NCBI GenBank assembly: GCA_030428565.1
Contig: JAUIDR010000014.1
Location: 1-64,000 of the forward strand
Direction: 5' to 3'
Origin: Alphaproteobacteria bacterium
Lineage (GTDB): Bacteria; Pseudomonadota; Alphaproteobacteria; UBA7985; JAUIBT01
DNA length: 64,000 nt
The first letter of the stretch is position 1; every line of letters starts with the position of its first letter. Below are positions 1 to 64,000 of this stretch, piece after piece. The notes under the pieces are model-generated. The model searched no databases. It saw only the letters and a program-made list of their open reading frames with translations, and was not told where the DNA came from. The translations under genes and the position numbers were made by a program.

Positions 1-189
1 AAGCTCCACCAGCGCGGGTGCCAGGCTGCTGGAAGCGCGGGTCGCCGACAGCAGGTCAAAGATGGCCAAGGTCATTTCGGGCTTGTGCCCAGCAATAGCG
101 GTCCACTCGGCAAAGCTGCCGTAGGTCGCAACGCGTTCTTGCAGTGCGGGGTCTAGATCCTGGTCGGCGACGGGCTCGATACGGGGCAT
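1..189 (-). CDS. Carboxymuconolactone decarboxylase/AhpD-like protein, N-terminal part
   Basis: The first 63 codons of a minus-strand gene are present; the rest lies left of the window. The protein begins MPRIEPVADQDLDPA and continues with a tract containing RVATYGSFAEW and GHKPEMTLAIFDLL. This resembles the N-terminal helices of CMD/AhpD-like proteins, where an early helix precedes the CxxC-containing core. That catalytic core is not in the window, so neither peroxidase nor decarboxylase activity can be judged. It ends 30 bp after the SDR gene transcribed in the same direction and may be cotranscribed with it. The family call is by eye from a short segment. Confidence 0.6.
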   Translation of the reverse strand, partial: MPRIEPVADQDLDPALQERVATYGSFAEWTAIAGHKPEMTLAIFDLLSATRASSSLAPALVEL

Positions 190-219
190 GAGAGCACTCT
201 GGTTTTGGGGTTATCGGTA

Positions 220-924
220 TCAAACGGAGCGGGTAAGGCCGCCATCGATGCGCAGGTTTTGGCCGGTCATATAAGCCCCATTTTCGGAGGCCAAGAACGA
301 GATAAGCGCGGAGACTTCGCCCACGCTGCCATAACGTCCCAGCGGAATGCGCGCCTTTCGCTCTTCTGTCGCTGGCAAACTGTCGATGAAGCCAGGCAAC
401 ACGTTGTTTATGCGGATGTTATCGCTGGCGTATTTATCCGCGTAGAGCTTGGTGAAAGCCGCCAAGCCTGCTCGGAAAACGCCAGAGGTGGGAAACAAGG
501 GGTCGGGCTCAAAGGCCGCGAAGGTGGAAATATTAATGATGGCGCCGCCGCCTTGGCTTTGCATCAAGGGTGTAACCAGGCGGGTCGGGCGGATCACGTT
601 CATCAGGTAGACCTCCATGCCGCGATGCCAATCATCGTCGCTTAGATCTAAGATTGGCCCCTTTGGCCCGTGCCCAGCCGAATTGACCAAGATATCCACG
701 CGGCCCCAACGTTCTTGCGCCCCGCTCACGAGATCAGCCAAGGCTGCATCGTCTAAATTGGAGCCAGTGACGCCGAAACCGCCAAGCTCTTCGCCCAGGG
801 CTTGGCCCCTGCCCGAGGATGAGAGAATGCCAACATTGAAGCCGTCGGCGGCGAGCCGTTTGGCTGCATCCGCTCCCATGCCGCTGCCGCCAGCGGTTAC
901 AAGCGCTACTTTTTTACCTGTCAT
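220..924 (-). CDS. SDR-family oxidoreductase with altered catalytic site
   Basis: A 234-residue Rossmann protein. It starts MTGKKVALVTAGGSGMG, a normal SDR dinucleotide-binding glycine motif, followed by LVNSAG (the NAG motif) near residue 84 and a C-terminal GQNLRIDGGLT typical of SDRs. Where classical SDRs carry YxxxK, this protein reads PTSGVFRAGLAAFTK, so by my alignment Tyr is replaced by Ser and Lys by Arg. The fold is therefore clear, but the usual proton-relay chemistry is in doubt. It may be a divergent reductase or a non-catalytic member. A GGAGG-like site lies just upstream of the start. It precedes the CMD-like gene on the same strand. Confidence 0.85.
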   Translation of the reverse strand: MTGKKVALVTAGGSGMGADAAKRLAADGFNVGILSSSGRGQALGEELGGFGVTGSNLDDAALADLVSGAQERWGRVDILVNSAGHGPKGPILDLSDDDWHRGMEVYLMNVIRPTRLVTPLMQSQGGGAIINISTFAAFEPDPLFPTSGVFRAGLAAFTKLYADKYASDNIRINNVLPGFIDSLPATEERKARIPLGRYGSVGEVSALISFLASENGAYMTGQNLRIDGGLTRSV

Positions 925-1186
925 TTTGGCCTCCTAAGTTGCCCCGCAAATCTATATGGGAGCAGGCTGCGTTGCGATTGCAATTTGAAGGGCGGCAAGA
1001 AAAACCGCGCTTTCGCCTGAGCTTTGGCGCTCCGTCACAAAATCGGTCGAGGGCCGTGCAAATAACATTCTCATGATGGGCGCGGGCTCGCAAGGCTTGC
1101 GGCTTTACATATGCCCAAGGTGCTCTAGCTTAGGCAAGGGTTGCGGGCCGTTTGATTTGGTCCGACCACGCAAAGAGGAAATCTTT

Positions 1187-1975
1187 ATGCTTCGTAAGCT
1201 ATCAAAATTCGGCGCCGCGCTGTTTGGCGTTGCTGTTCTACTCCTGCCTTCTTGGGTCCTGGCGCAATCGACACTGGACAACATCTTGGCCAGCGGCAAA
1301 TTGCGATTTGGTACAACGGGGGATTGGAACCCCATGACCATGCGCGATCCTGCCACCAACGATCGGATGGGCTTTGACATTGATGTCGCTAACGCCCTTG
1401 CCGCTGACCTGGGTGTTGAGGTTGAGTTCGTACCGACTACTTGGAAGACCATCGTCGCTGGTGTGGCTTCGGGAGCCTATGACATGACGGGCTCTGCGTC
1501 TGTCACCGTTGGACGTGCCAAGACGGCGGGCTATACCGAGCCCTATCTGGCGCTTGCGACCGTGCCGCTGACCTTGGCGGCCAATGCCGATAAGTATCAA
1601 AGCATCGACGATATCAACCAAGAAGGCGTGCGCGTGGCCGTGACGGCGGGCACCTCTCAACAGTTCCAGGCGCCAAACCTGTTCCCCAACGCCACCATCA
1701 TCAAGGTCGAAGCGCCCGCGCGTGAGTACGGCGAGGTGCTGGCAGGGCGCGCAGATGTCTCCATTACCTCGAATGTTGAGGCCAAGACATTGGTGGAAAA
1801 ATTCGACCGACTAACCATTGTGCCTGCAAAGCCTGCTTTCCCGACGCTGATTGCCATGCTGACCCCGCGCGACGATCAGGCTTGGATCAATTACTTGAAC
1901 CACTGGATCGCGATCAAGAAGGAGCTGGGCTTCTTCGATGAGTTGAAAGCCAAGTGGATGGGCGGCGGCGAATAG
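1187..1975 (+). CDS. ABC transporter solute-binding protein, cyclohexadienyl dehydratase-like family
   Basis: A 262-residue periplasmic binding protein. An N-terminal signal peptide (MLRKLSKFGAALFGVAV, cleaved after VLAQ) precedes an SBP_bac_3 domain. The stretch KLRFGTTGDWNPMTMRDP followed by GFDIDVANALAADLGV resembles the PheC/cyclohexadienyl dehydratase-like branch of the amino-acid-binding family. I chose the ATG at 1187 because AGAGGA lies just upstream and the signal peptide begins there; the open frame runs on to 1073 without a sensible leader. The next gene is an amino-acid-type permease, so the pair probably imports a polar amino acid or related acid. The ligand cannot be named. Confidence 0.88.
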   Translation: MLRKLSKFGAALFGVAVLLLPSWVLAQSTLDNILASGKLRFGTTGDWNPMTMRDPATNDRMGFDIDVANALAADLGVEVEFVPTTWKTIVAGVASGAYDMTGSASVTVGRAKTAGYTEPYLALATVPLTLAANADKYQSIDDINQEGVRVAVTAGTSQQFQAPNLFPNATIIKVEAPAREYGEVLAGRADVSITSNVEAKTLVEKFDRLTIVPAKPAFPTLIAMLTPRDDQAWINYLNHWIAIKKELGFFDELKAKWMGGGE

Positions 1976-2137
1976 CACCCTTCGCATTGCGGCGTTGGGC
2001 CCTCGGTCGCTGGCTGGGGGCTTGCCAACAGGCTCCTGACTCTGTTCCTTATGAGTGGTATCGCTCGGGGCAGGGCAGGGGCCTTTATCTTTGTTGGACC
2101 GGGTTGATTTGGGCCTTCGGGCGGGGGAGAAAGATGC

Positions 2138-3019
2138 ATGAATGCACGCAATGAGGCGCTGTTTACACTGCTATCCATTCTTGGCGCGGTGGTTCTGTGG
2201 CTTGTCTTATCCAAGGTCTCCAACGGCGTTTGGCGCGGCAACGTCATCGACCCCAGCTTGAAAGGCGGCTGGAACAACGTCGTCTTTATGGCCTCTGGTC
2301 TGGGCACAACGGTTTTGATCGCACTGGTCGGCATGCTGCTGGCTTTGGCACTGGGCCTGGTGATCGCGCTGCCGGGCTTGTCCAGCTTTGGACCGGCAAA
2401 GTTGCTCAATCGCATGCTGGTCGAATACCTGCGCGCTATTCCGCCCATCGTCATGCTGCTTTGGATTTTCTACGCGCTGCCGATCCTAACCGGGCAGGAT
2501 TTCTTCAGCGGGATTTCGGCCTTGTTCAACGCGGTGCGCACCGGGGTTTGGAACGGCCTGGTCGCACCTTTGAGTGGGGCGGAACCCGTGACACGCGCAG
2601 CGGATTATTCGCGGATCGTGGCCGGGATCATCGCGCTGGGTCTGGTGGATGCGCCCTTTGTGGCTGAGATCTATCGCTCTGGCTTCCAGTCTATCGAGCG
2701 CGGCCAGCACGATGCCGCCGATGCCTTGGGCCTAACCTATGGTGCCAAGATGCGCTTGGTCTTGTTGCCGCAAGTGGTGCGCATTGTCCTGCCCGCTTTG
2801 GGCAACCAGTTCGTCTTGATGGTCAAGATGTCCTCGCTTGTCTACGTGCTGGGCGCGCAAGATTTGACCCAACGCGCGGGTGAGATCACCACCTCGACCT
2901 TCTTGTGGTTGGAGCCCTACACATTCCTGGTTCTAGAGTACTTGATTTTGGTGCTGCTGATTTCGGGCCTTGTACGGCTGGTTGAGCTGCGATTGCGCGC
3001 CGGGTACGGTACGAGATAG
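2138..3019 (+). CDS. ABC transporter permease, polar amino acid (HisM/GlnP) family
   Basis: A 293-residue inner-membrane protein with about six hydrophobic segments. The cytoplasmic EAA loop is visible as DAADALGLTYGAKMRLVLLPQ around residues 191-210, where it would contact an ABC ATPase. A longer loop separates two central helices (about residues 120-155), as in some HisMQ-type permeases. GGGAG lies upstream of the ATG. The gene follows the solute-binding protein at 1187 with a 162-bp gap. No ATPase gene and no second permease follow, so either this half-transporter homodimerises and borrows an ATPase encoded elsewhere or the operon has been broken. Confidence 0.9.
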   Translation: MNARNEALFTLLSILGAVVLWLVLSKVSNGVWRGNVIDPSLKGGWNNVVFMASGLGTTVLIALVGMLLALALGLVIALPGLSSFGPAKLLNRMLVEYLRAIPPIVMLLWIFYALPILTGQDFFSGISALFNAVRTGVWNGLVAPLSGAEPVTRAADYSRIVAGIIALGLVDAPFVAEIYRSGFQSIERGQHDAADALGLTYGAKMRLVLLPQVVRIVLPALGNQFVLMVKMSSLVYVLGAQDLTQRAGEITTSTFLWLEPYTFLVLEYLILVLLISGLVRLVELRLRAGYGTR

Positions 3020-3078
3020 GGAATACAATTTCCTGTTGAGGGTGCCGTCATGGCTTACGCGCGGCTGCCCCAAGCGGT

Positions 3079-3282
3079 TTGGCTCGGTGGCAAAGCGCGA
3101 CTATCTTGGCTGCCGGGCCCTTGGCCTGGTTTGCCTTGCCGGTCTTGCAATCGCATATCGCAGAATTTGCCCCGCCGGGCAGGCAAGCCGCCTTACAGGT
3201 TGGCCTGCTTATCTTACAGGTCTTGCTAATTGGTGGTTTTGCAGTCAGCCCGGCGTTTGTCGCTTTGCTTATCGGGGGCTAG
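3079..3282 (+). CDS. Possible small membrane protein
   Basis: An open frame of 67 codons from a TTG. It contains ATILAAGPLAWFALPVL and ALQVGLLILQVLLIGGF followed by PAFVALLIGG, which would make two hydrophobic helices, and its composition fits a real protein. The start is weak. An upstream ATG at 3050 opens a different frame (MAYARLPQAVWLGGKAR) that could be the true N-terminus if a frameshift lies near 3100. No family is recognised. It sits between the ABC permease and the MFS gene on the same strand. Confidence 0.35.
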   Translation: MARWQSATILAAGPLAWFALPVLQSHIAEFAPPGRQAALQVGLLILQVLLIGGFAVSPAFVALLIGG

Positions 3283-3423
3283 GGGGCTGCGGGCGAGCGC
3301 GACCTTGACCTGCCGTGTCTGGGCGCGCAGAAGCGTAATCGATCCGCTCACTTTTACTTGGCCACAACGAAGCCTTTGGGATAGCCTGCGTGCCCTTTCC
3401 CCAGCGCAATCGGTGTTGAGTTG

Positions 3424-4683
3424 ATGAGCATTTTTCGCCTGCCGTTAGCGGTCTGGATCGCCTTTTTCGTCGTCGTCCTCGACATGCTGGGCGTGGGGCT
3501 CATCTGGCCTGTCTTGCCGCAACTCCTCGCCGAGCTGACCGGCCAAGCCGCCGAGGCGACAGCGCGCTGGTCGGGCGCACTGATGGTGGCTTACGCGGGC
3601 ACCCAGTTTCTGTTCGGTACTGTGATTGGCAGCCTGTCTGACCGCTTTGGCCGTCGTCCGGTTCTGCTGCTGGCTCTGGCTTGTTTGGCCTTCAACTACC
3701 TGGTCATGGCGTCGGCCAGTTCCATCGCGCTCTTGTTCTTGGGCCGCTTGGCCTCAGGCGCAGCGGGTGCCACCATGTCGGTCGCCTACGCTATCGTGGC
3801 CGATGTCACCACGCCGGGCCAACGCGCTGGCGCGATGGGGCTGGTTGGCGCAGCCTTCGGTCTGGGCTTTAGTTTGGGCCCGGCCTTGGGCGGCTTGTTG
3901 GGCGTCTGGGGCACCCGCGCACCTTTCATCGCGGCAACTCTGGCCGTGTCCGCTGCATTGATCTTCGCGACGATTTTCTTCAAAGAAAGCCTTCCTTCGA
4001 CCGACCGTCGCGCTTTTTCTTGGCGCCGCTCGAACCCCTTGGGGGCACTTCTGAAGATCATGGAACATCGCGGTTTGGCGGCTTTGTTTGGCGTTTTCTT
4101 TTTGATGAACACCGCGGGCGAGGTCTACCCGTCGATCTGGAACTACTTCGTGCTGGTGGCTTTCGACTGGGGACCGGCCATGATCGGCCTGTCGCTGGCT
4201 TTTGTTGGCGTGACCTCGGCTTTTGCCCAGGTGGTGCTGACGGGGCGTCTTGCGGACTGGTTGGGAGACTACGGCGCCGCGCTGCTCACCCTGTGCATTT
4301 CAAGCGCTGCTATGCTGGGCATTGGCCTGTTGCCAATGGCGCCGGGGCTCTTTGCGCTGATTTGGCCGCTCATGCTGGCGACCACCATTGGCGGTGTGGC
4401 GCATCCGGCCTTACAGAGCCTGTTGTCAAAAACGCGCTCAGCCAGCGAGCAAGGCGAGTTGCAGGGCATCTTGGCCAGCCTTATGGCGCTGTCTAGTATC
4501 ATCACGCCTTTGGCGGCCACCCACATCTTCCAGGCCTCGACTATTGCGCGCCCGGATGCGCCCGTGCCGGGCATGGTGTTCTTCTTCTCCAGCACGGTCG
4601 AGCTGGGCGCGATTGTCTTGTTGGTGTTCGGTGTCAGCCGTGCTTTGATCGCCCAAACCAGCCATCCCAAGCCTCAAGCCTAG
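3424..4683 (+). CDS. MFS transporter, TCR/Tet-like drug:H+ antiporter group
   Basis: A 419-residue protein with about twelve hydrophobic segments. MFS motif A is present between helices 2 and 3 (GSLSDRFGRRPVLL). A motif-C-like stretch (GAAFGLGFSLGPALGG) in helix 5 places it with the antiporters. The sequence MLGVGLIWPVLPQLL in helix 1 and the overall layout match the tetracycline-resistance-like exporters of Proteobacteria, although the true substrate is unknown. A TTG-ATG pair occurs at the start and I took the ATG. It lies 36 bp before cobH on the same strand, so the cobalamin genes may be read from its transcript. Confidence 0.9.
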   Translation: MSIFRLPLAVWIAFFVVVLDMLGVGLIWPVLPQLLAELTGQAAEATARWSGALMVAYAGTQFLFGTVIGSLSDRFGRRPVLLLALACLAFNYLVMASASSIALLFLGRLASGAAGATMSVAYAIVADVTTPGQRAGAMGLVGAAFGLGFSLGPALGGLLGVWGTRAPFIAATLAVSAALIFATIFFKESLPSTDRRAFSWRRSNPLGALLKIMEHRGLAALFGVFFLMNTAGEVYPSIWNYFVLVAFDWGPAMIGLSLAFVGVTSAFAQVVLTGRLADWLGDYGAALLTLCISSAAMLGIGLLPMAPGLFALIWPLMLATTIGGVAHPALQSLLSKTRSASEQGELQGILASLMALSSIITPLAATHIFQASTIARPDAPVPGMVFFFSSTVELGAIVLLVFGVSRALIAQTSHPKPQA

Positions 4684-4688
4684 TCTGT

Positions 4689-4718
4689 TTTTGCCGAGCC
4701 TGCTTTTGCCGAGCCTGC
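4689..4718 (+). repeat. 15-bp tandem duplication before cobH
   Basis: Two identical adjacent copies of ttttgccgagcctgc end two bases before the cobH ATG. The duplication occupies the place where a ribosome binding site should be, and no good Shine-Dalgarno sequence is visible in it. Confidence 0.85.
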
Positions 4719-4719
4719 C

Positions 4720-5355
4720 ATGCCTTACGATTACATAAAATCGCCCGCCGAAATTTACCGCAAGAGCTTTGCCCTTGTGGGCGAGGCGCTGGCCGGGCAC
4801 GCCCTGCCATCGGCCTTGATGCCCGTTGCTAAGCGTCTGGTCCACACCTGCGGCGATCCTAGTATCGTCGAGGTCTTGGACTGGTCTGCCGATTTCTTGC
4901 AAGCGGGCCTAGCTGGGCTGTCGCGCGCGCTGTTGGTCGATGTTGAAATGGTGAGCGCTGGCATTACGGCGCGCTTTTTGCCTGCTGGCGTGGCGCCGGT
5001 CTGCCAGCTCAACCATCCCGAGGTTGCGGGGTTGGCGGAGCGCTTGGGAACCACACGCTCAGCCGCTGCGGTTGAGCTGTGGGGGCAGGCGCTTGAAGGT
5101 GGCCTGGTTGTGATCGGAAACGCACCAACGGCGCTGTTTCATCTGCTTGAAGGCATAGAAGCGGGCCGTCTGCCGCGCCCAGCGGCGCTGGTCGCAATGC
5201 CGGTGGGATTTGTTGGCGCTGCGGAAAGTAAAGAAGCGGTTGCCGCCAGCGATTTACCCTTTATCACTGTCCACGGGACGCGCGGTGGCTCGGCTCTGGC
5301 GGCGTCGGTCGTTAACGCTCTGGCGCTGATCGCGCGCAACGAGAGCCAAGAATAA
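4720..5355 (+). CDS. cobH: Precorrin-8X methylmutase
   Basis: A 211-residue protein of normal CobH/CbiC length. It moves the methyl group from C11 to C12 of precorrin-8X to give hydrogenobyrinate in the aerobic cobalamin pathway. The start MPYDYIKSPAEIYRKSF, the VHTCGDPSIVE segment with the conserved catalytic-region His (about residue 43), and GNAPTALFHLLE near residue 131 are family signatures. MPVGFVGAAESKEA near the C-terminus is also conserved. The next gene, cobL, starts 21 bp downstream, so the two form an operon. No cobalamin riboswitch was recognised upstream. Confidence 0.95.
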   Translation: MPYDYIKSPAEIYRKSFALVGEALAGHALPSALMPVAKRLVHTCGDPSIVEVLDWSADFLQAGLAGLSRALLVDVEMVSAGITARFLPAGVAPVCQLNHPEVAGLAERLGTTRSAAAVELWGQALEGGLVVIGNAPTALFHLLEGIEAGRLPRPAALVAMPVGFVGAAESKEAVAASDLPFITVHGTRGGSALAASVVNALALIARNESQE

Positions 5356-5376
5356 AGAGGCTGGAGGAGAACAACT

Positions 5377-6615
5377 ATGGCCGTCAAACCTGGACCCAGA
5401 TCGCGCATTGATCGGTCTTGGATTAACGTGATCGGCATCGGCGAGGATGGCTTAAAGGGCCTAACGCCAGTAGCGCGCGCGGCCCTTGACCAGTCGATCG
5501 CTGTCTTTGGCGGCGAGCGTCACCTCAAGATGTTGGGCCGTCAAGATCGTCCGCTTGTTCCTTGGCCCAAGCCCTTTTCTATTCCGGCGGCTAAAATGCG
5601 CCAATTCAAGCCGGGGCCGGTCGCGGTCTTGGCGACTGGCGATCCGTTTCACTTCGGTGTGGGGGCGGCGTTGAGCCGAACCTTCAAGCCGGAAGAGTTG
5701 AGCGTCTTTCCCGGCGTCTCCGCTTTTTCCATGGCCGCAGCCCGCATGGGCTGGTCGCTGGAGGAAGTGAGCTGCATCAGCTTGCACGGTCGGCCCATCG
5801 CCAATCTTTCCAGCATAATTGCGCCCGATCAAAAGATCCTGGCTCTGGGCGTCGGGGACACTTCGCAGAAGGTGGCCGACCTTTTGACCAAGTACGGCTT
5901 TGGCCCGTCGATCATCACCGCGCTGTCGCGTATGGGCGGCGAGGGCGAGGAAGTGTTGCGTCACGAGGCCCACCACTGGCCGACTTGGGATATCCATGAA
6001 CTGACAACGCTGGCGATCGAATGCCGGACCTTGGACCGCGACCGGCCACGCTCGCGGGTGCCGGGGGTGGCGGATTCTTATTTTGAGCACGACGGTCAAA
6101 TTACCAAGCGCGATGTGCGCGCGGTCACGCTGTCTCGTTTGGCACCCTCGGCGGGCGAATTGTTATGGGATGTGGGGGCAGGCTGCGGCTCGATCGCGAT
6201 TGAGTGGATGCGAGCGGCCCCGCGCGCGCGCGCCATTGCCATCGAGCGCGACCAGACCCGCGTTGGCATGATTTTGCGCAATGCCGAAGCTTTGGGCACA
6301 CCGGGACTGGAAATCAGCTCGGGCGCGGCGCCAGAGATCTTGCGCAATCTGGAAGCCCCAGACGCGATTTTCATCGGCGGTGGGTTATCGAACGTTGGTG
6401 TCTTGGAGCGCTGCTGGCAAGCCTTGAAGCCGGGCGGCCGGCTGGTCGCCAACGCAGTGACCCTGGAAGGCGAATTTCGCATGATGGAGTTTGCTGCGCG
6501 CGAAGAAGTGGTGCTGACGCGCTTGCAGTTGGCTTCAGCCCAGCCCTTGGGCAAACGCTGGACCTGGCGCCCTGCGCTTCCCATTACCCAGATGTGTGCG
6601 GAAAAGCTGATTTAG
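5377..6615 (+). CDS. cobL: Precorrin-6Y C5,15-methyltransferase (decarboxylating), CbiE-CbiT fusion
   Basis: A 412-residue bifunctional enzyme that methylates precorrin-6Y at C5 and C15 and decarboxylates the C12 acetate. The N-terminal half (about 1-210) is a tetrapyrrole methylase (CbiE) with VIGIGEDGLKGL at the start. The C-terminal half (about 225-405) is a Rossmann methyltransferase (CbiT) with the SAM motif LLWDVGAGCGSIAIEWMRA. The product feeds CobH, encoded just upstream. A strong GGAGGAG site precedes the ATG. The other corrin methyltransferases lie 52 kb away in this window (cobI, cobJ, cobM). Confidence 0.96.
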   Translation: MAVKPGPRSRIDRSWINVIGIGEDGLKGLTPVARAALDQSIAVFGGERHLKMLGRQDRPLVPWPKPFSIPAAKMRQFKPGPVAVLATGDPFHFGVGAALSRTFKPEELSVFPGVSAFSMAAARMGWSLEEVSCISLHGRPIANLSSIIAPDQKILALGVGDTSQKVADLLTKYGFGPSIITALSRMGGEGEEVLRHEAHHWPTWDIHELTTLAIECRTLDRDRPRSRVPGVADSYFEHDGQITKRDVRAVTLSRLAPSAGELLWDVGAGCGSIAIEWMRAAPRARAIAIERDQTRVGMILRNAEALGTPGLEISSGAAPEILRNLEAPDAIFIGGGLSNVGVLERCWQALKPGGRLVANAVTLEGEFRMMEFAAREEVVLTRLQLASAQPLGKRWTWRPALPITQMCAEKLI

Positions 6616-6663
6616 ATCCCGTCGCGAACGGGTTGCAATCCGCGCGAGTTAGGACGTGCGACT

Positions 6664-6767
6664 AGAGCGTCAGGCGCTGGATTAGCAACATCCCATCGGC
6701 TCTAGCTGACTGATATCTGACGCAAGTCTATGCTCACTCGTGTTGCCACTCGTTCGCGGCTTGCGCT
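6664..6767 (-). repeat. 104-bp dispersed structured repeat, copy R
   Basis: The reverse complement of this stretch aligns without gaps over 104 bp to the tandem copies at 19991-20198, with about 13 mismatches by my hand alignment. In repeat orientation it starts agcgcaagccgcgaacg and ends cagcgcctgacgctct. It contains the internal inverted pieces cgcaag/cttgcg. It begins 48 bp after the cobL stop. No open reading frame or transposase is associated. Confidence 0.9.
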
Positions 6768-6776
6768 AGACACAAC

Positions 6777-6807
6777 AAAGGGCCCGTCGTGATCGACCGG
6801 CCCTTTT
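6777..6807 (+). terminator. Rho-independent-type terminator, possibly bidirectional
   Basis: AAAGGGCC (6777-6784) pairs perfectly with GGCCCTTT (6799-6806) around a 14-nt loop. The plus strand continues TTTTAAAC and the minus strand continues into TTTGTTGTG. It lies between cobL and the converging small membrane protein gene and could end both transcripts. Confidence 0.65.
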
Positions 6808-6840
6808 AAACTTTCAAGGTCGTCGGACCCGCCAACCGGC

Positions 6841-7053
6841 TTACAAGCGCAGCGCGGCAACCACGGCCAATACGATTGAGATAACCAGCAAGGCCAAGCC
6901 AGTTGTCAGGCTGCCCGCAACGGTTGCGAAGAACAGAAACAGGGCCAGACCAATCAGCAGCAAGGCGCTGACAGTGGCAACGCGCCAGAAGCCCAAGAAG
7001 GTTTTCTTGTGGCCCGCGGGGGACAGTTCGTATTCAAGACTTTGCTCGCTCAT
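6841..7053 (-). CDS. Small two-helix membrane protein, possibly cytochrome oxidase subunit IV-like
   Basis: A 70-residue protein. A short polar N-terminus (MSEQSLEYELSPAGHKKTF) is followed by two hydrophobic helices (about 22-45 and 48-70). The pattern HKKTFLGFWRVATVSALLL before the first helix resembles the small aa3-type cytochrome oxidase subunit IV domain, but that domain has one helix and I cannot confirm it. GAGGAAGA lies just upstream of the start. No oxidase genes are nearby. Confidence 0.7.
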   Translation of the reverse strand: MSEQSLEYELSPAGHKKTFLGFWRVATVSALLLIGLALFLFFATVAGSLTTGLALLVISIVLAVVAALRL

Positions 7054-7151
7054 GAGGTCTTCCTCGCTTGTTAATTCGTTCCGGCACTGGCGCTTGTGAT
7101 GGGCGCATCACAGGTTTTGAGCTGCCGAGGTTGTGATCAATTGCTTCCTGA

Positions 7152-7757
7152 TTACCGCCAGATGGCTCTGCCGTCAATCAACTGAACTTGTTGTGCGGCA
7201 ACCTGCTTCAAGCACTCGGGATAGAGGGCATGTTCCAAGGCCAGAAGGCGGCTAGACAGGCTCTCCAGGCTCTCACGAGGCTCTAAGTGAAGGGCGCGCT
7301 GGTCGATAATCGGGCCGGAGTCGAGCCCCGAGTCGACAAAATGCACTGTGCAGCCGGTCACGCGCACCCTCGCGCGGTGGGCTTGGGCTTGCGCGTCGAG
7401 GCCGGGAAACGAGGGCAGCAAAGAGGGGTGGATGTTGAGCAAGCGGCCCTGCCATCGCTCGGTAAAGCCAGCGGTTAATAAACGCATGTAGCCCGCCAGG
7501 CAGACCAGGTCGATGCCGCGATCGGTGAGGGCACGATCCAAACGCGTGTCAAAGTCTGCGCGGCCCTCGCCTGGGCTGCGGGTCAGCGCCAGGGTGGGCA
7601 GGCCTTGATCGCGGGCCCAGTCGAGGCCGGGCGCATCGGCCTTATTGGAGGCCACCAATTCAATGCGCGCCGGAAAGTCTGGGTCTTGGCAGGCGCGGAC
7701 CAATGACTGCATGTTGCTGCCGCGCCCGGAAATCAAAATGGCAGTCGCGCGCTTCAT
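7152..7757 (-). CDS. purN: Phosphoribosylglycinamide formyltransferase
   Basis: A 201-residue GART enzyme that transfers formyl from 10-formyl-THF to GAR, the third step of purine synthesis. The start RATAILISGRGSNMQSL carries the phosphate-binding loop. LAGYMRLLTAGF and LLNIHPSLLPSFPGLDAQ contain the conserved Asn-His pair (INIHPSLLP motif), and VHFVDSGLDSGPII carries the catalytic-region Asp. It follows purM with a 4-bp gap on the minus strand, so it is translated from the same message. Confidence 0.96.
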   Translation of the reverse strand: MKRATAILISGRGSNMQSLVRACQDPDFPARIELVASNKADAPGLDWARDQGLPTLALTRSPGEGRADFDTRLDRALTDRGIDLVCLAGYMRLLTAGFTERWQGRLLNIHPSLLPSFPGLDAQAQAHRARVRVTGCTVHFVDSGLDSGPIIDQRALHLEPRESLESLSSRLLALEHALYPECLKQVAAQQVQLIDGRAIWR

Positions 7758-7761
7758 GCGA

Positions 7762-8844
7762 TCAGGCCGCGCTGTTCAAGCGGTCCAAGAAGCCGCTGAC
7801 GTCGACGCCAGAGCCATCGTGAAGCTCGCCAATGACGCTGGAACCTTGCCCGGCCTCACTAAGCGCAGCCTGTACGCATTGAACTTGGGCGGGGTCTACG
7901 ACCAGCACCATGCCGACGCCGCAGTTAAAAGTGGTTAGCCAATCACGCTCGCTCATGGTCGGGGCAAGGCTCGCCAACCAAGAAAAGACCGGCGGGATCG
8001 GCCAGGCCGAAGCATCCAGGCTGACGCCGATGCCTTCGGGCAGAACACGGGGGATATTTTCGATCAATCCGCCGCCGGTAATGTGCGACAGGGCTTTGAC
8101 ATGACCGGTTGTGCAGGCCGCCAGGCAGGACTTCACATAGAGCTGTGTCGGGCGCAGAAGGGCTTGGCCCAGGCTGGTCGCAGGCTGTTCTGGCGACTGC
8201 AATGCATCCGGGCAGGGGCCTGCGTAGTCGAAACCAGCATCCTCAACCAGCTTGCGCACCAGCGAGAAGCCATTCGAATGCAGGCCAGAAGATGGCAGAG
8301 CGATGATTTTATCCCCGGCATTCAGGGCGTCGATTTTGGGCAACAAAGCTTGGCGTTCGACCGCACCGACGGAAAAGCCCGCCAGGTCAAAATCGCCCGG
8401 CTGGTAGAGGCCCGGCATTTCCGCGGTCTCGCCCCCGATCAGGGCGCAGCCGCTGTCGATACAAGCTTGAGCGATGCCTTCAATGATGGTCTTGGCTGCC
8501 TGGACATCCAGCTTTGCACTGGCAAAATAGTCTAAGAAAAACAAAGGCTCAGCGCCCTGAACGACCAAGTCGTTAACGCACATGGCAACCAGGTCTTGGC
8601 CCAAGGTGTCGAACACGCCAGCCTCGATCGCCACCCTAAGCTTGGTGCCGACGCCATCGGTCGCGGCCACTAGCAAGGGGTCGGTGTAGCCGGTTTGTTT
8701 TAGATCGAACAGCCCGCCAAAGCCGCCTAGGCCCGATACGACGCCGGGGCGGTTACTGGCCTTAGCGGCGGGCTTGATGGCTTCAACCAAGGCATTACCC
8801 GCGTCAATATCGACACCGGCTTGGCGGTAGGCCTCACTTGACAT
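7762..8844 (-). CDS. purM: Phosphoribosylformylglycinamidine cyclo-ligase (AIR synthetase)
   Basis: A 360-residue enzyme of usual length that closes the imidazole ring of FGAM to AIR using ATP. The start SSEAYRQAGVDIDAGNALVE, GGFGGLFDL near residue 45, ATDGVGTKLRVA near 65 and GGETAEMPGLY near 139 are all family motifs, and HITGGGLIENIPRVLP is present in the C-terminal half. It is the promoter-proximal gene of purM-purN, diverging from the DUF2066 gene. The promoter should lie in 8845-8930. Confidence 0.97.
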   Translation of the reverse strand: MSSEAYRQAGVDIDAGNALVEAIKPAAKASNRPGVVSGLGGFGGLFDLKQTGYTDPLLVAATDGVGTKLRVAIEAGVFDTLGQDLVAMCVNDLVVQGAEPLFFLDYFASAKLDVQAAKTIIEGIAQACIDSGCALIGGETAEMPGLYQPGDFDLAGFSVGAVERQALLPKIDALNAGDKIIALPSSGLHSNGFSLVRKLVEDAGFDYAGPCPDALQSPEQPATSLGQALLRPTQLYVKSCLAACTTGHVKALSHITGGGLIENIPRVLPEGIGVSLDASAWPIPPVFSWLASLAPTMSERDWLTTFNCGVGMVLVVDPAQVQCVQAALSEAGQGSSVIGELHDGSGVDVSGFLDRLNSAA

Positions 8845-9020
8845 ATGCTCGCGACTCTCTTCCTTCAGACAGCGTGTGCGTTACAAATGAACGCGCTGAA
8901 TTACAAAACAAAAAAGGTCTACGAGCATTGTTGATCCTTCGCAAGGTGGCTGCGGCGCTGTTGTGGTCGCATCCGTGCGTTCAGCCATCCTCGAACTCTC
9001 CGACTGGAATCCAGCCGCGC

Positions 9021-10184
9021 GTGGCTCTAGTGCCGTTGTGGACGGCGTTTGTCCTTGGTCTTGCTTTGGCGGTGAGCCCGACGCCGGGCCCGCAGGGCAG
9101 CGCATGGGCGCAAGTCGAAGAAGAGGCGCACGATCCCTTATACTCCGTCGAGGGTCTTTTGGTGCGCGCGCTTGGGCGCAGTGGCCTTGAGGCGCGCGAA
9201 AAGGCCATGCGCTTTGGCCATATCTCGGCGCTGCGCCAAGTGGCCGAACGCTTGGTGCCAAAAGAGCAGTGGGGCAGCATTCCGACCCCCAGCGAACAGG
9301 AATTTGAGGCTATGGTCGTTGGCCTAGACGTGTCCGGTGAGCAGCAAGCCAACACATCTTACCTGGGGTTGATGTCTCTGCGATTTGATCCGGGCAAGTT
9401 GCATACCTTCTTGGCCGACAGCGGCATTGAAGTCTCGGGCCGTGCTGAAAAACCCGTGCTGTTGGTGCTGGTGTCAGAAGACACCAACGGCGAAGCCATT
9501 TTGTGGGATCCAGAAGCCGCTTGGCTGAGAGCCTGGCAGCCCTCGCCCCTGAAGGGCACGGTCCTACCCAGCACCATGATTGGCGGTGATTTGCAGGACC
9601 GCGAGATTCTGGATGCTACCAATGCGCTGGCGCCAACCCCCGCCATGTTGACCGCGCTTCGTGAGGCCTATCAGGCCGACGCTTTGCTCTATGCCAACGC
9701 GCGCGAACTTACCGGAACCGGCGCGGATATAGCGCGCTTGGAGGTGATCTTGCGTCAGGACGGCGACTTGCCAAACCTGCCGAGCCAAGTGGTCAGTTGT
9801 GAGCGCGAGCGAGAGGAGGCGGCGCGCGTCTTCTATCGCCGCTGTGCGGGTCAAGTGGCATCATTGGCCCTGGAGACATGGAAGTCTGAACACCGCCAGT
9901 CGGCTCTGGCCGAAAAGCGAGAAGAGATCCCGTCGGGCCAATTGCAGCGAATCCCCGTTTTCGCACTGGTCTTGGACCCCAGCGGCTTTGCTTTCATGCA
10001 ACAAAAGGTCTTGCAGGCGCCCAACGTGCGCGCCTTGTCTTTGATCGAACAACGCCAAAACGGCGCGATTGCCAATTTAGATTTTGTTGGTCAAGTCACG
10101 GATATCGTTCAGCAATTGCCGCAAGCGGGGGTCAATATCTTCCGCGATCAGGGTGTCATTTATTTGCAGTTCAATGGTCGATAG
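9021..10184 (+). CDS. DUF2066 domain-containing exported protein
   Basis: A periplasmic protein of unknown function. After a hydrophobic leader (VPLWTAFVLGLALAV, then AWAQV) the mature part begins with DPLYSVEGLLVRA, as in DUF2066 proteins, and contains GHISALRQVAERLVP. The C-terminal third has RVFYRRCAGQVASL and a closing VNIFRDQGVIYLQF. In alphaproteobacteria this family typically sits just before hdaA, as here, where the two overlap by 11 bp. The start is uncertain: I used the GTG at 9021, but the frame is open from 8838 and a TTG at 8931 with AAGG upstream is possible. Confidence 0.8.
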   Translation: MALVPLWTAFVLGLALAVSPTPGPQGSAWAQVEEEAHDPLYSVEGLLVRALGRSGLEAREKAMRFGHISALRQVAERLVPKEQWGSIPTPSEQEFEAMVVGLDVSGEQQANTSYLGLMSLRFDPGKLHTFLADSGIEVSGRAEKPVLLVLVSEDTNGEAILWDPEAAWLRAWQPSPLKGTVLPSTMIGGDLQDREILDATNALAPTPAMLTALREAYQADALLYANARELTGTGADIARLEVILRQDGDLPNLPSQVVSCEREREEAARVFYRRCAGQVASLALETWKSEHRQSALAEKREEIPSGQLQRIPVFALVLDPSGFAFMQQKVLQAPNVRALSLIEQRQNGAIANLDFVGQVTDIVQQLPQAGVNIFRDQGVIYLQFNGR

Positions 10185-10911
10185 CAACCAGCCCGACGAC
10201 AGCGACCCAGCACATGGCCCCCTGCCGGTTAGCCAAGGCGCGGGCCAACAGTTGCGCTTGCCATTGGCGCCCGGTCATGAGTTGGGTCTGGAAGACTTGG
10301 CACAAGGCCCCCACAATCTTAAAGCCTTGGCCCTGATCGAGGGCTGGCCCGTGGCCTGGCCCTTGCCATGGGCTGCGCTCTGGGGGCCTGCGGCCTGTGG
10401 TAAGAGCGCTCTGGCGCAAATCTGGGCCCGGCACAGCGGCGCTAAGATTTGGGATCTTGAGGCGTTGATCGCGGGAAGCCCTAGTCAGCGGCTGGGACAT
10501 TGCGTGCTGGATCTGGGCGCGAGTCCCGGCCTACCGCAAGCGGGCGAAGAACCCTTGTTTCACCTCATGAACAACCTGCGCGCGGCGGGATTTAGCCTGC
10601 TGCTGGTGGCCCGCCAGGCCCCGGCGCGCTGGTCAGTGCAGTTGCCCGACCTGGCCTCACGCCTGCGGGCGGTGCTGGCGGTCGAGATCGGCGAAGGCGA
10701 TCAAGCCTTTCTGGAGCAGCTCTTGGTCGCCTTGGCCGCTCAGTACGAACTTGAGATGCGCGCGGACGCGCGGGCCTATTTGATCCAGCGCTTGCCGCGT
10801 CAGGCGGCGGCCTGCCTGCGTTTGATTCAAATCTTGGCACAGCAAGCCTCGGTCGTCACCGTGCCGCAAGCGCGTTTGGCACTAAGGGCGCTGGAAACTG
10901 GCGACGGCTAG
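10174..10911 (+). CDS. hdaA: DnaA-related protein HdaA (regulatory inactivation of DnaA)
   Basis: A 245-residue AAA+ protein lacking the DNA-binding domain of DnaA. The start is taken as the ATG overlapping the end of the DUF2066 gene. QLRLPLAPGHELGLEDL resembles the clamp-binding N-terminus (QLPL-like). WAALWGPAACGKSALAQIW holds the Walker A loop (GxxxxGKS), and HCVLDLGA occupies the Walker B position with a weakened acidic pattern. LASRLRAVLAVEIG and RQAAACLRLIQIL match the sensor and lid regions. In Caulobacter, HdaA works with the sliding clamp to convert DnaA-ATP to DnaA-ADP. The function is inferred from family and neighbours. Confidence 0.88.
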   Translation: MVDSNQPDDSDPAHGPLPVSQGAGQQLRLPLAPGHELGLEDLAQGPHNLKALALIEGWPVAWPLPWAALWGPAACGKSALAQIWARHSGAKIWDLEALIAGSPSQRLGHCVLDLGASPGLPQAGEEPLFHLMNNLRAAGFSLLLVARQAPARWSVQLPDLASRLRAVLAVEIGEGDQAFLEQLLVALAAQYELEMRADARAYLIQRLPRQAAACLRLIQILAQQASVVTVPQARLALRALETGDG

Positions 10912-10924
10912 ACTTTCGTCCGAT

Positions 10925-11536
10925 CTAGGCGCGGCCGACGAAATGAGACAAGGTGCCGGGGTCTTTAACGCCCAGCTTGGCCATGGCCGCTTCCCATACG
11001 CTGCGGCGATCCAAGTGAAAGACCAGCGAAAAATCGGCTTCGACCAAGTTCCAAGAAGCCTGTGATAGCTCGTCTTCGAGCTGCCCGGCGCTCCATCCCG
11101 CATAGCCGAGCGCGACCAGGTGGTGGCGGGGGCCCGTGCCTTGGGCGATGCGCTTGAGCGTATCCAGCGAGGAGGAAAGCGCGAAGCCGCCGGGCACCAC
11201 GATATCGTCATCGCTGCTTTGCTCGTCCGAGTGAACGACGAAGCCGCGGCTCTCGGCGACCGGTCCGCCATTGAAGATTTCAAAATCTTTGTCCAGACCT
11301 TCGTCGTCGATTTCGAGCTGCTCGAGCATGCCTGTTAAGTTCAAGCCACCCATCGGCGCATTGACCACGATGCCCAATGCGCCGTCGTCGGTGTGGGCGC
11401 AAATCAAGATGGCGGCCCGCTCAAATCGGGTGTCATCCAATTGCGGCGTGGCCACCAGCAACTTTCCCGCCAAAGAATTTGGCGAGGGGGTCTGTCGGGG
11501 CGCGCGTTTGGCTTGATCAAAGAGTTTTTCTGGCAT
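10925..11536 (-). CDS. YqgE/AlgH family protein (DUF179)
   Basis: A 203-residue protein. After a polar N-terminus it reads LAGKLLVATPQLDDTRFERA, then LGIVVNAPMGGLNLTGML and FNGGPVAESRGFVVHS, all characteristic of the YqgE/AlgH fold. YAGWSAGQLEDEL near residue 146 is the family's strongest signature. The role is unknown; AlgH was first linked to alginate regulation in Pseudomonas. It converges with hdaA and diverges from the disulfide reductase gene. Confidence 0.93.
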   Translation of the reverse strand: MPEKLFDQAKRAPRQTPSPNSLAGKLLVATPQLDDTRFERAAILICAHTDDGALGIVVNAPMGGLNLTGMLEQLEIDDEGLDKDFEIFNGGPVAESRGFVVHSDEQSSDDDIVVPGGFALSSSLDTLKRIAQGTGPRHHLVALGYAGWSAGQLEDELSQASWNLVEADFSLVFHLDRRSVWEAAMAKLGVKDPGTLSHFVGRA

Positions 11537-11733
11537 GGGTAAAAGTTATAGGCCCCACAGAGCCGTGACAAGGGGTGATGCAAAGAGATTTGCATGCAAG
11601 CGCGTCAGGTCTTAGGTCTTGTCTAATCATGGCGACAGGTCAGGTTTACGGCTGCTGCGCGCATTCGCGACGCGATGTGCGGGTTGACGCCGCCGCTCCC
11701 CCGGCCTGTGCCCTTAAATCTTCGAGTCATTTT

Positions 11734-14118
11734 ATGCCCCGATTGCCCGTCCTTTTCAGTCTTCACAGTCGATACAGCCCGCATCTAGGTTGGTCCCCCG
11801 CCCGATTGGCGCAGAGCTTGGCGCAGAGCTTGGCGCAGAGCTTGGCGCTGGTCCCTAAACGGCTCCTAATACGGCTGCTTGGTTTGGCGCTCGCCGGCCT
11901 CTGGCTGGCTGGCGCTGGGCATGCGCAAATCTTGCCCTCAACGGGGCTGGGCGGGGCCGCAAGTTCTGGGTTTTCAACGAGCCAATCCGATGGTGGCGCC
12001 TTTGGTGATTGGGTGAAAGCCGAACAGTCGCGCTGGCGTTGGGTGGCGGCCAGCGATGCCGTTGGCGATCAGGACAGCTTGTTGCTGGGGCTCGAGGCTG
12101 AATTGCAGCCCGGTTGGAAGATCTATTGGCGCTCGCCTGGCGATGCCGGTCTGCCCCCGCAACTAAAGCCAGAACCCGATTCAAGCCTGACCCAGCTCGA
12201 CATGAGTTGGCCGGTACCGCACCGCTTCCAGACCTACGGCATTGATACCTTCGGCTATAAAGAACAAGTGCTGTTTCCGGTGCGCGCTTCGGTCGATGAT
12301 CCTGGCCAGCCGCAGCGTATTCACACAAACGTGAGCTTTTTGATCTGCGAGGAGATCTGTGTGCCGGGCCGCGTGCAAGTCGGGCTAGATTTGCCCGCCG
12401 GTCCCGCAAAGCCCAGCTTCGAGGCGCCCTTGATCGAAGAAGCGCTGTTGCAGGTGCCGGACCAAGGCCAACGCCACAGCATGGGGCTAACCGCCGTTGC
12501 CTTTGATGCCGTCGCTCTTGATTCTGGCCTCGACGAGGCCAAGGCACCCATCTTGACCTTGCAGCTTTCTAGTCGCGAGCCCTTGAGCGAGGCGCTGGAC
12601 GCCTTCGTCGAAGCCCCGCAAGGATGGCGCTTTGAACGGCCCCAAGTCACGCTGCTTGAGGGCGCGCGTGCCGCCATCTTGCGCATGGAGGGCTCGCCAC
12701 AGTTCGCAACGGTGCCGCCGATTGGTCTGGATGATTTGGCGGTAACCATTGCCGATGGACCGCGCGCTTTCGAAGCCCCGACGACGACGCTCAAGCTGTT
12801 GGCCAGCACAGAAGAGAGTGCGACCTTAGCCCGGCAAAAGCCGCGTCCGCCCAGTACGCCGATTTCCTTGGGGTTGGCGGGTGCTAGCGGTGGCCTGGCT
12901 TTGCTTGTCACCATGCTGGGAACGGCCTTGTTGGGTGGCTTTATCCTCAATCTCATGCCCTGCGTTCTGCCGGTTCTTTCGCTGAAGGTCTTGTCGGTGG
13001 TCAAGGCTCAGTCCATGCCGCTGCACCATGCGCGCTTGGGCTTCTTGGCGACAGCCGTTGGCATCATCTTTTCTTTTCTGGTGCTCGGCGCGGGGGCGAT
13101 TGCGCTCAAGCTGGCGGGTGCAGCGGTCGGCTGGGGGATGCAGTTCCAACAGCCCTTGTTCTTGTTGTTCATGATCGCGCTGTTGATTTTCTTTGCGCTC
13201 AATCTGGTCGGCCTGTTCGAGCTGCGTTTGCCTGCAGGTTTGGCGAGCCTGGGCAACGTGGGAACAGGCGCATCCGGCGGACCTAGCCAGAGCTTGGTCG
13301 GGCACTTCTTCACAGGCGCTTTTGCGACCTTGTTGGCAACGCCTTGTTCGGCGCCCTTCTTGGGCACGGCGCTGGGTTTTGCGCTGACCCGGGGCGCCGG
13401 TGAAATCTTGCTGATTTTCTTTGTGCTTGGTCTCGGTATGGCCGCGCCTTATCTGCTGATCGCGGCTTTCCCTAGCCTCGCACGCATGCTGCCAAAGCCG
13501 GGTGGCTGGATGTTGTGGCTGAAGGCCATCATGGGTTTGGCGCTGTTGGGCACCGCGATATGGTTGCTCAGCGTTTTGCAATTGCAATTGGGCTGGGCCG
13601 CCAGCCTGACGGCAGCGGGCCTGATCGTCATGGGTGCGGGTCTGTTTGCGCTGCGCCGGTTGCCAAGTCTCAAATTGGTGCCAGCTTTGGTTCCTAGCCT
13701 GCCTTTGGTGGCGCTGTTGGTCCTGCCGGCCTTCTTCAATCCTGTGGTCAGCCCTGATGTTCAGGCCAGCAGCAAGGGCTACGCGCCCTTTGATTTGGCG
13801 GCGATTGACGCCTCGCTAGCCCAGGGGCAGACGGTGTTCGTTGATGTCACCGCGCAGTGGTGCGTGACCTGCAAAATCAATAAATTACGCGTGCTTGAGA
13901 CCGACGAGACCAAGGAACTTTTCGCCAGCAATCAGGTGCAGTTGCAGCAGGCCGATTGGACCAATCATAGCGATGAAATCGCCAATTACCTGGCCAGCTT
14001 TCAGCGTTTTGGCATTCCCTTCAACGTGGTCTACGGGCCCAGCGCGCCTTCGGGTATAGCGCTGCCAGAACTCTTGAGCTATGAAGCAGTAGAAAGCGCC
14101 ATTCGTCAGGCCCTCTAG
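11734..14118 (+). CDS. DsbD/ScsB-type thiol:disulfide interchange protein
   Basis: A 794-residue membrane protein predicted to carry electrons from cytoplasmic thioredoxin to periplasmic substrates. In order: a signal peptide (RLLIRLLGLALAGLWLAG...HAQ); a periplasmic N-domain (about 90-370) with SFLICEEICVPGRVQ, whose Cys pair resembles the ScsB-type DsbD alpha domain; about eight membrane helices (about 375-700) with NLMPCVLPVLSLK and LATPCSAPFLGTAL, the paired membrane cysteines; and a C-terminal thioredoxin domain with TAQWCVTCK (CxxC). I took the ATG at 11734; the frame is open back to 11575. A peroxiredoxin follows 60 bp downstream, which fits a redox role. Confidence 0.92.
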   Translation: MPRLPVLFSLHSRYSPHLGWSPARLAQSLAQSLAQSLALVPKRLLIRLLGLALAGLWLAGAGHAQILPSTGLGGAASSGFSTSQSDGGAFGDWVKAEQSRWRWVAASDAVGDQDSLLLGLEAELQPGWKIYWRSPGDAGLPPQLKPEPDSSLTQLDMSWPVPHRFQTYGIDTFGYKEQVLFPVRASVDDPGQPQRIHTNVSFLICEEICVPGRVQVGLDLPAGPAKPSFEAPLIEEALLQVPDQGQRHSMGLTAVAFDAVALDSGLDEAKAPILTLQLSSREPLSEALDAFVEAPQGWRFERPQVTLLEGARAAILRMEGSPQFATVPPIGLDDLAVTIADGPRAFEAPTTTLKLLASTEESATLARQKPRPPSTPISLGLAGASGGLALLVTMLGTALLGGFILNLMPCVLPVLSLKVLSVVKAQSMPLHHARLGFLATAVGIIFSFLVLGAGAIALKLAGAAVGWGMQFQQPLFLLFMIALLIFFALNLVGLFELRLPAGLASLGNVGTGASGGPSQSLVGHFFTGAFATLLATPCSAPFLGTALGFALTRGAGEILLIFFVLGLGMAAPYLLIAAFPSLARMLPKPGGWMLWLKAIMGLALLGTAIWLLSVLQLQLGWAASLTAAGLIVMGAGLFALRRLPSLKLVPALVPSLPLVALLVLPAFFNPVVSPDVQASSKGYAPFDLAAIDASLAQGQTVFVDVTAQWCVTCKINKLRVLETDETKELFASNQVQLQQADWTNHSDEIANYLASFQRFGIPFNVVYGPSAPSGIALPELLSYEAVESAIRQAL
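11809..11844 (+). repeat. 12-bp x3 tandem repeat inside the DsbD-like gene
   Basis: Three perfect copies of gcgcagagcttg, in frame, encode AQSL three times in the N-terminal leader before the signal-peptide core. The unit is four codons, so copy number can change without a frameshift. Confidence 0.9.
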
Positions 14119-14178
14119 GGGGGCTCAAGACCAAGGCTAGAAAAGCTTTCTTTTCTTCTATTTGCGATTGGAGCCTCC

Positions 14179-14664
14179 ATGATTGCTGTTGGTGATCGCC
14201 TGCCCGACCTGCCCCTTATGCACTTTGACCAAGGGCCTGCCGCCTTTGATCTGCCGAGCCACTTGGCGGGCAGTACCATCATTTTGATCGGGGTGCCGGG
14301 TGCCTTCACGCCGACCTGTAGCGAACGCCACCTGCCGGGCTTCATCGCGCTGGCTGACAAGCTGAAACAAGCAGGCGTCGATGAGATCATTTGCCTATCG
14401 GTCAACGATCCACACGTTATGCGCGCCTGGTCGAAGAGCATGAACGGCGAGGATCTGACTTTTGTTTCAGATTGGGATGCTTCTTTCGTGCGCGCTATGG
14501 GCTTGGAGGTGGATCGCCACTCGCAAGGCATGGGCTGGCGCGCGGGCAGATTTGCTCTGGTGGTTCGCGATGGCGTGGTGGTTCATATCGGCAAAGAAGA
14601 AGAGACCAAAGATCTGACCTTCTCATCCGCCGAAGCCATTTTACAGGTCTTGCAGCAGGCTTAG
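14179..14664 (+). CDS. Peroxiredoxin, Prx5/AhpE-like group
   Basis: A 161-residue thiol peroxidase that reduces hydroperoxides. The start MIAVGDRLPDLPLMHFD is followed by VPGAFTPTCSERHLPGF, which holds the peroxidatic Cys in the PxxxTxxC pattern of the Prx5 subfamily. LSVNDPHVMRAWSKSM matches the conserved Prx5 segment. No clear resolving Cys is seen, so it may be a 1-Cys or glutathione-dependent enzyme. It lies between the disulfide reductase and a glutathione S-transferase. Confidence 0.93.
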   Translation: MIAVGDRLPDLPLMHFDQGPAAFDLPSHLAGSTIILIGVPGAFTPTCSERHLPGFIALADKLKQAGVDEIICLSVNDPHVMRAWSKSMNGEDLTFVSDWDASFVRAMGLEVDRHSQGMGWRAGRFALVVRDGVVVHIGKEEETKDLTFSSAEAILQVLQQA

Positions 14665-14686
14665 GGCCGCCTAGATTGGTGGATGA

Positions 14687-14760
14687 TCTCTGGCGAGCAG
14701 CGCTTGCTTTGGCTCTGGTGGCTGGCTAGCTTGAGGGCCTCGTCAATCAATCGCCAGAGA
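14687..14760. repeat. 10-bp perfect inverted repeat with a 54-nt loop
   Basis: TCTCTGGCGA (14687-14696) is the exact reverse complement of TCGCCAGAGA (14751-14760). The pair frames most of the gap between the peroxiredoxin stop and the GST start. No T-tract follows, so it is not a normal terminator. Confidence 0.6.
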
Positions 14761-14769
14761 GCATAAGCT

Positions 14770-15408
14770 ATGACCTTGACCCTCTACCATGCGCCTAGAA
14801 CGCGCGCATTTACAGCCTTGTGGTTGCTTGAAGAATTGGGCCAGCCGTTCGAGGTGCATAGCTTTGATTTGGCCAGCGGCTATCATCGCAGCCCTGAATA
14901 CCTCGCGCTCAATCCCATGGGTAAGGTGCCCATGTTGATGGATGGCGATACGCCGGTCAGTGAAATGGGGGCCATCGCGCTTTATTTGTTGGAGCGCTTT
15001 CCTGATAGCGGCCTTGCACCTGCGGTCGGTGATCCTAGGCGCGCCGAGTTCTTACGCTGGATGTTCTTTGTGCCGGGTATCGTCGAACCAGCTTTGGCGC
15101 AAAAATTCTTTAGCTGGGAGCCCCCCCGTGAGACCGTCGCTTGGGGCTCTTATGATCTTATGATCGAGGTGGCAGAAAAGGGCCTAGAAACCGGTCCCTG
15201 GCTGCTGGGCGACGCCTTTAGCGCGGCTGACGTGGTTGTGGGCGCTGCCATGCGTTTTGGCGTCTTGTTTGGCGCCATCGACAGCCCCGCGATCAAGGCC
15301 TATGTCGAGCGCCTTAGCGCGCGACCGGCTTTCGAACGAGCCACTAGTCGCGAAGCGAGCTTGGCCGAAATTAGCGCCCCAAAGGGCGAAGAGCAGGCTG
15401 CACCTTAG
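14770..15408 (+). CDS. Glutathione S-transferase family protein
   Basis: A 212-residue two-domain GST. The thioredoxin-like N-domain (1-80) starts LTLYHAPRTRAFTALWLLEE, has NPMGKVPMLMDGD with the cis-Pro, and ends VSEMGAIALYLLERF, which carries the glutathione gamma-Glu-binding E(S/M) turn. The helical C-domain has WLLGDAFSAADVVVG, the N-capping box motif. It probably conjugates or reduces small electrophiles in the cytoplasm; the substrate is unknown. It lies in a redox-themed run with the peroxiredoxin upstream and an SDR 71 bp downstream. Confidence 0.92.
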   Translation: MTLTLYHAPRTRAFTALWLLEELGQPFEVHSFDLASGYHRSPEYLALNPMGKVPMLMDGDTPVSEMGAIALYLLERFPDSGLAPAVGDPRRAEFLRWMFFVPGIVEPALAQKFFSWEPPRETVAWGSYDLMIEVAEKGLETGPWLLGDAFSAADVVVGAAMRFGVLFGAIDSPAIKAYVERLSARPAFERATSREASLAEISAPKGEEQAAP

Positions 15409-15479
15409 GCCAGCACCGCCTGCAGTGAGCAAGCCGCAACATACGACGCTTATACAAACAAAACAGGAGACGAGAGGAT

Positions 15480-16250
15480 ATGGCGCTGCCCGATCTGACC
15501 GGCATGACCGTCTTTATTACTGGAGCTTCACGCGGCATTGGCGCGGCGGCTGGTGAGGCTTTCGCTCAGGCGGGGGCCAAGGTGGCCCTTGCGGCGCGTT
15601 CGTCGGGCGAGATTGAGGCTCTGGCTAGCCGCTTACGCAAGCAGGGTCATCAAGCCCTGGCTCTGGCTTGCGATGTAACCGACTATTCGGCCGTGCAAGC
15701 GGCAGTAGGCCAGGCTGAGGCAGCCTTGGGGGCCATTGACATTCTGGTCAACAACGCGGGCTTGATCGAGCCCATCGGCCGCTTTGCCGACATTGCGCCC
15801 GCCGACTGGGCACGCGTGATCGAGGTCAACGTTATGGGTGTCTCCAACACCACGCACGCGGTGCTGACCGGCATGCTAGAGCGCGGGCAGGGGACCATTA
15901 TCAATATCTCCTCGGGCGCGGCCACCGGTACGCTGGAGGGCTGGACCCACTATTGCGCGTCGAAAGCGGCGGTGCTGTCTCTCACGCGCAACCTTGACGC
16001 TGAATACCGCGATCAAGGCATCCGTGTCATGGGGCTCTCGCCTGGGACAGTGGCGACCCACATGCAGGTCGTCATCAAGGCCAGCGGCATTAATTCGGTC
16101 TCTAAGCTGGACCCCAGCGTTCATAAGCCCACGGCCTGGGTCGGGCGGGAGCTGGTGTGGTTGGCGGGCCCGGCCGGCGATGCCTACCTGGGCCAGGACT
16201 TTGCCATTCGAGGCGAAGCAGCCCTGCGCGAGGCGGGGATCTTAGACTAG
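15480..16250 (+). CDS. SDR-family NAD(P)-dependent oxidoreductase (classical)
   Basis: A 256-residue classical SDR. FITGASRGIGAAAGEAFAQ is the TGxxxGIG nucleotide motif, LVNNAGLIEP is the NNAG motif, NISSGAA carries the catalytic Ser, and YCASKAAVLSLTRNL carries YxxxK, so the full active site is present, unlike the SDR at 220-924. GPAGDAYLGQDFAIRG lies in the C-terminal cofactor-binding region. GGAG with good spacing precedes the ATG. The substrate is unknown. It follows the GST gene in the same direction. Confidence 0.93.
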   Translation: MALPDLTGMTVFITGASRGIGAAAGEAFAQAGAKVALAARSSGEIEALASRLRKQGHQALALACDVTDYSAVQAAVGQAEAALGAIDILVNNAGLIEPIGRFADIAPADWARVIEVNVMGVSNTTHAVLTGMLERGQGTIINISSGAATGTLEGWTHYCASKAAVLSLTRNLDAEYRDQGIRVMGLSPGTVATHMQVVIKASGINSVSKLDPSVHKPTAWVGRELVWLAGPAGDAYLGQDFAIRGEAALREAGILD

Positions 16251-16329
16251 TTCACCTGTGCTTCGTGAGCGGACCAAGGGGCGCGTTGGCCAATCGTTAG
16301 AGTAAATCGACCGATTGCGCCCAATGCCC

Positions 16330-16708
16330 AACACAAGGCAATCGCACCGCCCTTGGGCATGGAGGTCGGTGACACCGGCTTTGCTCAATTTCACATGGTT
16401 GTGTCGGGCGAAGCGGCGGTCTTACGCTCTGCCCTGCGCGCGCAAGTGAGCAACGTTGGTTTTCTGGCAAGCCTGCGCGAGCCGCGTTTGCGGCTTTGTC
16501 TGGATCATATCCATCGGGCCTGCCCCAATACCCCTAGTTTAGAAGAGCTAGCGCGCACGGCAGGCATGTCGCGTTCTGCCCTGGCGCAGAGCAGAGCGTA
16601 GAGGGTGTCGGCTTGAGCTTTGGTTATCATTCGGCGGCGGCATTTTCGCGGGCTTTCAAAGCCATGTACGGCCAGACACCCTCAGAATATCGCGGCGCGG
16701 CGGCGTAG
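16330..16708 (+). pseudogene. Decayed AraC-family transcriptional regulator (cupin_6 type)
   Basis: Two blocks of an AraC-family regulator survive in different frames. The first includes a shortened cupin part (QFHMVVSGEAAVL) joined directly to LREPRLRLCLDHIHRACP and LEELARTAGMSRSALA, the first helix-turn-helix. After a frame change and a deletion near 16595, the second block reads GYHSAAAFSRAFKAMYGQ and TPSEYRGAAA, the second helix-turn-helix, to a TAG at 16706. The cupin core, the interdomain part and the linker helix between the two HTH motifs are missing. Classical AraC proteins of this type are about 300 residues; no more than about 120 codons remain here. Confidence 0.8.
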
Positions 16709-16803
16709 AGACGCGGCGCAGCCAGTTCGCGCGTCAGGGGGCTTGCCGCTTTGCCAGCAGTTCGGCCAATCAAACCTGGCAAGGCGTGAAACCGGTCAGG
16801 CGC

Positions 16804-17229
16804 TTAAGTCATCAAGAAAGCTCTTACTTCGTCAGCGCTGTCGCAGACTTTCGCGCTGACATCCTTGCCGAACTTTGCAAGCGTATTGGCCTGCCAGTCG
16901 GCTACCCATCCAACATCTTGACCCGTCTCTGGCAGAGGCAGGATCAAAACAAATTTTCGAAGGGGCGAATTTTGAATTTCGGATCGAAAATCATCGCTGC
17001 TGACCCATTCATAGTCTTTGTCAGACAGCGCGTGGGGAGAGGTGGAGGCGTCCGCCACCCAATGTAAAACGTGGTGCGCGCGGACGTAATCCAGGGCCGC
17101 AAGCACCGCGTCTTTGACGCGGGTACCTTCGTCGTACTCGCTAAACCACTTCAGATAGACCGCCTTCAGTTCCGCACGATAGGTCACCGTTACCAAACCG
17201 TGAGCCAAATAAATGATTTTTTCGTCCAT
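16804..17229 (-). CDS. Hypothetical protein
   Basis: A 141-residue cytoplasmic-looking protein of unrecognised family. It starts MDEKIIYLAHGLVTVTYRAE and continues with KWFSEYDEGTRVKDAVL and VLHWVADASTSP. The length and alternation of strands and helices are reminiscent of small STAS- or SpoIIAA-like proteins that carry a conserved aromatic-rich core, but I cannot place it. I prefer the ATG at 17229 because AGGGA precedes it by six bases; another ATG lies six codons upstream at 17247. It converges with the AraC pseudogene and follows mmsA on the same strand. Confidence 0.7.
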   Translation of the reverse strand: MDEKIIYLAHGLVTVTYRAELKAVYLKWFSEYDEGTRVKDAVLAALDYVRAHHVLHWVADASTSPHALSDKDYEWVSSDDFRSEIQNSPLRKFVLILPLPETGQDVGWVADWQANTLAKFGKDVSAKVCDSADEVRAFLMT

Positions 17230-17294
17230 GACCGGTCCCTGGACCATTCCTTGCGGATGACAACATTTGTCGGTGGTCGGGACTCTAGCTGATC

Positions 17295-17382
17295 CTCCGG
17301 ACGATGACTAGGAACACACATCCTAAGGCGATAGGCCTTGCAGTTGGCCTCAAGCTGGGTGCAAATCCATCATCGTCCGGAG
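17295..17382. repeat. 13-bp perfect inverted repeat with a 62-nt loop
   Basis: CTCCGGACGATGA (17295-17307) is the exact reverse complement of TCATCGTCCGGAG (17370-17382). The element fills most of the gap between mmsA and the hypothetical gene at 16804. The internal part has the smaller pairing aaggc/gcctt. There is no T-tract. It could be a miniature mobile element remnant, an operator pair or an RNA structure. Confidence 0.7.
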
Positions 17383-17407
17383 TCTTATCGTCAGCGTGGC
17401 GCTGGTC

Positions 17408-18913
17408 TTAGATATCAGACGAGCGCTTGAAGTTGAACTGACCCATAGCCGTTTGAGCATTGGGGTAGCGCGCCATGACGTTCTTCTGGCGGGTCCAGAA
17501 TAAGAGGCCGTCCTTACCGAACATGGGTAGGTCGCCAAAGATCGAGGCCTTCCAGCCACCGAAGGAGTGCCAAGCGGTCGGAACGGGGATCGGCACGTTG
17601 ATGCCCAGCATGCCCACTTCGACGTTTTCAGCGAAGTCGCGGGCCAGCGCGCCGTTCTGGGTGAACAGAGCAACACCGTTGCCATAGAGGTGGTTGGTGG
17701 CCAGATCGCGAGCTTGCTCGTAGTCGTTAGCGCGCACGACAGACAGCACCGGGCCGAAAATCTCGTCCTTATAGATGCTCATGTCGGGCGTTACTTTGTC
17801 GAACAGGCTGCCGCCCAGGAAGTAACCGCCTTCGTAGCCCTGCGGAGCCTTGAAGCCGCGACCGTCCAGCACCAGCTCAGCGCCTTCTTCAACGCCCTTG
17901 GCGATGTAGCCATTAACGCGATCGAAGGCGGGTTGGTTGACCAGCGGGCCCATTTCCACGCCTTCAGCGTTGCCCGGACCGATTTTCAGCGCTTCGATGC
18001 GTGGGACCATGGCTTCGATCAGCTTGTCCGCGGTCTCTTCGCCGACGGGAACGGCGACCGAGATGGCCATGCAGCGCTCGCCAGCGGCCCCATATGCCGA
18101 GGCCAGCAGGGCGTCAGCGGCTTGCTCCATGTTGGCATCGGGCATGATGATCATGTGGTTCTTGGCGCCGCCCAGAGCCTGAACGCGCTTGCCATTGGCC
18201 CAACCGGTTGAGCTGACGTGTTGCGCGATGGGGGTCGAGCCCACAAAGCTCACCGCCTTTACGTCGGGGTGGGTCAACAGGCCGTCAACGGCTTCCTTAT
18301 CGCCGTGCAGCACGTTGAAAACACCGTCAGGAATGCCGGCCTCTTTGACAAGATCAGCCAGCAGCAGTGAGGCAGAAGGGTCACGCTCGGACGGCTTTAG
18401 GACGAAGGTGTTACCGCAGGTCGCCGCCATGGGGAACATCCACAAGGGGATCATGATGGGGAAGTTGAAGGGTGTGATGCCCGCAACAACGCCCAGAGGC
18501 TTGCGCATAGAGAACTGGTCCATGCCGGTTGCGATTTGGCTGTCGTAGCGTCCTTCCATCATCTGGGGCATGGAGCAGCAAAATTCGACGACTTCAGCGC
18601 CGCGCGCAATCTCACCTGCGGCGTCGTCCAACACCTTGCCGTGTTCTTCAGAAACGATCTTGGCGAAAGCATCAACGTTGTCTTGCAGCAACTCGAGCAA
18701 TTTGAACATGTGACGGGCTCGACGGGCGACCGGCATGTTTGACCACGCGGGGAAAGCAGCCTTAGCCGAAGCGACAGCGGCCTCCAGGTCGGCTTTGTCA
18801 CCCAGGGGAACTTGGCGAATGACTTGACCCAAAGCAGGGTTGTAAATGTCCGACATGCGCTGAGACGCACCGCGCACGCGCTGACCGTTGATGTAATGCA
18901 GAACTTCTTCCAT
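17408..18913 (-). CDS. mmsA: CoA-acylating methylmalonate-semialdehyde dehydrogenase
   Basis: A 501-residue aldehyde dehydrogenase of the MmsA group. The enzyme oxidises methylmalonate or malonate semialdehyde to propionyl- or acetyl-CoA with NAD+, in valine and inositol catabolism. The start EVLHYINGQRVRGASQRMSD matches the family. GVVAGITPFNFPIMIPLWM is the NAD-binding segment with the catalytic Asn, VSFVGSTPIAQHV is the cofactor loop, and GAAGERCMAISVAV carries the catalytic Cys. The ending MARYPNAQTAMGQFNFKRSS is typical of MmsA. It diverges from a lysR gene and shares an operator-like dyad with it. Its context suggests it takes the aldehyde made by the cluster at 20-27 kb. Confidence 0.95.
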   Translation of the reverse strand: MEEVLHYINGQRVRGASQRMSDIYNPALGQVIRQVPLGDKADLEAAVASAKAAFPAWSNMPVARRARHMFKLLELLQDNVDAFAKIVSEEHGKVLDDAAGEIARGAEVVEFCCSMPQMMEGRYDSQIATGMDQFSMRKPLGVVAGITPFNFPIMIPLWMFPMAATCGNTFVLKPSERDPSASLLLADLVKEAGIPDGVFNVLHGDKEAVDGLLTHPDVKAVSFVGSTPIAQHVSSTGWANGKRVQALGGAKNHMIIMPDANMEQAADALLASAYGAAGERCMAISVAVPVGEETADKLIEAMVPRIEALKIGPGNAEGVEMGPLVNQPAFDRVNGYIAKGVEEGAELVLDGRGFKAPQGYEGGYFLGGSLFDKVTPDMSIYKDEIFGPVLSVVRANDYEQARDLATNHLYGNGVALFTQNGALARDFAENVEVGMLGINVPIPVPTAWHSFGGWKASIFGDLPMFGKDGLLFWTRQKNVMARYPNAQTAMGQFNFKRSSDI

Positions 18914-18982
18914 GGGATTTCCTCGACTTTCCTCGCGAAGGGACGGGCGTGCCCATCCTGTTTGACCGCAACATAAAGCGTG

Positions 18983-19018
18983 CGGATATCGAATAATATA
19001 GATAATAAGGGATATCCG
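18983..19018. promoter_or_regulatory. Operator-like dyad between mmsA and lysR
   Basis: CGGATATC (18983-18990) and GATATCCG (19011-19018) form a perfect 8-bp inverted repeat around an AT-rich 20-bp centre (gaataatatagataataagg). LysR-type regulators often bind such dyads in the region between their own gene and the divergent target. The AT-rich centre could also hold a -10 element. Confidence 0.5.
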
Positions 19019-19048
19019 ATCTCCATATTTGGTGAATGATCTGGGTCA

Positions 19049-19945
19049 ATGACGGGGGCTGAAGGCGTGAATTGGGAGAACTTGAAGTATTTTCTGGCGG
19101 TCGCTCGCGAAGGGCAATTCTTAGCCGCTGCCAAGCGTATGAAGGTTGGACAGGCCACCTTGAACAGGCGCATATCGGCGCTGGAGGAGGATTTGGGCGC
19201 CAAGTTGTTTGAACGCTCGACCAGTGGCTGTCGTTTGACGGCGATGGGCCAAGAGTTCTTGAGCCACGCTGAGCGGGTGGAGGCTGAAGCCTTGCGCATG
19301 CAGCGCTCGCGCGGGCGACGTCAGGGCGAGGTCGAGGGCGTGCTGCGCATCGGGGCGCCTGATGGCTTTGGTGTGGCCTTTTTGGCGGGTAAGTTGGGAC
19401 GACTTAAACAGCGCCATCCGGGACTTGTCGTTCAACTCGTGCCCGTGCCGCGTGCATTCTCTTTGGCACAGCGTGAAGCCGATATCGCGGTGACTGTAAG
19501 TCGGCCGGCCCGCGGTCGCCTTTTGATGAAAAAGCTCACCGACTATGGCCTTGGGCTCTATGCAGCGCGCTCCTATTTGAAGCGCACTCCAGCCCCCGGC
19601 CAGGTCGAAGCGCTGATCGAGCATCCACACATCGGCTATGTGGAAGACCTGATCTATGCACCGGAATTGGATTTTTCGCGGGAATTGCCGGTCGCTTGGC
19701 CGGTCTCGATCGAGGTCTCGGGGGCGCTGGGGCAGTTTGAGGCGGTGCGCTCTGGGGCCGGGATTGGCATCTTGCACCGCTTTATGGCCGATCCCGATCC
19801 AGAGTTGGTGCGCGTTCTGCCTGAAATCGACATCCAACGCAGCTATTGGACCGTCTGGCACGAGAGCTTGCGCGATAGCGCGCGCATCCAAGCCGCTGTC
19901 ACCTTTTTGGATGATATCGTGGGTGAAGCGCGCGCTGCCTTTTGA
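19049..19945 (+). CDS. LysR-family transcriptional regulator
   Basis: A 298-residue regulator. The N-terminal winged helix-turn-helix reads NWENLKYFLAVAREGQFLAA, then KVGQATLNRRISALEEDLGAKLFER. The C-terminal effector domain (about 95-290) includes GVLRIGAPDGFGVAFLAGKL and HPGLVVQLVPVP. The start may be the ATG at 19049 or a GTG six codons later. It diverges from mmsA and lies near the racemase/ThDP/DadA/TRAP genes, so it probably controls one or both sides; the effector is unknown. Confidence 0.92.
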   Translation: MTGAEGVNWENLKYFLAVAREGQFLAAAKRMKVGQATLNRRISALEEDLGAKLFERSTSGCRLTAMGQEFLSHAERVEAEALRMQRSRGRRQGEVEGVLRIGAPDGFGVAFLAGKLGRLKQRHPGLVVQLVPVPRAFSLAQREADIAVTVSRPARGRLLMKKLTDYGLGLYAARSYLKRTPAPGQVEALIEHPHIGYVEDLIYAPELDFSRELPVAWPVSIEVSGALGQFEAVRSGAGIGILHRFMADPDPELVRVLPEIDIQRSYWTVWHESLRDSARIQAAVTFLDDIVGEARAAF

Positions 19946-19990
19946 GGCTCGGCTCAGGCCCGCCCCGCAAGCGATCGCGCGTGGATGACC

Positions 19991-20198
19991 AGCGCAAGCC
20001 GCGAACGCGTGGCAATACGAGCGAGCATGGACTTGCGTCAGAAGACAGTCAGCTAGAGCGGATGGGCTATTGCTACACCAGCGCCCGACGCTCTAGCGCA
20101 AGCCGCGAACGCGTGGCAATACGAGCGAGCATGGACTTGCGTCAGAAGACAGTCAGCTAGAGCGGATGGGCTGTTGCTACACCAGCGCCCGACGCTCT
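19991..20198 (+). repeat. Two tandem copies of the 104-bp structured repeat
   Basis: Copy 1 is 19991-20094 and copy 2 is 20095-20198. They differ at one position only (A at 20069, G at 20173). A third copy, inverted and about 87% identical, is at 6664-6767. Each copy contains cgcaag...cttgcg and gccgcg...cgcgtggc pairings. A 9-bp inverted repeat, GCTAGAGCG (20052-20060) with CGCTCTAGC (20089-20097), spans the junction between copies. Copy 2 ends on the stop codon of the racemase gene on the other strand. No good open reading frame runs through it. Confidence 0.92.
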
Positions 20199-20949
20199 AG
20201 TCCAGCGCCCAAACGGGTGGACGCAAGGCCGACTGAAACCAACACACCGCCGAATAGATGGAAAAAACCGGAAGGCCAGTCGCCAGCTGGACGGCGCGGG
20301 CATAGGGCATCATGTTGGTACACTCCAGAACAATCGCCCCCAGCTCTGGGTGCGCGCGTTGAAAGGCCGTGGCGGCCGCAACCAGGTCACGCGCGGCGGC
20401 CGTGATGTCCATCTGTGGCGCGTTGTCCAGGATGGCGCGCGTGAATTCTTCGCCGTCCTCGGTTCCCCACAGCGGCGTGTCCTGCGCCAGTCCCGCAGCT
20501 TCAAGGTGGGCGGGCGTCATGCTGGCCTTTGAGATGGTCAGCACGCCCACGCGTTTTCCCGCTGGCAAACTGGCCTGAACCAAAGGCACTTGCATCAGCG
20601 AGGAGGTGAGCACCGGCACGGGCAAGGCAGCTTGCAGCTCCCTTTGGTAGAGGGCCAAAAACCCGCAATTGGTGGTGATGCCATCGACTCCATCAGCGAT
20701 GAGCGCGTGCGCCGCGTCAATGAAAAGGTCTAGTAGACCTTCGGCACCTTTTCGCACTACGCGGTCCGGGCTGGCCGAGCGAACAATCTTGTAGTGGACC
20801 GGAAAGGGCCAGGTCTCAGCATTTCCCATATCGCCTGGAATGCGTGGGAATTGGGCTTCGAGCATCAGGATGCCAATGCTGGCGCCGTACAGCGCTTTCC
20901 CGCCCGCAACGACCCGGGGGATTTCCCTATCTGGTAAGTTATTTCTCAT
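20197..20949 (-). CDS. Asp/Glu/hydantoin racemase superfamily protein
   Basis: A 250-residue protein of the Asp/Glu racemase fold, which includes aspartate and hydantoin racemases, maleate isomerase and arylmalonate decarboxylase. Two Cys in the expected active-site positions are visible: GITTNCGFLALYQ (about residue 95) and IVLECTNMMPYARA (about residue 210). GKRVGVLTISKASMTP begins the second half. It starts MRNNLPDREIPRVVAGGKAL. It is divergent from the ThDP enzyme with 100 bp between starts. Its stop overlaps the end of the 104-bp repeat. It may racemise or isomerise the substrate of the neighbouring pathway. Confidence 0.85.
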   Translation of the reverse strand: MRNNLPDREIPRVVAGGKALYGASIGILMLEAQFPRIPGDMGNAETWPFPVHYKIVRSASPDRVVRKGAEGLLDLFIDAAHALIADGVDGITTNCGFLALYQRELQAALPVPVLTSSLMQVPLVQASLPAGKRVGVLTISKASMTPAHLEAAGLAQDTPLWGTEDGEEFTRAILDNAPQMDITAAARDLVAAATAFQRAHPELGAIVLECTNMMPYARAVQLATGLPVFSIYSAVCWFQSALRPPVWALD

Positions 20950-20961
20950 GAGATTTCTTAC

Positions 20962-20990
20962 TTGACGAGTCTAGCTTATGGGCTAGCGTA
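20962..20990 (+). promoter_or_regulatory. Candidate promoter for the ThDP enzyme operon
   Basis: TTGACG (20962-20967) with a weak -10 (TAGCGT at 20984-20989) after 16 bp. A small dyad ctagc/gctag lies between them. This is the divergent region of the racemase and ThDP genes. The -10 match is poor, so this is only a candidate. Confidence 0.25.
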
Positions 20991-21049
20991 ACGCTGCCCG
21001 CGATTTGAAAGCCAGCAAAAAAATGGCTCTGCCGGGCAGAATCGGAGGA

Positions 21050-22756
21050 ATGGTGGAAGGCGATCAGACCAGCAACGCCATGAGCGGGGCTGAAGCCGTT
21101 GTAACGCAATTGGCAGGTCACGGCGTTGAGCACATTTTTGGGCTTTGCGGGGATACCTCGCTGCCCTTTTATGACGCTTTGGCGCGCCTCAATCACGGCA
21201 TGGCCCACATTCTCACGCGCGACGAACGCTCGGCGGGCTACATGGCCGATGGCTACGCGCGCGTGACCCGCAAGATCGGTATTTGTGAAGGCCCATCCGG
21301 CGGCGGGGCGACCTATATGACCCCTGGGCTCGTCGAAGCTAACGAGTCTTCGATCCCCGTTCTTAGCATGACCACCGATGTATCAACGGCGGCGGCCGGC
21401 CGTTTTCCATTGACAGAGTTGGACCAAAAGGCCCTGTTTGCGCCCTTGACCAAGTGGAACGCGCTGGCCAACTCGCCCGCTACGCTCTGTACGCTTATGC
21501 GCAGCGCTTTTCGTCAGGCGACCAGCCCGCGCATGGGCGCGACCCACCTGGCGTTGCCCTTCGATGTGCAAAAGGCGGCTGTTGATCCGCAGGAGGCCTG
21601 GGCCGACCCGCGCTTTGGCGCTATGAGCGCACTGCGATTTGCCCCCGACGCGGGCGACATCGAAGCGGTGTATCAGGCGTTGATTTCAGCTAAGCGCCCG
21701 GTCGTGATATGCGGTGGTGGCCTTGGCCTGGCGGGTGGTGAGGCGGCGTTGCGCCAGCTAGCCGAAGGCTTGGATCTTGTTGTTGCGACCACCATTTCCG
21801 GGCAGGGCTGCTTGCCTGAGACCCACGCCAACTGCCTCGGCGTTGTGGGGTCAAATGGCGGCGTGCCTGCGACCCGTGCGGTTGTGGACGCGGCTGATTT
21901 CATTCTGTTTATTGGCTGCCGAGCAGGCTCTGTGACCACGGAGCGGTGGCGCTCGCCCAAGCCGGGCGTTGCTACCGCACACATTGATGTGGATCCAGCC
22001 GCCCTGCAAGCCGCCTATCACAGTCAAGCCTTGGCCTTGGGGGATGCGGATTTGGCGCTGCAGGCCTTGGTGACGCTGATGCAAGGGCATAAAGGCCGCC
22101 CGAAATTTGGCGGCGCGGAGCGGGTCGCCGCGGCCAAAGCCGAAAAATTCGCCGCTTTTGAGGCCTTGGCGAAGTCGCACGAGCGCCCCATCAAGCCCGA
22201 GCGCATCGTCGCCAGCTTGCGCCAAGCGCTGAGCGATGATGCGATTGTCGTCGCCGATCCGGGCACGCCTTGCCCCTATCTTTCGGCCTATTTTGAGGTC
22301 CGGGCGACGGGGAAAACGCTGTTCTCGAACCGCGCGCATGGAGCGCTCGGGTATTCGCTGGCGGCGGCGGTAGGCGCACAGATTGGCCAGCCGAACCGCC
22401 AAGTGGTGTCGGTCATGGGGGATGGTTCCTTTGGCTTCACCGTGGGCGAGCTTGAGACCGTGGTTCGCTTGGGGCTGCCGATTACCTTTATCGTGCTCTC
22501 GAATGGCATTTTTGGCTGGATCAAGGCGGGGCAAAAGACGGGTTTTGGCGAGCGCTATTTTTCCGTGGATTTTTCCAGAAGCCAGCACGCGGCTATCGCT
22601 GAGGCCTATGGCGTGAAGACCTGGAGCGTTGAAGATCCGCGCGCCCTCGACGGCGTTTTGGCCCAAGCCATCGGTCACGACGGGCCCAGCCTGGTAGACA
22701 TTATCACCCAGCCTCTGCCCGAGGCGCGGGCACCTGTATCGGAGTGGGTGGCATGA
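21050..22756 (+). CDS. Thiamine diphosphate-dependent enzyme, decarboxylase/acetolactate synthase-like
   Basis: About 568 residues with the three-domain layout of acetolactate synthase and benzoylformate decarboxylase. The PYR domain has EHIFGLCGDTSLPFYDAL and the conserved Glu in ICEGPSGGGATYM. The central domain has RPVVICGGGLGLAGGEAAL. The C-terminal PP domain has SVMGDGSFGFTVGELETVV, then VLSNGIFGW, the GDG...N cofactor motif. The likely chemistry is non-oxidative decarboxylation of a 2-oxo acid, or carboligation; the substrate cannot be told. GGAGG lies against the ATG at 21050, with a GTG at 21053 as a better-spaced alternative. It overlaps the next gene by 4 bp (ATGA). Confidence 0.88.
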   Translation: MVEGDQTSNAMSGAEAVVTQLAGHGVEHIFGLCGDTSLPFYDALARLNHGMAHILTRDERSAGYMADGYARVTRKIGICEGPSGGGATYMTPGLVEANESSIPVLSMTTDVSTAAAGRFPLTELDQKALFAPLTKWNALANSPATLCTLMRSAFRQATSPRMGATHLALPFDVQKAAVDPQEAWADPRFGAMSALRFAPDAGDIEAVYQALISAKRPVVICGGGLGLAGGEAALRQLAEGLDLVVATTISGQGCLPETHANCLGVVGSNGGVPATRAVVDAADFILFIGCRAGSVTTERWRSPKPGVATAHIDVDPAALQAAYHSQALALGDADLALQALVTLMQGHKGRPKFGGAERVAAAKAEKFAAFEALAKSHERPIKPERIVASLRQALSDDAIVVADPGTPCPYLSAYFEVRATGKTLFSNRAHGALGYSLAAAVGAQIGQPNRQVVSVMGDGSFGFTVGELETVVRLGLPITFIVLSNGIFGWIKAGQKTGFGERYFSVDFSRSQHAAIAEAYGVKTWSVEDPRALDGVLAQAIGHDGPSLVDIITQPLPEARAPVSEWVA

Positions 22757-24030
22757 GCGAAAACCAAAACCAAAGCGTCGCGGTTATCGGCGCGGGCATC
22801 ATTGGCGTTGCGAGTGCCGAGTGGTTGCGTCGTGCTGGCTTTAACGTCACGCTGATCGACCGCTTGGAACCGGGCAGCGCCGAGCAGACCAGCTATGGCA
22901 ACGGCGGAATTCTGGCCCGCTGCGCCATTATTCCGGTCCCGGCGCCGGGTATCTGGATGAAGGGCCCGCGCATGGCGTTGGACCCCGATCAGCCCCTGTT
23001 TTTGCGCTGGTCCTATCTGCCCAAACTGGTGCCTTGGCTGCTGCGCTATTTGGCGACGGGTCGTGCTGATGTGGTGCGCAAGACCGCTGAGGGCCTGGCA
23101 TTGCTGAATTTGGACACGGTCGAACAACACTTAGCGTTGGCGCGTGGCACGCCAGCCGAGGCCTATGTTCGGCCAGGCAAATATGCCTATCTCTACCCCA
23201 GCCGTGCCGACTTTGAGGCGGACAGCTTCGGTTGGTCGATCCGCGCGGATCACGGCATTACCGGCGAGATCTTGGAAGGGGAGGCGCTGCGGGCCTGGGA
23301 TCCCCATATTTCGGAACGCTATAATTTTGCCTACCTGATGGATGACCACGGCACCATAGCCTCACCGGGGCGCTATGTGGCGGCGCTGGCGGACTGGTTT
23401 CAGAGCCAAGGTGGACGTTTTCTGCGCGCTGACGTGCAAAAGGTGACGCCCGAAGGGCAAGGCGCGCGCCTTACAATCGACGGCCAAGCTCAGACCTTTG
23501 ATCGCGTGGTGCTGGCGACCGGGGCCTTTACCGACGCGCTGGCCAAAGATTTGGGCATCAAGGCGGATATCGAAGCCGAGCGCGGCTATCACGTCCTGTT
23601 CAAGAACCCCAGCTTTATGCCCAAGACGGCGATGATGGTGGCTGACCGCAAGTACGTGGTCACCCCCATGGAAGAAGGGCTTCGAATAGCGGGCGTGGTC
23701 GAGTTCGGCGGCCTCAAGGCGGGCAAGTCCAAGCCGCCGATTGCGCTGCTCAAGCGTTCGATCAAGCAGCTCTATCCGAATTTGACATGGGAGTCAGAAG
23801 AGACTTGGTTGGGATACCGCCCGGCAACGATTGACTCCTTGCCATTGCTGGGCTCTCATCCTGAGCACAGCCAAATATTCTTCGCCGCTGGCCATCAGCA
23901 CATCGGCTTGACCGCTGGTCCTAAAACGGGCCGCATGGTCGCTGATCTGATTGCAGGGCGGCACCCGAACGTCGATCTGAGCGCTTTTGCACCCGGCCGC
24001 TTTAGCGGTCCAGGCACCAAGCGTTCGTAA
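22753..24030 (+). CDS. FAD-dependent oxidoreductase, D-amino acid dehydrogenase (DadA)-like
   Basis: A 425-residue DAO-fold flavoprotein. The FAD-binding Rossmann motif is at the start (VAVIGAGIIGVASAEWLRR). TSYGNGGILARCAIIPVPAP matches the DadA family's SxxNGG segment. The C-terminal end has GYRPATIDSLPLLGSHP and FAAGHQHIGLTAGPKTGR, which close the FAD site as in DadA. It probably oxidises a D-amino acid or N-substituted amino acid to a 2-oxo acid. It overlaps the ThDP gene by 4 bp (ATGA), implying translational coupling, and is followed by the TRAP transporter genes. Confidence 0.92.
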   Translation: MSENQNQSVAVIGAGIIGVASAEWLRRAGFNVTLIDRLEPGSAEQTSYGNGGILARCAIIPVPAPGIWMKGPRMALDPDQPLFLRWSYLPKLVPWLLRYLATGRADVVRKTAEGLALLNLDTVEQHLALARGTPAEAYVRPGKYAYLYPSRADFEADSFGWSIRADHGITGEILEGEALRAWDPHISERYNFAYLMDDHGTIASPGRYVAALADWFQSQGGRFLRADVQKVTPEGQGARLTIDGQAQTFDRVVLATGAFTDALAKDLGIKADIEAERGYHVLFKNPSFMPKTAMMVADRKYVVTPMEEGLRIAGVVEFGGLKAGKSKPPIALLKRSIKQLYPNLTWESEETWLGYRPATIDSLPLLGSHPEHSQIFFAAGHQHIGLTAGPKTGRMVADLIAGRHPNVDLSAFAPGRFSGPGTKRS

Positions 24031-24151
24031 CAAATCCCAGATGGGGTCAGCGGACTGGCCCTGTCTGGCTCATCGATTGTCGGCCGGCGCCATCCCTAGC
24101 GCGCGGGTGGGCATGTAAGCATCTTTGCAACACCACACGGGAGGTATCACT

Positions 24152-25129
24152 ATGCTGAAAACTGTATCCATTTCCTTCGCTGCGCTCGCGGTTGCGGGCG
24201 CGGCCTTTGCAGGCAGCCACGCCCAGAAGTGGGACATGCCCATGGCTTATGCGGCATCGAACTTCCACTCTGAGCACGGCGTTATCTTCGCGGATGCTGT
24301 GCGCGAGGCCACCGGTGGCGCGGTTGATATTACCGTGCACCCGGGCGGCTCGCTGTTCGGCGGAGCGGACATCAAACGCGCCGTGCAGACCGGCCAAGCG
24401 CCCATCGGCGAGCGCCTGCTGTCGGCTCACCAGAACGAGTCGGCGTTGTTCGGCGTCGACTCAATCCCCTTCTTGGCGACGTCTTACGAAGCGTCTGACA
24501 AGCTGATTAAAGCGGCAGAAGGGGCCATCTCTGAGGAGCTGGCAAACCAAAACCTGCACTTGTTGTACTCTTGCCCTTGGCCAGGTCAGGGCTTGTACTT
24601 CAAGAAAGCGGTCAACTCCAAAGCAGACACGCAAGGCGTCAAGTTCCGGTCTTACAACTCGGCGACCGCGCGTCTGGCAGAGCTGATGGGCATGTTGCCG
24701 GTACAGGTTGAGGCAGCCGAGCTGTCACAAGCACTGGCCACCGGCGTTGCTGAATCTTTCGTTTCATCCGGTTCAACCGGCTATGACCGTAAGGTTTGGG
24801 AGCAGCTCAGTCACTTCTATGAAGTGAATGCTTGGATGCCCCGCAACTACGTCTTCGTGAACATGCAAGCTTGGGACAGCTTGGACGCTGATACGCAAGC
24901 TGCTGTTGAAGGCGCAGCCGCTGACACCGCTGCCAAGTGTACCGCCAAAAGCTCTGAGCTGGCGAGCTGGTACCTGGAGCAGTTGGCTGCCAATGGCATG
25001 ACCGTGCAGCCCGCAGGTGACGAACTGCGTGCGGAGCTGGAAGACATCGGTGCAACCATGACCGCAGAGTGGCTGGAAGCAGCCGGTGATGCGGGCACGG
25101 CTGTCATCGAAGCCTATAAGGGCATGTAA
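24152..25129 (+). CDS. dctP: TRAP transporter substrate-binding protein (DctP family)
   Basis: A 325-residue periplasmic protein with signal peptide MLKTVSISFAALAVAGAAFA. The mature DctP domain has GGAVDITVHPGGSLFGGADI, then SIPFLATSYEAS and KFRSYNSATARLAELMG, the last carrying the Arg that typically binds the substrate carboxylate. VQVEAAELSQALATGVAE follows as in the family. GGGAGG is well placed before the ATG. It is expected to deliver an organic or amino acid to DctQM. A strong hairpin lies between this gene and dctQ. Confidence 0.94.
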   Translation: MLKTVSISFAALAVAGAAFAGSHAQKWDMPMAYAASNFHSEHGVIFADAVREATGGAVDITVHPGGSLFGGADIKRAVQTGQAPIGERLLSAHQNESALFGVDSIPFLATSYEASDKLIKAAEGAISEELANQNLHLLYSCPWPGQGLYFKKAVNSKADTQGVKFRSYNSATARLAELMGMLPVQVEAAELSQALATGVAESFVSSGSTGYDRKVWEQLSHFYEVNAWMPRNYVFVNMQAWDSLDADTQAAVEGAAADTAAKCTAKSSELASWYLEQLAANGMTVQPAGDELRAELEDIGATMTAEWLEAAGDAGTAVIEAYKGM

Positions 25130-25140
25130 CGGCTCTTGGA

Positions 25141-25185
25141 CCCGGCCTTGATCGCTTGCACTGCAGGCACCAAGGCCGGGCCTTT
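25141..25185 (+). terminator. Hairpin between dctP and dctQ, partial terminator or mRNA stabiliser
   Basis: CCCGGCCTTG (25141-25150) pairs perfectly with CAAGGCCGGG (25171-25180) around a 20-nt loop, followed by CCTTTCT. It starts 11 bp after the dctP stop and lies well before dctQ. Such intercistronic structures after binding-protein genes usually allow more binding protein than membrane subunits to be made. Confidence 0.7.
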
Positions 25186-25337
25186 CTGATTGTGGCCCCA
25201 TGCTCAAAGCTTTATGCGCCGAGCCACGTTCTAGGGGGGGCTCGGTGTTGGACTTGACCGTTCGACTTGACCTTTCGACTGGGCCGCAATCAGAAGGGCG
25301 CAAAGACGCCCGCGATCGTGACAAAATGGGAGAGATT

Positions 25338-26051
25338 ATGCGCAGCGACTGGCCCGCCTATTTTGGCCTGCCCCTATGGGTCTGGCTTTTCATTGTGCCG
25401 ACGCTCTTGGCGCTGGCTTGTTTTTTCGGGCGTGGTGCCATGCGGCACGTGCTGAGGCCGGTCTGGCCGATCCTCGACGGTCTCTATTTTGCCTCGGGCG
25501 TGATCGGTGCGGGATTCTTGGTCGCAATCTTGGGCCTGATCGTGGCCAATATGGTCTCGCGCTGGTCGGGTCAGGTCTTCGCCGGAGCCACCGAATACGC
25601 GGGCTACTGCATGGCGGCGGCCTCTTTCTTTGCCCTGGCGCACGCGCTCAATCGCGGCGCTCATATCCGTGTCTCTTTGTTTTTGGGCCTGTCTCGCGCG
25701 GTGCATTTTTGGCTGGATGCCGTTGCCACGCTGACCGCGGCCATCATCGCCACCTACTTCGCACGCTACGCCATTAAGACCATCTGGTTTTCCAAGCTTC
25801 TCAATGACCGCACCCAAGGCTTGGACAAGCTGCCCAATTGGGTCATCGACTACTTGTCCTTCTTCGTGGCGCCCGGCCGCTATGGCAAGGAGATCGCAAA
25901 TATTGATCCTGGCTGGAGTTTTACGCCGCTGTGGCTGCCGCAGCTGGCGATGGGCTTTGGCGCGATTTTGCTGGCCATCGCCCTGTGGGACAATCTTTAT
26001 CGAATGCTAATCATTGGTGAGAGCCGGATTAGAGGTGAGGCGGTCGAATAA
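25338..26051 (+). CDS. dctQ: TRAP transporter small permease (DctQ family)
   Basis: A 237-residue membrane protein, longer than the usual 160-200. Hydrophobic segments lie at about 12-28, 45-70, 85-105, 120-140 and 205-225. ISRWSGQ-like context (VSRWSGQVFAGATEYAGYC) and HALNRGAHIRVSLFL match the DctQ helices, with the conserved Arg-Gly-x-H-I-R segment. A polar insert of about 50 residues (LNDRTQGLDKLP to DPGWSFTPLW) separates the last two helices. I chose the ATG at 25338, preceded by GGGAGAG. It overlaps dctM by one base. Confidence 0.9.
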   Translation: MRSDWPAYFGLPLWVWLFIVPTLLALACFFGRGAMRHVLRPVWPILDGLYFASGVIGAGFLVAILGLIVANMVSRWSGQVFAGATEYAGYCMAAASFFALAHALNRGAHIRVSLFLGLSRAVHFWLDAVATLTAAIIATYFARYAIKTIWFSKLLNDRTQGLDKLPNWVIDYLSFFVAPGRYGKEIANIDPGWSFTPLWLPQLAMGFGAILLAIALWDNLYRMLIIGESRIRGEAVE

Positions 26052-27364
26052 TGGAACAGCTCACCCTTACCCTTGTTTTCCTGTTGGTTTTGTTCGTCTT
26101 GTTGGGCGGTTCGGTCTGGATCGGCCTGGCGCTGATGGGCGTTGCTTATGTTGGCGTTGAGCTCTTTACCGTGCGCCCGGCGGGCGACGCCATGATTACC
26201 GAGATTTGGCGCTCTTCTTCCAGTTGGACGCTGACGGCCCTGCCGCTCTTCATATGGATGGGCGAGATCTTGTATCGAACGCGCTTATCCGAAGACATGT
26301 TTCGTGGCTTGGCGCCCTGGATGCGCTGGTTACCGGGTGGTCTGCTGCATACGAATATTGCCGGCTGTACCGTCTTCGCGGCGGTCTCGGGGTCATCGGC
26401 GGCCACGCTGACCACGGTCGGCAAAATGTCGATCCCCGAACTGCGCAAACGCGGCTATCCCGAATATATGATTATCGGCACCTTGGCTGGAGCGGCGACG
26501 CTGGGTCTGATGATCCCCCCCTCGCTGACGCTCATTGTCTATGGCGTGACCATCAACGAGAGCATCACCAAGCTGTTCATTGCGGGTATCTTGCCCGGCT
26601 TGGTCCTGGCGGCCATGTTCATGCTCTATATCGTTGGCTGGTACATCTTCAGGCCCAACGAGCGCCCCGAGCCCGAGCCCGCCATGTCGCTTGGGCAGAT
26701 GATCAAAGAGAGCCGTTTCTTGATCCCCGTGATCTTGCTGATCGTGGCGGTGATCGGTTCCATGTATCAGGGCTATGCGACGCCGACCGAGGCTGCCGCC
26801 ATCGGCGTCATTGGTGCGTTGGCCTTGGCAGCTCTTCAGGGGTCCTTGACCTGGGACAGCTTCAGCCAAAGCCTGATGGGGGCGACCCGTACCTCGGCCA
26901 TGATCGCGCTGATTTTGATGGGCGCGGCTTTCCTCAAGCTGTCCATGGGCTTTACCGGCCTGCCGCGCGCGCTGGCCGAGTGGATCGACTCGCTGGGCCT
27001 GAGCCCGGTGGCGCTGATTGCTATGCTGACGGTCTTCTATCTGATCTTAGGGATGTTCTTGGACGGCATTTCTTCGGTGGTGCTGACCATGGCCATCGTC
27101 GAACCCATGATCCGCGCGGCGGGTATCGACATGATTTGGTTCGGTATTTTCATCGTGGTGGTCGTCGAAATGGCGCAAGTGACGCCGCCGATAGGCTTCA
27201 ACCTGTTCGTGCTGCAAGGCATGACCAGGCACGAAATCTACTACATAGCACGAACAGCCGTGCCAATGGTGGCCCTGATGCTGCTGATGGTTGTGGTTTT
27301 GGTCGCCTTCCCCGACCTGGCGACATTCTTGCCGGGTAAGGCTTCGGCCGGACCGCCGGGCTAA
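26051..27364 (+). CDS. dctM: TRAP transporter large permease (DctM family)
   Basis: A 437-residue protein with 12 or so hydrophobic segments. Family signatures include LFIWMGEILYRTRLSEDMF, FAAVSGSSAATLTTVGKM, YPEYMIIGTLAGAATLGLMI and ILGMFLDGISSVVLTMAIV. With DctQ it forms the Na+-coupled membrane channel of the TRAP importer. Its ATG overlaps the dctQ stop (TAATG). The three TRAP genes follow the ThDP and DadA-like genes in one direction, so the transporter most likely brings in the substrate of those enzymes. Confidence 0.95.
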   Translation: MEQLTLTLVFLLVLFVLLGGSVWIGLALMGVAYVGVELFTVRPAGDAMITEIWRSSSSWTLTALPLFIWMGEILYRTRLSEDMFRGLAPWMRWLPGGLLHTNIAGCTVFAAVSGSSAATLTTVGKMSIPELRKRGYPEYMIIGTLAGAATLGLMIPPSLTLIVYGVTINESITKLFIAGILPGLVLAAMFMLYIVGWYIFRPNERPEPEPAMSLGQMIKESRFLIPVILLIVAVIGSMYQGYATPTEAAAIGVIGALALAALQGSLTWDSFSQSLMGATRTSAMIALILMGAAFLKLSMGFTGLPRALAEWIDSLGLSPVALIAMLTVFYLILGMFLDGISSVVLTMAIVEPMIRAAGIDMIWFGIFIVVVVEMAQVTPPIGFNLFVLQGMTRHEIYYIARTAVPMVALMLLMVVVLVAFPDLATFLPGKASAGPPG

Positions 27365-27435
27365 GGCCTCTGTGGGACCAGGTGGGTAGGGCCAAGCGCG
27401 TAAGGGCGGCGCAAAGCCACCTTCGTGCTTGATCC

Positions 27436-27495
27436 AATCACTCGGGTTTTGCGCTAATCACTGGGGTTTTGCGCTAATCACTGGGGTTTTGCTTT
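27436..27495 (+). repeat. 20-bp x3 tandem repeat at the 3' end of trpE
   Basis: Three consecutive 20-bp units of the form aatcactggggttttgcgct, the first with one change and the third ending gcttt. The last unit overlaps the trpE stop codon. The units follow one another directly with no spacers. Confidence 0.88.
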
Positions 27496-29035
27496 AGGCA
27501 TTCCGCCGGTGGCTCTGAGCCCGGTCGATCGCATCTTGCGCTGACCGCACCAGCGCCATTGATTTGAACACGCACTCATTGTGCTCTGAGATAGGATCGG
27601 AGTCGGCCACGATGCCCGCGCCCGCTGTGATATGCATAGTACCGTCTTTGATCAGGCAGGTGCGCAGCGCGATGCAGTTGTCCATGTCACCGTTGGCGGC
27701 GAAATAGCCGACGCAGCCCGCATAGAAGCCGCGGCGCTCTTCTTCCAGCTCTTCAATAATCTCCATCGCCCGCACTTTGGGCGCGCCCGAGACCGTACCG
27801 GCGGGAAAACCTGCGCTGAGCGCGTCGATCGCGGTCTTGTCCTTGCGCAGCTTACCGGTGACGTTCGAGACAATGTGCATGACGTGGCTATAGAACTCGA
27901 CGAAAAAGCGCGCTCGTTTGGGCACCTTGACCGAGCCGATTTCGGAGACCCGACCGACATCATTGCGCCCGAGGTCTAGCAGCATGAGGTGTTCGGCCAG
28001 CTCCTTGGCATCGCGCATCAGCGAGCGACGGTTGCGCTCGTCCTCTGCCGCCGTCTTGCCGCGCGGACGTGTGCCCGCGATGGGGCGGATGGTCACTTGC
28101 CGCCCTTTGAGACCGACCAGAATTTCAGGGCTGGCGCCAACGATGGCATAGCCAGGGAAATTCAGATGGAACATATAGGGCGAGGGATTGACCCGACGCA
28201 AAGAGCGATAGAGCGAAAAGGCAGGCAGCGGGAAGGGCAGGCTAAAGCGCTGAGCCAGCACCACTTGAAAGATATCGCCCGCTAAAATGTATTCCTTCGC
28301 ACGGCGAACCCAGCCTTGATAGGTCTCTGGGGCGACATGAGGCTGGGGCTCTGGCAGCTCAAACTCGGGCTCCAGGCCGGGGCGCGCTTCGTCTTCACTC
28401 AAATGGCGCGCCAGGCGTTGCATGCCGTTTTGCAGGCGTTCGAATGCAGATTCAAAGGCTTGGCTGGCCGAGATATGCTCGCACGGCCAGACCGGCGTCG
28501 CGAGGGTGGCCTGGTCTTTGATGTGGTCGAACACCACCACGAGCGTCGGACGCGAATAGACCGAATCCGGCAGCTCGACCGAGGGGCCGTTGAGGTTGGG
28601 CAGGCGCTCCATGTGGCGCACCATGTCATAGCCCATATAGCCGAAAAGGCCGGCCGACATGGGTGGCAGGCCCTCGGGAATGGTAATTTGGCACTCGGCA
28701 ATCAATTCTTTGAGCGATGCCAGCGGGCCATTTTCGGCCCCAACCGGGCAGGGCTGGAAGGCTTCGCCTTGCGCCAAGGCCTGGCGATTGATTTGGGTGA
28801 CGCCATTTTCATAGCGCCAAATCAAATCGGGCTGCATGCCGATAAAGGAGTAGCGGCCCTTGATGGCGCCCTGCTCCACCGACTCAAACATAAAGCTGTA
28901 GGGCTGATTATCGGTCAGCTTGATCATGGCGCCGACCGTGGTCTCTAGATCAGCGACCACCGGCTGAAAGACGAGCTGCGGTTCGCCGCGCTGATAACGC
29001 TGTTCGAAGCTTTCAAAGGAGGGACCAGAGACCAT
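27494..29035 (-). CDS. trpE: Anthranilate synthase component I
   Basis: A 513-residue chorismate-binding enzyme that makes anthranilate from chorismate and ammonia. The N-terminal domain has QPYSFMFESVEQG and GRYSFIGMQPDLIW, the feedback Trp-binding region. The C-terminal catalytic domain has GDIFQVVLAQRFSLPF, RPIAGTRPRGKT, LLDLGRNDVGRVS and TVSGAPKVRAMEII, all hallmarks. It lies downstream of ppiD on the same strand, a common alphaproteobacterial pairing. The usual trpG-trpD-trpC genes do not follow; instead a 20-bp tandem repeat and the TRAP operon end lie there. Confidence 0.96.
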   Translation of the reverse strand: MVSGPSFESFEQRYQRGEPQLVFQPVVADLETTVGAMIKLTDNQPYSFMFESVEQGAIKGRYSFIGMQPDLIWRYENGVTQINRQALAQGEAFQPCPVGAENGPLASLKELIAECQITIPEGLPPMSAGLFGYMGYDMVRHMERLPNLNGPSVELPDSVYSRPTLVVVFDHIKDQATLATPVWPCEHISASQAFESAFERLQNGMQRLARHLSEDEARPGLEPEFELPEPQPHVAPETYQGWVRRAKEYILAGDIFQVVLAQRFSLPFPLPAFSLYRSLRRVNPSPYMFHLNFPGYAIVGASPEILVGLKGRQVTIRPIAGTRPRGKTAAEDERNRRSLMRDAKELAEHLMLLDLGRNDVGRVSEIGSVKVPKRARFFVEFYSHVMHIVSNVTGKLRKDKTAIDALSAGFPAGTVSGAPKVRAMEIIEELEEERRGFYAGCVGYFAANGDMDNCIALRTCLIKDGTMHITAGAGIVADSDPISEHNECVFKSMALVRSAQDAIDRAQSHRRNA

Positions 29036-29153
29036 AGCCGCACGGGGCCTTTCGTTTGTGGCGAACGGTGACGGGCCAGGGGTGAGACCCTCGACCAGCG
29101 ATTGCCGATCGAGACCTTAGGCCGACCCTGGCTGTGCCGCCCGATTGTGGGGC

Positions 29154-31067
29154 TTATTGCAAGCCCAGTTCGATTGCGACGGCTTCGCTGACTTCATTGA
29201 CCACGCGGTTGATGATGCGGTAGTTGCCAGCCTCACGCAGCGCTTGTGTATAGGCATCGCTCAGGTCGGTCTGCCAACTATTCGCCAAGACAGCGAGCGT
29301 TTGCTTGGCAACGTCGCTAGGTTCGCCCGCATCACCGGCTTCAACGGCGGTAATCTGCATCAGAGCGACGCGGGCGCTCTGTTGCTGGGTGAGCAACGCC
29401 CCTTCGCCCTCGGCGCCAAAGATGGCCTCGATTGCGCCCGCAAACAGCGGGTCTGCCTGCGCGGCTTGATTGCGCGTAGACGCCTCCAGGCTCTGCAGCT
29501 CGACGCCCAGTTCGCTGGCTGCGGCGGCCATGCTGATTTCGCCGCTGGTAATGCGTGCGCTCAAGGCTTCGGCCTGGGCTTCCATCGTTTTCAGGGCTTC
29601 GGCGTTGAGGTAGGCCGCCACCAATTCGGCGCGGGCCTCATCCAGGGTCTTGGGGGCGGGGGCTTCAATCGCGCTCAGATCCACGACGTAAGAGATGGTC
29701 TCGTCTGTAGACACCACGTTTTCATCATCGACTTTAGCGGCAAAGACTGCCGCCATGATGTCGGCGTTGGCGACGATGTCCGCAGCGCGTGCGCCAGCTT
29801 TGTTACGGCCCAGGCGGTCTACCTGGTCCAAACTAACCAAGGGCAGATCCAGGTCCGCGGCGGCTTGCTCCAAGCTAATGCCATCGCCCAACTTGAAGTC
29901 CAGTTCTTGGCTCAGGTCGAACAGGTTGCGCTGAGCGACCACCAACTTCAACTCGCGCTCCAGTTCGGGGCGCATGGTCTCCAGGCTGGCTTCTACGGCG
30001 GGGGTAATGGAAAGAACGCGCAGAATGGTCGCGCCTTCGTCGCTCGCAACGGGGTCAAGAATGCCGGGTTCTAAGACCTTGAAAGCGGCGTCGGCCAGAG
30101 CGGGCGCCAGCTTGTCAGCGCTGACATCGCCCAGGCTCATGGGCGCGGCTTGCGTCGCTTCGAAGGCGATGGCGGGCCATTGTTCGCCCGCGCGCAAACG
30201 TTCGACGTAGCCTTGAGCTTGTTCCAACGTCTCGACCGAGATTTGTTCGATGACACGGGTCTCGGGCTGGTTGGCGTCGTCCTTACGGCGCTCGTAAAGC
30301 GCCAAGACACGCTCTTCTTCCACGTCGTAGCGCTCATAGGTGTCTTCGGCGGTAAAGGCGATAACTTGAGCGGTGCGCAGTTCGGGCCACATGAAGGCGC
30401 TTTGATTGTCGCTAAGGTAGGTTGCAAGTTGTTCATCGCTCACCGCGATGTCGCTCACCGATTCCCGGGGCAGCCAAAAGCCCTCAACGGCGCGCTTTTC
30501 GCTCAAGTAGGCGCCGATCGGCTGGCTCCAACCGGCGGGCAGCTCCAGATCCTCTGCCAAGGGTAGGCCGCGGATTTTTGAACTGACAACCTGGGTCGCC
30601 AGCGATGCCATGTAAGCATCACGGTTATTGTTGAGCGCAAAGGTGTTGAACAGCGCTTCGTTGAAGCTGCCGTCTTCACGCAAAAAGCGGGGATCGCGCA
30701 CGATGGCGTCGCGCACTTCGGCTTCTGAGGCTTCGATGCCCAGCGAGTTGACCTGCTCAGGCCACATGGCGCTCTGGATGAAACTGTTGACAACCTGGCG
30801 GGCCGGGTCGCGTTCCTCGTAATCCGCCATGGTCTCGATTTTGAAATCGGGGATCTGGTTGTACTGGGCGACTTGCTGGCGCACGCTGGCTTCCAGATAC
30901 TGGCGTTGCAGCACCTGATCGCCGACCTTGGCGACGGTCTCGGTCGGGCCGCCACCACGCAGGGTCAAAGACCCCGCATAAGCAAGCAGCACGAAGGCCA
31001 AGACGATCATACCGATGATAATCTTGGCGACCAGCGAAGAACTCCAGGCGCGAATATGGGCGAGCAT
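29154..31067 (-). CDS. ppiD: PpiD-like peptidylprolyl isomerase/periplasmic chaperone
   Basis: A 637-residue membrane-anchored chaperone. A single N-terminal helix (VAKIIIGMIVLAFVLLAYAG, about 13-32) anchors it in the inner membrane. A SurA-like N-domain follows, with KVGDQVLQRQYLEASVRQQV. A parvulin-type domain (about 245-360) has VSADKLAPALADAAFKVLEP, and a long helical C-terminal part follows. PpiD helps newly exported outer-membrane proteins fold near the Sec channel. It precedes trpE and is divergent from secG across a 547-bp gene-free stretch. Confidence 0.92.
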   Translation of the reverse strand: MLAHIRAWSSSLVAKIIIGMIVLAFVLLAYAGSLTLRGGGPTETVAKVGDQVLQRQYLEASVRQQVAQYNQIPDFKIETMADYEERDPARQVVNSFIQSAMWPEQVNSLGIEASEAEVRDAIVRDPRFLREDGSFNEALFNTFALNNNRDAYMASLATQVVSSKIRGLPLAEDLELPAGWSQPIGAYLSEKRAVEGFWLPRESVSDIAVSDEQLATYLSDNQSAFMWPELRTAQVIAFTAEDTYERYDVEEERVLALYERRKDDANQPETRVIEQISVETLEQAQGYVERLRAGEQWPAIAFEATQAAPMSLGDVSADKLAPALADAAFKVLEPGILDPVASDEGATILRVLSITPAVEASLETMRPELERELKLVVAQRNLFDLSQELDFKLGDGISLEQAAADLDLPLVSLDQVDRLGRNKAGARAADIVANADIMAAVFAAKVDDENVVSTDETISYVVDLSAIEAPAPKTLDEARAELVAAYLNAEALKTMEAQAEALSARITSGEISMAAAASELGVELQSLEASTRNQAAQADPLFAGAIEAIFGAEGEGALLTQQQSARVALMQITAVEAGDAGEPSDVAKQTLAVLANSWQTDLSDAYTQALREAGNYRIINRVVNEVSEAVAIELGLQ

Positions 31068-31614
31068 TGTTTGTTCGGTCCTCTAAAGCCGCATACGCGG
31101 GGTCGAATGGTAGAGACGGTCCGCCCCGTTGCGGGCCTCCAGACGGTCGGCTGTGCACCAGACCGCCCGAGGGAAACGCAAATGAGGGCAACGCACATGA
31201 AAACAGAACGTTTGCCGCCTCGAATAGCGAGATGCCAAAGCTAAGCAGTTCAGGCCTTGGCTCTAGCAGGTGGTTTGTCATGGGTTTAGGCAAGGCCCAC
31301 GCGTTTTGCAATCGTCGCGGTTGGATTTTGCCGCGCTTTTACGGGCTTGGGGCCAGAAAGTTTGAGATTCGCATGGTCGCCCTGCCTCAAAGCACCAAGT
31401 TACTGCGCCGTTGCGGTCCGGTCCGGGGCGGTGGCGAAGGGCTCGCCATCAGAAAATCGTGGTCCAAGGCCCACTGCTTCAACTCTTCCCTTTTCATTTG
31501 CGACGTGAAGGGCTATGTCACCTGACTTGTGGTGCGGCATGCCGTTTGACCGAGCGATGCAGCGCGCCTATTTCTTAGCCCGAAACCCTAGCGAACGTCC
31601 GAGTACCCCTAATC
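31068..31614. other. Gene-free stretch between ppiD and secG
   Basis: Open frames here (for example 31067-31525 on the plus strand) have unnatural composition and no family features. I see no tRNA, hairpin with T-tract or repeat. In several alphaproteobacteria tpiA lies at this place before secG; no trace of it is recognisable. The region must contain the divergent promoters of ppiD and secG. Confidence 0.6.
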
Positions 31615-32040
31615 ATGGATCTTTCCACACTGCTTTTGGTGATTCACCTGCTGATCGCCCTGTCATTGGTTGGCATCATTTTGCTGCAACCGTCTGATGG
31701 CGGCGGCACCGGCCTGGGCAGCGATTCGGGCAACTCCAGCTTTTCGGCGGTGCGCGGGAAAGGCTCGTTCATGACACGCCTGACTTGGGGCTTGGCGGCT
31801 GGCTTTATGGCCATCGCATTGCTGCTGGCCTGGATGTCGCGCGCGCCTTCTGGCGAAAACGCTGGCTTCAACGCGGGCGACTTGAACCTGCCCGCACCGG
31901 CGCCCACCGCACCGGCGACCCCTGATGCCTTCTCAAACGAGGCGGTAGACACGGGTGCTACCCAAGAGCCTGCTGCCGATTCTGGTGCGGCGACCAACAC
32001 CGGCGGCGAAGCTGCAACCGAGGGTAGTGCAGCCCAGTAG
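31615..32040 (+). CDS. secG: Preprotein translocase subunit SecG
   Basis: A 141-residue SecG with two membrane helices: LLLVIHLLIALSLVGIILLQ (residues 5-24) and LTWGLAAGFMAIALLLAWM. Between them lies PSDGGGTGLGSDSGNSSF, the conserved cytoplasmic loop. The C-terminal 60 residues are a low-complexity Ala/Pro/Thr tail, common in alphaproteobacterial SecG. It supports protein export through SecYEG. A hairpin separates it from pyrG. Confidence 0.94.
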   Translation: MDLSTLLLVIHLLIALSLVGIILLQPSDGGGTGLGSDSGNSSFSAVRGKGSFMTRLTWGLAAGFMAIALLLAWMSRAPSGENAGFNAGDLNLPAPAPTAPATPDAFSNEAVDTGATQEPAADSGAATNTGGEAATEGSAAQ

Positions 32041-32141
32041 GTCAGGCGGCGTGGACCGCTAAGTCAGTCCACAAAGATTATTTTCCCCGTTCGCTTGGCC
32101 CTATGGCGCTGGACGACCCGGAGAAATTCGATACAAGAGCG

Positions 32142-32166
32142 CGGACACCTTTTGGTGTCCGTTTGC
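32142..32166 (+). terminator. Hairpin between secG and pyrG
   Basis: CGGACACC (32142-32149) pairs perfectly with GGTGTCCG (32154-32161) around TTTT, followed by TTTGCGTTT. The T-tract is interrupted, so it may be a terminator for secG or only slow polymerase. It ends 23 bp before the pyrG start. Confidence 0.6.
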
Positions 32167-32188
32167 GTTTGAACGGAAGGTTGCTGGC

Positions 32189-33829
32189 ATGACACAGGCG
32201 AAGCCTCGCTTCATCTTTATTACCGGGGGCGTCGTCTCCTCCCTGGGCAAAGGCCTGTCGGCGGCCGCATTGGCGGCCGTGTTGCAAAAGCGCGGATTCA
32301 AAGTCCGCATGCGCAAATTGGACCCCTATTTGAACGTCGATCCGGGCACCATGAGCCCTTATGAACACGGCGAGGTCTATGTCACCGAAGACGGCGGCGA
32401 GACCGATTTGGATTTGGGCCACTATGAGCGTTTTACCGGTGTGGATACACGCCGCAGCGATAACGTCACCTCGGGGCGAATCTATAAAACGATCATCGAT
32501 CGCGAGCGTGCGGGCGACTATCTAGGGGCCACGGTGCAGGTGGTGCCGCACGTGACCGGCGCGATCAAAGAATTCATCCAGGCGGACCTGTCGAACGAAG
32601 ACTTCGTTTTGTGCGAAATCGGCGGCATCGTCGGCGATATCGAAGGGCTACCCTTCGTTGAAGCCATTCGCGAGCTGGGCCTGGACTTGGGCGACGAGCG
32701 CGTCTGTTTTATGCATCTGACCTTGGTGCCCTATATCGCGGCGGCCAAAGAGCTAAAGACCAAGCCGACCCAGCGCTCGGTCAAGGAGCTTCAGTCCTAC
32801 GGTATTCAACCCGATGTGCTGGTCTGCCGCTCCGAACATCCGCTTGACGATGGCATGAAGCGCAAGATCGCAAGGTTCTGCTCGGTACGTCCGTCAGCGG
32901 TTATCCCAGCGCTGGACGCCAGCAGCATTTACGCCGTGCCGCGCGCCCTGCACGAACAAGGCCTGGATCAAGCCATTTTGGACCACTTCGGCTTAGATGC
33001 CCCCCAGCCGGATTTGGCGGCTTGGGATCGTATCGATACTTTGTTGTCCTCACCCGATGACGAGGTGCGAATCGCGGTGGTCGGCAAATATACCCAGTTC
33101 GAGGACGCCTATAAATCGCTGGTCGAAGCGCTGAGCCACGGCGGGTTTGCCAATGATGCCCAAGTCAAAATCGACTGGGTGGATTCCGAGCTACTGACGA
33201 GCCCGGATGTCACCGCCAAACGGCTCGCTTCGGCAGCGGGAATTTTGGTGCCCGGCGGCTTTGGTATTCGCGGCTGTGAAGGCATGATCGAAGCGGTGCG
33301 TTATGCGCGTGAAAACAAGGTGCCCTTCTTTGGCATTTGTTTGGGCATGCAAATGGCGGCAATCGAGGTCACGCGTCATCTGTTGGGCATTGACAATGCG
33401 GGCTCGACCGAGTGGGGCACGCAGGTCACGCCGGTTGTCGGCTTCATGTCCGAGTGGGAGGCCCAAGAGGGCCGCCAAACGCGCGGTTCGAGCGGTGATC
33501 TGGGAGGCACTATGCGTCTGGGCGCTTATAGCTGTAGCCTCTTGCCGGGCAGCCTGGCGCGCCAGGTCTATGGAGAGGACGATATCTCAGAGCGCCATCG
33601 CCACCGCTATGAAATCAACATGGGCTATCGCCAGGATTGGGCCGATAAAGGCGTGTTGATTTCGGGCGAATCACCCGATGGTCGTCTGCCGGAAATCATG
33701 GAGGTCGAAGGCCACCCCTGGTTTATCGGCGCACAATTCCACCCCGAGTACAAGTCGCGCCCATTAGAGCCGCACCCCTTGTTTGCTTCGTTTGTCAAAG
33801 CCTCGTTGAAGCAATCGCGTTTGGTCTGA
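32189..33829 (+). CDS. pyrG: CTP synthase
   Basis: A 546-residue enzyme that aminates UTP to CTP using ATP and glutamine. The amidoligase domain (1-265) starts [20 protein letters not shown] and has [19 protein letters not shown] and [11 protein letters not shown]. The glutamine amidotransferase domain (about 290-540) has the catalytic Cys in [14 protein letters not shown] and the His-Glu pair in [11 protein letters not shown]. The length is typical. It follows secG as in many alphaproteobacteria, but the usual kdsA-eno do not follow; ftsY converges from the other side. Confidence 0.98.
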
Positions 33830-33868
33830 GAACGCGGCGTTTGGCGAGGCTAAGAGCAGCATTCCCAT

Positions 33869-35053
33869 TCACTCCTCTAGGTCAACCAGTGCTTTAGCAA
33901 AGGCTTGCGGATCGAAGGGCGACAGGTCTTCCATGGCCTCGCCAACGCCGATGGCGTGGATCGGCAGGCCAAAACGGTCTGCCAAGCCCACCACAACACC
34001 ACCTCGCGCGGTGCCATCCAGCTTGGTGACGATCAGGCCGCTAACGTCGATCAACTCTTTGAAGGTCTTGACCTGGTTGATGGCGTTCTGACCCGTGGTG
34101 GCATCTAGAACCAACAGCGTGTCGTGGGGCGCGCTGTCGTCTAGCTTCTTGATAACGCGAACGATTTTCTGCAATTCGGCCATCAGATCGGCCTTGTTAT
34201 GCAGTCGGCCAGCGGTATCGACAATCAGCACATCCACGCCTTCGGCTCTGGCGCGTTCAACCGCCTGGTAGGCGACGGCGGCGGGATCAGCGCGTTCGGC
34301 GCCAGTGACGATAGGCACGCTCGCGCGTTCGGCCCAGATTTGCAGTTGGCCAACGGCCGCAGCGCGATAAGTGTCGGCGGCAGCCAGCATGACCTTGGCA
34401 CCTTGTGCTTGAAACTGGCTTGCCAGCTTACCGATGGTCGTCGTTTTACCCGCGCCGTTGACTCCCGTCACAAGCAAAATGTGGGGGCGGTGTTGGTTCT
34501 TGATATCCAGCGCGTAGGCGACAGGCTCCAGCATGTCGGCGATGATGCTGGCCAGCGCTTGGCGAAATTCTTGGTCGCTGGCTTCTTGGCCAAAGCGCTG
34601 ACGGCGCAGCTCGGCGACGATTTTGGCGGCGGGTTCTACGCCCAAATCGCCCATAATCAGCTGATCTTCCAGCTCTTCCAGGGCATCGTCGTCGATGCGC
34701 CCGCCGCTGAACAGGCCGGTCAGTCCCGCGCCGAGGCGCGATGAGGATTTGGCTAGGCCTTGACGCAACCGCTGTGCCCAAGAGGCGCGGGGTTTGTCAC
34801 CAGTCTTTTTGGCAGGCGCTGCTGTAGCCTCTTGTTGGTCGCCGCTGCTTTGTGGGCGCTCATCCTTGCGGGCTTCGGTTTGTTCCGCCGGGCTAGCCTC
34901 TGTCTGTCCAGCGTCCTTTCCGGCGTCCTTTCCGGCGTCCTGTCCGGCGCCGTCCTGAACGCGGCTTTCTAGCTCGGACGCGCTGGCCTTAGCCGGGCTT
35001 GGCTCTGCGCTCTGCGCGTCCTGCTTTTTGCGGCCCCAGCCGAATAAACGCAT
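33869..35053 (-). CDS. ftsY: Signal recognition particle receptor FtsY
   Basis: A 394-residue GTPase. The start MRLFGWGRKKQDAQ is chosen because the upstream extension of the frame falls inside mtaB. An acidic/Ala-rich A-domain (about 12-95) includes a DAGKDAGKDAG repeat. The NG domain has TGVNGAGKTTTIGKLA (G1), DTYRAAAVGQLQIWAE (G2), VDTAGRLHNKADLM (G3) and TKLDGTARGG (G4). It docks ribosome-SRP complexes at the membrane and pairs with Ffh, encoded 3 kb away. It is the last gene of dapF-mtaB-ftsY. Confidence 0.97.
   Translation of the reverse strand: MRLFGWGRKKQDAQSAEPSPAKASASELESRVQDGAGQDAGKDAGKDAGQTEASPAEQTEARKDERPQSSGDQQEATAAPAKKTGDKPRASWAQRLRQGLAKSSSRLGAGLTGLFSGGRIDDDALEELEDQLIMGDLGVEPAAKIVAELRRQRFGQEASDQEFRQALASIIADMLEPVAYALDIKNQHRPHILLVTGVNGAGKTTTIGKLASQFQAQGAKVMLAAADTYRAAAVGQLQIWAERASVPIVTGAERADPAAVAYQAVERARAEGVDVLIVDTAGRLHNKADLMAELQKIVRVIKKLDDSAPHDTLLVLDATTGQNAINQVKTFKELIDVSGLIVTKLDGTARGGVVVGLADRFGLPIHAIGVGEAMEDLSPFDPQAFAKALVDLEE
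34911..34946 (-). repeat. 12-bp x3 tandem repeat in the FtsY A-domain
   Basis: Three adjacent 12-bp units (gcgtcctttccg, twice exact and once with one change) encode DAGK/DAGQ repeats in the disordered acidic domain of FtsY. The unit is four codons. Confidence 0.85.
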
Positions 35054-35069
35054 ATCGAATTCCTGTTGC

Positions 35070-36482
35070 TTAAGAAGAGGCGGCAGAAGTGACGCCGGCA
35101 AGCGCCAGTGGATGACCCCGCAAGGTCGGTCCCTTACCGGCTGCACCGTCGTTGGCTTGTAGGACCACATCAACCAAGGAACCAGCGGGGGCGTCGGGCA
35201 GGCTGACCGCCAAGAACTGGGGCGAGCGCGCTAGGCCGCCCTTTTCCACCAGAACCTGACACCGCGCGCCGATTTGGCTCTGGGTATAGGAGGCTAGCGC
35301 CGCATCACCGGCAGCACGCAATCGCGCCGCGCGCTCTTTGCGGACGGGCTTGGCCACTTGCGGCATGCGCGCTGCGGGGGTGCCTTCACGCTCGGAGTAG
35401 GGAAAGACATGCAGATAGATCAGGCCGCAGTCTTCAACCAGCGCCAGGCTGTCTTGGAATTGTTCTTCGGTCTCGGTCGGGAAACCTGCGATTAAATCGG
35501 CGCCAAAGACCACGTCCGGGCGCAGCGCGCGAATCTTCTGGCAGACCCGCAGAGCGTCGGCGCGCAAGTGGCGCCGCTTCATCCGCTTGAGGATCAGATC
35601 GCTGCCAGCCTGCAAGGATAAGTGCAGATGCGGCATGAAACGCGGCTCGTTGGCCAAGACGTGCAACAGGTGCTCGTCGATCTCGATGCTGTCGATGGAG
35701 GACAGGCGCAGGCGGGGAAGCTCGGGCACGGCGCTGAGCAGGCGGCGCACCAGTTGGCCCAATGAGGGGTCGCCCGGCAGATCCGGGCCATAAGAGGTGA
35801 TATCGACGCCGGTTAAAACGACTTCTTTGGTGCCGCCTTCGACCAAATGGCGCACTTGGGTGATGACATCGCCCATCGGCACTGAGCGCGCGTTGCCGCG
35901 GCCATAAGGGATGATGCAAAAGGTGCAGCGGTGATCGCAGCCCTGCTGGACCTGGATGAAGGCGCGGGTCTGCTGGTCGAAGCCGTCAATGAGCTGCGGG
36001 GCCAACGTCGTTGCTTGCATGATATCGTTGACTTCAACACGCGCATGCTCGCTGCTAGCACCCCAGGCTTCGGGGCGCAGCTTTTCTTCGTTGCCCAGCA
36101 CGCGTTGCACTTGCGGCATGGCGGCGAAGCGCTCTGGCGCGATTTGCGCCGCGCAACCGGTAACGATGATGGGGCGCTGGGGCGCGTCGCGATGGGCGCG
36201 GCGGATGGCCTGTTCGGCCTGGCGCTGTGCTTCGGACGTCACCGCGCAGGTATTGACGATCAGCGCATCGTCCAGCCCCGCCGCCTTGGCATGGCGACGC
36301 ATGACCTCGCTTTCATAGAAATTGAGGCGGCAGCCAAAGGTCTGCATATGGAGCCCCGAGGTCTCGGCCTCTTGCGGCCGGGACTCTTGTGGCCCAGATT
36401 CTTTCAGCCCGGACTTTGGCGGCCCAGACTCTTGCCGTTGGGCAGCTTGGGGGGCGGGGGGCTTAGCGTGGCGTGTCGACAA
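35070..36482 (-). CDS. mtaB: tRNA (N6-threonylcarbamoyladenosine(37)-C2)-methylthiotransferase MtaB
   Basis: A 470-residue radical-SAM methylthiotransferase that makes ms2t6A37 in tRNAs reading ANN codons. The UPF0004 N-domain has QTFGCRLNFYESEV, ALIVNTCAVTSEA and IVTGCAAQIAPE, giving the three Cys of the auxiliary cluster. The radical-SAM cluster is in GCDHRCTFCIIPYGRG (CxxxCxxC). A TRAM-like end closes the protein. The N-terminus is extended by about 45 residues with degenerate ESGP/QES repeats. The gene overlaps dapF by 20 bp, and ftsY starts 16 bp downstream. Confidence 0.95.
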   Translation of the reverse strand: MSTRHAKPPAPQAAQRQESGPPKSGLKESGPQESRPQEAETSGLHMQTFGCRLNFYESEVMRRHAKAAGLDDALIVNTCAVTSEAQRQAEQAIRRAHRDAPQRPIIVTGCAAQIAPERFAAMPQVQRVLGNEEKLRPEAWGASSEHARVEVNDIMQATTLAPQLIDGFDQQTRAFIQVQQGCDHRCTFCIIPYGRGNARSVPMGDVITQVRHLVEGGTKEVVLTGVDITSYGPDLPGDPSLGQLVRRLLSAVPELPRLRLSSIDSIEIDEHLLHVLANEPRFMPHLHLSLQAGSDLILKRMKRRHLRADALRVCQKIRALRPDVVFGADLIAGFPTETEEQFQDSLALVEDCGLIYLHVFPYSEREGTPAARMPQVAKPVRKERAARLRAAGDAALASYTQSQIGARCQVLVEKGGLARSPQFLAVSLPDAPAGSLVDVVLQANDGAAGKGPTLRGHPLALAGVTSAASS

Positions 36483-37380
36483 GGCCGTGTTCGTCCAGAA
36501 TTAGGGAGGCCTGGTAGACATAAGAATATGGACCGGTCATGTCCACCGTGCCGTCGTCCAGCCAGTCGATCCGCACCGTACCGCCTGGCATCATAACGCG
36601 TAGGCTGCGATCGGTTAGGCCGCGACGCATAGCGGCGGTCGCGGTTGCGCAGCTTGACGAGCCGCTGGCCAGAGTGGGCCCAACGCCGCGCTCCCAAATC
36701 AGAATTTGGATGGTCTGGCGGTCCCAGACCTTGACCAACTGCACATTGGTGCGCTCGGGAAACAGGGGATGCGTTTCGATTTGCGGCCCGATCAGGTCGC
36801 GTAGGGCCTCGCTCAAGTCATCGACGAAAAAGGAGCAGTGAGGATTGCCGACGCTGGTGGCAACCGGCGCCGTCAAACCCTCGATACTGAGCGGCAGGGC
36901 GTCGGTGTCGGCGGCTTCGGCCAGCGGGATCGCCTGCCAATCGCTGTGGACCGGGCCCATGTTGACGCGGATTTCATCGCCGTCATCGGTCTGCTCGCGC
37001 CGGGCGGGCAGCAGTCCGCTGATGGTCTGAATGGTTATGGCATCTTGGCCAGTCTCGCGCATGATAAGGTCAGCAATGCAGCGGGTGGCGTTGCCGCAAG
37101 CGCCGGCTTCTGAACCATCGGCGTTCAAGATACGCATGAAGACCTGGGCCTGCTCGCTTGGCTCCAAGATAATGAGCTGATCGAAGCCGACGCCCTTGTG
37201 GCGGTCGGCGATGGCCTGGGCTTGGGCGGCATTGGGGCGAAAGCCGTAGGCATCGGCGCAGCGTAGGGCCGTGGAGGCAGCGCAGGGTTGGCCGGTTGGG
37301 GCCAAATCGGGCGCGCGCGCGTCCATGACAACGAAGTCGTTGCCGCAACCGTGCATCTTAAGAAAGGGTATGGTGAGCAT
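36463..37380 (-). CDS. dapF: Diaminopimelate epimerase
   Basis: A 305-residue enzyme, a little longer than the usual 275-285. It interconverts LL- and meso-diaminopimelate for peptidoglycan and lysine. The start IPFLKMHGCGNDFVVMDA is conserved. The two catalytic Cys lie in EAGACGNATRCIADL and ASGSSSCATATAAMRRG. MPGGTVRIDWLDDGTVDMTG is near the C-terminus. It is the first gene of the dapF-mtaB-ftsY operon, so the promoter lies in the gene-free region to its right. Confidence 0.96.
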   Translation of the reverse strand: MLTIPFLKMHGCGNDFVVMDARAPDLAPTGQPCAASTALRCADAYGFRPNAAQAQAIADRHKGVGFDQLIILEPSEQAQVFMRILNADGSEAGACGNATRCIADLIMRETGQDAITIQTISGLLPARREQTDDGDEIRVNMGPVHSDWQAIPLAEAADTDALPLSIEGLTAPVATSVGNPHCSFFVDDLSEALRDLIGPQIETHPLFPERTNVQLVKVWDRQTIQILIWERGVGPTLASGSSSCATATAAMRRGLTDRSLRVMMPGGTVRIDWLDDGTVDMTGPYSYVYQASLILDEHGLVDTPR

Positions 37381-37633
37381 GGCTCAGCCTTTTACACATA
37401 AGTTAGCGCCGCTCAAGACGCCTTGTTCGCCAAAGCATCTGATTTAGGGCCCTGGTTTGTGTGCCATCGGGCAGTCGCCTCGAGTCTGACATTCAAAGGC
37501 TCTCTAAGCCCGGCAAAGACCCAAACCACCCGCACGATCAGATATTAAGGCTAAGCTGTGGCGCATTTGTGGTCGCATTGCCACAAATACGCGCAACTCA
37601 AGCGCGTTTATGGGGTGGATTGTAAAATTGCGC

Positions 37634-37651
37634 TTTGCGAATGTTCGCAAA
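37634..37651. promoter_or_regulatory. 8+2+8 palindrome, operator-like
   Basis: TTTGCGAA (37634-37641), TG, TTCGCAAA (37644-37651) is a perfect 8-bp inverted repeat with a 2-bp centre. A further half-site, ATTTGCGAAA, follows about 20 bp downstream. The form is that of a dimeric regulator binding site. Confidence 0.5.
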
Positions 37652-37831
37652 TACCTGTGGCTATTTGCGAAATCGGGCCGCAATTTGGCAATAAGGCGGC
37701 ATCGCGGCTTTGCGCGCCTGTCCGAAGCTGGTGAACTGAGTTTGTCGCCCATCTCCCCTTTTTCGTTTTCTTCGAAAGCGACGAGCGGGACGGGCGGCAC
37801 GAGTTGTCTTTATGTTTCCTCCCAACTTACG

Positions 37832-37908
37832 GCCGCTCATCCCATTTGGTCTCGATAACAGTCAGCCAGCCACTCCCTGTTTCAAGCCCTCTTGTGAGCG
37901 GCTTTTTT
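37832..37908 (+). terminator. Orphan terminator-like structure with six T
   Basis: GCCGCTCA (37832-37839) pairs with TGAGCGGC (37895-37902), followed at once by TTTTTT. A competing local stem AAGCC/GGCTT (37884-37888 with 37900-37904) also ends at the T-tract. No gene precedes it on the plus strand, so it would end a non-coding transcript. Confidence 0.5.
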
Positions 37909-38004
37909 CTGGCCCATCCCAATTTAATCCAGAGTTACTTGCGGCGCGCTTTGTCCCGGGATATAGCCGCGCGCTCACGCGCACAGCGGCGCCGTCAAGA
38001 GAGC

Positions 38005-38033
38005 TTGACCTTACCCCCCTTTTCCTTTACGAA
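38005..38033 (+). promoter_or_regulatory. Candidate promoter upstream of ffh
   Basis: TTGACC (38005-38010), 17 bp, then TACGAA (38028-38033). The -35 box is a good match and the -10 box is weak. It would give a leader of about 100 nt before ffh, containing the hairpin at 38083-38114. Confidence 0.3.
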
Positions 38034-38082
38034 CCGGCTCACAATCTAAGCAAGATGGGAAGTTTATCTGATTTCCCCCGCT

Positions 38083-38114
38083 CGTCCGCGAAGACTCGCG
38101 CACGGGCGTTTTTT
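38083..38114 (+). terminator. Terminator-like hairpin in the ffh leader
   Basis: CGTCCG (38083-38088) pairs with CGGGCG (38103-38108) with one G-U pair, and an internal CGCGA/TCGCG alternative exists. TTTTTT follows (38109-38114). The T-tract ends 24 bp before the ffh ATG, so it could attenuate ffh or end an upstream RNA. Confidence 0.45.
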
Positions 38115-38138
38115 GCTTTGGATAGACAGGATAGTTGA

Positions 38139-39563
38139 ATGTTTGAAGGTCTGGGCAATCGCCTGACAGGAATTTTTGACGGGCTTCGCGGGCGCGGTGC
38201 GCTGAGCGAGGAAGACGTTAAGAAGGCCATGCGCGAAATTCGCGTCGCGCTGTTGGAAGCCGACGTGGCCCTGCCGGTCGCCAAAGCCTTCATCGACCGC
38301 GTGCGTGAAAAGGCCGTCGGCCAGGAAGTGATCCGCTCGATCAGTCCGGGCCAGATGGTGGTCAAGATCGTCAGCGATGAGCTGGTGCGCATGCTGGGCT
38401 CGGAAGCCTCTGAGCTGAAATTGATGGGCGAGCCGCCATTGGTCTACCTGATGGTGGGTCTGCAAGGCGCTGGTAAGACAACCACGACCGGCAAGCTTGG
38501 TAAGCGCCTCAAAGAGCGCGACCGCAAAAAAGTGCTGATGGCGTCGCTGGATACCCGGCGACCCGCAGCGCAAGAGCAGCTCGCGGTTTTGGGCCAACAG
38601 ACTGGCGTTGACACACTGCCCATCGTTCCGGACGAGACCCCCGTCGCCATTACCAAGCGCGCGCAGACTGTCGCCCGCATGCAGGGCTATGACGTGTTGA
38701 TCTTGGATACGGCTGGCCGCCTGTCGATCGACCTGGAGCTGATGCAAGAAGTGCGTTCGGTGCGCGCTGTCTGTAAGCCGGTTGAAACGCTGTTGGTGGT
38801 CGATGCTATGACCGGCCAAGACGCGGTGCAGACCGGCAAGGCCTTCCACGAGGCGCTGGACCTGACCGGTATCGTGCTGACGCGGATCGACGGCGATGCC
38901 AGAGGCGGTGCGGCGCTCTCTATGCGCGAAGTTACAGGCTGCCCAATTAAGCTGATCGGTGAAGGTGAGGGCATGGACGCCCTGGATGTCTTCCACCCTG
39001 AGCGGATTGCCAACCGCATCTTGGGTATGGGCGATGTGGTTAGCCTGGTCGAAAAGGCTGCCGAGCATTTCGAGGAAGAAGAAGCCGAAAAGATCGCCAA
39101 GCGCTTGCAAAAGGGCAAGTTCGATTTGAACGATCTGGCCAGCCAGCTCAAGCAGATGCAAAACATGGGCGGTATGGGCGCATTGATGAAGATGTTGCCC
39201 GGCGGCGCCAAAATGCAGGCGGCCATGAAGGGCGCTAACATCGATGACAATCACATCAAGCGCCAGCTAGCGATTATCTCCTCCATGACACCGGCAGAGC
39301 GCAGCAAGCCAGAGCTGATGAAGGCCAGCCGCAAGCAACGGGTCGCCAACGGATCAGGCACCAGCGTGCAGGATGTCAACAAGCTGTTAAAGCAGTTCAA
39401 TGACGCCGCCAAAATGATGAAGCGCATGAAAAAGATGGGCAAAAAAGGCGGCGGCGGCGGTTTCCCCGGAATGGGGGGTGGTATGCCGCCAGGATTCGGC
39501 GGGCCAGGTGGCGGTATGCCCCCAATGGGCGGCGGCGGCTTCCCAGGGCTCGGTGGGCGCTAA
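38139..39563 (+). CDS. ffh: Signal recognition particle protein Ffh
   Basis: A 474-residue SRP GTPase. The N-domain starts MFEGLGNRLTGIFDGLRGRG. The G-domain has VGLQGAGKTTTTGKLG (G1), DTRRPAAQEQLAVLG (G2), LDTAGRLSIDLELM (G3) and TRIDGDARGGAALS (G4). The Met-rich M-domain (about 325-435) binds signal peptides and SRP RNA. A Gly/Pro/Met-rich tail of about 40 residues ends the protein, as in many alphaproteobacteria. It targets membrane proteins cotranslationally and partners FtsY. rpsP follows 89 bp downstream. Confidence 0.98.
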   Translation: MFEGLGNRLTGIFDGLRGRGALSEEDVKKAMREIRVALLEADVALPVAKAFIDRVREKAVGQEVIRSISPGQMVVKIVSDELVRMLGSEASELKLMGEPPLVYLMVGLQGAGKTTTTGKLGKRLKERDRKKVLMASLDTRRPAAQEQLAVLGQQTGVDTLPIVPDETPVAITKRAQTVARMQGYDVLILDTAGRLSIDLELMQEVRSVRAVCKPVETLLVVDAMTGQDAVQTGKAFHEALDLTGIVLTRIDGDARGGAALSMREVTGCPIKLIGEGEGMDALDVFHPERIANRILGMGDVVSLVEKAAEHFEEEEAEKIAKRLQKGKFDLNDLASQLKQMQNMGGMGALMKMLPGGAKMQAAMKGANIDDNHIKRQLAIISSMTPAERSKPELMKASRKQRVANGSGTSVQDVNKLLKQFNDAAKMMKRMKKMGKKGGGGGFPGMGGGMPPGFGGPGGGMPPMGGGGFPGLGGR

Positions 39564-39652
39564 AACGCGCGGCACAAGCGCCCTGCAAACAGCAAAGTTT
39601 CACAATTTCTTATTCTAACTAATCTAGAAAACCTGAAGGAAATCAAACTCCT

Positions 39653-40069
39653 ATGTCTACTAAAATCCGTTTGGCCCGTGGTGGTTCTAAGGCGCGTCCT
39701 TTCTATCGCATCGTTGTTGCTGACAGCCGCATGCCTCGCGACGGCCGCTTCATCGAGCGCCTGGGCTCTTACAACCCCATGCTGCCCAAGGACCACGACG
39801 AGCGCGTCATTATCAAAGACGCCGAGCGCGTTAAGCATTGGCTGAGCCAGGGCGCCGTTGTCACTGATCGCGTTCACCGCATGCTGTCTGCTGTTAAGGA
39901 TGCAGAGGGCAACGCTCTGATGGGGGCACGCGCGGTTCCAAGCCAGACCAAGAAGAGCCAGAAGTCTCAAAAGACCCTGGATCGTGAGCAGGAAAAGGCT
40001 GAAAAGCTGGCCGCTGCTGCTGAAGCTGCGAAAGAAGCCGAAGCTGCGGCTGCTGACGCAGACGCCTAA
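39653..40069 (+). CDS. rpsP: 30S ribosomal protein S16
   Basis: A 138-residue S16. The core [20 protein letters not shown], then [13 protein letters not shown] and [17 protein letters not shown], is highly conserved. After about residue 85 a long Lys/Ala/Glu-rich tail follows, common in alphaproteobacteria. GAAGGA lies upstream of the ATG within an AT-rich leader. The usual partners rimM, trmD and rplS do not follow; a MarC-family gene does. The codon choice is very regular (CGC/CGT, GCT), as expected of a highly expressed gene. Confidence 0.98.
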
Positions 40070-40190
40070 AACAGACGCCCAAGGCATACGTTCGGCGGGG
40101 AGGTCTGGCGTTCAGGCCGCCCTGTTTGACGAACGGATCGTGGCCCTTAGTGGCCGCACTCGCCTGCCGGCCGCCGCGCGCTGACCCGAC

Positions 40191-40826
40191 ATGATCGACG
40201 CTTTCATCTCCGCTTTCTTGCTGCTGTTCGTGGTTGTGGACCCATTGGGAAATATCCCTTTGTTCCTGGCCATTACCAGCCATTTGCCCAAGCAACGCTT
40301 GGTGCGGATCGTCTGTGAGGCGGTGATCATTGCGACTTGCATTCTGGCGGGTTTTGCCCTGGTCGGCACAGCGATCCTATCCTACCTTGGCATTTCCTTT
40401 GCCTCCTTCAAGGTGGCGGGCGGCCTGGTGCTGTTCCGGCTCTCGTTGGAGATGCTGACCTCCAAGCGCGAGGAGCGTCGCCGCTCGAACGTTGAAGGCG
40501 AGGGCGATGAAGATCCATCCGACAATGTAACGGTCTTTCCTCTGGCGACGCCTTTGTTGGCGGGCCCGTCGGCCATTGTCTCGGTCATGGTCGTCATTTC
40601 GGATCACGCCGACGATTTCATGTTGCAAGCGGTCGGCGCGGCGGCGCTGATCGCCGTGATGCTGGCTTCGGCGGTGATCTTGTCGGTTGCCGTTACCGCT
40701 CGCCAATGGATCAACCAACAGGTCATGGTGGTGCTTTCGCGCGTGATGGCGATCATCCTGGCCGCCATGTCGGTGCAGTTCGTCGTCGATGGCGCGCGTG
40801 AGTTGGGGCTGTTCCCAGCGCTCTAG
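40191..40826 (+). CDS. MarC family integral membrane protein
   Basis: A 211-residue membrane protein with about six helices. ISAFLLLFVVVDPLGNIPLF is the start motif of the MarC family. FPLATPLLAGPSAIVSVMV is the second signature, located after a charged loop (EERRRSNVEGEGDEDPSDN) between helices 3 and 4. ILAAMSVQFVVDGARELG closes the protein as in the family. The function of MarC proteins is unknown despite the name. It occupies the place where rimM usually follows rpsP. Confidence 0.92.
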   Translation: MIDAFISAFLLLFVVVDPLGNIPLFLAITSHLPKQRLVRIVCEAVIIATCILAGFALVGTAILSYLGISFASFKVAGGLVLFRLSLEMLTSKREERRRSNVEGEGDEDPSDNVTVFPLATPLLAGPSAIVSVMVVISDHADDFMLQAVGAAALIAVMLASAVILSVAVTARQWINQQVMVVLSRVMAIILAAMSVQFVVDGARELGLFPAL

Positions 40827-40887
40827 CGCCTTCTTGTATGCTAAACCTGTCGCCCCAAGCGAGAGGCAACAACAGAGCCCTAAACCC

Positions 40888-41601
40888 ATGAAAAAATTCT
40901 ATAGCCAGGCCTCTTCAGGCCCGACGGACGATGGCTTTGGCCTGTTTTTGGACGGCAAGCGCATGCAGACCCCGGCCAAACGCCCATTGAGCTTACCCAA
41001 TCAAGCGCTGGCTGCGGCTATCGCCAAAGAATGGGCCGCCCAAGAAGAGACCATCGAGCCGCAGACCATGCCGCTGACCCAGTTGGCCGCCACCGCACAA
41101 GACCGCATGAGCCAGACCGAAGCGGGGCCCGGCCAAGAAAGCGAGCGCGATAAAACCTTGCGCATTCTTGCTGACTACGCCGCGACCGATTTGGTCTGCT
41201 ATCGTTCGACCAACAGCCAACTTGAAGCGCGCCAAGCCGAGGCCTGGCAGCCGTGGCTGGACTGGGCAGCGGGTGCCCACGGCATCATTTTTCACCATAC
41301 CCAAAGCCTGATGCCGATCGAACAGCCCGAGGCCTCAATGCTGCAGGTCCGTGGCCTTTTGGACGCCATGGACGCCTGGCAACTAACCGGCTTTATGGTG
41401 CTGTGTCCGGGGCTGGGCTCCTTCGTGCTGGCGCTGGCAGTGCGCGATCAGAACCTGAGCGCCGAGCAGGCCTTGAAACTGGCGAGCTTGGACGAAGCCT
41501 TCCAGGAAGAGATGTGGGGCTCAGACGCCGAAGCACAAAAGGCCATGGCGGCCAAGCAGGCCGATCTAGAGGCCGCCGCGCGCTTTTTGACCCTGCTCTA
41601 G
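40888..41601 (+). CDS. ATP12 family F1-ATPase assembly chaperone
   Basis: A 237-residue protein. MKKFYSQASSGPTDDGFGLF, then LDGKRMQTPAKRPLSLPN, and AIAKEWAAQEETIEPQTMPL are clear ATP12 signatures, and TDLVCYRSTNSQLEARQAE follows. ATP12 binds the alpha subunit during F1 assembly in mitochondria and alphaproteobacteria, which supports the taxonomic call. I took the ATG at 40888; the frame is open upstream into marC. The promoter or coupling is not clear. Confidence 0.94.
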   Translation: MKKFYSQASSGPTDDGFGLFLDGKRMQTPAKRPLSLPNQALAAAIAKEWAAQEETIEPQTMPLTQLAATAQDRMSQTEAGPGQESERDKTLRILADYAATDLVCYRSTNSQLEARQAEAWQPWLDWAAGAHGIIFHHTQSLMPIEQPEASMLQVRGLLDAMDAWQLTGFMVLCPGLGSFVLALAVRDQNLSAEQALKLASLDEAFQEEMWGSDAEAQKAMAAKQADLEAAARFLTLL

Positions 41602-41876
41602 TCTCCCAAAGTTGGGGGCTTGCAAAATCGCCTGATCGAAACGGCGCTAGTCTTTACAAAAACCAATGCGCGCCTGCGGTCTTTGCTTCTCTTTTCAACC
41701 CGCTGCTAGCATGATATCCCCTTGAGGCTACGCCCTTAGGTGGCAGTGGCTGGCTTGGATTGGGTCTTTAGATTGGGTCGTGGTGAGGCGCCGATGCGCA
41801 GCCGCGCTCGCTGGCTCGCCCCATCAGTAGGCTCGCCCTATCAAACGTGCATGACAATAACGACGGGAAACATACC

Positions 41877-43406
41877 ATGGATGCAGTTACCTTGCTGGAG
41901 CAAAAACGAGGCGAAGCGCGCCTTGGCGGCGGCCAAGCCCGCATCGACCGGCAACACGCTAACGGCAAGCTAACCGCGCGCGAACGGATTGAGGTTCTGC
42001 TCGACCCGGGCTCGTTTGAAGAGTACGACATGTTCGTGACCCACCGCTGTGTCGATTTTGGCATGGACAAGGATCACATCCCCAGCGACGGCGTCGTGAC
42101 CGGCCACGGCACGATTGATGGCCGGACGGTCTTCGTTTTTTCTCAAGATTTCACCGTCTTCGGCGGCTCTTTGTCTGAGACCCACGCGGCCAAAATCTGC
42201 AAAGTCATGGAGCAAGCCCGCAAGGTAGGGGCGCCCCTGATCGGCCTGAACGATTCTGGCGGCGCGCGCATCCAAGAAGGCGTGGCCTCTTTGGGTGGCT
42301 ATGCGGACGTATTCCAGCAAAACGTGCTGTCTTCGGGCGTCATTCCGCAGATCTCAATGATTATGGGGCCCTGTGCGGGCGGGGCTGTCTACTCGCCCTC
42401 AATCACCGACTTTACCTTCATGGTCGAAGACAGCTCCTACATGTTTGTGACCGGTCCCGACGTGGTCAAGACCGTGACCCACGAGACCGTGACAGCAGAA
42501 GAATTGGGCGGCGCTTCGGCGCACACCGCAAAGTCCGGCGTGGCCCACCGTTCATTTGAAAACGATATCGTGGCCTTGAAGCAACTGCGCCGCTTCATGT
42601 CCTACCTGCCCAGCTCGAACCGTGAAAAAGCGCCCGAGATGGATCAAGGTGATCCCAGCGATCGCGATATTGCGGCCCTGGATCGCATCGTGCCGATTGA
42701 TCCCAGTGTGCCGTATGACATGAAGGTGATCATCTCAAAGATTGTCGATGCTGGTGATTTCTTTGAGCTGGCGCCCAAGTATGCCGCCAACATTGTCACC
42801 GGTTTTGCCCGCATGGGCGGTCAGAGCGTGGGCATCGTCGCCAACCAGCCGCTGGTATTGGCGGGCTGTTTGGACATCGCCGCTTCGATCAAAGCCGCGC
42901 GCTTCATCCGTTTTTGTGACGCCTTCAATATTCCCGTCGTGACCCTGGTTGATGTACCTGGATTCCTGCCGGGCGTCAGCCAAGAACACAACGGCATCAT
43001 TACCCACGGCGGCAAGCTGCTCTACGCTTACGCCGAAGCGACCGTTCCGAAAGTTACCGTTATTACCCGCAAAGCCTATGGCGGCGCTTACGACGTGATG
43101 GCCTCTAAGCACCTGCGCGGTGATGCCAACTACGCTTGGCCCACGGCGGAAATCGCGGTTATGGGCGCGAAGGGTGCGGTTGAGATTATTTTCCGCAAAG
43201 ACCTGGGAGACCCCGACAAGATCGCGGCCCACACCAAGGCCTATGAGGATAAGTTCGCCAATCCCTTTGTCGCCGCCCAGCGCGGATATCTTGACGATGT
43301 GATCATGCCGCACGGTACGCGCCGACGGGTCATCAAGGCGTTGGACATGCTCAAGTCCAAGAAGCTGGAAAATCCTTGGCGCAAACACGGCAATATCCCA
43401 TTGTAG
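41877..43406 (+). CDS. pccB: Propionyl-CoA carboxylase beta subunit (acyl-CoA carboxyltransferase)
   Basis: A 509-residue carboxyltransferase that moves CO2 from biotin to propionyl-CoA, giving methylmalonyl-CoA. [19 protein letters not shown] is the N-terminal signature. [20 protein letters not shown] and [18 protein letters not shown] form the first oxyanion region, and [20 protein letters not shown] and [18 protein letters not shown] form the second. The ATG at 41877 gives the usual length. The biotin-carrying alpha subunit is not nearby. It would link with mmsA, which produces propionyl-CoA. A terminator follows. Confidence 0.95.
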
Positions 43407-43420
43407 GGAGCGCGCGATAG

Positions 43421-43457
43421 GGGCACGATTGGTTTCAGTCGTGCCCTTTTGCGTTTT
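43421..43457 (+). terminator. Rho-independent terminator after pccB
   Basis: GGGCACGA (43421-43428) pairs perfectly with TCGTGCCC (43439-43446) around a 10-nt loop, followed by TTTTGCGTTTTT. Confidence 0.85.
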
Positions 43458-43523
43458 TGCTGCTAGAACCCGCGGCGTCCCTGTTGAAACCCGCGAGCCT
43501 GCTGTCACTGCAGATACCCTTTT

Positions 43524-46500
43524 ATGACCCGAAGCATACTTTTTGTCCTCAGCCTGCTGGCCGCCATCTTTGCGACCATCGCAGCCCTGCCACGCTTGGT
43601 TGATAAGGTCCATTTGGAACGCAGCCTGTCGCTGGCGCTAGGAACAGACGTGGAGCTGGAGAGCGTTGAGCGCTTCAGCCTGTTGCCGTCGCCGCGCATC
43701 AAGACGCGCGGAATGCGGGTCATCGGCAATCAAGATCTGGAGCTGATGGCGCGCCAAGATCTGTTGCAAGGCTTTACGCCGCGCATTTTGGGGCTCAGCC
43801 AAGCCGAGAGCATCACGCTGGGGCTGAGCTGGAAGCGCTTCTTGACCGACGGCAGCCTTGAGAGTTTTGAAATGAGTGGGGCCAAACTGGCGCCTTTGCT
43901 CAACAATGATCTGCTCATGCCCTTGGTTCGCCAACTTGCCTCGCGCTCGCAAGGTGCAAAGATCACGGTCAATGATACCGAGGTGGCTATTAGCCGCGAC
44001 GGCCAGGCGCTGCCGCCTTTCCACATCCAGTCAATGAATATCGAGACCAACGAAGACGGTGATCGTTTGGTCACGGGCGTGGTCGATGTGGTGGTACAAA
44101 ATCAGGGCGCTGGCGAGCGTGCGCTGACCCTTGACCTCGCAATTGCGCTCAAGCCGCTGCGACGTCTGGGTGAGAGCCTCATACAAAGTTTTGACCTTGA
44201 GATTACGACCGCAGCGGGCGCGGCTCTGGCGCAGACCGGTGTCGAGCGCCTAAGCGCTAAGTTGGTCGGCTCCATGCAGTTCGAAGACGATAAGCGCCCG
44301 CGCTTGTCGGCCACCTTGTCTGTGCGCGATGCGGATACTGCCAAAGACGCAAGGCCTTTGATGCAGGCCCGGATGGCCTGGCAAGACGAGGCCTTGAGCC
44401 TGACTGAAATCGAGGCCGACTTGGCGGGTTGGCGCCTAAATGGCGATTATTGGCCCGAGGGCCAGCCCCACGATGAGCTGCAGGCGGGACTGCATCTTGT
44501 CGCCGCTGACATCCCGACCCGCGTGGCGGCGGTCGCCGATCTGCCCGAGAGCCTGCAAGCCCTGCGCCGTGATTTGGATCGCGCTTTTGATCTTTTCGAT
44601 CTGGTGGGCCTACGCGGCATGGCCGTCAATTTGAGCCTGCCGCGCACGGGCTTCGGCAAGTTGTTGCTGGAAAACGTTGACCTGGAGATTCGTCAGCAAG
44701 ACCAAGGCTATCGCTTTGAACGCCTGAGCTTTGATTCGATTGCGGGCGGACGATTTGAAGCCACCGCAGGCACCTTGAGCGAGACGCTGGTGTTAGAAGG
44801 TCTGTTCACCTGCGCCAGCCCCAGCGTCATGCTGGCAGAGCTGGGATTGCAAAATGCCGATCTTCGCCAGCGCTCCAGTCTGCCCGAGTTGCGGGCGTTG
44901 GGACGTCTGGACCTTGCGCCGGGCGATATGAATCTGGCACTAGACCGTCTGTCGTTGGCGGGGGATAGCTTTGCCTTGTCGGTGGCCAAGCGCGGCCAAG
45001 AGCCTTGGCAAATTCAAGCCGGTCCTGGCCTCTTGAACGCCGACTATCTCAATCAAGACCTGGCACCAACCGAAGGGCTGGGCAATGACCCCATGGCCTG
45101 GTTAGCGCAGCAGTTGGGTCGCCTGCCCAGCTTTGATGCGCGCATTGCCTTTGGGGATTTGGCGGTCGGGAGTTTGCCCTTGGGCGCTGTGAGCGGGGCG
45201 GTGTCTTGGCGTGCGCCCGAAGGCCGCTTGATGTTGGGTCAAGCAGCAGCGCTGGGCAAGGCTTCATCGGCGAACGAGGCAGAGCTCTTCCAGATTGATG
45301 ATTTGTTGGGTGCCAAGATCGCGACCCGCGGCCAGCTTGACTATGGAGCGGGATCGTCGGACGACATTAGCAGCCTGCAAGAATTTTCACTCGAAATCAG
45401 CGCCAAGGATGAGCGCGCTTTTCTACCCAATCGGCTGATGCGCGATCTGGGTGGTTTGATTAACAGTGCCGGACCCATGACGCTGTTCACGCCCTCCATG
45501 GCCCTGGGGCTACGCCAGCTAGAGCTGACGGCTAGTGCGGCCGAAGATGGCGCGGCGGGAACTCTGCTGCAACTGCGCTCAAGCTACATGGACGGCAGCA
45601 TTTTGGCGCTCAATGCCAAACTGCAGGACCAGGCGAGATTGGCAGAGGCGGCAGCGCAACCGCAAGCGGCGGTCTGGGTGGCCTCGCGCGCCGAAGGCCT
45701 GGATTTGGCCAGCATGTTGGGCGGCGATCTTGCTGGCTTGGTGCCAATGCGCATGACGTCGTTGCGCGGGCGTACCAATGGCGATCCGGGCTCCGGGCGC
45801 TATTTCTTACAGCTGTCGGCTGATACCCCGGGCGAGGACGGGCAGAGCCTGACTTCCAGCGTATTCGTTGATACCTATCCCAGTCTTGACAGTACCGCTT
45901 CGGGGCAGGCAGGGGCGATGAACCAGCTCGACTGGATCATTGATTATGATTTGAAGGGGCTGGCGACCTTGGTCAATTTGGACGATCAGCGCCTGCTGGA
46001 CCAGCCGCAAACCACAACGGCGATAAAAGGGCAGCTGACGGTCGAGCAGGCGGCCGAGGGCCTGCGCTTGAGCGCCAGCGACGCCCAAATTGCGGGGCTG
46101 CAGATCAACAATTTAGCACTGTTGGTGCCGCGCGCGGACCAAGATCCGGGCAACCGCTCGCTCAGCGGCGATATCGCCATCGACGCGGTGTCGCTAGCAT
46201 CGAACCCGCGGGCTGCCGGCTCGTTGCCCGGTGGCGGGCAGGTCTTGGCCGCATTGCCGCTAGAATTATTGGAAAATCAAAGCTTCAAACTCAATATCAC
46301 GGTGGACGACGCACAGGTGAGCGGCTTGCCGCTCCGCGATCTTGGCCTGACGTTACTCAGTGACGGCCTTAGCCTCGAAGCGCGGCGCTTTTCCGCTCAG
46401 CTTGGCGACGAACAAATTACCGGCCAGGGTCGGGTGAGCCTTGGAATCCTGCCGCAATTGCAGCTCAATGCCGAGATTTCGAAGCTGCGCCAATCGTTGA

Positions 46501-46988
46501 TCGTCAAGGGAACCGCGATCGAAATGGAGGCTCAAGTCTTGGCCGACATTACCGCGCTTGGGGGCGATTTGGCCGGCATGATAAGCAATGCCAACGTCGG
46601 CATTGAACTGAACGGTCGTGGGTTGGTGCGGGCTTCAAAACCGCAGCAACTCATGCCCGCGTTTGCTAAGCGCTTGGTGCTGGATTTGGGCCAAGATAAG
46701 AGCCAGCGCGTGCTGCAACTCTTCTTCGATGCCTTGGCCAATAAGACGCTGCCCTTGACCGGGCGCTTGCGCTGGATTGATGGGGCGTTGCGCAGCTCTT
46801 CTGGGCTCCAGCTGGGCGACGAGCAAGACTATCTGCGCATGTCGGGGCGTATGTCGTTTGCCGATCAAGAATTGGATCTTGATTTGAGCCTGTTCGGCGA
46901 TGACGCGCTGATCCCCAAAGCCGCGCTTGAGATGACCGGCCGCAGTTCAGCGCCGCGTTTCCAGGCGTTTGGCAGCGCCCTGGACTAG
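43524..46988 (+). CDS. AsmA-family large envelope protein
   Basis: An 1154-residue protein. One N-terminal membrane helix (SILFVLSLLAAIFATIAALP) is followed by a long periplasmic part. DVELESVERFSLLPSPRIKT, then GMRVIGNQDLELMAR, matches the chorein-like N-terminal AsmA domain. The middle is a long series of short beta repeats rich in L, G, D and Q. The last 200 residues include MISNANVGIELNGRGLV, NKTLPLTGRLRWIDGALRS and FADQELDLDLSLFGDD, the conserved AsmA C-terminal block. Large AsmA-like proteins form beta-groove bridges that carry phospholipids to the outer membrane. The role is inferred from family. Confidence 0.9.
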   Translation: MTRSILFVLSLLAAIFATIAALPRLVDKVHLERSLSLALGTDVELESVERFSLLPSPRIKTRGMRVIGNQDLELMARQDLLQGFTPRILGLSQAESITLGLSWKRFLTDGSLESFEMSGAKLAPLLNNDLLMPLVRQLASRSQGAKITVNDTEVAISRDGQALPPFHIQSMNIETNEDGDRLVTGVVDVVVQNQGAGERALTLDLAIALKPLRRLGESLIQSFDLEITTAAGAALAQTGVERLSAKLVGSMQFEDDKRPRLSATLSVRDADTAKDARPLMQARMAWQDEALSLTEIEADLAGWRLNGDYWPEGQPHDELQAGLHLVAADIPTRVAAVADLPESLQALRRDLDRAFDLFDLVGLRGMAVNLSLPRTGFGKLLLENVDLEIRQQDQGYRFERLSFDSIAGGRFEATAGTLSETLVLEGLFTCASPSVMLAELGLQNADLRQRSSLPELRALGRLDLAPGDMNLALDRLSLAGDSFALSVAKRGQEPWQIQAGPGLLNADYLNQDLAPTEGLGNDPMAWLAQQLGRLPSFDARIAFGDLAVGSLPLGAVSGAVSWRAPEGRLMLGQAAALGKASSANEAELFQIDDLLGAKIATRGQLDYGAGSSDDISSLQEFSLEISAKDERAFLPNRLMRDLGGLINSAGPMTLFTPSMALGLRQLELTASAAEDGAAGTLLQLRSSYMDGSILALNAKLQDQARLAEAAAQPQAAVWVASRAEGLDLASMLGGDLAGLVPMRMTSLRGRTNGDPGSGRYFLQLSADTPGEDGQSLTSSVFVDTYPSLDSTASGQAGAMNQLDWIIDYDLKGLATLVNLDDQRLLDQPQTTTAIKGQLTVEQAAEGLRLSASDAQIAGLQINNLALLVPRADQDPGNRSLSGDIAIDAVSLASNPRAAGSLPGGGQVLAALPLELLENQSFKLNITVDDAQVSGLPLRDLGLTLLSDGLSLEARRFSAQLGDEQITGQGRVSLGILPQLQLNAEISKLRQSLIVKGTAIEMEAQVLADITALGGDLAGMISNANVGIELNGRGLVRASKPQQLMPAFAKRLVLDLGQDKSQRVLQLFFDALANKTLPLTGRLRWIDGALRSSSGLQLGDEQDYLRMSGRMSFADQELDLDLSLFGDDALIPKAALEMTGRSSAPRFQAFGSALD

Positions 46989-47081
46989 ATTCCAGCCCTG
47001 ATGAGCCCGCCCCCGTGTAGGCTAACCCTGGCGTAGGACACGCCTGGAGCAGGACACCCCTGCGGTCAAGCGGATGTGCGG

Positions 47082-47384
47082 TTAATCCTCAGAAGCCCCG
47101 GCCGCCAGGTCAACCAGCGCACGGGCAAAGGCAGAGGTCTGTCGTTCTGCCGGCGTCAGCTGTGCTGCCGTCAGGTTGGTCATGGCCTGCAAGACACACA
47201 AGCGCAATGCCGACGACAGGTTGGGGGGCTCGGGCTGGCGGACGCGGGCGCGGTCGACCTGGCCGACCAACTGTGCAAGGCTTAGGCCGCGTGTTTGCGC
47301 CAAGGCTTTGAGCAATCCCAAGAATTCGGGCTCCAAGCTAAAACTGGTGCGGTGGCCTTGCAGCGATACCGAGACTTTTTGCAC
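47082..47384 (-). CDS. Ribbon-helix-helix domain protein
   Basis: A 100-residue protein. From the GTG at 47384, preceded by AGGAG at ideal spacing, it reads QKVSVSLQGHRTSFSLEPEF and LLKALAQTRGLSLAQLVGQV, the pattern of the RHH_4 family of alphaproteobacterial proteins. The C-terminal part (SSALRLCVLQAMTN) fits too. It may be a small DNA-binding regulator. A perfect 12-bp palindrome lies 36 bp upstream and could be its own operator. It is divergent from the PfkB kinase. Confidence 0.85.
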   Translation of the reverse strand: MQKVSVSLQGHRTSFSLEPEFLGLLKALAQTRGLSLAQLVGQVDRARVRQPEPPNLSSALRLCVLQAMTNLTAAQLTPAERQTSAFARALVDLAAGASED

Positions 47385-47419
47385 AGGGCTCCTTTCGGGC
47401 GGATCGCAGCAGCGCAATA

Positions 47420-47431
47420 TTCGTTAACGAA
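47420..47431. promoter_or_regulatory. 12-bp perfect palindrome upstream of the RHH gene
   Basis: TTCGTTAACGAA is its own reverse complement. It sits 36-47 bp before the RHH start codon in the divergent region with the PfkB gene, a suitable place for an autoregulatory operator. Confidence 0.4.
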
Positions 47432-47654
47432 CAAAAAATGTTGCCTTGCGAACGTATAGCGGTTGGTGTAGGCAGACTTGCCTGTCTTTGTGCTAGGAAT
47501 GCCTGGATTTTGGGATTGACGCAAGCGCACCGCCTGGTCGGTTCAAACCGTCCGTTAAGGCGGCCTATGTTAGCAACCGGTGTAAGCAACCTGGGTAAGC
47601 GGCGTGAGGGCAAACAAAACCGCGGCAAACGCGAATGCTGAGAGGAAAGCGGCG

Positions 47655-48608
47655 ATGATTTTGGTTGGTGGCGAGGTCTTAATCGACTTCATTCAAGTTC
47701 CCCAAAAAGAGGGGCTGCCCATCTATCAGGCCAATCCGGGCGGCTCGCCTTACAACTGCGCGGCGGCGCTGGGCCTGCAAGGCTGCGAGGTGGCCTTCAT
47801 GACGCCGATCTCCACCGACTCTCTTGGGGACTTGTTGCACTCGCGGTTGGTCGAGGCCAATGTCACGGCCCTTGGTGCGCGCGTTGCGCATCCAACGACC
47901 CTGGCGGTGGTGTCCTTTAGCGACGGCCAACCGACCTATCAATTCTACCGCGAAGGCACCGCGGATCGCCAGATCACGCTCGATGCGCTAAGCGCCGCGA
48001 CGCCAGCCAATGCGCGCGCCTTTCAAATCGGATCGCTCGGGTTAACGTCGGGCGCGGACGCTGAGGTTTGGGCGGCTTTTTACGCGCGCTTAGCCGACCG
48101 TGGTCTGCTGATGTCCCTGGACCCCAACATTCGCGCCTCGTTCATTTCTGACCGCCCTGGCTACCTAGCCCGCTTGGAGCGCCTGCTTAACCTGTCCTCG
48201 GTCGTCAAATTGAGCGATGAGGATCTGGAGTGGATCGCGGATATACCTGACGCCTCACAACAGGCCCTGATCGAGCAAGCCGAGGCCATGGCCAAGCGCG
48301 CGGGGCTGCGTCTGCTGGTGCTGACCCTGGGGGCGGATGGCGCGGTGGCCTTCTTCGCAGGACAGCGCCTGATCGTTGCCCCGCAACCGCTCGCGGTCAT
48401 GGGCGATACGGTTGGCGCGGGTGATACCTTCATGGCGACAATTCTGGCGGAGCTGGATCGGCGTGAGGCGCTGAGCCCGGCAGGTCTGGCCGCTTTGTCG
48501 CCCGAGCAGGTGAAAGACGCGCTCGATACAGCGGCCAAAGCGGCGGGCATCAACTGTGGCCGTCATGGTTGCAATCCGCCGACGCTGGCCGAATTGCAGG
48601 CCGGGTAA
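47655..48608 (+). CDS. PfkB-family carbohydrate kinase (fructokinase-like)
   Basis: A 317-residue ribokinase-fold sugar kinase. The start MILVGGEVLIDFIQVP, then GGSPYNCAAALGLQGCEVAF, is the substrate-binding N-terminal signature. MGDTVGAGDTFMATILAELD holds the catalytic Asp in the DTxGAGD anion-hole motif. A C-terminal NCGRHGCNPPT resembles fructokinase ends (NC-RxG-xxPP). GAGGA precedes the chosen ATG. It probably phosphorylates fructose or a related sugar; no transporter or other sugar gene is adjacent. Confidence 0.92.
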   Translation: MILVGGEVLIDFIQVPQKEGLPIYQANPGGSPYNCAAALGLQGCEVAFMTPISTDSLGDLLHSRLVEANVTALGARVAHPTTLAVVSFSDGQPTYQFYREGTADRQITLDALSAATPANARAFQIGSLGLTSGADAEVWAAFYARLADRGLLMSLDPNIRASFISDRPGYLARLERLLNLSSVVKLSDEDLEWIADIPDASQQALIEQAEAMAKRAGLRLLVLTLGADGAVAFFAGQRLIVAPQPLAVMGDTVGAGDTFMATILAELDRREALSPAGLAALSPEQVKDALDTAAKAAGINCGRHGCNPPTLAELQAG

Positions 48609-48636
48609 TCTCGGGGGCGTCAGTCCAGAAAGTTGG

Positions 48637-49119
48637 TCACTCCAAACCGGTAGTCCGGCCATTGCTTGGATCGCCCTCTGCCAGCATGTCCTTTAACCGT
48701 TGGCGCTCTTGCGGGCCGGGCACGACGCCCCGCGTCTCGGCTTCCAGAGCCACCTGACCATCGCCACTGGTGATGCGAATCTCGGCTGTGGCGCGCAAGC
48801 GCTCGTCGATGGTCAAAACGACCCACTCGCAGGTCAAAATCTCGCCCGCATAGACGGGGCGCTTAAATCGAAAATTCATGCTGGCGGCGAGCCAGCCAAT
48901 TTGGCCGCCGATTTCGGTTATCATGCTGGCGGTCAACAGCCCGTGGGCGATGGGCTCGCCCAAACCTTTGACATCGATGTAGCCCTGGTCACAGTGCACC
49001 GGGTTGAAGTCGCGAGAGAGCGCGGCAAAAGCGGCGATATCGTCGGGCGAAAAACAACGGCGGATGGTGAAGCGGTCACCGACCCGTAGACCCTCAGCGG
49101 CGCGCTGGCGCATTTCCAT
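48637..49119 (-). CDS. MaoC-like hot-dog dehydratase
   Basis: A 160-residue single hot-dog protein. LRVGDRFTIRRCFSPDDIAA, then SRDFNPVHCDQGYIDVKG, holds the catalytic Asp and His of the (R)-enoyl-CoA hydratase motif. GEPIAHGLLTASMITEIGG and KRPVYAGEILTCEWVV match MaoC family conservation. It probably hydrates a 2-enoyl-CoA. The ATG at 49119 follows AAGGA by six bases; the frame is open back to 49308 but the extra part does not look like protein. It converges with the PfkB gene and diverges from the deacetylase-like gene. Confidence 0.92.
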   Translation of the reverse strand: MEMRQRAAEGLRVGDRFTIRRCFSPDDIAAFAALSRDFNPVHCDQGYIDVKGLGEPIAHGLLTASMITEIGGQIGWLAASMNFRFKRPVYAGEILTCEWVVLTIDERLRATAEIRITSGDGQVALEAETRGVVPGPQERQRLKDMLAEGDPSNGRTTGLE

Positions 49120-49300
49120 GATTATTCCTTTCACAAAAAACGCTGGCTCTTCAACAACCGGCCCTTCCAAAAAAGTAACGCTGGACCGGAGCGCGCAGTC
49201 CCGCTGGGCTTGACGTAGCAGGTGGATCGTGGCCTTGCTAGGGGCAGGCTCCCACAAAGCAGCATGAGGGGCCAAAACAGAGGATTGAGAGGCCCCGTCC

Positions 49301-50332
49301 ATGGACATTATTTACAGCGAGACCCACCGATTGCGCGCCCCGAAAGCCGAACTGACCGGCGGCCAATTGGTGCCCCCCTTCGAATGCCCAGAGCGTCTGG
49401 ATTACATTCTGGCCGAAGCAAAGGCCCGCGGGTTTGCAGCGCCGATTGCCCCCGACGACCACGGTATGGCCCCGATCCAAGCCGTGCACGATGGCGACTA
49501 TTTGCGCTTCTTAGCAAACTGCTGGGATGAGTGGAGCGCTGAAGGCTTCAAAGGTGAGGCCATTGCCAACGTCTTTCCCTCGCGGCGCATGACGCGTTTG
49601 GTCGTGCCCAGCGATATCGAAGGTAAATTGGGCTATTATTGCCTGGCCAATGAGACCGCCATTTCACCCGGAACCTGGGAGGCTGCCGTCGGCTCTGCTC
49701 AGGTCGCCTTGAGCGGAGCTGATCGCTTGCTCGCGGGTCAAAGATCGGCATTTGCGCTGTGCCGCCCGCCCGGCCATCACGCCGCACAAGACATGTTTGG
49801 CGGCTACTGCTTCATTAACAATGCGGCGGTGGCCGCGCAGTATTTGCGCGATAACGGCTCGCAGCGAGTCGCCATTTTGGACGTGGATTTCCACCACGGC
49901 AACGGGACGCAAGCCATCTTCTATGACCGGCCCGATGTGTTGATGGTCAATATTCACGGAGACCCGGACCGGGCTTTCCCGCACTTCTTGGGCGGCGCTG
50001 ACGAACGCGGTGAGGGCGCGGGCCTGGGGGCCACCCTCAATTATCCGCTGCCCGAAGGCTGCTCGTTCGAACGCTGGTTTGAGGTACTGGAGCAGGCCTT
50101 GGGCGAGATCGAAAACTGGGGGGCCGATGCCTTGGTCCTCAGTCTGGGCGTGGATACTTATGAAGAAGATCCGATTTCTTTCTTCAAGCTGAAGAGCGCT
50201 GATTTTACCACCTACGGCGCGCGTTTGGCCCGCCTGGGTCTGCCCACCTTGTTCGTGATGGAAGGCGGCTATGCGGTCGAGGCGATTGGTGTCAATACCA
50301 TCAATGTCTTGGATGGGTTCGCCCAGGGATAG
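49301..50332 (+). CDS. Histone deacetylase family protein, acetylpolyamine amidohydrolase-like
   Basis: A 343-residue arginase/deacetylase-fold zinc hydrolase. CRPPGHHAAQDMFGGYCFIN has the His-His charge-relay pair. VAILDVDFHHGNGTQAIFY holds Asp and His zinc ligands, and SLGVDTYEEDPISFF the second Asp. FVMEGGYAVEAIGVN is the Gly-rich loop with the substrate-binding region. The start MDIIYSETHRLRAP and the overall length fit acetylpolyamine amidohydrolases. It likely removes acyl groups from small amines. It is the first gene of a three-gene run with a GATase and a cupin. Confidence 0.92.
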   Translation: MDIIYSETHRLRAPKAELTGGQLVPPFECPERLDYILAEAKARGFAAPIAPDDHGMAPIQAVHDGDYLRFLANCWDEWSAEGFKGEAIANVFPSRRMTRLVVPSDIEGKLGYYCLANETAISPGTWEAAVGSAQVALSGADRLLAGQRSAFALCRPPGHHAAQDMFGGYCFINNAAVAAQYLRDNGSQRVAILDVDFHHGNGTQAIFYDRPDVLMVNIHGDPDRAFPHFLGGADERGEGAGLGATLNYPLPEGCSFERWFEVLEQALGEIENWGADALVLSLGVDTYEEDPISFFKLKSADFTTYGARLARLGLPTLFVMEGGYAVEAIGVNTINVLDGFAQG

Positions 50333-50369
50333 GCGCAATCGCGACGCAAGATGCAGGGGAGGCAAGACC

Positions 50370-51155
50370 ATGGGCACACAACACCAGGACAAACAACACG
50401 GGGATCAGCAAAACGGGGATCAGCAACACGGGGATAAGCAACGCGTGGTGTTGGTGCGTCACACCGATGAGCCCGGCGATGATCGCGTTGAGCGGTTCTT
50501 TTCGGCAAACAACTGCCAGATTGAGACCTATCGGCCCTATCTTGGCCAGACCTTGCCCCGGGTTGATGACAGCATAGCCGCCACGGTGGTGTTTGGTGGT
50601 CCCTTCTGTGTGGACCAACCGGCTGAAAGCCCCTTTTTAGCCGACGAGAACGACTTGATTGAAGGCTGTTTAAAAGCCGAGATCCCCTTTCTTGGCATTT
50701 GTCAGGGCGCTCAGCAGCTGGCGCGGGTCTTGGGCGCCTATGCAGGGCCTCCCAATGATCTTGTGCCTGCCGAGGGCCACGAATTCGGCTACTATGCTTT
50801 GACCGCCCGGCCGGCGGGTCGTGAGCTGTTCAAAGACGGATTGGTGGTGCCGCAAGCCCATTTCCACACCTTCGAAATCCCCAAGGGCGCCGAGCATTTG
50901 GCCAGCAGCGCGCGCTACGCCAACCAAGCCTTTCGCTATGGATCGGCCTACGCATTTCAGTTCCACGCAGAGATCACAAAGCCGGGCTTTCAGCGCTGGC
51001 AAGAATGCTTGGGGCCAATCCACTATGGCCAAGAGGGCGCGCAGACCCGCGTGCAACAAGACAGCCTGATGGATCAGCACGACGAGGCCATTGATGCCTG
51101 GTTTACCGGCTTCTTGAACCAACACTTTGGCGCCGTTCTGTCGGCACCGCTCTAG
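50370..51155 (+). CDS. Class I glutamine amidotransferase-like protein
   Basis: A 261-residue protein. The N-terminus has four 5-residue HGDQQ-type repeats, then the GATase domain (about 25-240). The nucleophile elbow is IPFLGICQGAQQLARVLG with the catalytic Cys. YAFQFHAEITKPGFQRW supplies His and Glu of the triad. It resembles GMP-synthase-type GATase domains that act without an attached synthase, as in gamma-glutamyl amide hydrolases. GGGGAGG precedes the ATG at 50370. It starts 37 bp after the deacetylase gene; the cupin starts 8 bp after its stop. Confidence 0.88.
   Translation: MGTQHQDKQHGDQQNGDQQHGDKQRVVLVRHTDEPGDDRVERFFSANNCQIETYRPYLGQTLPRVDDSIAATVVFGGPFCVDQPAESPFLADENDLIEGCLKAEIPFLGICQGAQQLARVLGAYAGPPNDLVPAEGHEFGYYALTARPAGRELFKDGLVVPQAHFHTFEIPKGAEHLASSARYANQAFRYGSAYAFQFHAEITKPGFQRWQECLGPIHYGQEGAQTRVQQDSLMDQHDEAIDAWFTGFLNQHFGAVLSAPL
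50382..50441 (+). repeat. 15-bp x4 tandem repeat at the start of the GATase gene
   Basis: Four in-frame 15-bp units of the form acggggatcagcaac encode HQDKQ, HGDQQ, NGDQQ and HGDKQ. The first unit has diverged most. The unit is five codons. Confidence 0.88.
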
Positions 51156-51163
51156 GAGGCATC

Positions 51164-51850
51164 ATGCAAGTCCGCGCTGATTTCTCCAAAACCGCTCATG
51201 TGGCCTTTGATGCTGGTGCTTTTGTCGTCTCCCCATCGGGCGGCGTTGCGCGCTTAATGCTGGATCGTATCGGTGAGGAGGTCGCCCGCGCGACCTCGAT
51301 CGTGCGCTTTGAGCCTGGCGCTGAATTTAGTCCGCACGTCCACAATGGCGGCGAAGAGTTCGTGGTGCTTGATGGTGTGTTTTCAGATGCTTACGGCGAT
51401 TTTCCTGCTGGCTCCTACGTGCGCAATCCCATCGGATCAAGCCACACACCCGCCAGCAAGGGCGGCTGTTGCATCTTTGTAAAACTCTGGCAAATGAACG
51501 CAGCCGAGCAAGTGGCAACGCGCCTAACCCCTGACGATGTAGCGGCGCGCTCGAATGCGGGCCAGCCCCTCTATGAAGATGAGCAGGAGCGGGTGTCGAT
51601 GCAGAGCCTTGCCGCTGGCGAACCTCTAACTCTGGACTGGCCACAGGGCGGTGAAATTCTGGTGCTAGAAGGACAGTTAGACGCCCAGACCCAGGGGCAG
51701 ACATACCCGCTGGCGCACTGGTCCTGGCTGCGGGTGCCGTCGCAGACCGGCGCGGGTTCAAAGATCGCACTGAAAGCCGAGAGCCAAGCGCGGGTCTGGC
51801 TCAAGCAGCTCAAAGGTGATCGTTCAGCCGAAGCCTGGGCACAGCGCTAG
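51164..51850 (+). CDS. Cupin-domain protein, ChrR-like
   Basis: A 228-residue protein with one clear cupin barrel (about 45-110). ATSIVRFEPGAEFSPHVHNG and GEEFVVLDGVFSDAYGDFPA form cupin motif 1 with the His-His-Glu metal ligands; IGSSHTPASKGGCCIFVKLW forms motif 2. This wording is typical of the ChrR-like anti-sigma cupin fold, but the N-terminal sigma-binding zinc domain is absent. A second, weaker barrel may lie at 145-220. It follows the GATase by 8 bp and should be cotranslated with it. Confidence 0.87.
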   Translation: MQVRADFSKTAHVAFDAGAFVVSPSGGVARLMLDRIGEEVARATSIVRFEPGAEFSPHVHNGGEEFVVLDGVFSDAYGDFPAGSYVRNPIGSSHTPASKGGCCIFVKLWQMNAAEQVATRLTPDDVAARSNAGQPLYEDEQERVSMQSLAAGEPLTLDWPQGGEILVLEGQLDAQTQGQTYPLAHWSWLRVPSQTGAGSKIALKAESQARVWLKQLKGDRSAEAWAQR

Positions 51851-51868
51851 CGCCTCAGCCGAAGCGAT

Positions 51869-52192
51869 CTAATCGCCCGACGGCATAGTGAATAGCTCGG
51901 CGACTTCGATGCTGCCGATTTGCAGGAAAGGACAAGCGCGCGCCATCTCAAAGGCTGCCTCCAACGATTCAGCGCGCACGATGGTAAAGCCCATCATTGC
52001 GGCCGGTCCGCTGACCTGCTCCACCTCGCCGCCCTGGCGGACAAAGTGCGATGGTCCCATTGGCTGGCCGGGATTGACGACGGCATCGCCCAGGCCTTGC
52101 AGCCAGGCACCCCAGGCTTTGCGCTGCTCGGCGCCTTGCTCTGGCGTGTCGAACTGGCGTTCTTCATGGTAGGCGAGGATAAATTCAGGCAT
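51869..52192 (-). CDS. YCII-related (DGPF) domain protein
   Basis: A 107-residue ferredoxin-like fold protein. MPEFILAYHEERQFDTPEQ, then KAWGAWLQGLGDAVVNPGQP and GFTIVRAESLEAAFEMARAC, follow the YCII/DGPF pattern. Some relatives are encoded with ECF sigma factors; none is here. The function is unknown. It converges with the cupin gene, and the GST gene lies upstream on the same strand. Confidence 0.9.
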   Translation of the reverse strand: MPEFILAYHEERQFDTPEQGAEQRKAWGAWLQGLGDAVVNPGQPMGPSHFVRQGGEVEQVSGPAAMMGFTIVRAESLEAAFEMARACPFLQIGSIEVAELFTMPSGD

Positions 52193-52300
52193 AGCGGGCT
52201 CCTTAGTTAGCGGGCTGGGGCCGGTTAGTCTGCAAGGCTGTAAGCAAGAGAGCTGAAAAGCCAGAAAGTGCGGCAGCGGCGAGGCCCCCGATGAGGGGCG

Positions 52301-52909
52301 CTAAGCGTCTTGCGGACGGGTGCCCGCCACCGACGGTCTATCTGCGTGCATGTCATACCAAGCCGCCAGCGAGGGGCGGCCATCGCGCCACGGCTCGTGC
52401 GCAAAGCGGAAATCCAGGTAGTCGAGCGCACAAATCCACGCGATATCATCGATAAAGAATTTGTCCGACAGCCAGCCGGGATTGGCCTCCATCATGTCCA
52501 AAACCGCATTGACGCGGCGCTTGAACTTGGCCTCTTCGGCGGGTGAGGCGTCTTGATCGGCCTTGCGGACATTGCGCATGCGATCAACCGCTGCATCCAT
52601 CAGCGCGTCAGCCAGGGCCTCGTTTTCGATGACGCGAAACTTGGCGTGCTCGTTGGCGGGAAACAGCGCGCGCGCATCGCTCTGGCTGTCCAGAAAACGG
52701 CAGATGGTCTGCGAAGAGGTAAAGACCCGTCCATCACTGGCCACCAAAGCGGGCAGCTTGCCGACCGGCGAGACCTTGAACAACTCGTTGTCCGGATCGT
52801 TGTAGTCTCCGTGGATGACTTCGATTTGGTCCCACAAGCCCAACTCCTGCGCGGCGATAACGGCCTTGCGGACAAAGGGGGAAGCAGGGGAGTGAAGGAG
52901 CTTCATCAT
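52301..52909 (-). CDS. Glutathione S-transferase family protein
   Basis: A 202-residue GST. The thioredoxin-fold half starts MKLLHSPASPFVRKAVIAAQ, continues KVSPVGKLPALVASDGRVFT with the cis-Pro, and has SSQTICRFLDSQ with the Gln/Ser glutathione contact. The helical half has FFIDDIAWICALDYLDFRFA in place of the usual capping box. It resembles small YibF-like GSTs. The substrate is unknown. It shares direction with gloB, another glutathione-dependent enzyme, although gloB lies upstream of it with a repeat between. Confidence 0.92.
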   Translation of the reverse strand: MMKLLHSPASPFVRKAVIAAQELGLWDQIEVIHGDYNDPDNELFKVSPVGKLPALVASDGRVFTSSQTICRFLDSQSDARALFPANEHAKFRVIENEALADALMDAAVDRMRNVRKADQDASPAEEAKFKRRVNAVLDMMEANPGWLSDKFFIDDIAWICALDYLDFRFAHEPWRDGRPSLAAWYDMHADRPSVAGTRPQDA

Positions 52910-52969
52910 AGATAGATGCCTGACCTTATTATGTTTGTCATATGTGTTACTGCGAATGGCCGGGGTGGG

Positions 52970-53011
52970 GCATTAGGGGCCTTGCATTAGAGGCGGTGCA
53001 TTAGAGGCGGC
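52970..53011 (+). repeat. 14-bp x3 tandem repeat after gloB
   Basis: Three 14-bp units, gcattaggggcctt, gcattagaggcggt and gcattagaggcggc, end three bases before the gloB stop codon. The unit is not a multiple of three and lies outside genes. Confidence 0.85.
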
Positions 53012-53014
53012 GCA

Positions 53015-53776
53015 TCAAAAGTTATCTTTGCGCGCGCGTACCTCAGCAAAGACCTCTGCCGGGCTCTTACCGGCTAGGCCCACGGCATCTTGGAACGCGG
53101 CGTCATCGCAGCGCAAGAAGGGGTTCAGCCGCTTTTCGTCGCCCAGCAAAGAGGGCACGGTCGGTGCCCCTTGGTCGCGGCGCTTTTGCAGCCCGTCGAT
53201 ATGAGCCTTCAAATCAGCGTCGTCGGGGGTCAACGACAGGGCGAATCGCGCATTGGCCATGGTGTATTCGTGGCCGCAGAACACCATCGTCTCGTCGGGC
53301 AGGGCGCGTAGTTTCAGCAAACTTTCCCACATCATGGGGGCGTCGCCCTCGAACACGCGTCCGCAGCCCAGCACGAACAGGCAGTCCGCACTGAATAGGC
53401 CCTGGTGGCCTTTGGTGTAATAAGCAATGTGGTCCAGGGTATGGCCCGGTGTCTGGATCACCGTCAGTTCCGCGCCCAGGCAATCGACCCGATCGCCTTC
53501 GCCGACCGCGCGGTCCAGCGCCAATTTGTCGGCGCTGGTTTTGGGGCCAACAACCTCTGCATTGTGCGCGCGCTTCAGTGCGGCCACACCGCCGACGTGG
53601 TCGCCGTGGTGGTGGGTAATCAGGATTTGCCGCAAGGGCTTGTCGAGTGCTTCGATGGCCGCAGCGACCGGAGCCGCCTCGCCTGGATCGACCACGGCCA
53701 GCCCGTCGTCGCTTTCGATTAGGTAGGCGTAGTTGTCACTGGCGAAGGGTACCAGATTGACCATCCAGTCAGCCAT
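53015..53776 (-). CDS. gloB: Hydroxyacylglutathione hydrolase (glyoxalase II)
   Basis: A 253-residue metallo-beta-lactamase-fold enzyme that splits S-lactoylglutathione, the second step of methylglyoxal detoxification. ILITHHHGDHVGGVAALKRA is the binuclear metal motif HxHxDH. VIQTPGHTLDHIAYY and FCGHEYTMANARFALSL supply the further His ligands, the last being specific to glyoxalase II. The length is standard. It is divergent from the methyltransferase gene at 53858, an arrangement frequent in alphaproteobacteria. Confidence 0.96.
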   Translation of the reverse strand: MADWMVNLVPFASDNYAYLIESDDGLAVVDPGEAAPVAAAIEALDKPLRQILITHHHGDHVGGVAALKRAHNAEVVGPKTSADKLALDRAVGEGDRVDCLGAELTVIQTPGHTLDHIAYYTKGHQGLFSADCLFVLGCGRVFEGDAPMMWESLLKLRALPDETMVFCGHEYTMANARFALSLTPDDADLKAHIDGLQKRRDQGAPTVPSLLGDEKRLNPFLRCDDAAFQDAVGLAGKSPAEVFAEVRARKDNF

Positions 53777-53857
53777 AGCTTGCAGCCTCTTTGAAAATGC
53801 TTAAGTGTGGGGCAGGCTAGCCCGAAACCCACAAATAGGAAAGGGGTGCAATCGCCC

Positions 53858-54703
53858 ATGTGGTTAGATGCCCGAAGCTTGGAGGCTTTTTACGCCACGC
53901 CCTGGGGAGCGCTGGTCGGAAGCAGCTTGGCGGGCTACGTAGAGCGCCTTTGGGGCTCTATGGAGCAGCAACACCTACTGGCCATTGGCTATCCATTTCC
54001 GGTGCTAAATCGCTTGGACCCTGCCGAGCAGTGCTTCGTCGGTTTGCCGCAACGTATGGGCGCGGTGGCCTGGCCAGCCGAGCCTTTGCACCCTATGCCC
54101 GAGCCGCGCCGCCATCGCTGCAATCGTACCGTGATGCTCAAAGGCGGCGCTCTGCCGTTTCGCGATGGCAGTCTGGATAAGATTTTGCTGCTGCATCAAA
54201 TGGAATTTTCACACGATATTCCGGCCCTTACTTCTGAGTTGTATCGCGTTTTGCACGACCAAGGCGAGGTCTTGATGATCGTACCCAATCGCGCGGGGCT
54301 CTGGAGTCGTTCGGAGCGTTCGCCTTTTGGCTACGGCCAGCCCTTTACACCCGGACAGATCAACGGCCAGCTTAAAGGCGCGGGCTTTGAGACCTGCAAG
54401 CTGCACGGCGGGCTCTATTATCCGCCGCGTGCCAGTCGTTTGGTGCGCCGTCATGCCAAGCGCTGGGATCAGTTGGGCGGCTGGTGGGCCAAGCTGGTCG
54501 CTGGGGTCTTGATCGTGCAGGCGAGAAAGGCCACAGCGCGGCGCCCGCGCAAGGTCGAACAACAAGACGCCCTGCGCCGTATTCGCGGTCTACTGGCGGA
54601 TGTGCCGCTGCGCCCGGAAGGCTTGGCGCCCGAACCCAGCACCCTGGGCCAAGCGCCCGAGCTGCGGCAGCGCAAAGCTGGCGATGACATGGGTCGTGAC
54701 TAG
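53858..54703 (+). CDS. SAM-dependent methyltransferase-like protein, class I
   Basis: A 281-residue protein. The start WLDARSLEAFYATPWGALV, then LLAIGYPFPVLNRL, and GGALPFRDGSLDKILLLHQM resemble an alphaproteobacterial methyltransferase family encoded beside gloB. ELYRVLHDQGEVLMIVPN is the strand-4/5 region of a class I fold. The glycine-rich SAM loop is poorly preserved (LAIGYPFP), so activity is uncertain. The ATG at 53858 is preceded by GGAAAGGGG. The C-terminal 60 residues are basic and low in complexity. Confidence 0.85.
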   Translation: MWLDARSLEAFYATPWGALVGSSLAGYVERLWGSMEQQHLLAIGYPFPVLNRLDPAEQCFVGLPQRMGAVAWPAEPLHPMPEPRRHRCNRTVMLKGGALPFRDGSLDKILLLHQMEFSHDIPALTSELYRVLHDQGEVLMIVPNRAGLWSRSERSPFGYGQPFTPGQINGQLKGAGFETCKLHGGLYYPPRASRLVRRHAKRWDQLGGWWAKLVAGVLIVQARKATARRPRKVEQQDALRRIRGLLADVPLRPEGLAPEPSTLGQAPELRQRKAGDDMGRD

Positions 54704-54780
54704 GGGGTGGGATTAGGGTCGTGACTAAGATCACAGCGCGCACGGCGGGGCTGATACAAGGCGAAGAATCCCAGCGCTAA

Positions 54781-54822
54781 GGCGCCCAAGTCATGGCGCC
54801 CAAGTCATGGCGCCCAAGTCAT
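54781..54822 (+). repeat. 14-bp x3 perfect tandem repeat
   Basis: Three identical copies of ggcgcccaagtcat in the gap between the methyltransferase and the next membrane protein gene. No spacers and no coding frame. Confidence 0.9.
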
Positions 54823-54966
54823 GGCGGCCTTTCTTTGAAACCCCTTGCTTCTAAGTCGCTTTGACACATCCTAAGCCAGGGACAAGGCGGCTAGTCTGCG
54901 CGCCGAACAGCACGCCAACTTGCAAGCCGGGCGTCCAACCTCGCGCGCTCGAAGATCAGGAGACTC

Positions 54967-55467
54967 ATGGTGACGGCAACCAACTCAGCGCCCTACCACG
55001 CGGCCCACTGCCCACGCGGACTGAAACAAAGGGTCTTGGCGGGCGGCCTGTTCACCCTGCTGTATGGGGCCTCGGTCACGGCGGCGATTTGGGCGGGCAT
55101 CTCCATGCTGGCGATCGAGACGGCCGAGCGCCACGCTCAATTCGAAGCCCAGGTGCCAGGCGGCAGCTATCCCACCGCGGACCAAGCCTTTTGGCCCATG
55201 TTCTATATGCTGTGGCTGAGTTTGCCGTTGGTCTGGATTTGGTGGTCTTGGCGTCCCGCGCGCTTTTCGGGCGGCGGCCTGCGGCGGGCCTTGGGATTGG
55301 CAGCGGCAGCGCTGGGGGTGTCCGCGCTGCTAACGTCGATTCTAACGCTGTTTGCGGCAACCATCCTGTTGCCGTTCATGGGCTTGCTTTTGTGGCCCAT
55401 GGTCACGCTGGTCGTGGCTTTGACGCTCTGGTTGAGCGACAAGCTTTGGGGTTCGACCCATCCCTAG
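54967..55467 (+). CDS. Hypothetical membrane protein
   Basis: A 166-residue protein with four hydrophobic helices (about 26-48, 80-95, 107-127 and 133-153). Between the first two helices lies a polar loop (ETAERHAQFEAQVPGGSYPT). A Trp-rich stretch (LPLVWIWWSWRP) ends helix 2. CAGGAG precedes the ATG at good spacing. No family is recognised. It stands alone between the methyltransferase and a gene-free stretch. Confidence 0.75.
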   Translation: MVTATNSAPYHAAHCPRGLKQRVLAGGLFTLLYGASVTAAIWAGISMLAIETAERHAQFEAQVPGGSYPTADQAFWPMFYMLWLSLPLVWIWWSWRPARFSGGGLRRALGLAAAALGVSALLTSILTLFAATILLPFMGLLLWPMVTLVVALTLWLSDKLWGSTHP

Positions 55468-55783
55468 GCGTTTTGGCAAGCCGGTGGGCTTGCAGCCATA
55501 GGGACGGATAGGGCGGGCTTGCAGGCACGCTGTCATCGCGCAGGAAGCCAAAGTGGCGAGGCGAGCTAGTGCCTATTGTGGGCACCGCGACCAATCTGGG
55601 GGCACGAAGCGTGGCTCCATGCGAAAATTTCAGATGTTCCTCAGCCTGATTGTGTCTCAGGTTTGATTGTGTGACCGTCGCTTTGGCTTGCGAGCTTGTA
55701 GCCGGTTATTTTTTGCCCGGCTGTTTTTGTCCGACGTTAAGTCTGGTATTGTCTGACGTTTAAGTCTGGCGCCTTATAGGCGG
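55468..55783. other. Gene-free stretch after the membrane protein gene
   Basis: No convincing gene. It contains a terminator-like hairpin at 55700-55728 and a diverged direct repeat of about 21 bp (tgtccgacgttaagtctgg, then tgtctgacgtttaagtctgg). Confidence 0.6.
55700..55728 (+). terminator. Terminator-like hairpin
   Basis: AGCCGG (55700-55705) pairs with CCGGCT (55717-55722), followed by GTTTTTG. It is 230 bp after the nearest plus-strand gene, so which RNA it ends is unclear. Confidence 0.35.
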
Positions 55784-55942
55784 TTATTCGTGGCCAGCAT
55801 CATCGCTTTCGCTGCCATACAGAGGCAAGATTCGCGGTTCTTGCGGATCTCGTCCGTCGGGCAACAGCTGGGCCACGAGCCAAAACAACCCGAAAATGCC
55901 CAGAAAAATCGCGATGATGATCCATAGCGTAGCGCTAAACAT
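55784..55942 (-). CDS. Small single-helix membrane protein (52 aa)
   Basis: A 52-residue protein. It starts MFSATLWIIIAIFLGIFGLF, a strong hydrophobic helix, followed by WLVAQLLPDG, a charged RDPQEPR stretch and an acidic end (YGSESDDAGHE). AGG lies four bases before the ATG. This layout is typical of small inner-membrane proteins. No family is known to me. Neighbours give no clue. Confidence 0.6.
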   Translation of the reverse strand: MFSATLWIIIAIFLGIFGLFWLVAQLLPDGRDPQEPRILPLYGSESDDAGHE

Positions 55943-56136
55943 AATCCTATCCGATTAATTACTGTAACCCTTTATGTGGGAAGTTTAGGCGCGATTTTCA
56001 CGGGGGCAGCGCGAAATATGCTCACGAAATTGCGAATGCTTGTGGTTGGGCTTGGTCTTGGCAGTGTGGCCCGGGCCCGTCATAGTGCCCGCCATGCGTT
56101 GCCACCAAGGTGCCGCTAATAAGAGGCCCCAACCCC

Positions 56137-56469
56137 ATGCTCTGCTTTGCACGTTCTTTGACACTACTGACTTTTGCCGCGGGCTTTGCGGTGGTTTTGA
56201 CCAGCCAGGCCCAGTCGGGCAGCGGCACAAAGGCAACACCGACGGGCACGCCCTCAGCGGCGCAGGTTGAGGTTGAGCAAGGTGGGGGCGAGCAACCAGC
56301 TGAGAGCGAAACTTCGGGCCTCAGTGATGCCCAGCGCCAGCTCTGCATGACGGCGTTTGCCAACGGCAGCGGCACAAAGTTCACCGATCAAGCCGCGTTC
56401 GATGCGGCCTGCATGGCGCTGTTTCCCCCGCAATTTGGCGAGCAAGCGGACGCGCAAAACGAGAGCTGA
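56137..56469 (+). CDS. Small secreted protein of unknown function
   Basis: A 110-residue protein. A signal peptide (MLCFARSLTLLTFAAGFAVV, cleaved after SQA) precedes a Gly/Thr/Glu-rich linker. The conserved-looking core is LSDAQRQLCMTAFANGSGTK and ACMALFPPQFG, with two Cys about 30 apart that could form a disulfide. AAGAGG lies upstream of the ATG. No family is recognised. Confidence 0.7.
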   Translation: MLCFARSLTLLTFAAGFAVVLTSQAQSGSGTKATPTGTPSAAQVEVEQGGGEQPAESETSGLSDAQRQLCMTAFANGSGTKFTDQAAFDAACMALFPPQFGEQADAQNES

Positions 56470-56585
56470 TTGACACGCCAATCCGCATTAGGCCTTTTTA
56501 CCACATCTGCGGTCGCGTATGGAACGGTAGCACGGCGCGCAGCGCTTAGTGTTCCGTCACGTTTCCAGCAAACTAGGGGAAGGCC

Positions 56586-56894
56586 ATGGCTCAGCTCATT
56601 GTCACCTATTGGCGCGATATTCCCGCGCAAGTCACGGTTAAGGCCGGTCGCAAGTCGGCCAAGCGCGCTTTGCCCGAGCGCTTTGAAAAGGCCATTGATG
56701 CAGCCGCTATGCGTGGCGGTATGGCCGGCACCGACGACTATTTGTCCGAATGGCGCAAGGCAGCCCCTCAGGAGTTGGACGCCGAACAAAGCAGCGATTT
56801 GGACGCGGCCGCCGAGGCAGCCGCCCAAGCGCTGGATCAGGATTACGACGGCGAACGCTTGCGGGCGCTGATCGCCAACGAAGGACGCCAATAG
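56586..56894 (+). CDS. 'Virulence factor' domain protein
   Basis: A 102-residue cytoplasmic protein. MAQLIVTYWRDIPAQVTVKA, then GRKSAKRALPERFEKAIDAA, is the signature of the small Pfam 'Virulence_fact' family; the name has little functional meaning. It is commonly encoded next to MetF-like genes, as here, where the next gene starts 11 bp downstream. The end is an acidic helical tail (DLDAAAEAAAQALDQDY). A role in folate or corrinoid C1 transfer is inferred only from that pairing. Confidence 0.88.
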   Translation: MAQLIVTYWRDIPAQVTVKAGRKSAKRALPERFEKAIDAAAMRGGMAGTDDYLSEWRKAAPQELDAEQSSDLDAAAEAAAQALDQDYDGERLRALIANEGRQ

Positions 56895-56905
56895 GAAGCC
56901 GCGCC

Positions 56906-57847
56906 ATGACCACAGCCACCAAGACCCACACCGCTGACAGCATTTTGGCTCCCATCCAGGAGCTGATGGCTAATTTCACCGCTGAGACCACCCCAGCGTC
57001 TGCAAAAAAAGTCGAAGATTTTCGCCAGCACCTAACGCCGGGTACCGACGTTTATGTCACTTTCCTGCCCGGGTCCGATTTCAAGGACACTATCGCGGTC
57101 TGCAAGCGCCTGCGCGATGAAGAAATGCGCCCCATTCCGCACTTTGCGGCCCGCTCAATTCCTTCTCGCGATGCGTTGGAAGACAATCTGAAAGCGGTCG
57201 TTGAGGAAGCGGGCGTTGACCGCGTTTTGACCATTGCTGGCGGTGTGTCCGATAAGGAAATCGTCGGCCCCTTCAGCGATTCCATGCAGTTGCTAGAGAC
57301 CGGCCTGTTCGATAGGTACAAGATCAAGACCATTGGTGTCGCGGGCCACCCCGAAGGCTCGCCCGACATGTCGCAAGAGGCAATTGGCAAGGCGCTGGCT
57401 TGGAAAAACGCTTTTGCAGAGCGCAGCGATGCTGACCTGCATATCGTCACCCAGTTCTGCTTTGAGGCTGACCCAATCATCGCCTGGGACAAAGCCATGC
57501 AGGCCGAAGGCAACAAGCTGCCGATCCATATCGGTCTGCCGGGTCTGGCCACCATCAAGACCTTGCTCAACTTCGCGCGCATCTCGGGCGTTGGGCCGTC
57601 TATGCGCTTTTTGACCCGCCAGGCCATGAATGTGCACAAGCTGGTCACGGTTTCGGACCCCAACAAGCAGTTGGTCGGGCTGGCAAAGTACAAAGCTGAA
57701 GATCCCAATTGCGGCATCACCAATGTCCACATGTACCCCTTGGGTGGCCTGCGTCGCACGGCAGCTTGGGCCTATGAAGTGGCTAAGGGTGAAATCGACT
57801 TCGACAAGAAGTTGGACGGCTTTAAGACCCGCACCAAGATCGAATAG
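56906..57847 (+). CDS. Methylenetetrahydrofolate reductase-like protein
   Basis: A 313-residue TIM-barrel protein of the MTHFR family. FLPGSDFKDTIAVCKRLRDE, PIPHFAARSIPSRDALEDNL and TIGVAGHPEGSPDMSQEAIG are the barrel's conserved pieces, the last being the GHPE FAD/folate site. HIVTQFCFEADPIIAWDKAM contains the QxxF segment. It probably reduces or oxidises a methyl-THF pool; whether it is the biosynthetic MetF or a C1-catabolic homologue is unsure. TAGGA precedes the ATG. It pairs with the 'virulence factor' gene and ends in a strong terminator. Confidence 0.9.
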   Translation: MTTATKTHTADSILAPIQELMANFTAETTPASAKKVEDFRQHLTPGTDVYVTFLPGSDFKDTIAVCKRLRDEEMRPIPHFAARSIPSRDALEDNLKAVVEEAGVDRVLTIAGGVSDKEIVGPFSDSMQLLETGLFDRYKIKTIGVAGHPEGSPDMSQEAIGKALAWKNAFAERSDADLHIVTQFCFEADPIIAWDKAMQAEGNKLPIHIGLPGLATIKTLLNFARISGVGPSMRFLTRQAMNVHKLVTVSDPNKQLVGLAKYKAEDPNCGITNVHMYPLGGLRRTAAWAYEVAKGEIDFDKKLDGFKTRTKIE

Positions 57848-57934
57848 GCCAAAGCCGCCGGTCGGCTGGTGCGCGCCAAGCTGCCTTTCGGCACGCTGGT
57901 CTGGGGCCTCTTTTGCTTGGCGAAATACCTGAAG

Positions 57935-57964
57935 GGGCGCGGTCACGGTTCCGCGCCCTTTTTT
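57935..57964 (+). terminator. Rho-independent terminator after the MetF-like gene
   Basis: GGGCGCGG (57935-57942) pairs perfectly with CCGCGCCC (57951-57958) around an 8-nt loop, followed by TTTTTT. It separates the MetF-like operon from the cob operon. Confidence 0.9.
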
Positions 57965-58091
57965 GTCGCCTAACAATCGGCGGTTTGCAGAGGGGACCCG
58001 CAAAGCACTTGCGGTCGGCGGTGGGATCAGCCACAAGCGCAAGCGTCGGTTTTCGACGAGTCCTCCCCTTGGCCTGAGCTATACCCAAGAC

Positions 58092-58853
58092 ATGAGCAAC
58101 GACCCATCACTTACGCCGCGCCCGCAAGGCGTGCTATACGGCCTTGGCCTCGGCCCCGGCGACCCGGAACTCGTGACCTTGAAGGCCCATCGCCTGCTGC
58201 AAGAGGTTGAGGTCATCGCCTATCCCTCGGCAGAGGGCACGCCTAGTCTGGTGCGCGCGATTGCCCAGCCGCATTTGCGTGAAGGACTTATCGAAATCGA
58301 CATGGCCATGCCGATGGTCGAGGCGCGCTTTCCGGCCCAGCAGGTCTACGATGTGGCGGCGGAACAAATCCGTGCGCACTTGGCGCAAGGCCGTTCCGTG
58401 GCGGTGTTGTGCGAAGGTGATCCGCTGTTCTATGGCTCGTTTATGTATCTCTATCAACGCCTTGAGACCGACGCAGCGGTCGAGGTCGTGCCGGGTGTCA
58501 CCTCGGTCAGTGCCTGTGCGGCGGCGGCTGGCCTGCCGCTGGTTGCGCGCAAAGATATTCTGACGGTGCTGCCAGGCCCGCTCAGTGACGAAGCACTGAC
58601 CCGGCGTTTGACCCAGGGCCAGAACGCTGGTCACGTTGAAGAGCAGGCCTTCGCCATTATGAAGGTCGGGCGCCATTTTGCCCGGCTGAAAGCGCTGTTA
58701 GGTCAACTTGGCTTGGCCGAGCAAGCTTGGTATGTCGAACGCGCTACCACCGCTGAACAGCGGGTCGAGCGCCTGGCTGATGTTGAACAAGCCAAGGCCC
58801 CCTATTTTTCGATGATTTTGCTGCACAAGCGAGGCCGCGCTGATGCCCTTTGA
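58092..58853 (+). CDS. cobI: Precorrin-2 C20-methyltransferase
   Basis: A 253-residue tetrapyrrole methylase that makes precorrin-3A from precorrin-2 with SAM. VLYGLGLGPGDPELVTLKAH is the SAM-site P-loop, VAVLCEGDPLFYGSFMYLYQ is the GxxxDPxxYG motif, and VVPGVTSVSACAAAAGLPLV follows as in CobI/CbiL. The ATG at 58092 starts 15 residues before the P-loop; no strong Shine-Dalgarno is visible. The stop overlaps the next gene by 11 bp. I looked for a B12 riboswitch in 57965-58091 and did not recognise one. Confidence 0.95.
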   Translation: MSNDPSLTPRPQGVLYGLGLGPGDPELVTLKAHRLLQEVEVIAYPSAEGTPSLVRAIAQPHLREGLIEIDMAMPMVEARFPAQQVYDVAAEQIRAHLAQGRSVAVLCEGDPLFYGSFMYLYQRLETDAAVEVVPGVTSVSACAAAAGLPLVARKDILTVLPGPLSDEALTRRLTQGQNAGHVEEQAFAIMKVGRHFARLKALLGQLGLAEQAWYVERATTAEQRVERLADVEQAKAPYFSMILLHKRGRADAL

Positions 58854-60795
58854 TATGCCAACCCCTGAGAGCAGCGATGCAAGCGCCGCGCGCCCTGCGA
58901 TATTTCTTCTCGGCGCCTCCGGTCTGGCGACGGCTCGCCGGATAAAGGCAGCCTTGCCGCAGGCTGAAATTTGGGGGCAGACCGGGCGCGTGGGCCAGAA
59001 CCAAGCCGATCGCTTTTTTAGCGATGCGCTGTTGACGCTCAAGGCCTTGTTCCAGGCGGGGCGCCCGCTGGTAGCGGTCTGCTCGGCGGGTATCGTTATC
59101 CGCGCGTTGGCCTCGTCGTTGGCAGACAAGCGCCAAGAACCACCGGTGCTAGCGGTGGCCGACGACGGCTCCAGCGTAGTGCCGCTGTTGGGCGGGCATC
59201 GCGGGGCCAATCGCCTGGCTGAAACACTGGCCGACGCGCTGAGCCAAGCGCAAGACGGGCCTAGCCACGCCGCTGTTACAACCGCGGGCGATCTGCGGCT
59301 GTCTTTGGCGCTGGATGAGCCGCCAGCCTGCTGGAGCCTGGCCAATCCACAAGACTACAAGAGTTTTGTCGCCCAGCTTTTGACTGGCGCTAAGGTCAGC
59401 CTTGGCTTGAAGGGTTGCAGCGATGGCGCTGATTGGCTGCACGCCTCTGACCTGAAGTTTGCGCCGAGTGCGCCGTTGCAGATCAGGGAGAGCCTGTCGC
59501 GCGCGCCGCAAGGTAAGGCAACTGAAGGCGATGCAAACGCGTTGGTCTACATTGGACGGCGCGTCTGCTTGGGGGTCGGCTGCGAACGGGGCACGGAGCC
59601 GCAAGTGTTGATCGATTTCGTCGAGGCGCGCTTGGCAGCTGCCGATCTGGACCCGGGCGCTCTGGCAGGTGTCTTTTCGATCGACCTGAAAGCCGATGAA
59701 GCGGCGGTTCACGTCCTTGCCGATCATTTCGGGATTGCCGCGCGTTTTTTCACGAGCGAGCAGCTTGAGAGCCAGGCCGCCTATCTGCGCAATCCTTCAA
59801 ATATCGTGTTCGCTGAGACCGGCTGCCATGGCGTGGCTGAGGGCGCGGCCTTGGCGGCGTCGGGCACGACCCAGCTGCAACAGCCCAAAATCATCGGCCA
59901 GGACGCGGCCAGGGGCTGCACTCTGGCTTGGTCCTTCGCGCACCGCGCTCGTGATCCTAAGAATCCGTTGCAAGCCGGCCTCAGCCTGCCGGGTCTGCCG
60001 CAGGGGCGCTTGACGCTGGTGGGCCTTGGCCCCGGCGATCAGCGTTGGCGCTCGCATGCCGCTCAACGGGCGCTGGACTTGGCCAGCGATTGGGTTGGAT
60101 TCAAAATGTACCTGGATATCGCGGCGGGCGATGGACCGGTCGCCGCCGAGCAGCACAGCTTTGCCATCGGTGAAGAAGCCGATCGCTGCCGCTATGCGCT
60201 GGACTTGGCCGCTAAAGGGCGCGACGTCGCGCTGGTTTGTTCGGGCGATCCGGGCATTTTTGCCATGTCGGCCTTGGTCCTGCAGTTGCTAGATGAGAGC
60301 GACAACAAAGCATGGCGGCGGGTCGCGCTGGCCTTTGAGCCTGGCATCACCGCCATGCAAGGCGCGGTAGCACGCTCGGGCGCTTTGATGGGCCACGATT
60401 TTTGCGCCATTTCGCTATCCGACCTCATGACGCCCTGGGAGCAGATCGAACGCCGCATTGCTGCTGCTGCCGTCTCTGACTTTGTGGTCAGCTTTTATAA
60501 CCCGGTCTCTATGCGCCGCCGCTGGCAACTCGCCCGCGCTAAGGAGCTGTTGTTGAAGGCGCGCCCGGCTGATACGCCCGTCGTTCTGGGTCATTCCATC
60601 GGCCGCCCAGAAGAGCGCATCGAGCACCTGACCTTGGGTGAGCTGGAAGTCGAGCTGGTCGATATGCTGACTGTTGTCTGTGTCGGTGCGGCTTCCTCGC
60701 GCCAGGTGCCGCTGCCCAGCGGCCAAACTTGGGCCTACACTCCGCGTGGCTACAAGCCGCGCCTTTCTTCAGAACCTGAGAGCAAAGAAGCCTAG
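58843..60795 (+). CDS. cobJ: CbiG-CobJ fusion: cobalamin biosynthesis protein with precorrin-3B C17-methyltransferase
   Basis: A 650-residue fusion. The CbiG N-domain (about 15-135) has AVADDGSSVVPLLGGHRGAN. A linker (about 136-230) follows, then a CbiG C-domain/CobE (about 230-365) with RRVCLGVGCERGTEP and IVFAETGCHGVAEGAALAAS. The CobJ methylase (about 390-640) has LTLVGLGPGDQRWRSHAAQ, ALVCSGDPGIFAMSALVLQ and VVSFYNPVSMRRRWQ. CobJ methylates C17 during ring contraction. CbiG opens the delta-lactone in the anaerobic route, so its place beside CobL/CobH-type genes is of interest. CobG is not seen. Confidence 0.93.
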   Translation: MPFDMPTPESSDASAARPAIFLLGASGLATARRIKAALPQAEIWGQTGRVGQNQADRFFSDALLTLKALFQAGRPLVAVCSAGIVIRALASSLADKRQEPPVLAVADDGSSVVPLLGGHRGANRLAETLADALSQAQDGPSHAAVTTAGDLRLSLALDEPPACWSLANPQDYKSFVAQLLTGAKVSLGLKGCSDGADWLHASDLKFAPSAPLQIRESLSRAPQGKATEGDANALVYIGRRVCLGVGCERGTEPQVLIDFVEARLAAADLDPGALAGVFSIDLKADEAAVHVLADHFGIAARFFTSEQLESQAAYLRNPSNIVFAETGCHGVAEGAALAASGTTQLQQPKIIGQDAARGCTLAWSFAHRARDPKNPLQAGLSLPGLPQGRLTLVGLGPGDQRWRSHAAQRALDLASDWVGFKMYLDIAAGDGPVAAEQHSFAIGEEADRCRYALDLAAKGRDVALVCSGDPGIFAMSALVLQLLDESDNKAWRRVALAFEPGITAMQGAVARSGALMGHDFCAISLSDLMTPWEQIERRIAAAAVSDFVVSFYNPVSMRRRWQLARAKELLLKARPADTPVVLGHSIGRPEERIEHLTLGELEVELVDMLTVVCVGAASSRQVPLPSGQTWAYTPRGYKPRLSSEPESKEA

Positions 60796-60796
60796 C

Positions 60797-61561
60797 ATGA
60801 CCGTTCATTTCATCGGCGCTGGCCCCGGCGCACCCGACCTGTTGACCCTGCGCGCACGCGATCTGATTGCCGCTTGCCCGGTCTGTCTCTACGCGGGCTC
60901 GCTGGTGCCTGAGCAGGTCTTGCTGCACGCGCCTAAGGATGCTGAGATCATCGACACAGCACCGCTGCACTTGGATCAAATTATTGAAATCATTGAAGAT
61001 CGCACCGCCAAGGGTCAAGACGTGGCGCGCGTGCATTCGGGTGATCCGTCGCTTTACGGGGCGATCGCCGAGCAAATCCGTCGCTTGGAAGCCAAGGGCA
61101 TCGCCTACGACATCACGCCGGGTGTGTCGGCCTATGCGGCCGCTGCGGCAGAGCTGGGCCAAGAGCTGACCTTGCCCAACGTCTCGCAGTCGATCATTTT
61201 GACCCGCTGTGCGATGAAGTCGACGCCCATGCCGAACCAAGAAGACCTGGTGACTTTCGGGCAATCGGGGGCGACCCTGGTCATCCACCTCGCCATTCGC
61301 AACTTGAAGCAAATCGTTGAAGATTTGAGCCCGCTGTACGGCGAAGATTGCCCGGTGGTGGTTGCCTACCGCGTTGGTTGGCCCGATCAGGCCTTTATTC
61401 GTGGCACCTTGGCGGATATTCGCGGCAAGGTGCGCGAAGCCAAGATTACGCGCACAGCGCTGATTTTCGTGGGCCGCGTCATGGACCCAGATGGCTTTGA
61501 AGATTCAAAGCTCTACGACGAGGGGCACCGCCACATCTGCCGCTACGACACCAAATCTTGA
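60797..61561 (+). CDS. cobM: Precorrin-4 C11-methyltransferase
   Basis: A 254-residue tetrapyrrole methylase that makes precorrin-5. TVHFIGAGPGAPDLLTLRAR is the P-loop. CLYAGSLVPEQVLLHAP, VARVHSGDPSLYGAIAEQIR and VSQSIILTRCAMKSTPMP are specific to CobM/CbiF. VAYRVGWPDQAFIRGTL closes the active site. It starts one base after the cobJ stop codon and completes the operon cobI-cobJ-cobM. The product goes on to steps that need CobF, CobK and then CobL, of which only cobL is in this window. Confidence 0.96.
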   Translation: MTVHFIGAGPGAPDLLTLRARDLIAACPVCLYAGSLVPEQVLLHAPKDAEIIDTAPLHLDQIIEIIEDRTAKGQDVARVHSGDPSLYGAIAEQIRRLEAKGIAYDITPGVSAYAAAAAELGQELTLPNVSQSIILTRCAMKSTPMPNQEDLVTFGQSGATLVIHLAIRNLKQIVEDLSPLYGEDCPVVVAYRVGWPDQAFIRGTLADIRGKVREAKITRTALIFVGRVMDPDGFEDSKLYDEGHRHICRYDTKS

Positions 61562-61906
61562 GGGTGCTGGTCGCCGCGACCGCCACTCGGCTGTGCGCTT
61601 ATGCTTGCAATTTGACTGTCTGCCATGCGCGGCCCGAGTTGTCGCCCTGCGTTCTTGGCAGGTGACATTTGCGAGCTTTTCAGGCATAAGCCTGCCATCG
61701 ACAATGCTTAGCCTGATGGGCTTGCCCTGTTGGCGCTGTGCCCAGCTGGTTCATAGCGCGCCGTTCGTCGGCTAGCATTCTTCTCCCGCCTGGCATCTTC
61801 GCGGCCCCGTATGAGGCCTTGCAAGGTGGCGGGCCTTCCAACAAATTTCATAATCGCAAGCCCCGCCGTTGATTGATGGCCTTGGCTGCGATTTAGGACC
61901 CCTGAC
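61562..61906. other. Gene-free stretch between cobM and the RNA helicase
   Basis: No gene, repeat or clear terminator is seen. It must contain the promoter of the helicase gene. A TTG at 61907 with AGGA upstream could be a longer start of that gene. Confidence 0.5.
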
Positions 61907-62038
61907 TTGATCGATTCACATCACGACCGCCTGGGCGAGACTGCGCCTCTTTTTGACGCCAATTCTGACCTGGTGTCCAGCGCCCAAGTGGACATCGCCG
62001 CTCCTTCCCAAACCGCCACTAAGACGGGCCCCGACACC

Positions 62039-64000
62039 ATGACCGCCGAGACCAACGAGACATTGCCTGCCGCAGCCTTTCAGGCGCTGGGCATCGAAGA
62101 AGGTTATCTGTACCGCCTCGCCAAGCAAGGCATCGAGACGCCGACCGAAATCCAAGAAAAAGCTATTCCTATGGTCTTTGAGGGCCGGGATTTGGTGGCG
62201 CGCGCGCCCACTGGCTCGGGTAAATCAGCGGCCTTCTTGTTGCCAATCCTGCACCGCATCTGGTCGGATCAGTCCAAGATCGTGTTGGAGCCTGGCGCGC
62301 CCCGCGCTTTGGTGCTGGTGCCGACCCGCGAATTGGCTGCCCAGCTGGGCCGTATGGCGCGCGCGTTGCAGCCTCCCAAGACCACGCAGCCTTGTGAGAT
62401 TACCGGCGGCGTGCCCTATCCCCCGCAATTCCGCCTGCTGGATCGCCCGCAACCGATCATGATCGCAACGCCTGGTCGCTTGATTGACCTGATGGACGAT
62501 CAGCGTATTAGTCTGAGCCTGTTGGAAATGCTGGTGCTGGACGAGGCCGATCGCATGCTTGAGATGGGCTTTGCCGAAGCTCTGGATCAGGTCTTGGCGG
62601 CCGCGCCCAAAGAGTGCCAGAAGCTGCTGTTCTCGGCGACCGTACCGCGTTGGGTGGAAAAGGCCGCTAAGCGCTTTTTGAACGAGCCCGCATCGGTCGA
62701 AGTTGGCGCGCGCCACGGCAATACGCCCCAGATCGAGCAGGGCGTCTACTATTGCAGCAGCGAGCGCAAAGCCGACGTGCTGAAGGTTCTGCTGGACGAT
62801 GAAGCCCTCAGCAAGGTCGTTGTTTTCGTCAACGCCAAGGTCAAAGCGGACGAACTCGAAAAGGATTTGCGCAAGGCAGGCATCAAAGCGACCTCTTTGC
62901 ACGGCGATCACAACCAGAGCACCCGCCGTAAGGCGCTGGCGCGGTTTCGCGATGACGAAGTGCGGGTGCTGGTAGCCTCTGACGTTGCCGCGCGCGGGGT
63001 CGATTTGCCCGCCGTATCGCACGTCATTAACTTCGATTTGCCGCGCGAGTTGGAGACCTATATTCACCGCATTGGTCGCACGGGCAGAGCCCAGCAAGAA
63101 GGCGTGGCCATCGCGTTGTGTGACCACTTCGAAATCTCCATGATCCGCTTGATCGAGCGCAAGCAAGGCATCGAGATGTTGGTGCTGGCAGACGAGTTGC
63201 CGCCCAAAGCCAAGCGTAAAAAGGGTAAAGACAGCAAGCACTTGCGCCCTGAATGGTCGAACAAGCGCCAACCCCGTCGAGGCGAAGAAGAGCGCACCGA
63301 TCGTGCCCGCGACAGCGGCTTTGATCCTGACGACATGGCGCGCGCCGATCGTCAAGGCGGCCACAAGCGAACCGGAAAATCTGACCGGGATGAGCGCCGC
63401 GGCGCTGGACGCCCAACCGCGCGGGCGGGTGACAAGCGACAAGGTGCAGCCAGACCGAGTGCAGCCCGGGCCGACGCCTCGCGATCACGCTCACGCAGGT
63501 CGAACGCCGAACGCGATTGGGATACTTCGCGCGAGCAGCGCTTCGTCGGTAATGCCCCGCAGGCTAAGGGCGCCCGCGGTCCGGCACGTTCAGGCAGCGC
63601 TGAAGGATTTGGCCGTCAAGATCGCCCAGAAGGACGCAAGAGACCTGAAAGCCGGGAACGCCCAGAGCGCCAGGAGCGCCCAGAACGCCAGGGGCGACCA
63701 GAACGCCAGGGGCGACCAGAACGCCAGGAGCAACCTGAACGCGGCCCGCGCGCAAAAGATAGCGGACGCAATGAGCGTTCGCAGCGCTTTGCCGATACCG
63801 GCGATAAAAGGGGCGCAAGCCGCAAAGGCCGCCAAGATGATCGGGCTCGTTTTGAGAATGAGCCGACCAAGCGCGCGCGCCGAAAAGGACGCGCAGCTGC
63901 CGAGCCTGCAGCCCCTAGGGGGCGTAGCGGCGCTAAGGCTGCGACGGCAAAGAGCGGCAAGCCTCATGCTGGAAAGCCAAGCGCTGGAAAATTCGCAGGC
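62039..64000 (+). CDS. DEAD-box ATP-dependent RNA helicase, 3' end outside the window
   Basis: 654 codons of a DEAD-box helicase are present without a stop. The Q motif region is FQALGIEEGYLYRLAKQGIE. Motif I is APTGSGKSAA, Ia is PTRELAAQ, Ib is TPGR, motif II is DEAD (LVLDEADRMLEMGF), III is SAT, V is VASDVAARGVDLP and VI is HRIGRTGRA. After about residue 390 comes a long Arg/Lys/Gly/Glu-rich disordered tail with an 18-bp repeat. It likely remodels ribosomal or structured RNA. I used the ATG at 62039; a TTG at 61907 with AGGA before it is possible. Confidence 0.95.
   Translation, partial: MTAETNETLPAAAFQALGIEEGYLYRLAKQGIETPTEIQEKAIPMVFEGRDLVARAPTGSGKSAAFLLPILHRIWSDQSKIVLEPGAPRALVLVPTRELAAQLGRMARALQPPKTTQPCEITGGVPYPPQFRLLDRPQPIMIATPGRLIDLMDDQRISLSLLEMLVLDEADRMLEMGFAEALDQVLAAAPKECQKLLFSATVPRWVEKAAKRFLNEPASVEVGARHGNTPQIEQGVYYCSSERKADVLKVLLDDEALSKVVVFVNAKVKADELEKDLRKAGIKATSLHGDHNQSTRRKALARFRDDEVRVLVASDVAARGVDLPAVSHVINFDLPRELETYIHRIGRTGRAQQEGVAIALCDHFEISMIRLIERKQGIEMLVLADELPPKAKRKKGKDSKHLRPEWSNKRQPRRGEEERTDRARDSGFDPDDMARADRQGGHKRTGKSDRDERRGAGRPTARAGDKRQGAARPSAARADASRSRSRRSNAERDWDTSREQRFVGNAPQAKGARGPARSGSAEGFGRQDRPEGRKRPESRERPERQERPERQGRPERQGRPERQEQPERGPRAKDSGRNERSQRFADTGDKRGASRKGRQDDRARFENEPTKRARRKGRAAAEPAAPRGRSGAKAATAKSGKPHAGKPSAGKFAG
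63659..63730 (+). repeat. 18-bp x4 tandem repeat in the helicase tail
   Basis: Four in-frame 18-bp units such as cgaccagaacgccagggg encode RPERQE or RPERQG. The unit is six codons and lies in the basic RNA-binding tail. Confidence 0.88.

Follow-up and report, generated by a model that had tools for sequence, protein, structure and literature searches.

A two-armed intergenic repeat of Alphaproteobacteria as a probable IS630-type MITE

We consider the 104-bp repeat that occurs three times in the window (contig C100, the whole 64-kb stretch of DNA analysed here) to be, with good probability, a non-autonomous IS630-type (Tc1/mariner-like) MITE with two structured arms, which would be mobilised in trans. 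Its ends and its target fit a transposase of the IS630 family (DDE_3), and the MITE-like character proposed for it in the initial annotation is thereby borne out. The genome to which the window belongs (G000; 3.5 Mb, 114 contigs, 99.2% complete) was compared with two other genomes of the genus, G001 and G002.

The 104-bp unit lies where it had originally been placed, at 6664-6767 on the minus strand and in tandem at 19991-20094 and 20095-20198 on the plus strand, and the tandem units indeed differ at one base only (1/104, 99.04% identity). The inverted copy aligns with 20095-20198 without gaps, as reported before, and is 88.46% identical to it, the number of differing positions being 12 of 104 rather than about 13; a search of its own genome with 20094-20198 as query recovered it at an E value of 4.2e-33, far beyond chance. 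The element itself is slightly longer than this unit and extends between two YTAG-type ends, which gives the following features:

6662..6769, minus strand: copy 1, full element, CTAG at both ends
6702..6769, minus strand: arm A of copy 1, including both CTAGs
6662..6705, minus strand: arm B of copy 1, including both CTAGs
6612..6661, plus strand: degenerate inverted arm A beside arm B of copy 1 (A-B-A' arrangement); a weak match (model R1, E 0.004 for the genome, 18.7 bits; model R3 matches 6612-6705)
19989..20096, plus strand: copy 2, full element; left end mutated to CCAG, right CTAG common to copy 3
20053..20056, no strand: internal CTAG, the A/B joint of copy 2
20093..20200, plus strand: copy 3, full element, CTAG at both ends
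20157..20160, no strand: internal CTAG, the A/B joint of copy 3
20197..20949, minus strand: neighbouring gene of 250 aa, whose TAG stop codon lies within the right CTAG of copy 3

The window has no match above the gathering threshold of any Rfam family, in keeping with the initial remark that no named family was recognised, and an Rfam search of four copy-bearing loci from the genus or other lineages returned tRNAs only. The window's own copies have no precise empty site in the relatives: G002 is too diverged at copy 1, and synteny breaks at copies 2-3 in both G001 and G002. A frame of 153 codons that ends at copy 1 was rejected as spurious.

A wider family had been suspected, and further copies were found in G000, in the genus and in some other lineages. 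BLAST gave 44 copies in G000, and a 108-position profile model, R3, for which 18 copies from G000 and G001 served as the basis, gave 80, 36 and 64 matches at E <= 1e-4 in G000, G001 and G002, respectively, with none at this threshold in eight other genomes of the same order. A class-wide sample, taken under strict filters with 13 scored candidates per genome, had matches (E <= 1e-4) in 7 of 289 genomes and 5 of 224 genera. Relatives of the repeat in uncultured Alphaproteobacteria, Elstera litoralis, Belnapia and Insolitispirillum came from a pattern scan of named genomes, which yielded 49 stretches and, with R3 applied to them, 52 matches at E <= 0.01; records of G000 itself may not have been among the genomes scanned.

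The repeat is composed of two hairpin arms, A (64 bp) and B (40 bp), that are joined at a shared CTAG. Arm A runs from YTAG to CTAG with a spacing of 64 bp, and arm B from CTAGAGCG to CGCTCTAG with a spacing of 40 bp. The internal CTAG is a joint at which arms are shuffled, as is seen from tandem AB units, tandem A units, the A-B-A' arrangement and an IS630 end beside arm B: four full copies stand in tandem on contig C102 of G000, arm A alone is tandemly repeated ahead of a full copy on contig C180 of G002, and in Insolitispirillum peregrinum arm A is arrayed as 14 units, each of 55 bp. At locus L204 the last 15 bp of arm B are present three times.

Compensatory changes between lineages support the maintenance of both arms, and the earlier description of the repeat as structured is upheld to this extent; the G000 copies alone show no double change at any of the 19 pairs of the consensus structure, and their stem columns vary less than the other columns (3.6% vs 8.6%). 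Among the 18 copies from G000 and G001, 9 of 30 pairs changed on both sides, a count that is in itself unremarkable (67 of 500 shuffles reach it), and the covariation score was 0.172 as against 0.126 in shuffled alignments (0/500 as high) and at most 0.078 when the structure was slid. When 27 arm-A sequences from different lineages were compared, 8 of 13 pairs changed on both sides and the score was 0.334, compared with 0.162 shuffled (0/500) and at most 0.102 slid. Since related sequences can exceed shuffles without any structure, sliding provides the better control.

The ends were examined in 44 copies. The left TA position is preceded by C or T in 43 of them and the right TA position is followed by G or A in all 44, and there is no conservation further outward of these YTA(R) ends; the left end of the G000 copies mostly reads YTAGCGC. 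Loci of G000 and G002 supplied three filled/empty pairs, in which the empty site has one YTAG and the filled site YTA(R) at both ends, the alignment beside two of the three empty sites being poor. In the first pair, the filled site is that of the G000 array on C102, located at a CTAG with which the preceding gene ends (...KILTARLV stop, the stop codon lying in this CTAG), the empty form in G002 reading ...KILTARLT stop with a single CTAG. In the second, a G002 copy lies at a gene's stop codon (GACTAG) for which G000 has GATTAG, and in the third a G002 copy is found where G000 shows TTCTAG. Three other sites look inherited in common, namely the uvrB stop codon in G000 and G001 (L034/L065), L037/L091 and L209/L079. 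The filled and empty sites thus fit a target-site duplication of TA within YTAR, which answers the question of flanking duplications raised initially and is what an IS630-type MITE is expected to show; TA, TAG and CTAG duplications are indistinguishable at CTAG sites, and duplication of TA or TAG is favoured because the Y often differs between the two ends of one copy.

The genomic setting was scored with our own codon-usage gene caller, trained on the window, in place of a published program. With each tandem array counted once, 66 single copies and 2 arrays make up 68 insertions in G000; this count excludes L194, L197, L198 and L204:853-960, which are degenerate matches. As first proposed, the repeat is located between genes: 42 insertions lie between convergent neighbours, 23 between codirectional and 1 between divergent ones, 2 at a contig edge and none inside a gene. 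The convergent share (42 of the 66 scored) compares with 9 convergent, 38 codirectional and 10 divergent gene pairs in the window, and exceeds that of the window's YTAR sites outside genes (13/84; p about 1e-9) as well as that of its CTAG sites (4/31; p about 3e-6). The context sample of G002, consisting of 29 loci with 25 distinct copies out of 64 matches, had 16 convergent, 5 codirectional and 3 edge positions and 1 copy inside a gene.

The terminal TAG serves as stop codon of a gene with a good coding score in 25 of the 68 G000 insertions (on both sides in 3) and as the neighbour's stop codon in 11 of the 25 G002 copies. This sharing follows from the target, since the window is depleted of CTAG, with 103 sites where base composition predicts 228, and of the 33 such sites that lie outside gene bodies 14 are stop codons. 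A special targeting of stop codons beyond CTAG was accordingly rejected, 25/68 being about what CTAG targeting alone predicts. The convergent bias is unexplained by CTAG targeting and looks like selection or a further preference.

The candidate partners are IS630 elements. PF13358 (DDE_3, IS630 family) has six matches in G000, one in G001 and one below the cut-off in G002, none of those in G000 being at a copy of the repeat; small size (104 bp), lack of an own transposase gene and presence of a transposase elsewhere in the genome are as in IS630-type MITEs. The G001 element terminates in ACTAGAGCGTTTTCC on either side and encodes its transposase in two overlapping frames (DDE_3, E 1e-29). In G000 the element is interrupted by contig ends, with left ends at L308, L309 and L194 and right ends at L299, L303 and L305; all six begin with CTAGAGC, the left and right termini are alike at 20 of 25 bases, and we infer that they belong to one element, although they lie on different contigs. 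At L194 a left end (126/127 identical to that of L309) directly adjoins arm B at CTAG, its other side being beyond the contig, so that IS630 appears to have inserted into the A/B joint; this adjacency could also reflect a shared target only. Among eight relatives taken from alphaproteobacterial plasmids (out of 958 matching records), seven have TAGAGC at both ends, the right end alone being found in the eighth, and six of the seven have YTAGAGC at both ends, the left end of L318 reading ATAGAGC.

The repeat thus has ends like the IS630 inverted repeats, with which it shares YTAGAGC within the genus, and the extent of the likeness differs between lineages. Between the G000 repeat and the IS630 of G000 the likeness hardly goes beyond YTAGAGC, and the window has 38 chance occurrences of the form YTAG[AC]GC apart from the copies. 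It is repeats of other lineages that show the long matches, to the IS630 of G001 or of plasmids: the right end of these repeats matches IS630 termini beyond the heptamer, once over 17 bases, and the copy at L158 shares TAGAGCGTTTTCCGTTC with the G001 element. A set of 37 distant copies, from which cut, tandem and some further copies had been excluded, was compared with IS630 termini over the 11 bases that follow the heptamer. On average, 8.4 bases match an IS630 terminus at right ends (5.2 shuffled, 0/1000) and 6.7 at left ends (4.5 shuffled), compared with 4.7 of 11 at 46 control YTAG[AC]GC sites of the window and a slight likeness beyond the heptamer in G000 copies (right 5.6 vs 4.6, left 5.9 vs 4.3); these comparisons are not probabilities, because related copies are not independent.

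Several of these observations would also suit a structured RNA or terminator-like element that is encoded by the host and copied through recombination or gene conversion with no transposon involved, and this is the alternative that survives best, even if we regard it as improbable. It would account for the compensatory changes that keep the arms and for the strong preference for convergent gene ends, and slippage could give rise to the tandem arrays. It would also agree with the age of the copies: pairwise identity among 66 G000 copies has a median of 84%, and as dispersed copies are at most 94.4% alike to their nearest neighbour, there is no sign of recent movement in G000, tandem duplication apart. 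The fixed YTAR ends with unrelated flanks, the presence or absence of copies at orthologous sites, the IS630-like termini and the mosaic arrangements are at odds with it.

An element of the REP/REPIN or IS200/IS605 type, with two subterminal hairpins and single-strand processing by a Y1 (RAYT) transposase, is decidedly unlikely, even though two covarying hairpins, a position at gene 3' ends and tandem copies are what it would predict. No Y1/RAYT transposase (PF01797) was found in G000, which is 99.2% complete, as against 5 positives among 14 control genomes, so that REP in the sense of a RAYT-linked element, the other half of the initial annotation's proposal, does not hold. IS200/IS605 elements are not known to duplicate their target on insertion, which agrees poorly with a YTA(R) on either side of the copies and a single YTAG in empty sites.

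IS711 of Brucella belongs to the IS5 group. A MITE of an IS5-group transposase with a YTAR target, comparable to IS711 and Bru-RS and recommended by passages in which IS711 is reported with this target and with 103-bp palindromic repeats (PMC3163539, PMC2266754) as well as by IS5-like (PF13586) transposases in the genus, one of which (L294) has inverted repeats beginning with CTAG, is the least likely reading of all, as the inverted repeats of both elements read (L294, not CTAGAGC, and L298) differ from the repeat's ends beyond CTAG and it is IS630 elements that carry CTAGAGC and the longer matches.

For the IS630-type MITE, we propose the following mechanism. The element would measure about 102 bp from G to C and be flanked by a duplicated TA within YTAR (mostly CTAG). 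An IS630 transposase acting in trans would recognise ends of the YTAGAGC type, make its cuts at TA and reinsert the element at a further YTAR site. Insertions into genes or promoters would presumably be lost and, CTAG being depleted and often a stop codon outside gene bodies, surviving copies would therefore be found at gene 3' ends, mostly between convergent genes and often sharing a stop codon. We think that the arms may be kept as bidirectional hairpins, harmless or useful at such 3' ends.

A mobile element could in this way spread with little harm through a tetranucleotide that is depleted in the genome yet common as a stop codon, and even overlapping convergent stop codons survive its insertion. 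Covarying arms in an apparent double-strand transposon also prompt one to ask what function the hairpins have; a transposase that acts on double strands has no obvious need for them, which speaks against the proposed mechanism.

The layout of the repeat is that of the Caulobacter CerM-associated intergenic repeats (CIR), which the section on them in a review describes as intergenic, about 110 bp long and composed of two arms with a linker and GANTC at the terminal loop (Chen and Shapiro, 2003, via PMC2229807). Both are abundant in Alphaproteobacteria, intergenic and about 110 bp in size, with two long inverted-repeat arms and a linker. The likeness is one of description rather than of compared sequences, and GANTC is absent from the arm-A loop in G000 (0/68), with 3/68 insertions holding it anywhere in the element. 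Among relatives in other lineages, 32 of the 51 distinct copies carry GANTC in the arm-A loop, at position 24; some of these copies were found by a pattern favouring one arm-A sequence. Whereas section 7 of the review calls for more information on the mechanism of CIR mobility (PMC2229807), the ends and target seen here point to IS630.

The closest counterpart in proposed mechanism is RUP of Streptococcus pneumoniae, given in the same review as a 107-bp element with ends like IS630-Spn1 and a TA-containing target (PMC2229807). Size, non-coding nature, many intergenic copies, IS630-like ends and a TA-containing target are common to both; the two-arm layout with an internal CTAG does not figure in the RUP descriptions used, and the host is unrelated. 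Bru-RS1 and Bru-RS2 of Brucella are likewise palindromic, intergenic and 103-105 bp in size (PMC2267715, PMC3163539, PMC2266754), and IS711 inserts into Bru-RS1 at YTAR (PMC3163539, PMC2266754). The entry of a YTAR-using IS into Bru-RS recalls the IS630 end beside arm B at L194; the partner IS there is IS711, and this likeness too is one of description rather than of compared sequences.

A literature search, in which subscription journals were thinly covered, found no paper that links two-arm repeats to IS630. The IS630 elements with TAGAGC ends and a YTAR target offer a testable partner for two-arm repeats, whose mobility in the case of CIR is open (PMC2229807), and hint at the way in which bacterial repeats of this long-known class could spread. 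We tentatively speculate that the alphaproteobacterial two-arm repeats (CIR, possibly also RIME and Bru-RS) might be IS630-derived, settle at YTAR sites of gene ends and be kept as structured bidirectional 3'-end modules, with GANTC in the arm-A loop as an ancient trait of some members, lost in this genus.

The RIME elements of Rhizobium and Sinorhizobium, reportedly described by Osteras in 1995, contain two palindromes. Like the present repeat, they are intergenic mosaic elements with palindromes in alphaproteobacteria, and they are mentioned in two further sources (PMC2573895, PMC2245857). Within 250 kb of the 1.68-Mb pSymB of S. meliloti, R3 had no match at E <= 1 and a rhizobial linker pattern was not found there either, and homology of the family with a common rhizobial repeat is thus unsupported. 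One two-arm element of pSymB, a possible RIME, begins with CTAGAGCG, ends with CTAG and has GAATC in its linker.

The segment between the inverted copies of the 104-bp repeat (window 6664-20198) is changed in order in the two other genomes of the genus, G001 and G002. Both of its outer flanks lie on a single G001 contig (C12), 16.7 kb from each other, and its inner part is found on two others, C36 and C48; in G002, correspondence to the window is interrupted at the tandem pair, where it is divided between contigs C95 and C58.

Two repeat copies, at loci L033 and L040, have in common a short extension beyond the right end, AACAAAGCRCGCCTAG, and possibly represent a subfamily with a different right end. 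At L040, the CTAG of this extension is occupied by an IS630 element. Other insertion sequences, both IS5-like, were recorded as follows:

L298, on contig C61 of the same genome as the window: inverted repeats ACACCCGCATTAAC
L294, on contig C31 of G001: inverted repeats CTAGGGCCTGTGGACATTCA, which, like the 104-bp repeat, have CTAG at the start

A two-arm element on Sinorhizobium meliloti pSymB (1000001-1050000; L287:25544) starts with CTAGAGCG, ends with CTAG and contains GAATC in its linker. Its layout resembles that of the 104-bp repeat, and it was without a match to the 108-position repeat model R3 when 250 kb of pSymB were searched (E <= 1). In Insolitispirillum peregrinum (NZ_FTOA01000005.1, L253:3796-4556), arm A occurs 14 times head-to-tail as an array of 55-bp units from which arm B is absent.

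TAG is the most frequent of the 56 stop codons called in the window (28), and 15 of these 28 stand in a CTAG context. The window also holds a further repeat family:

50379-50453: direct repeats of family D2, four units with 15-bp spacing
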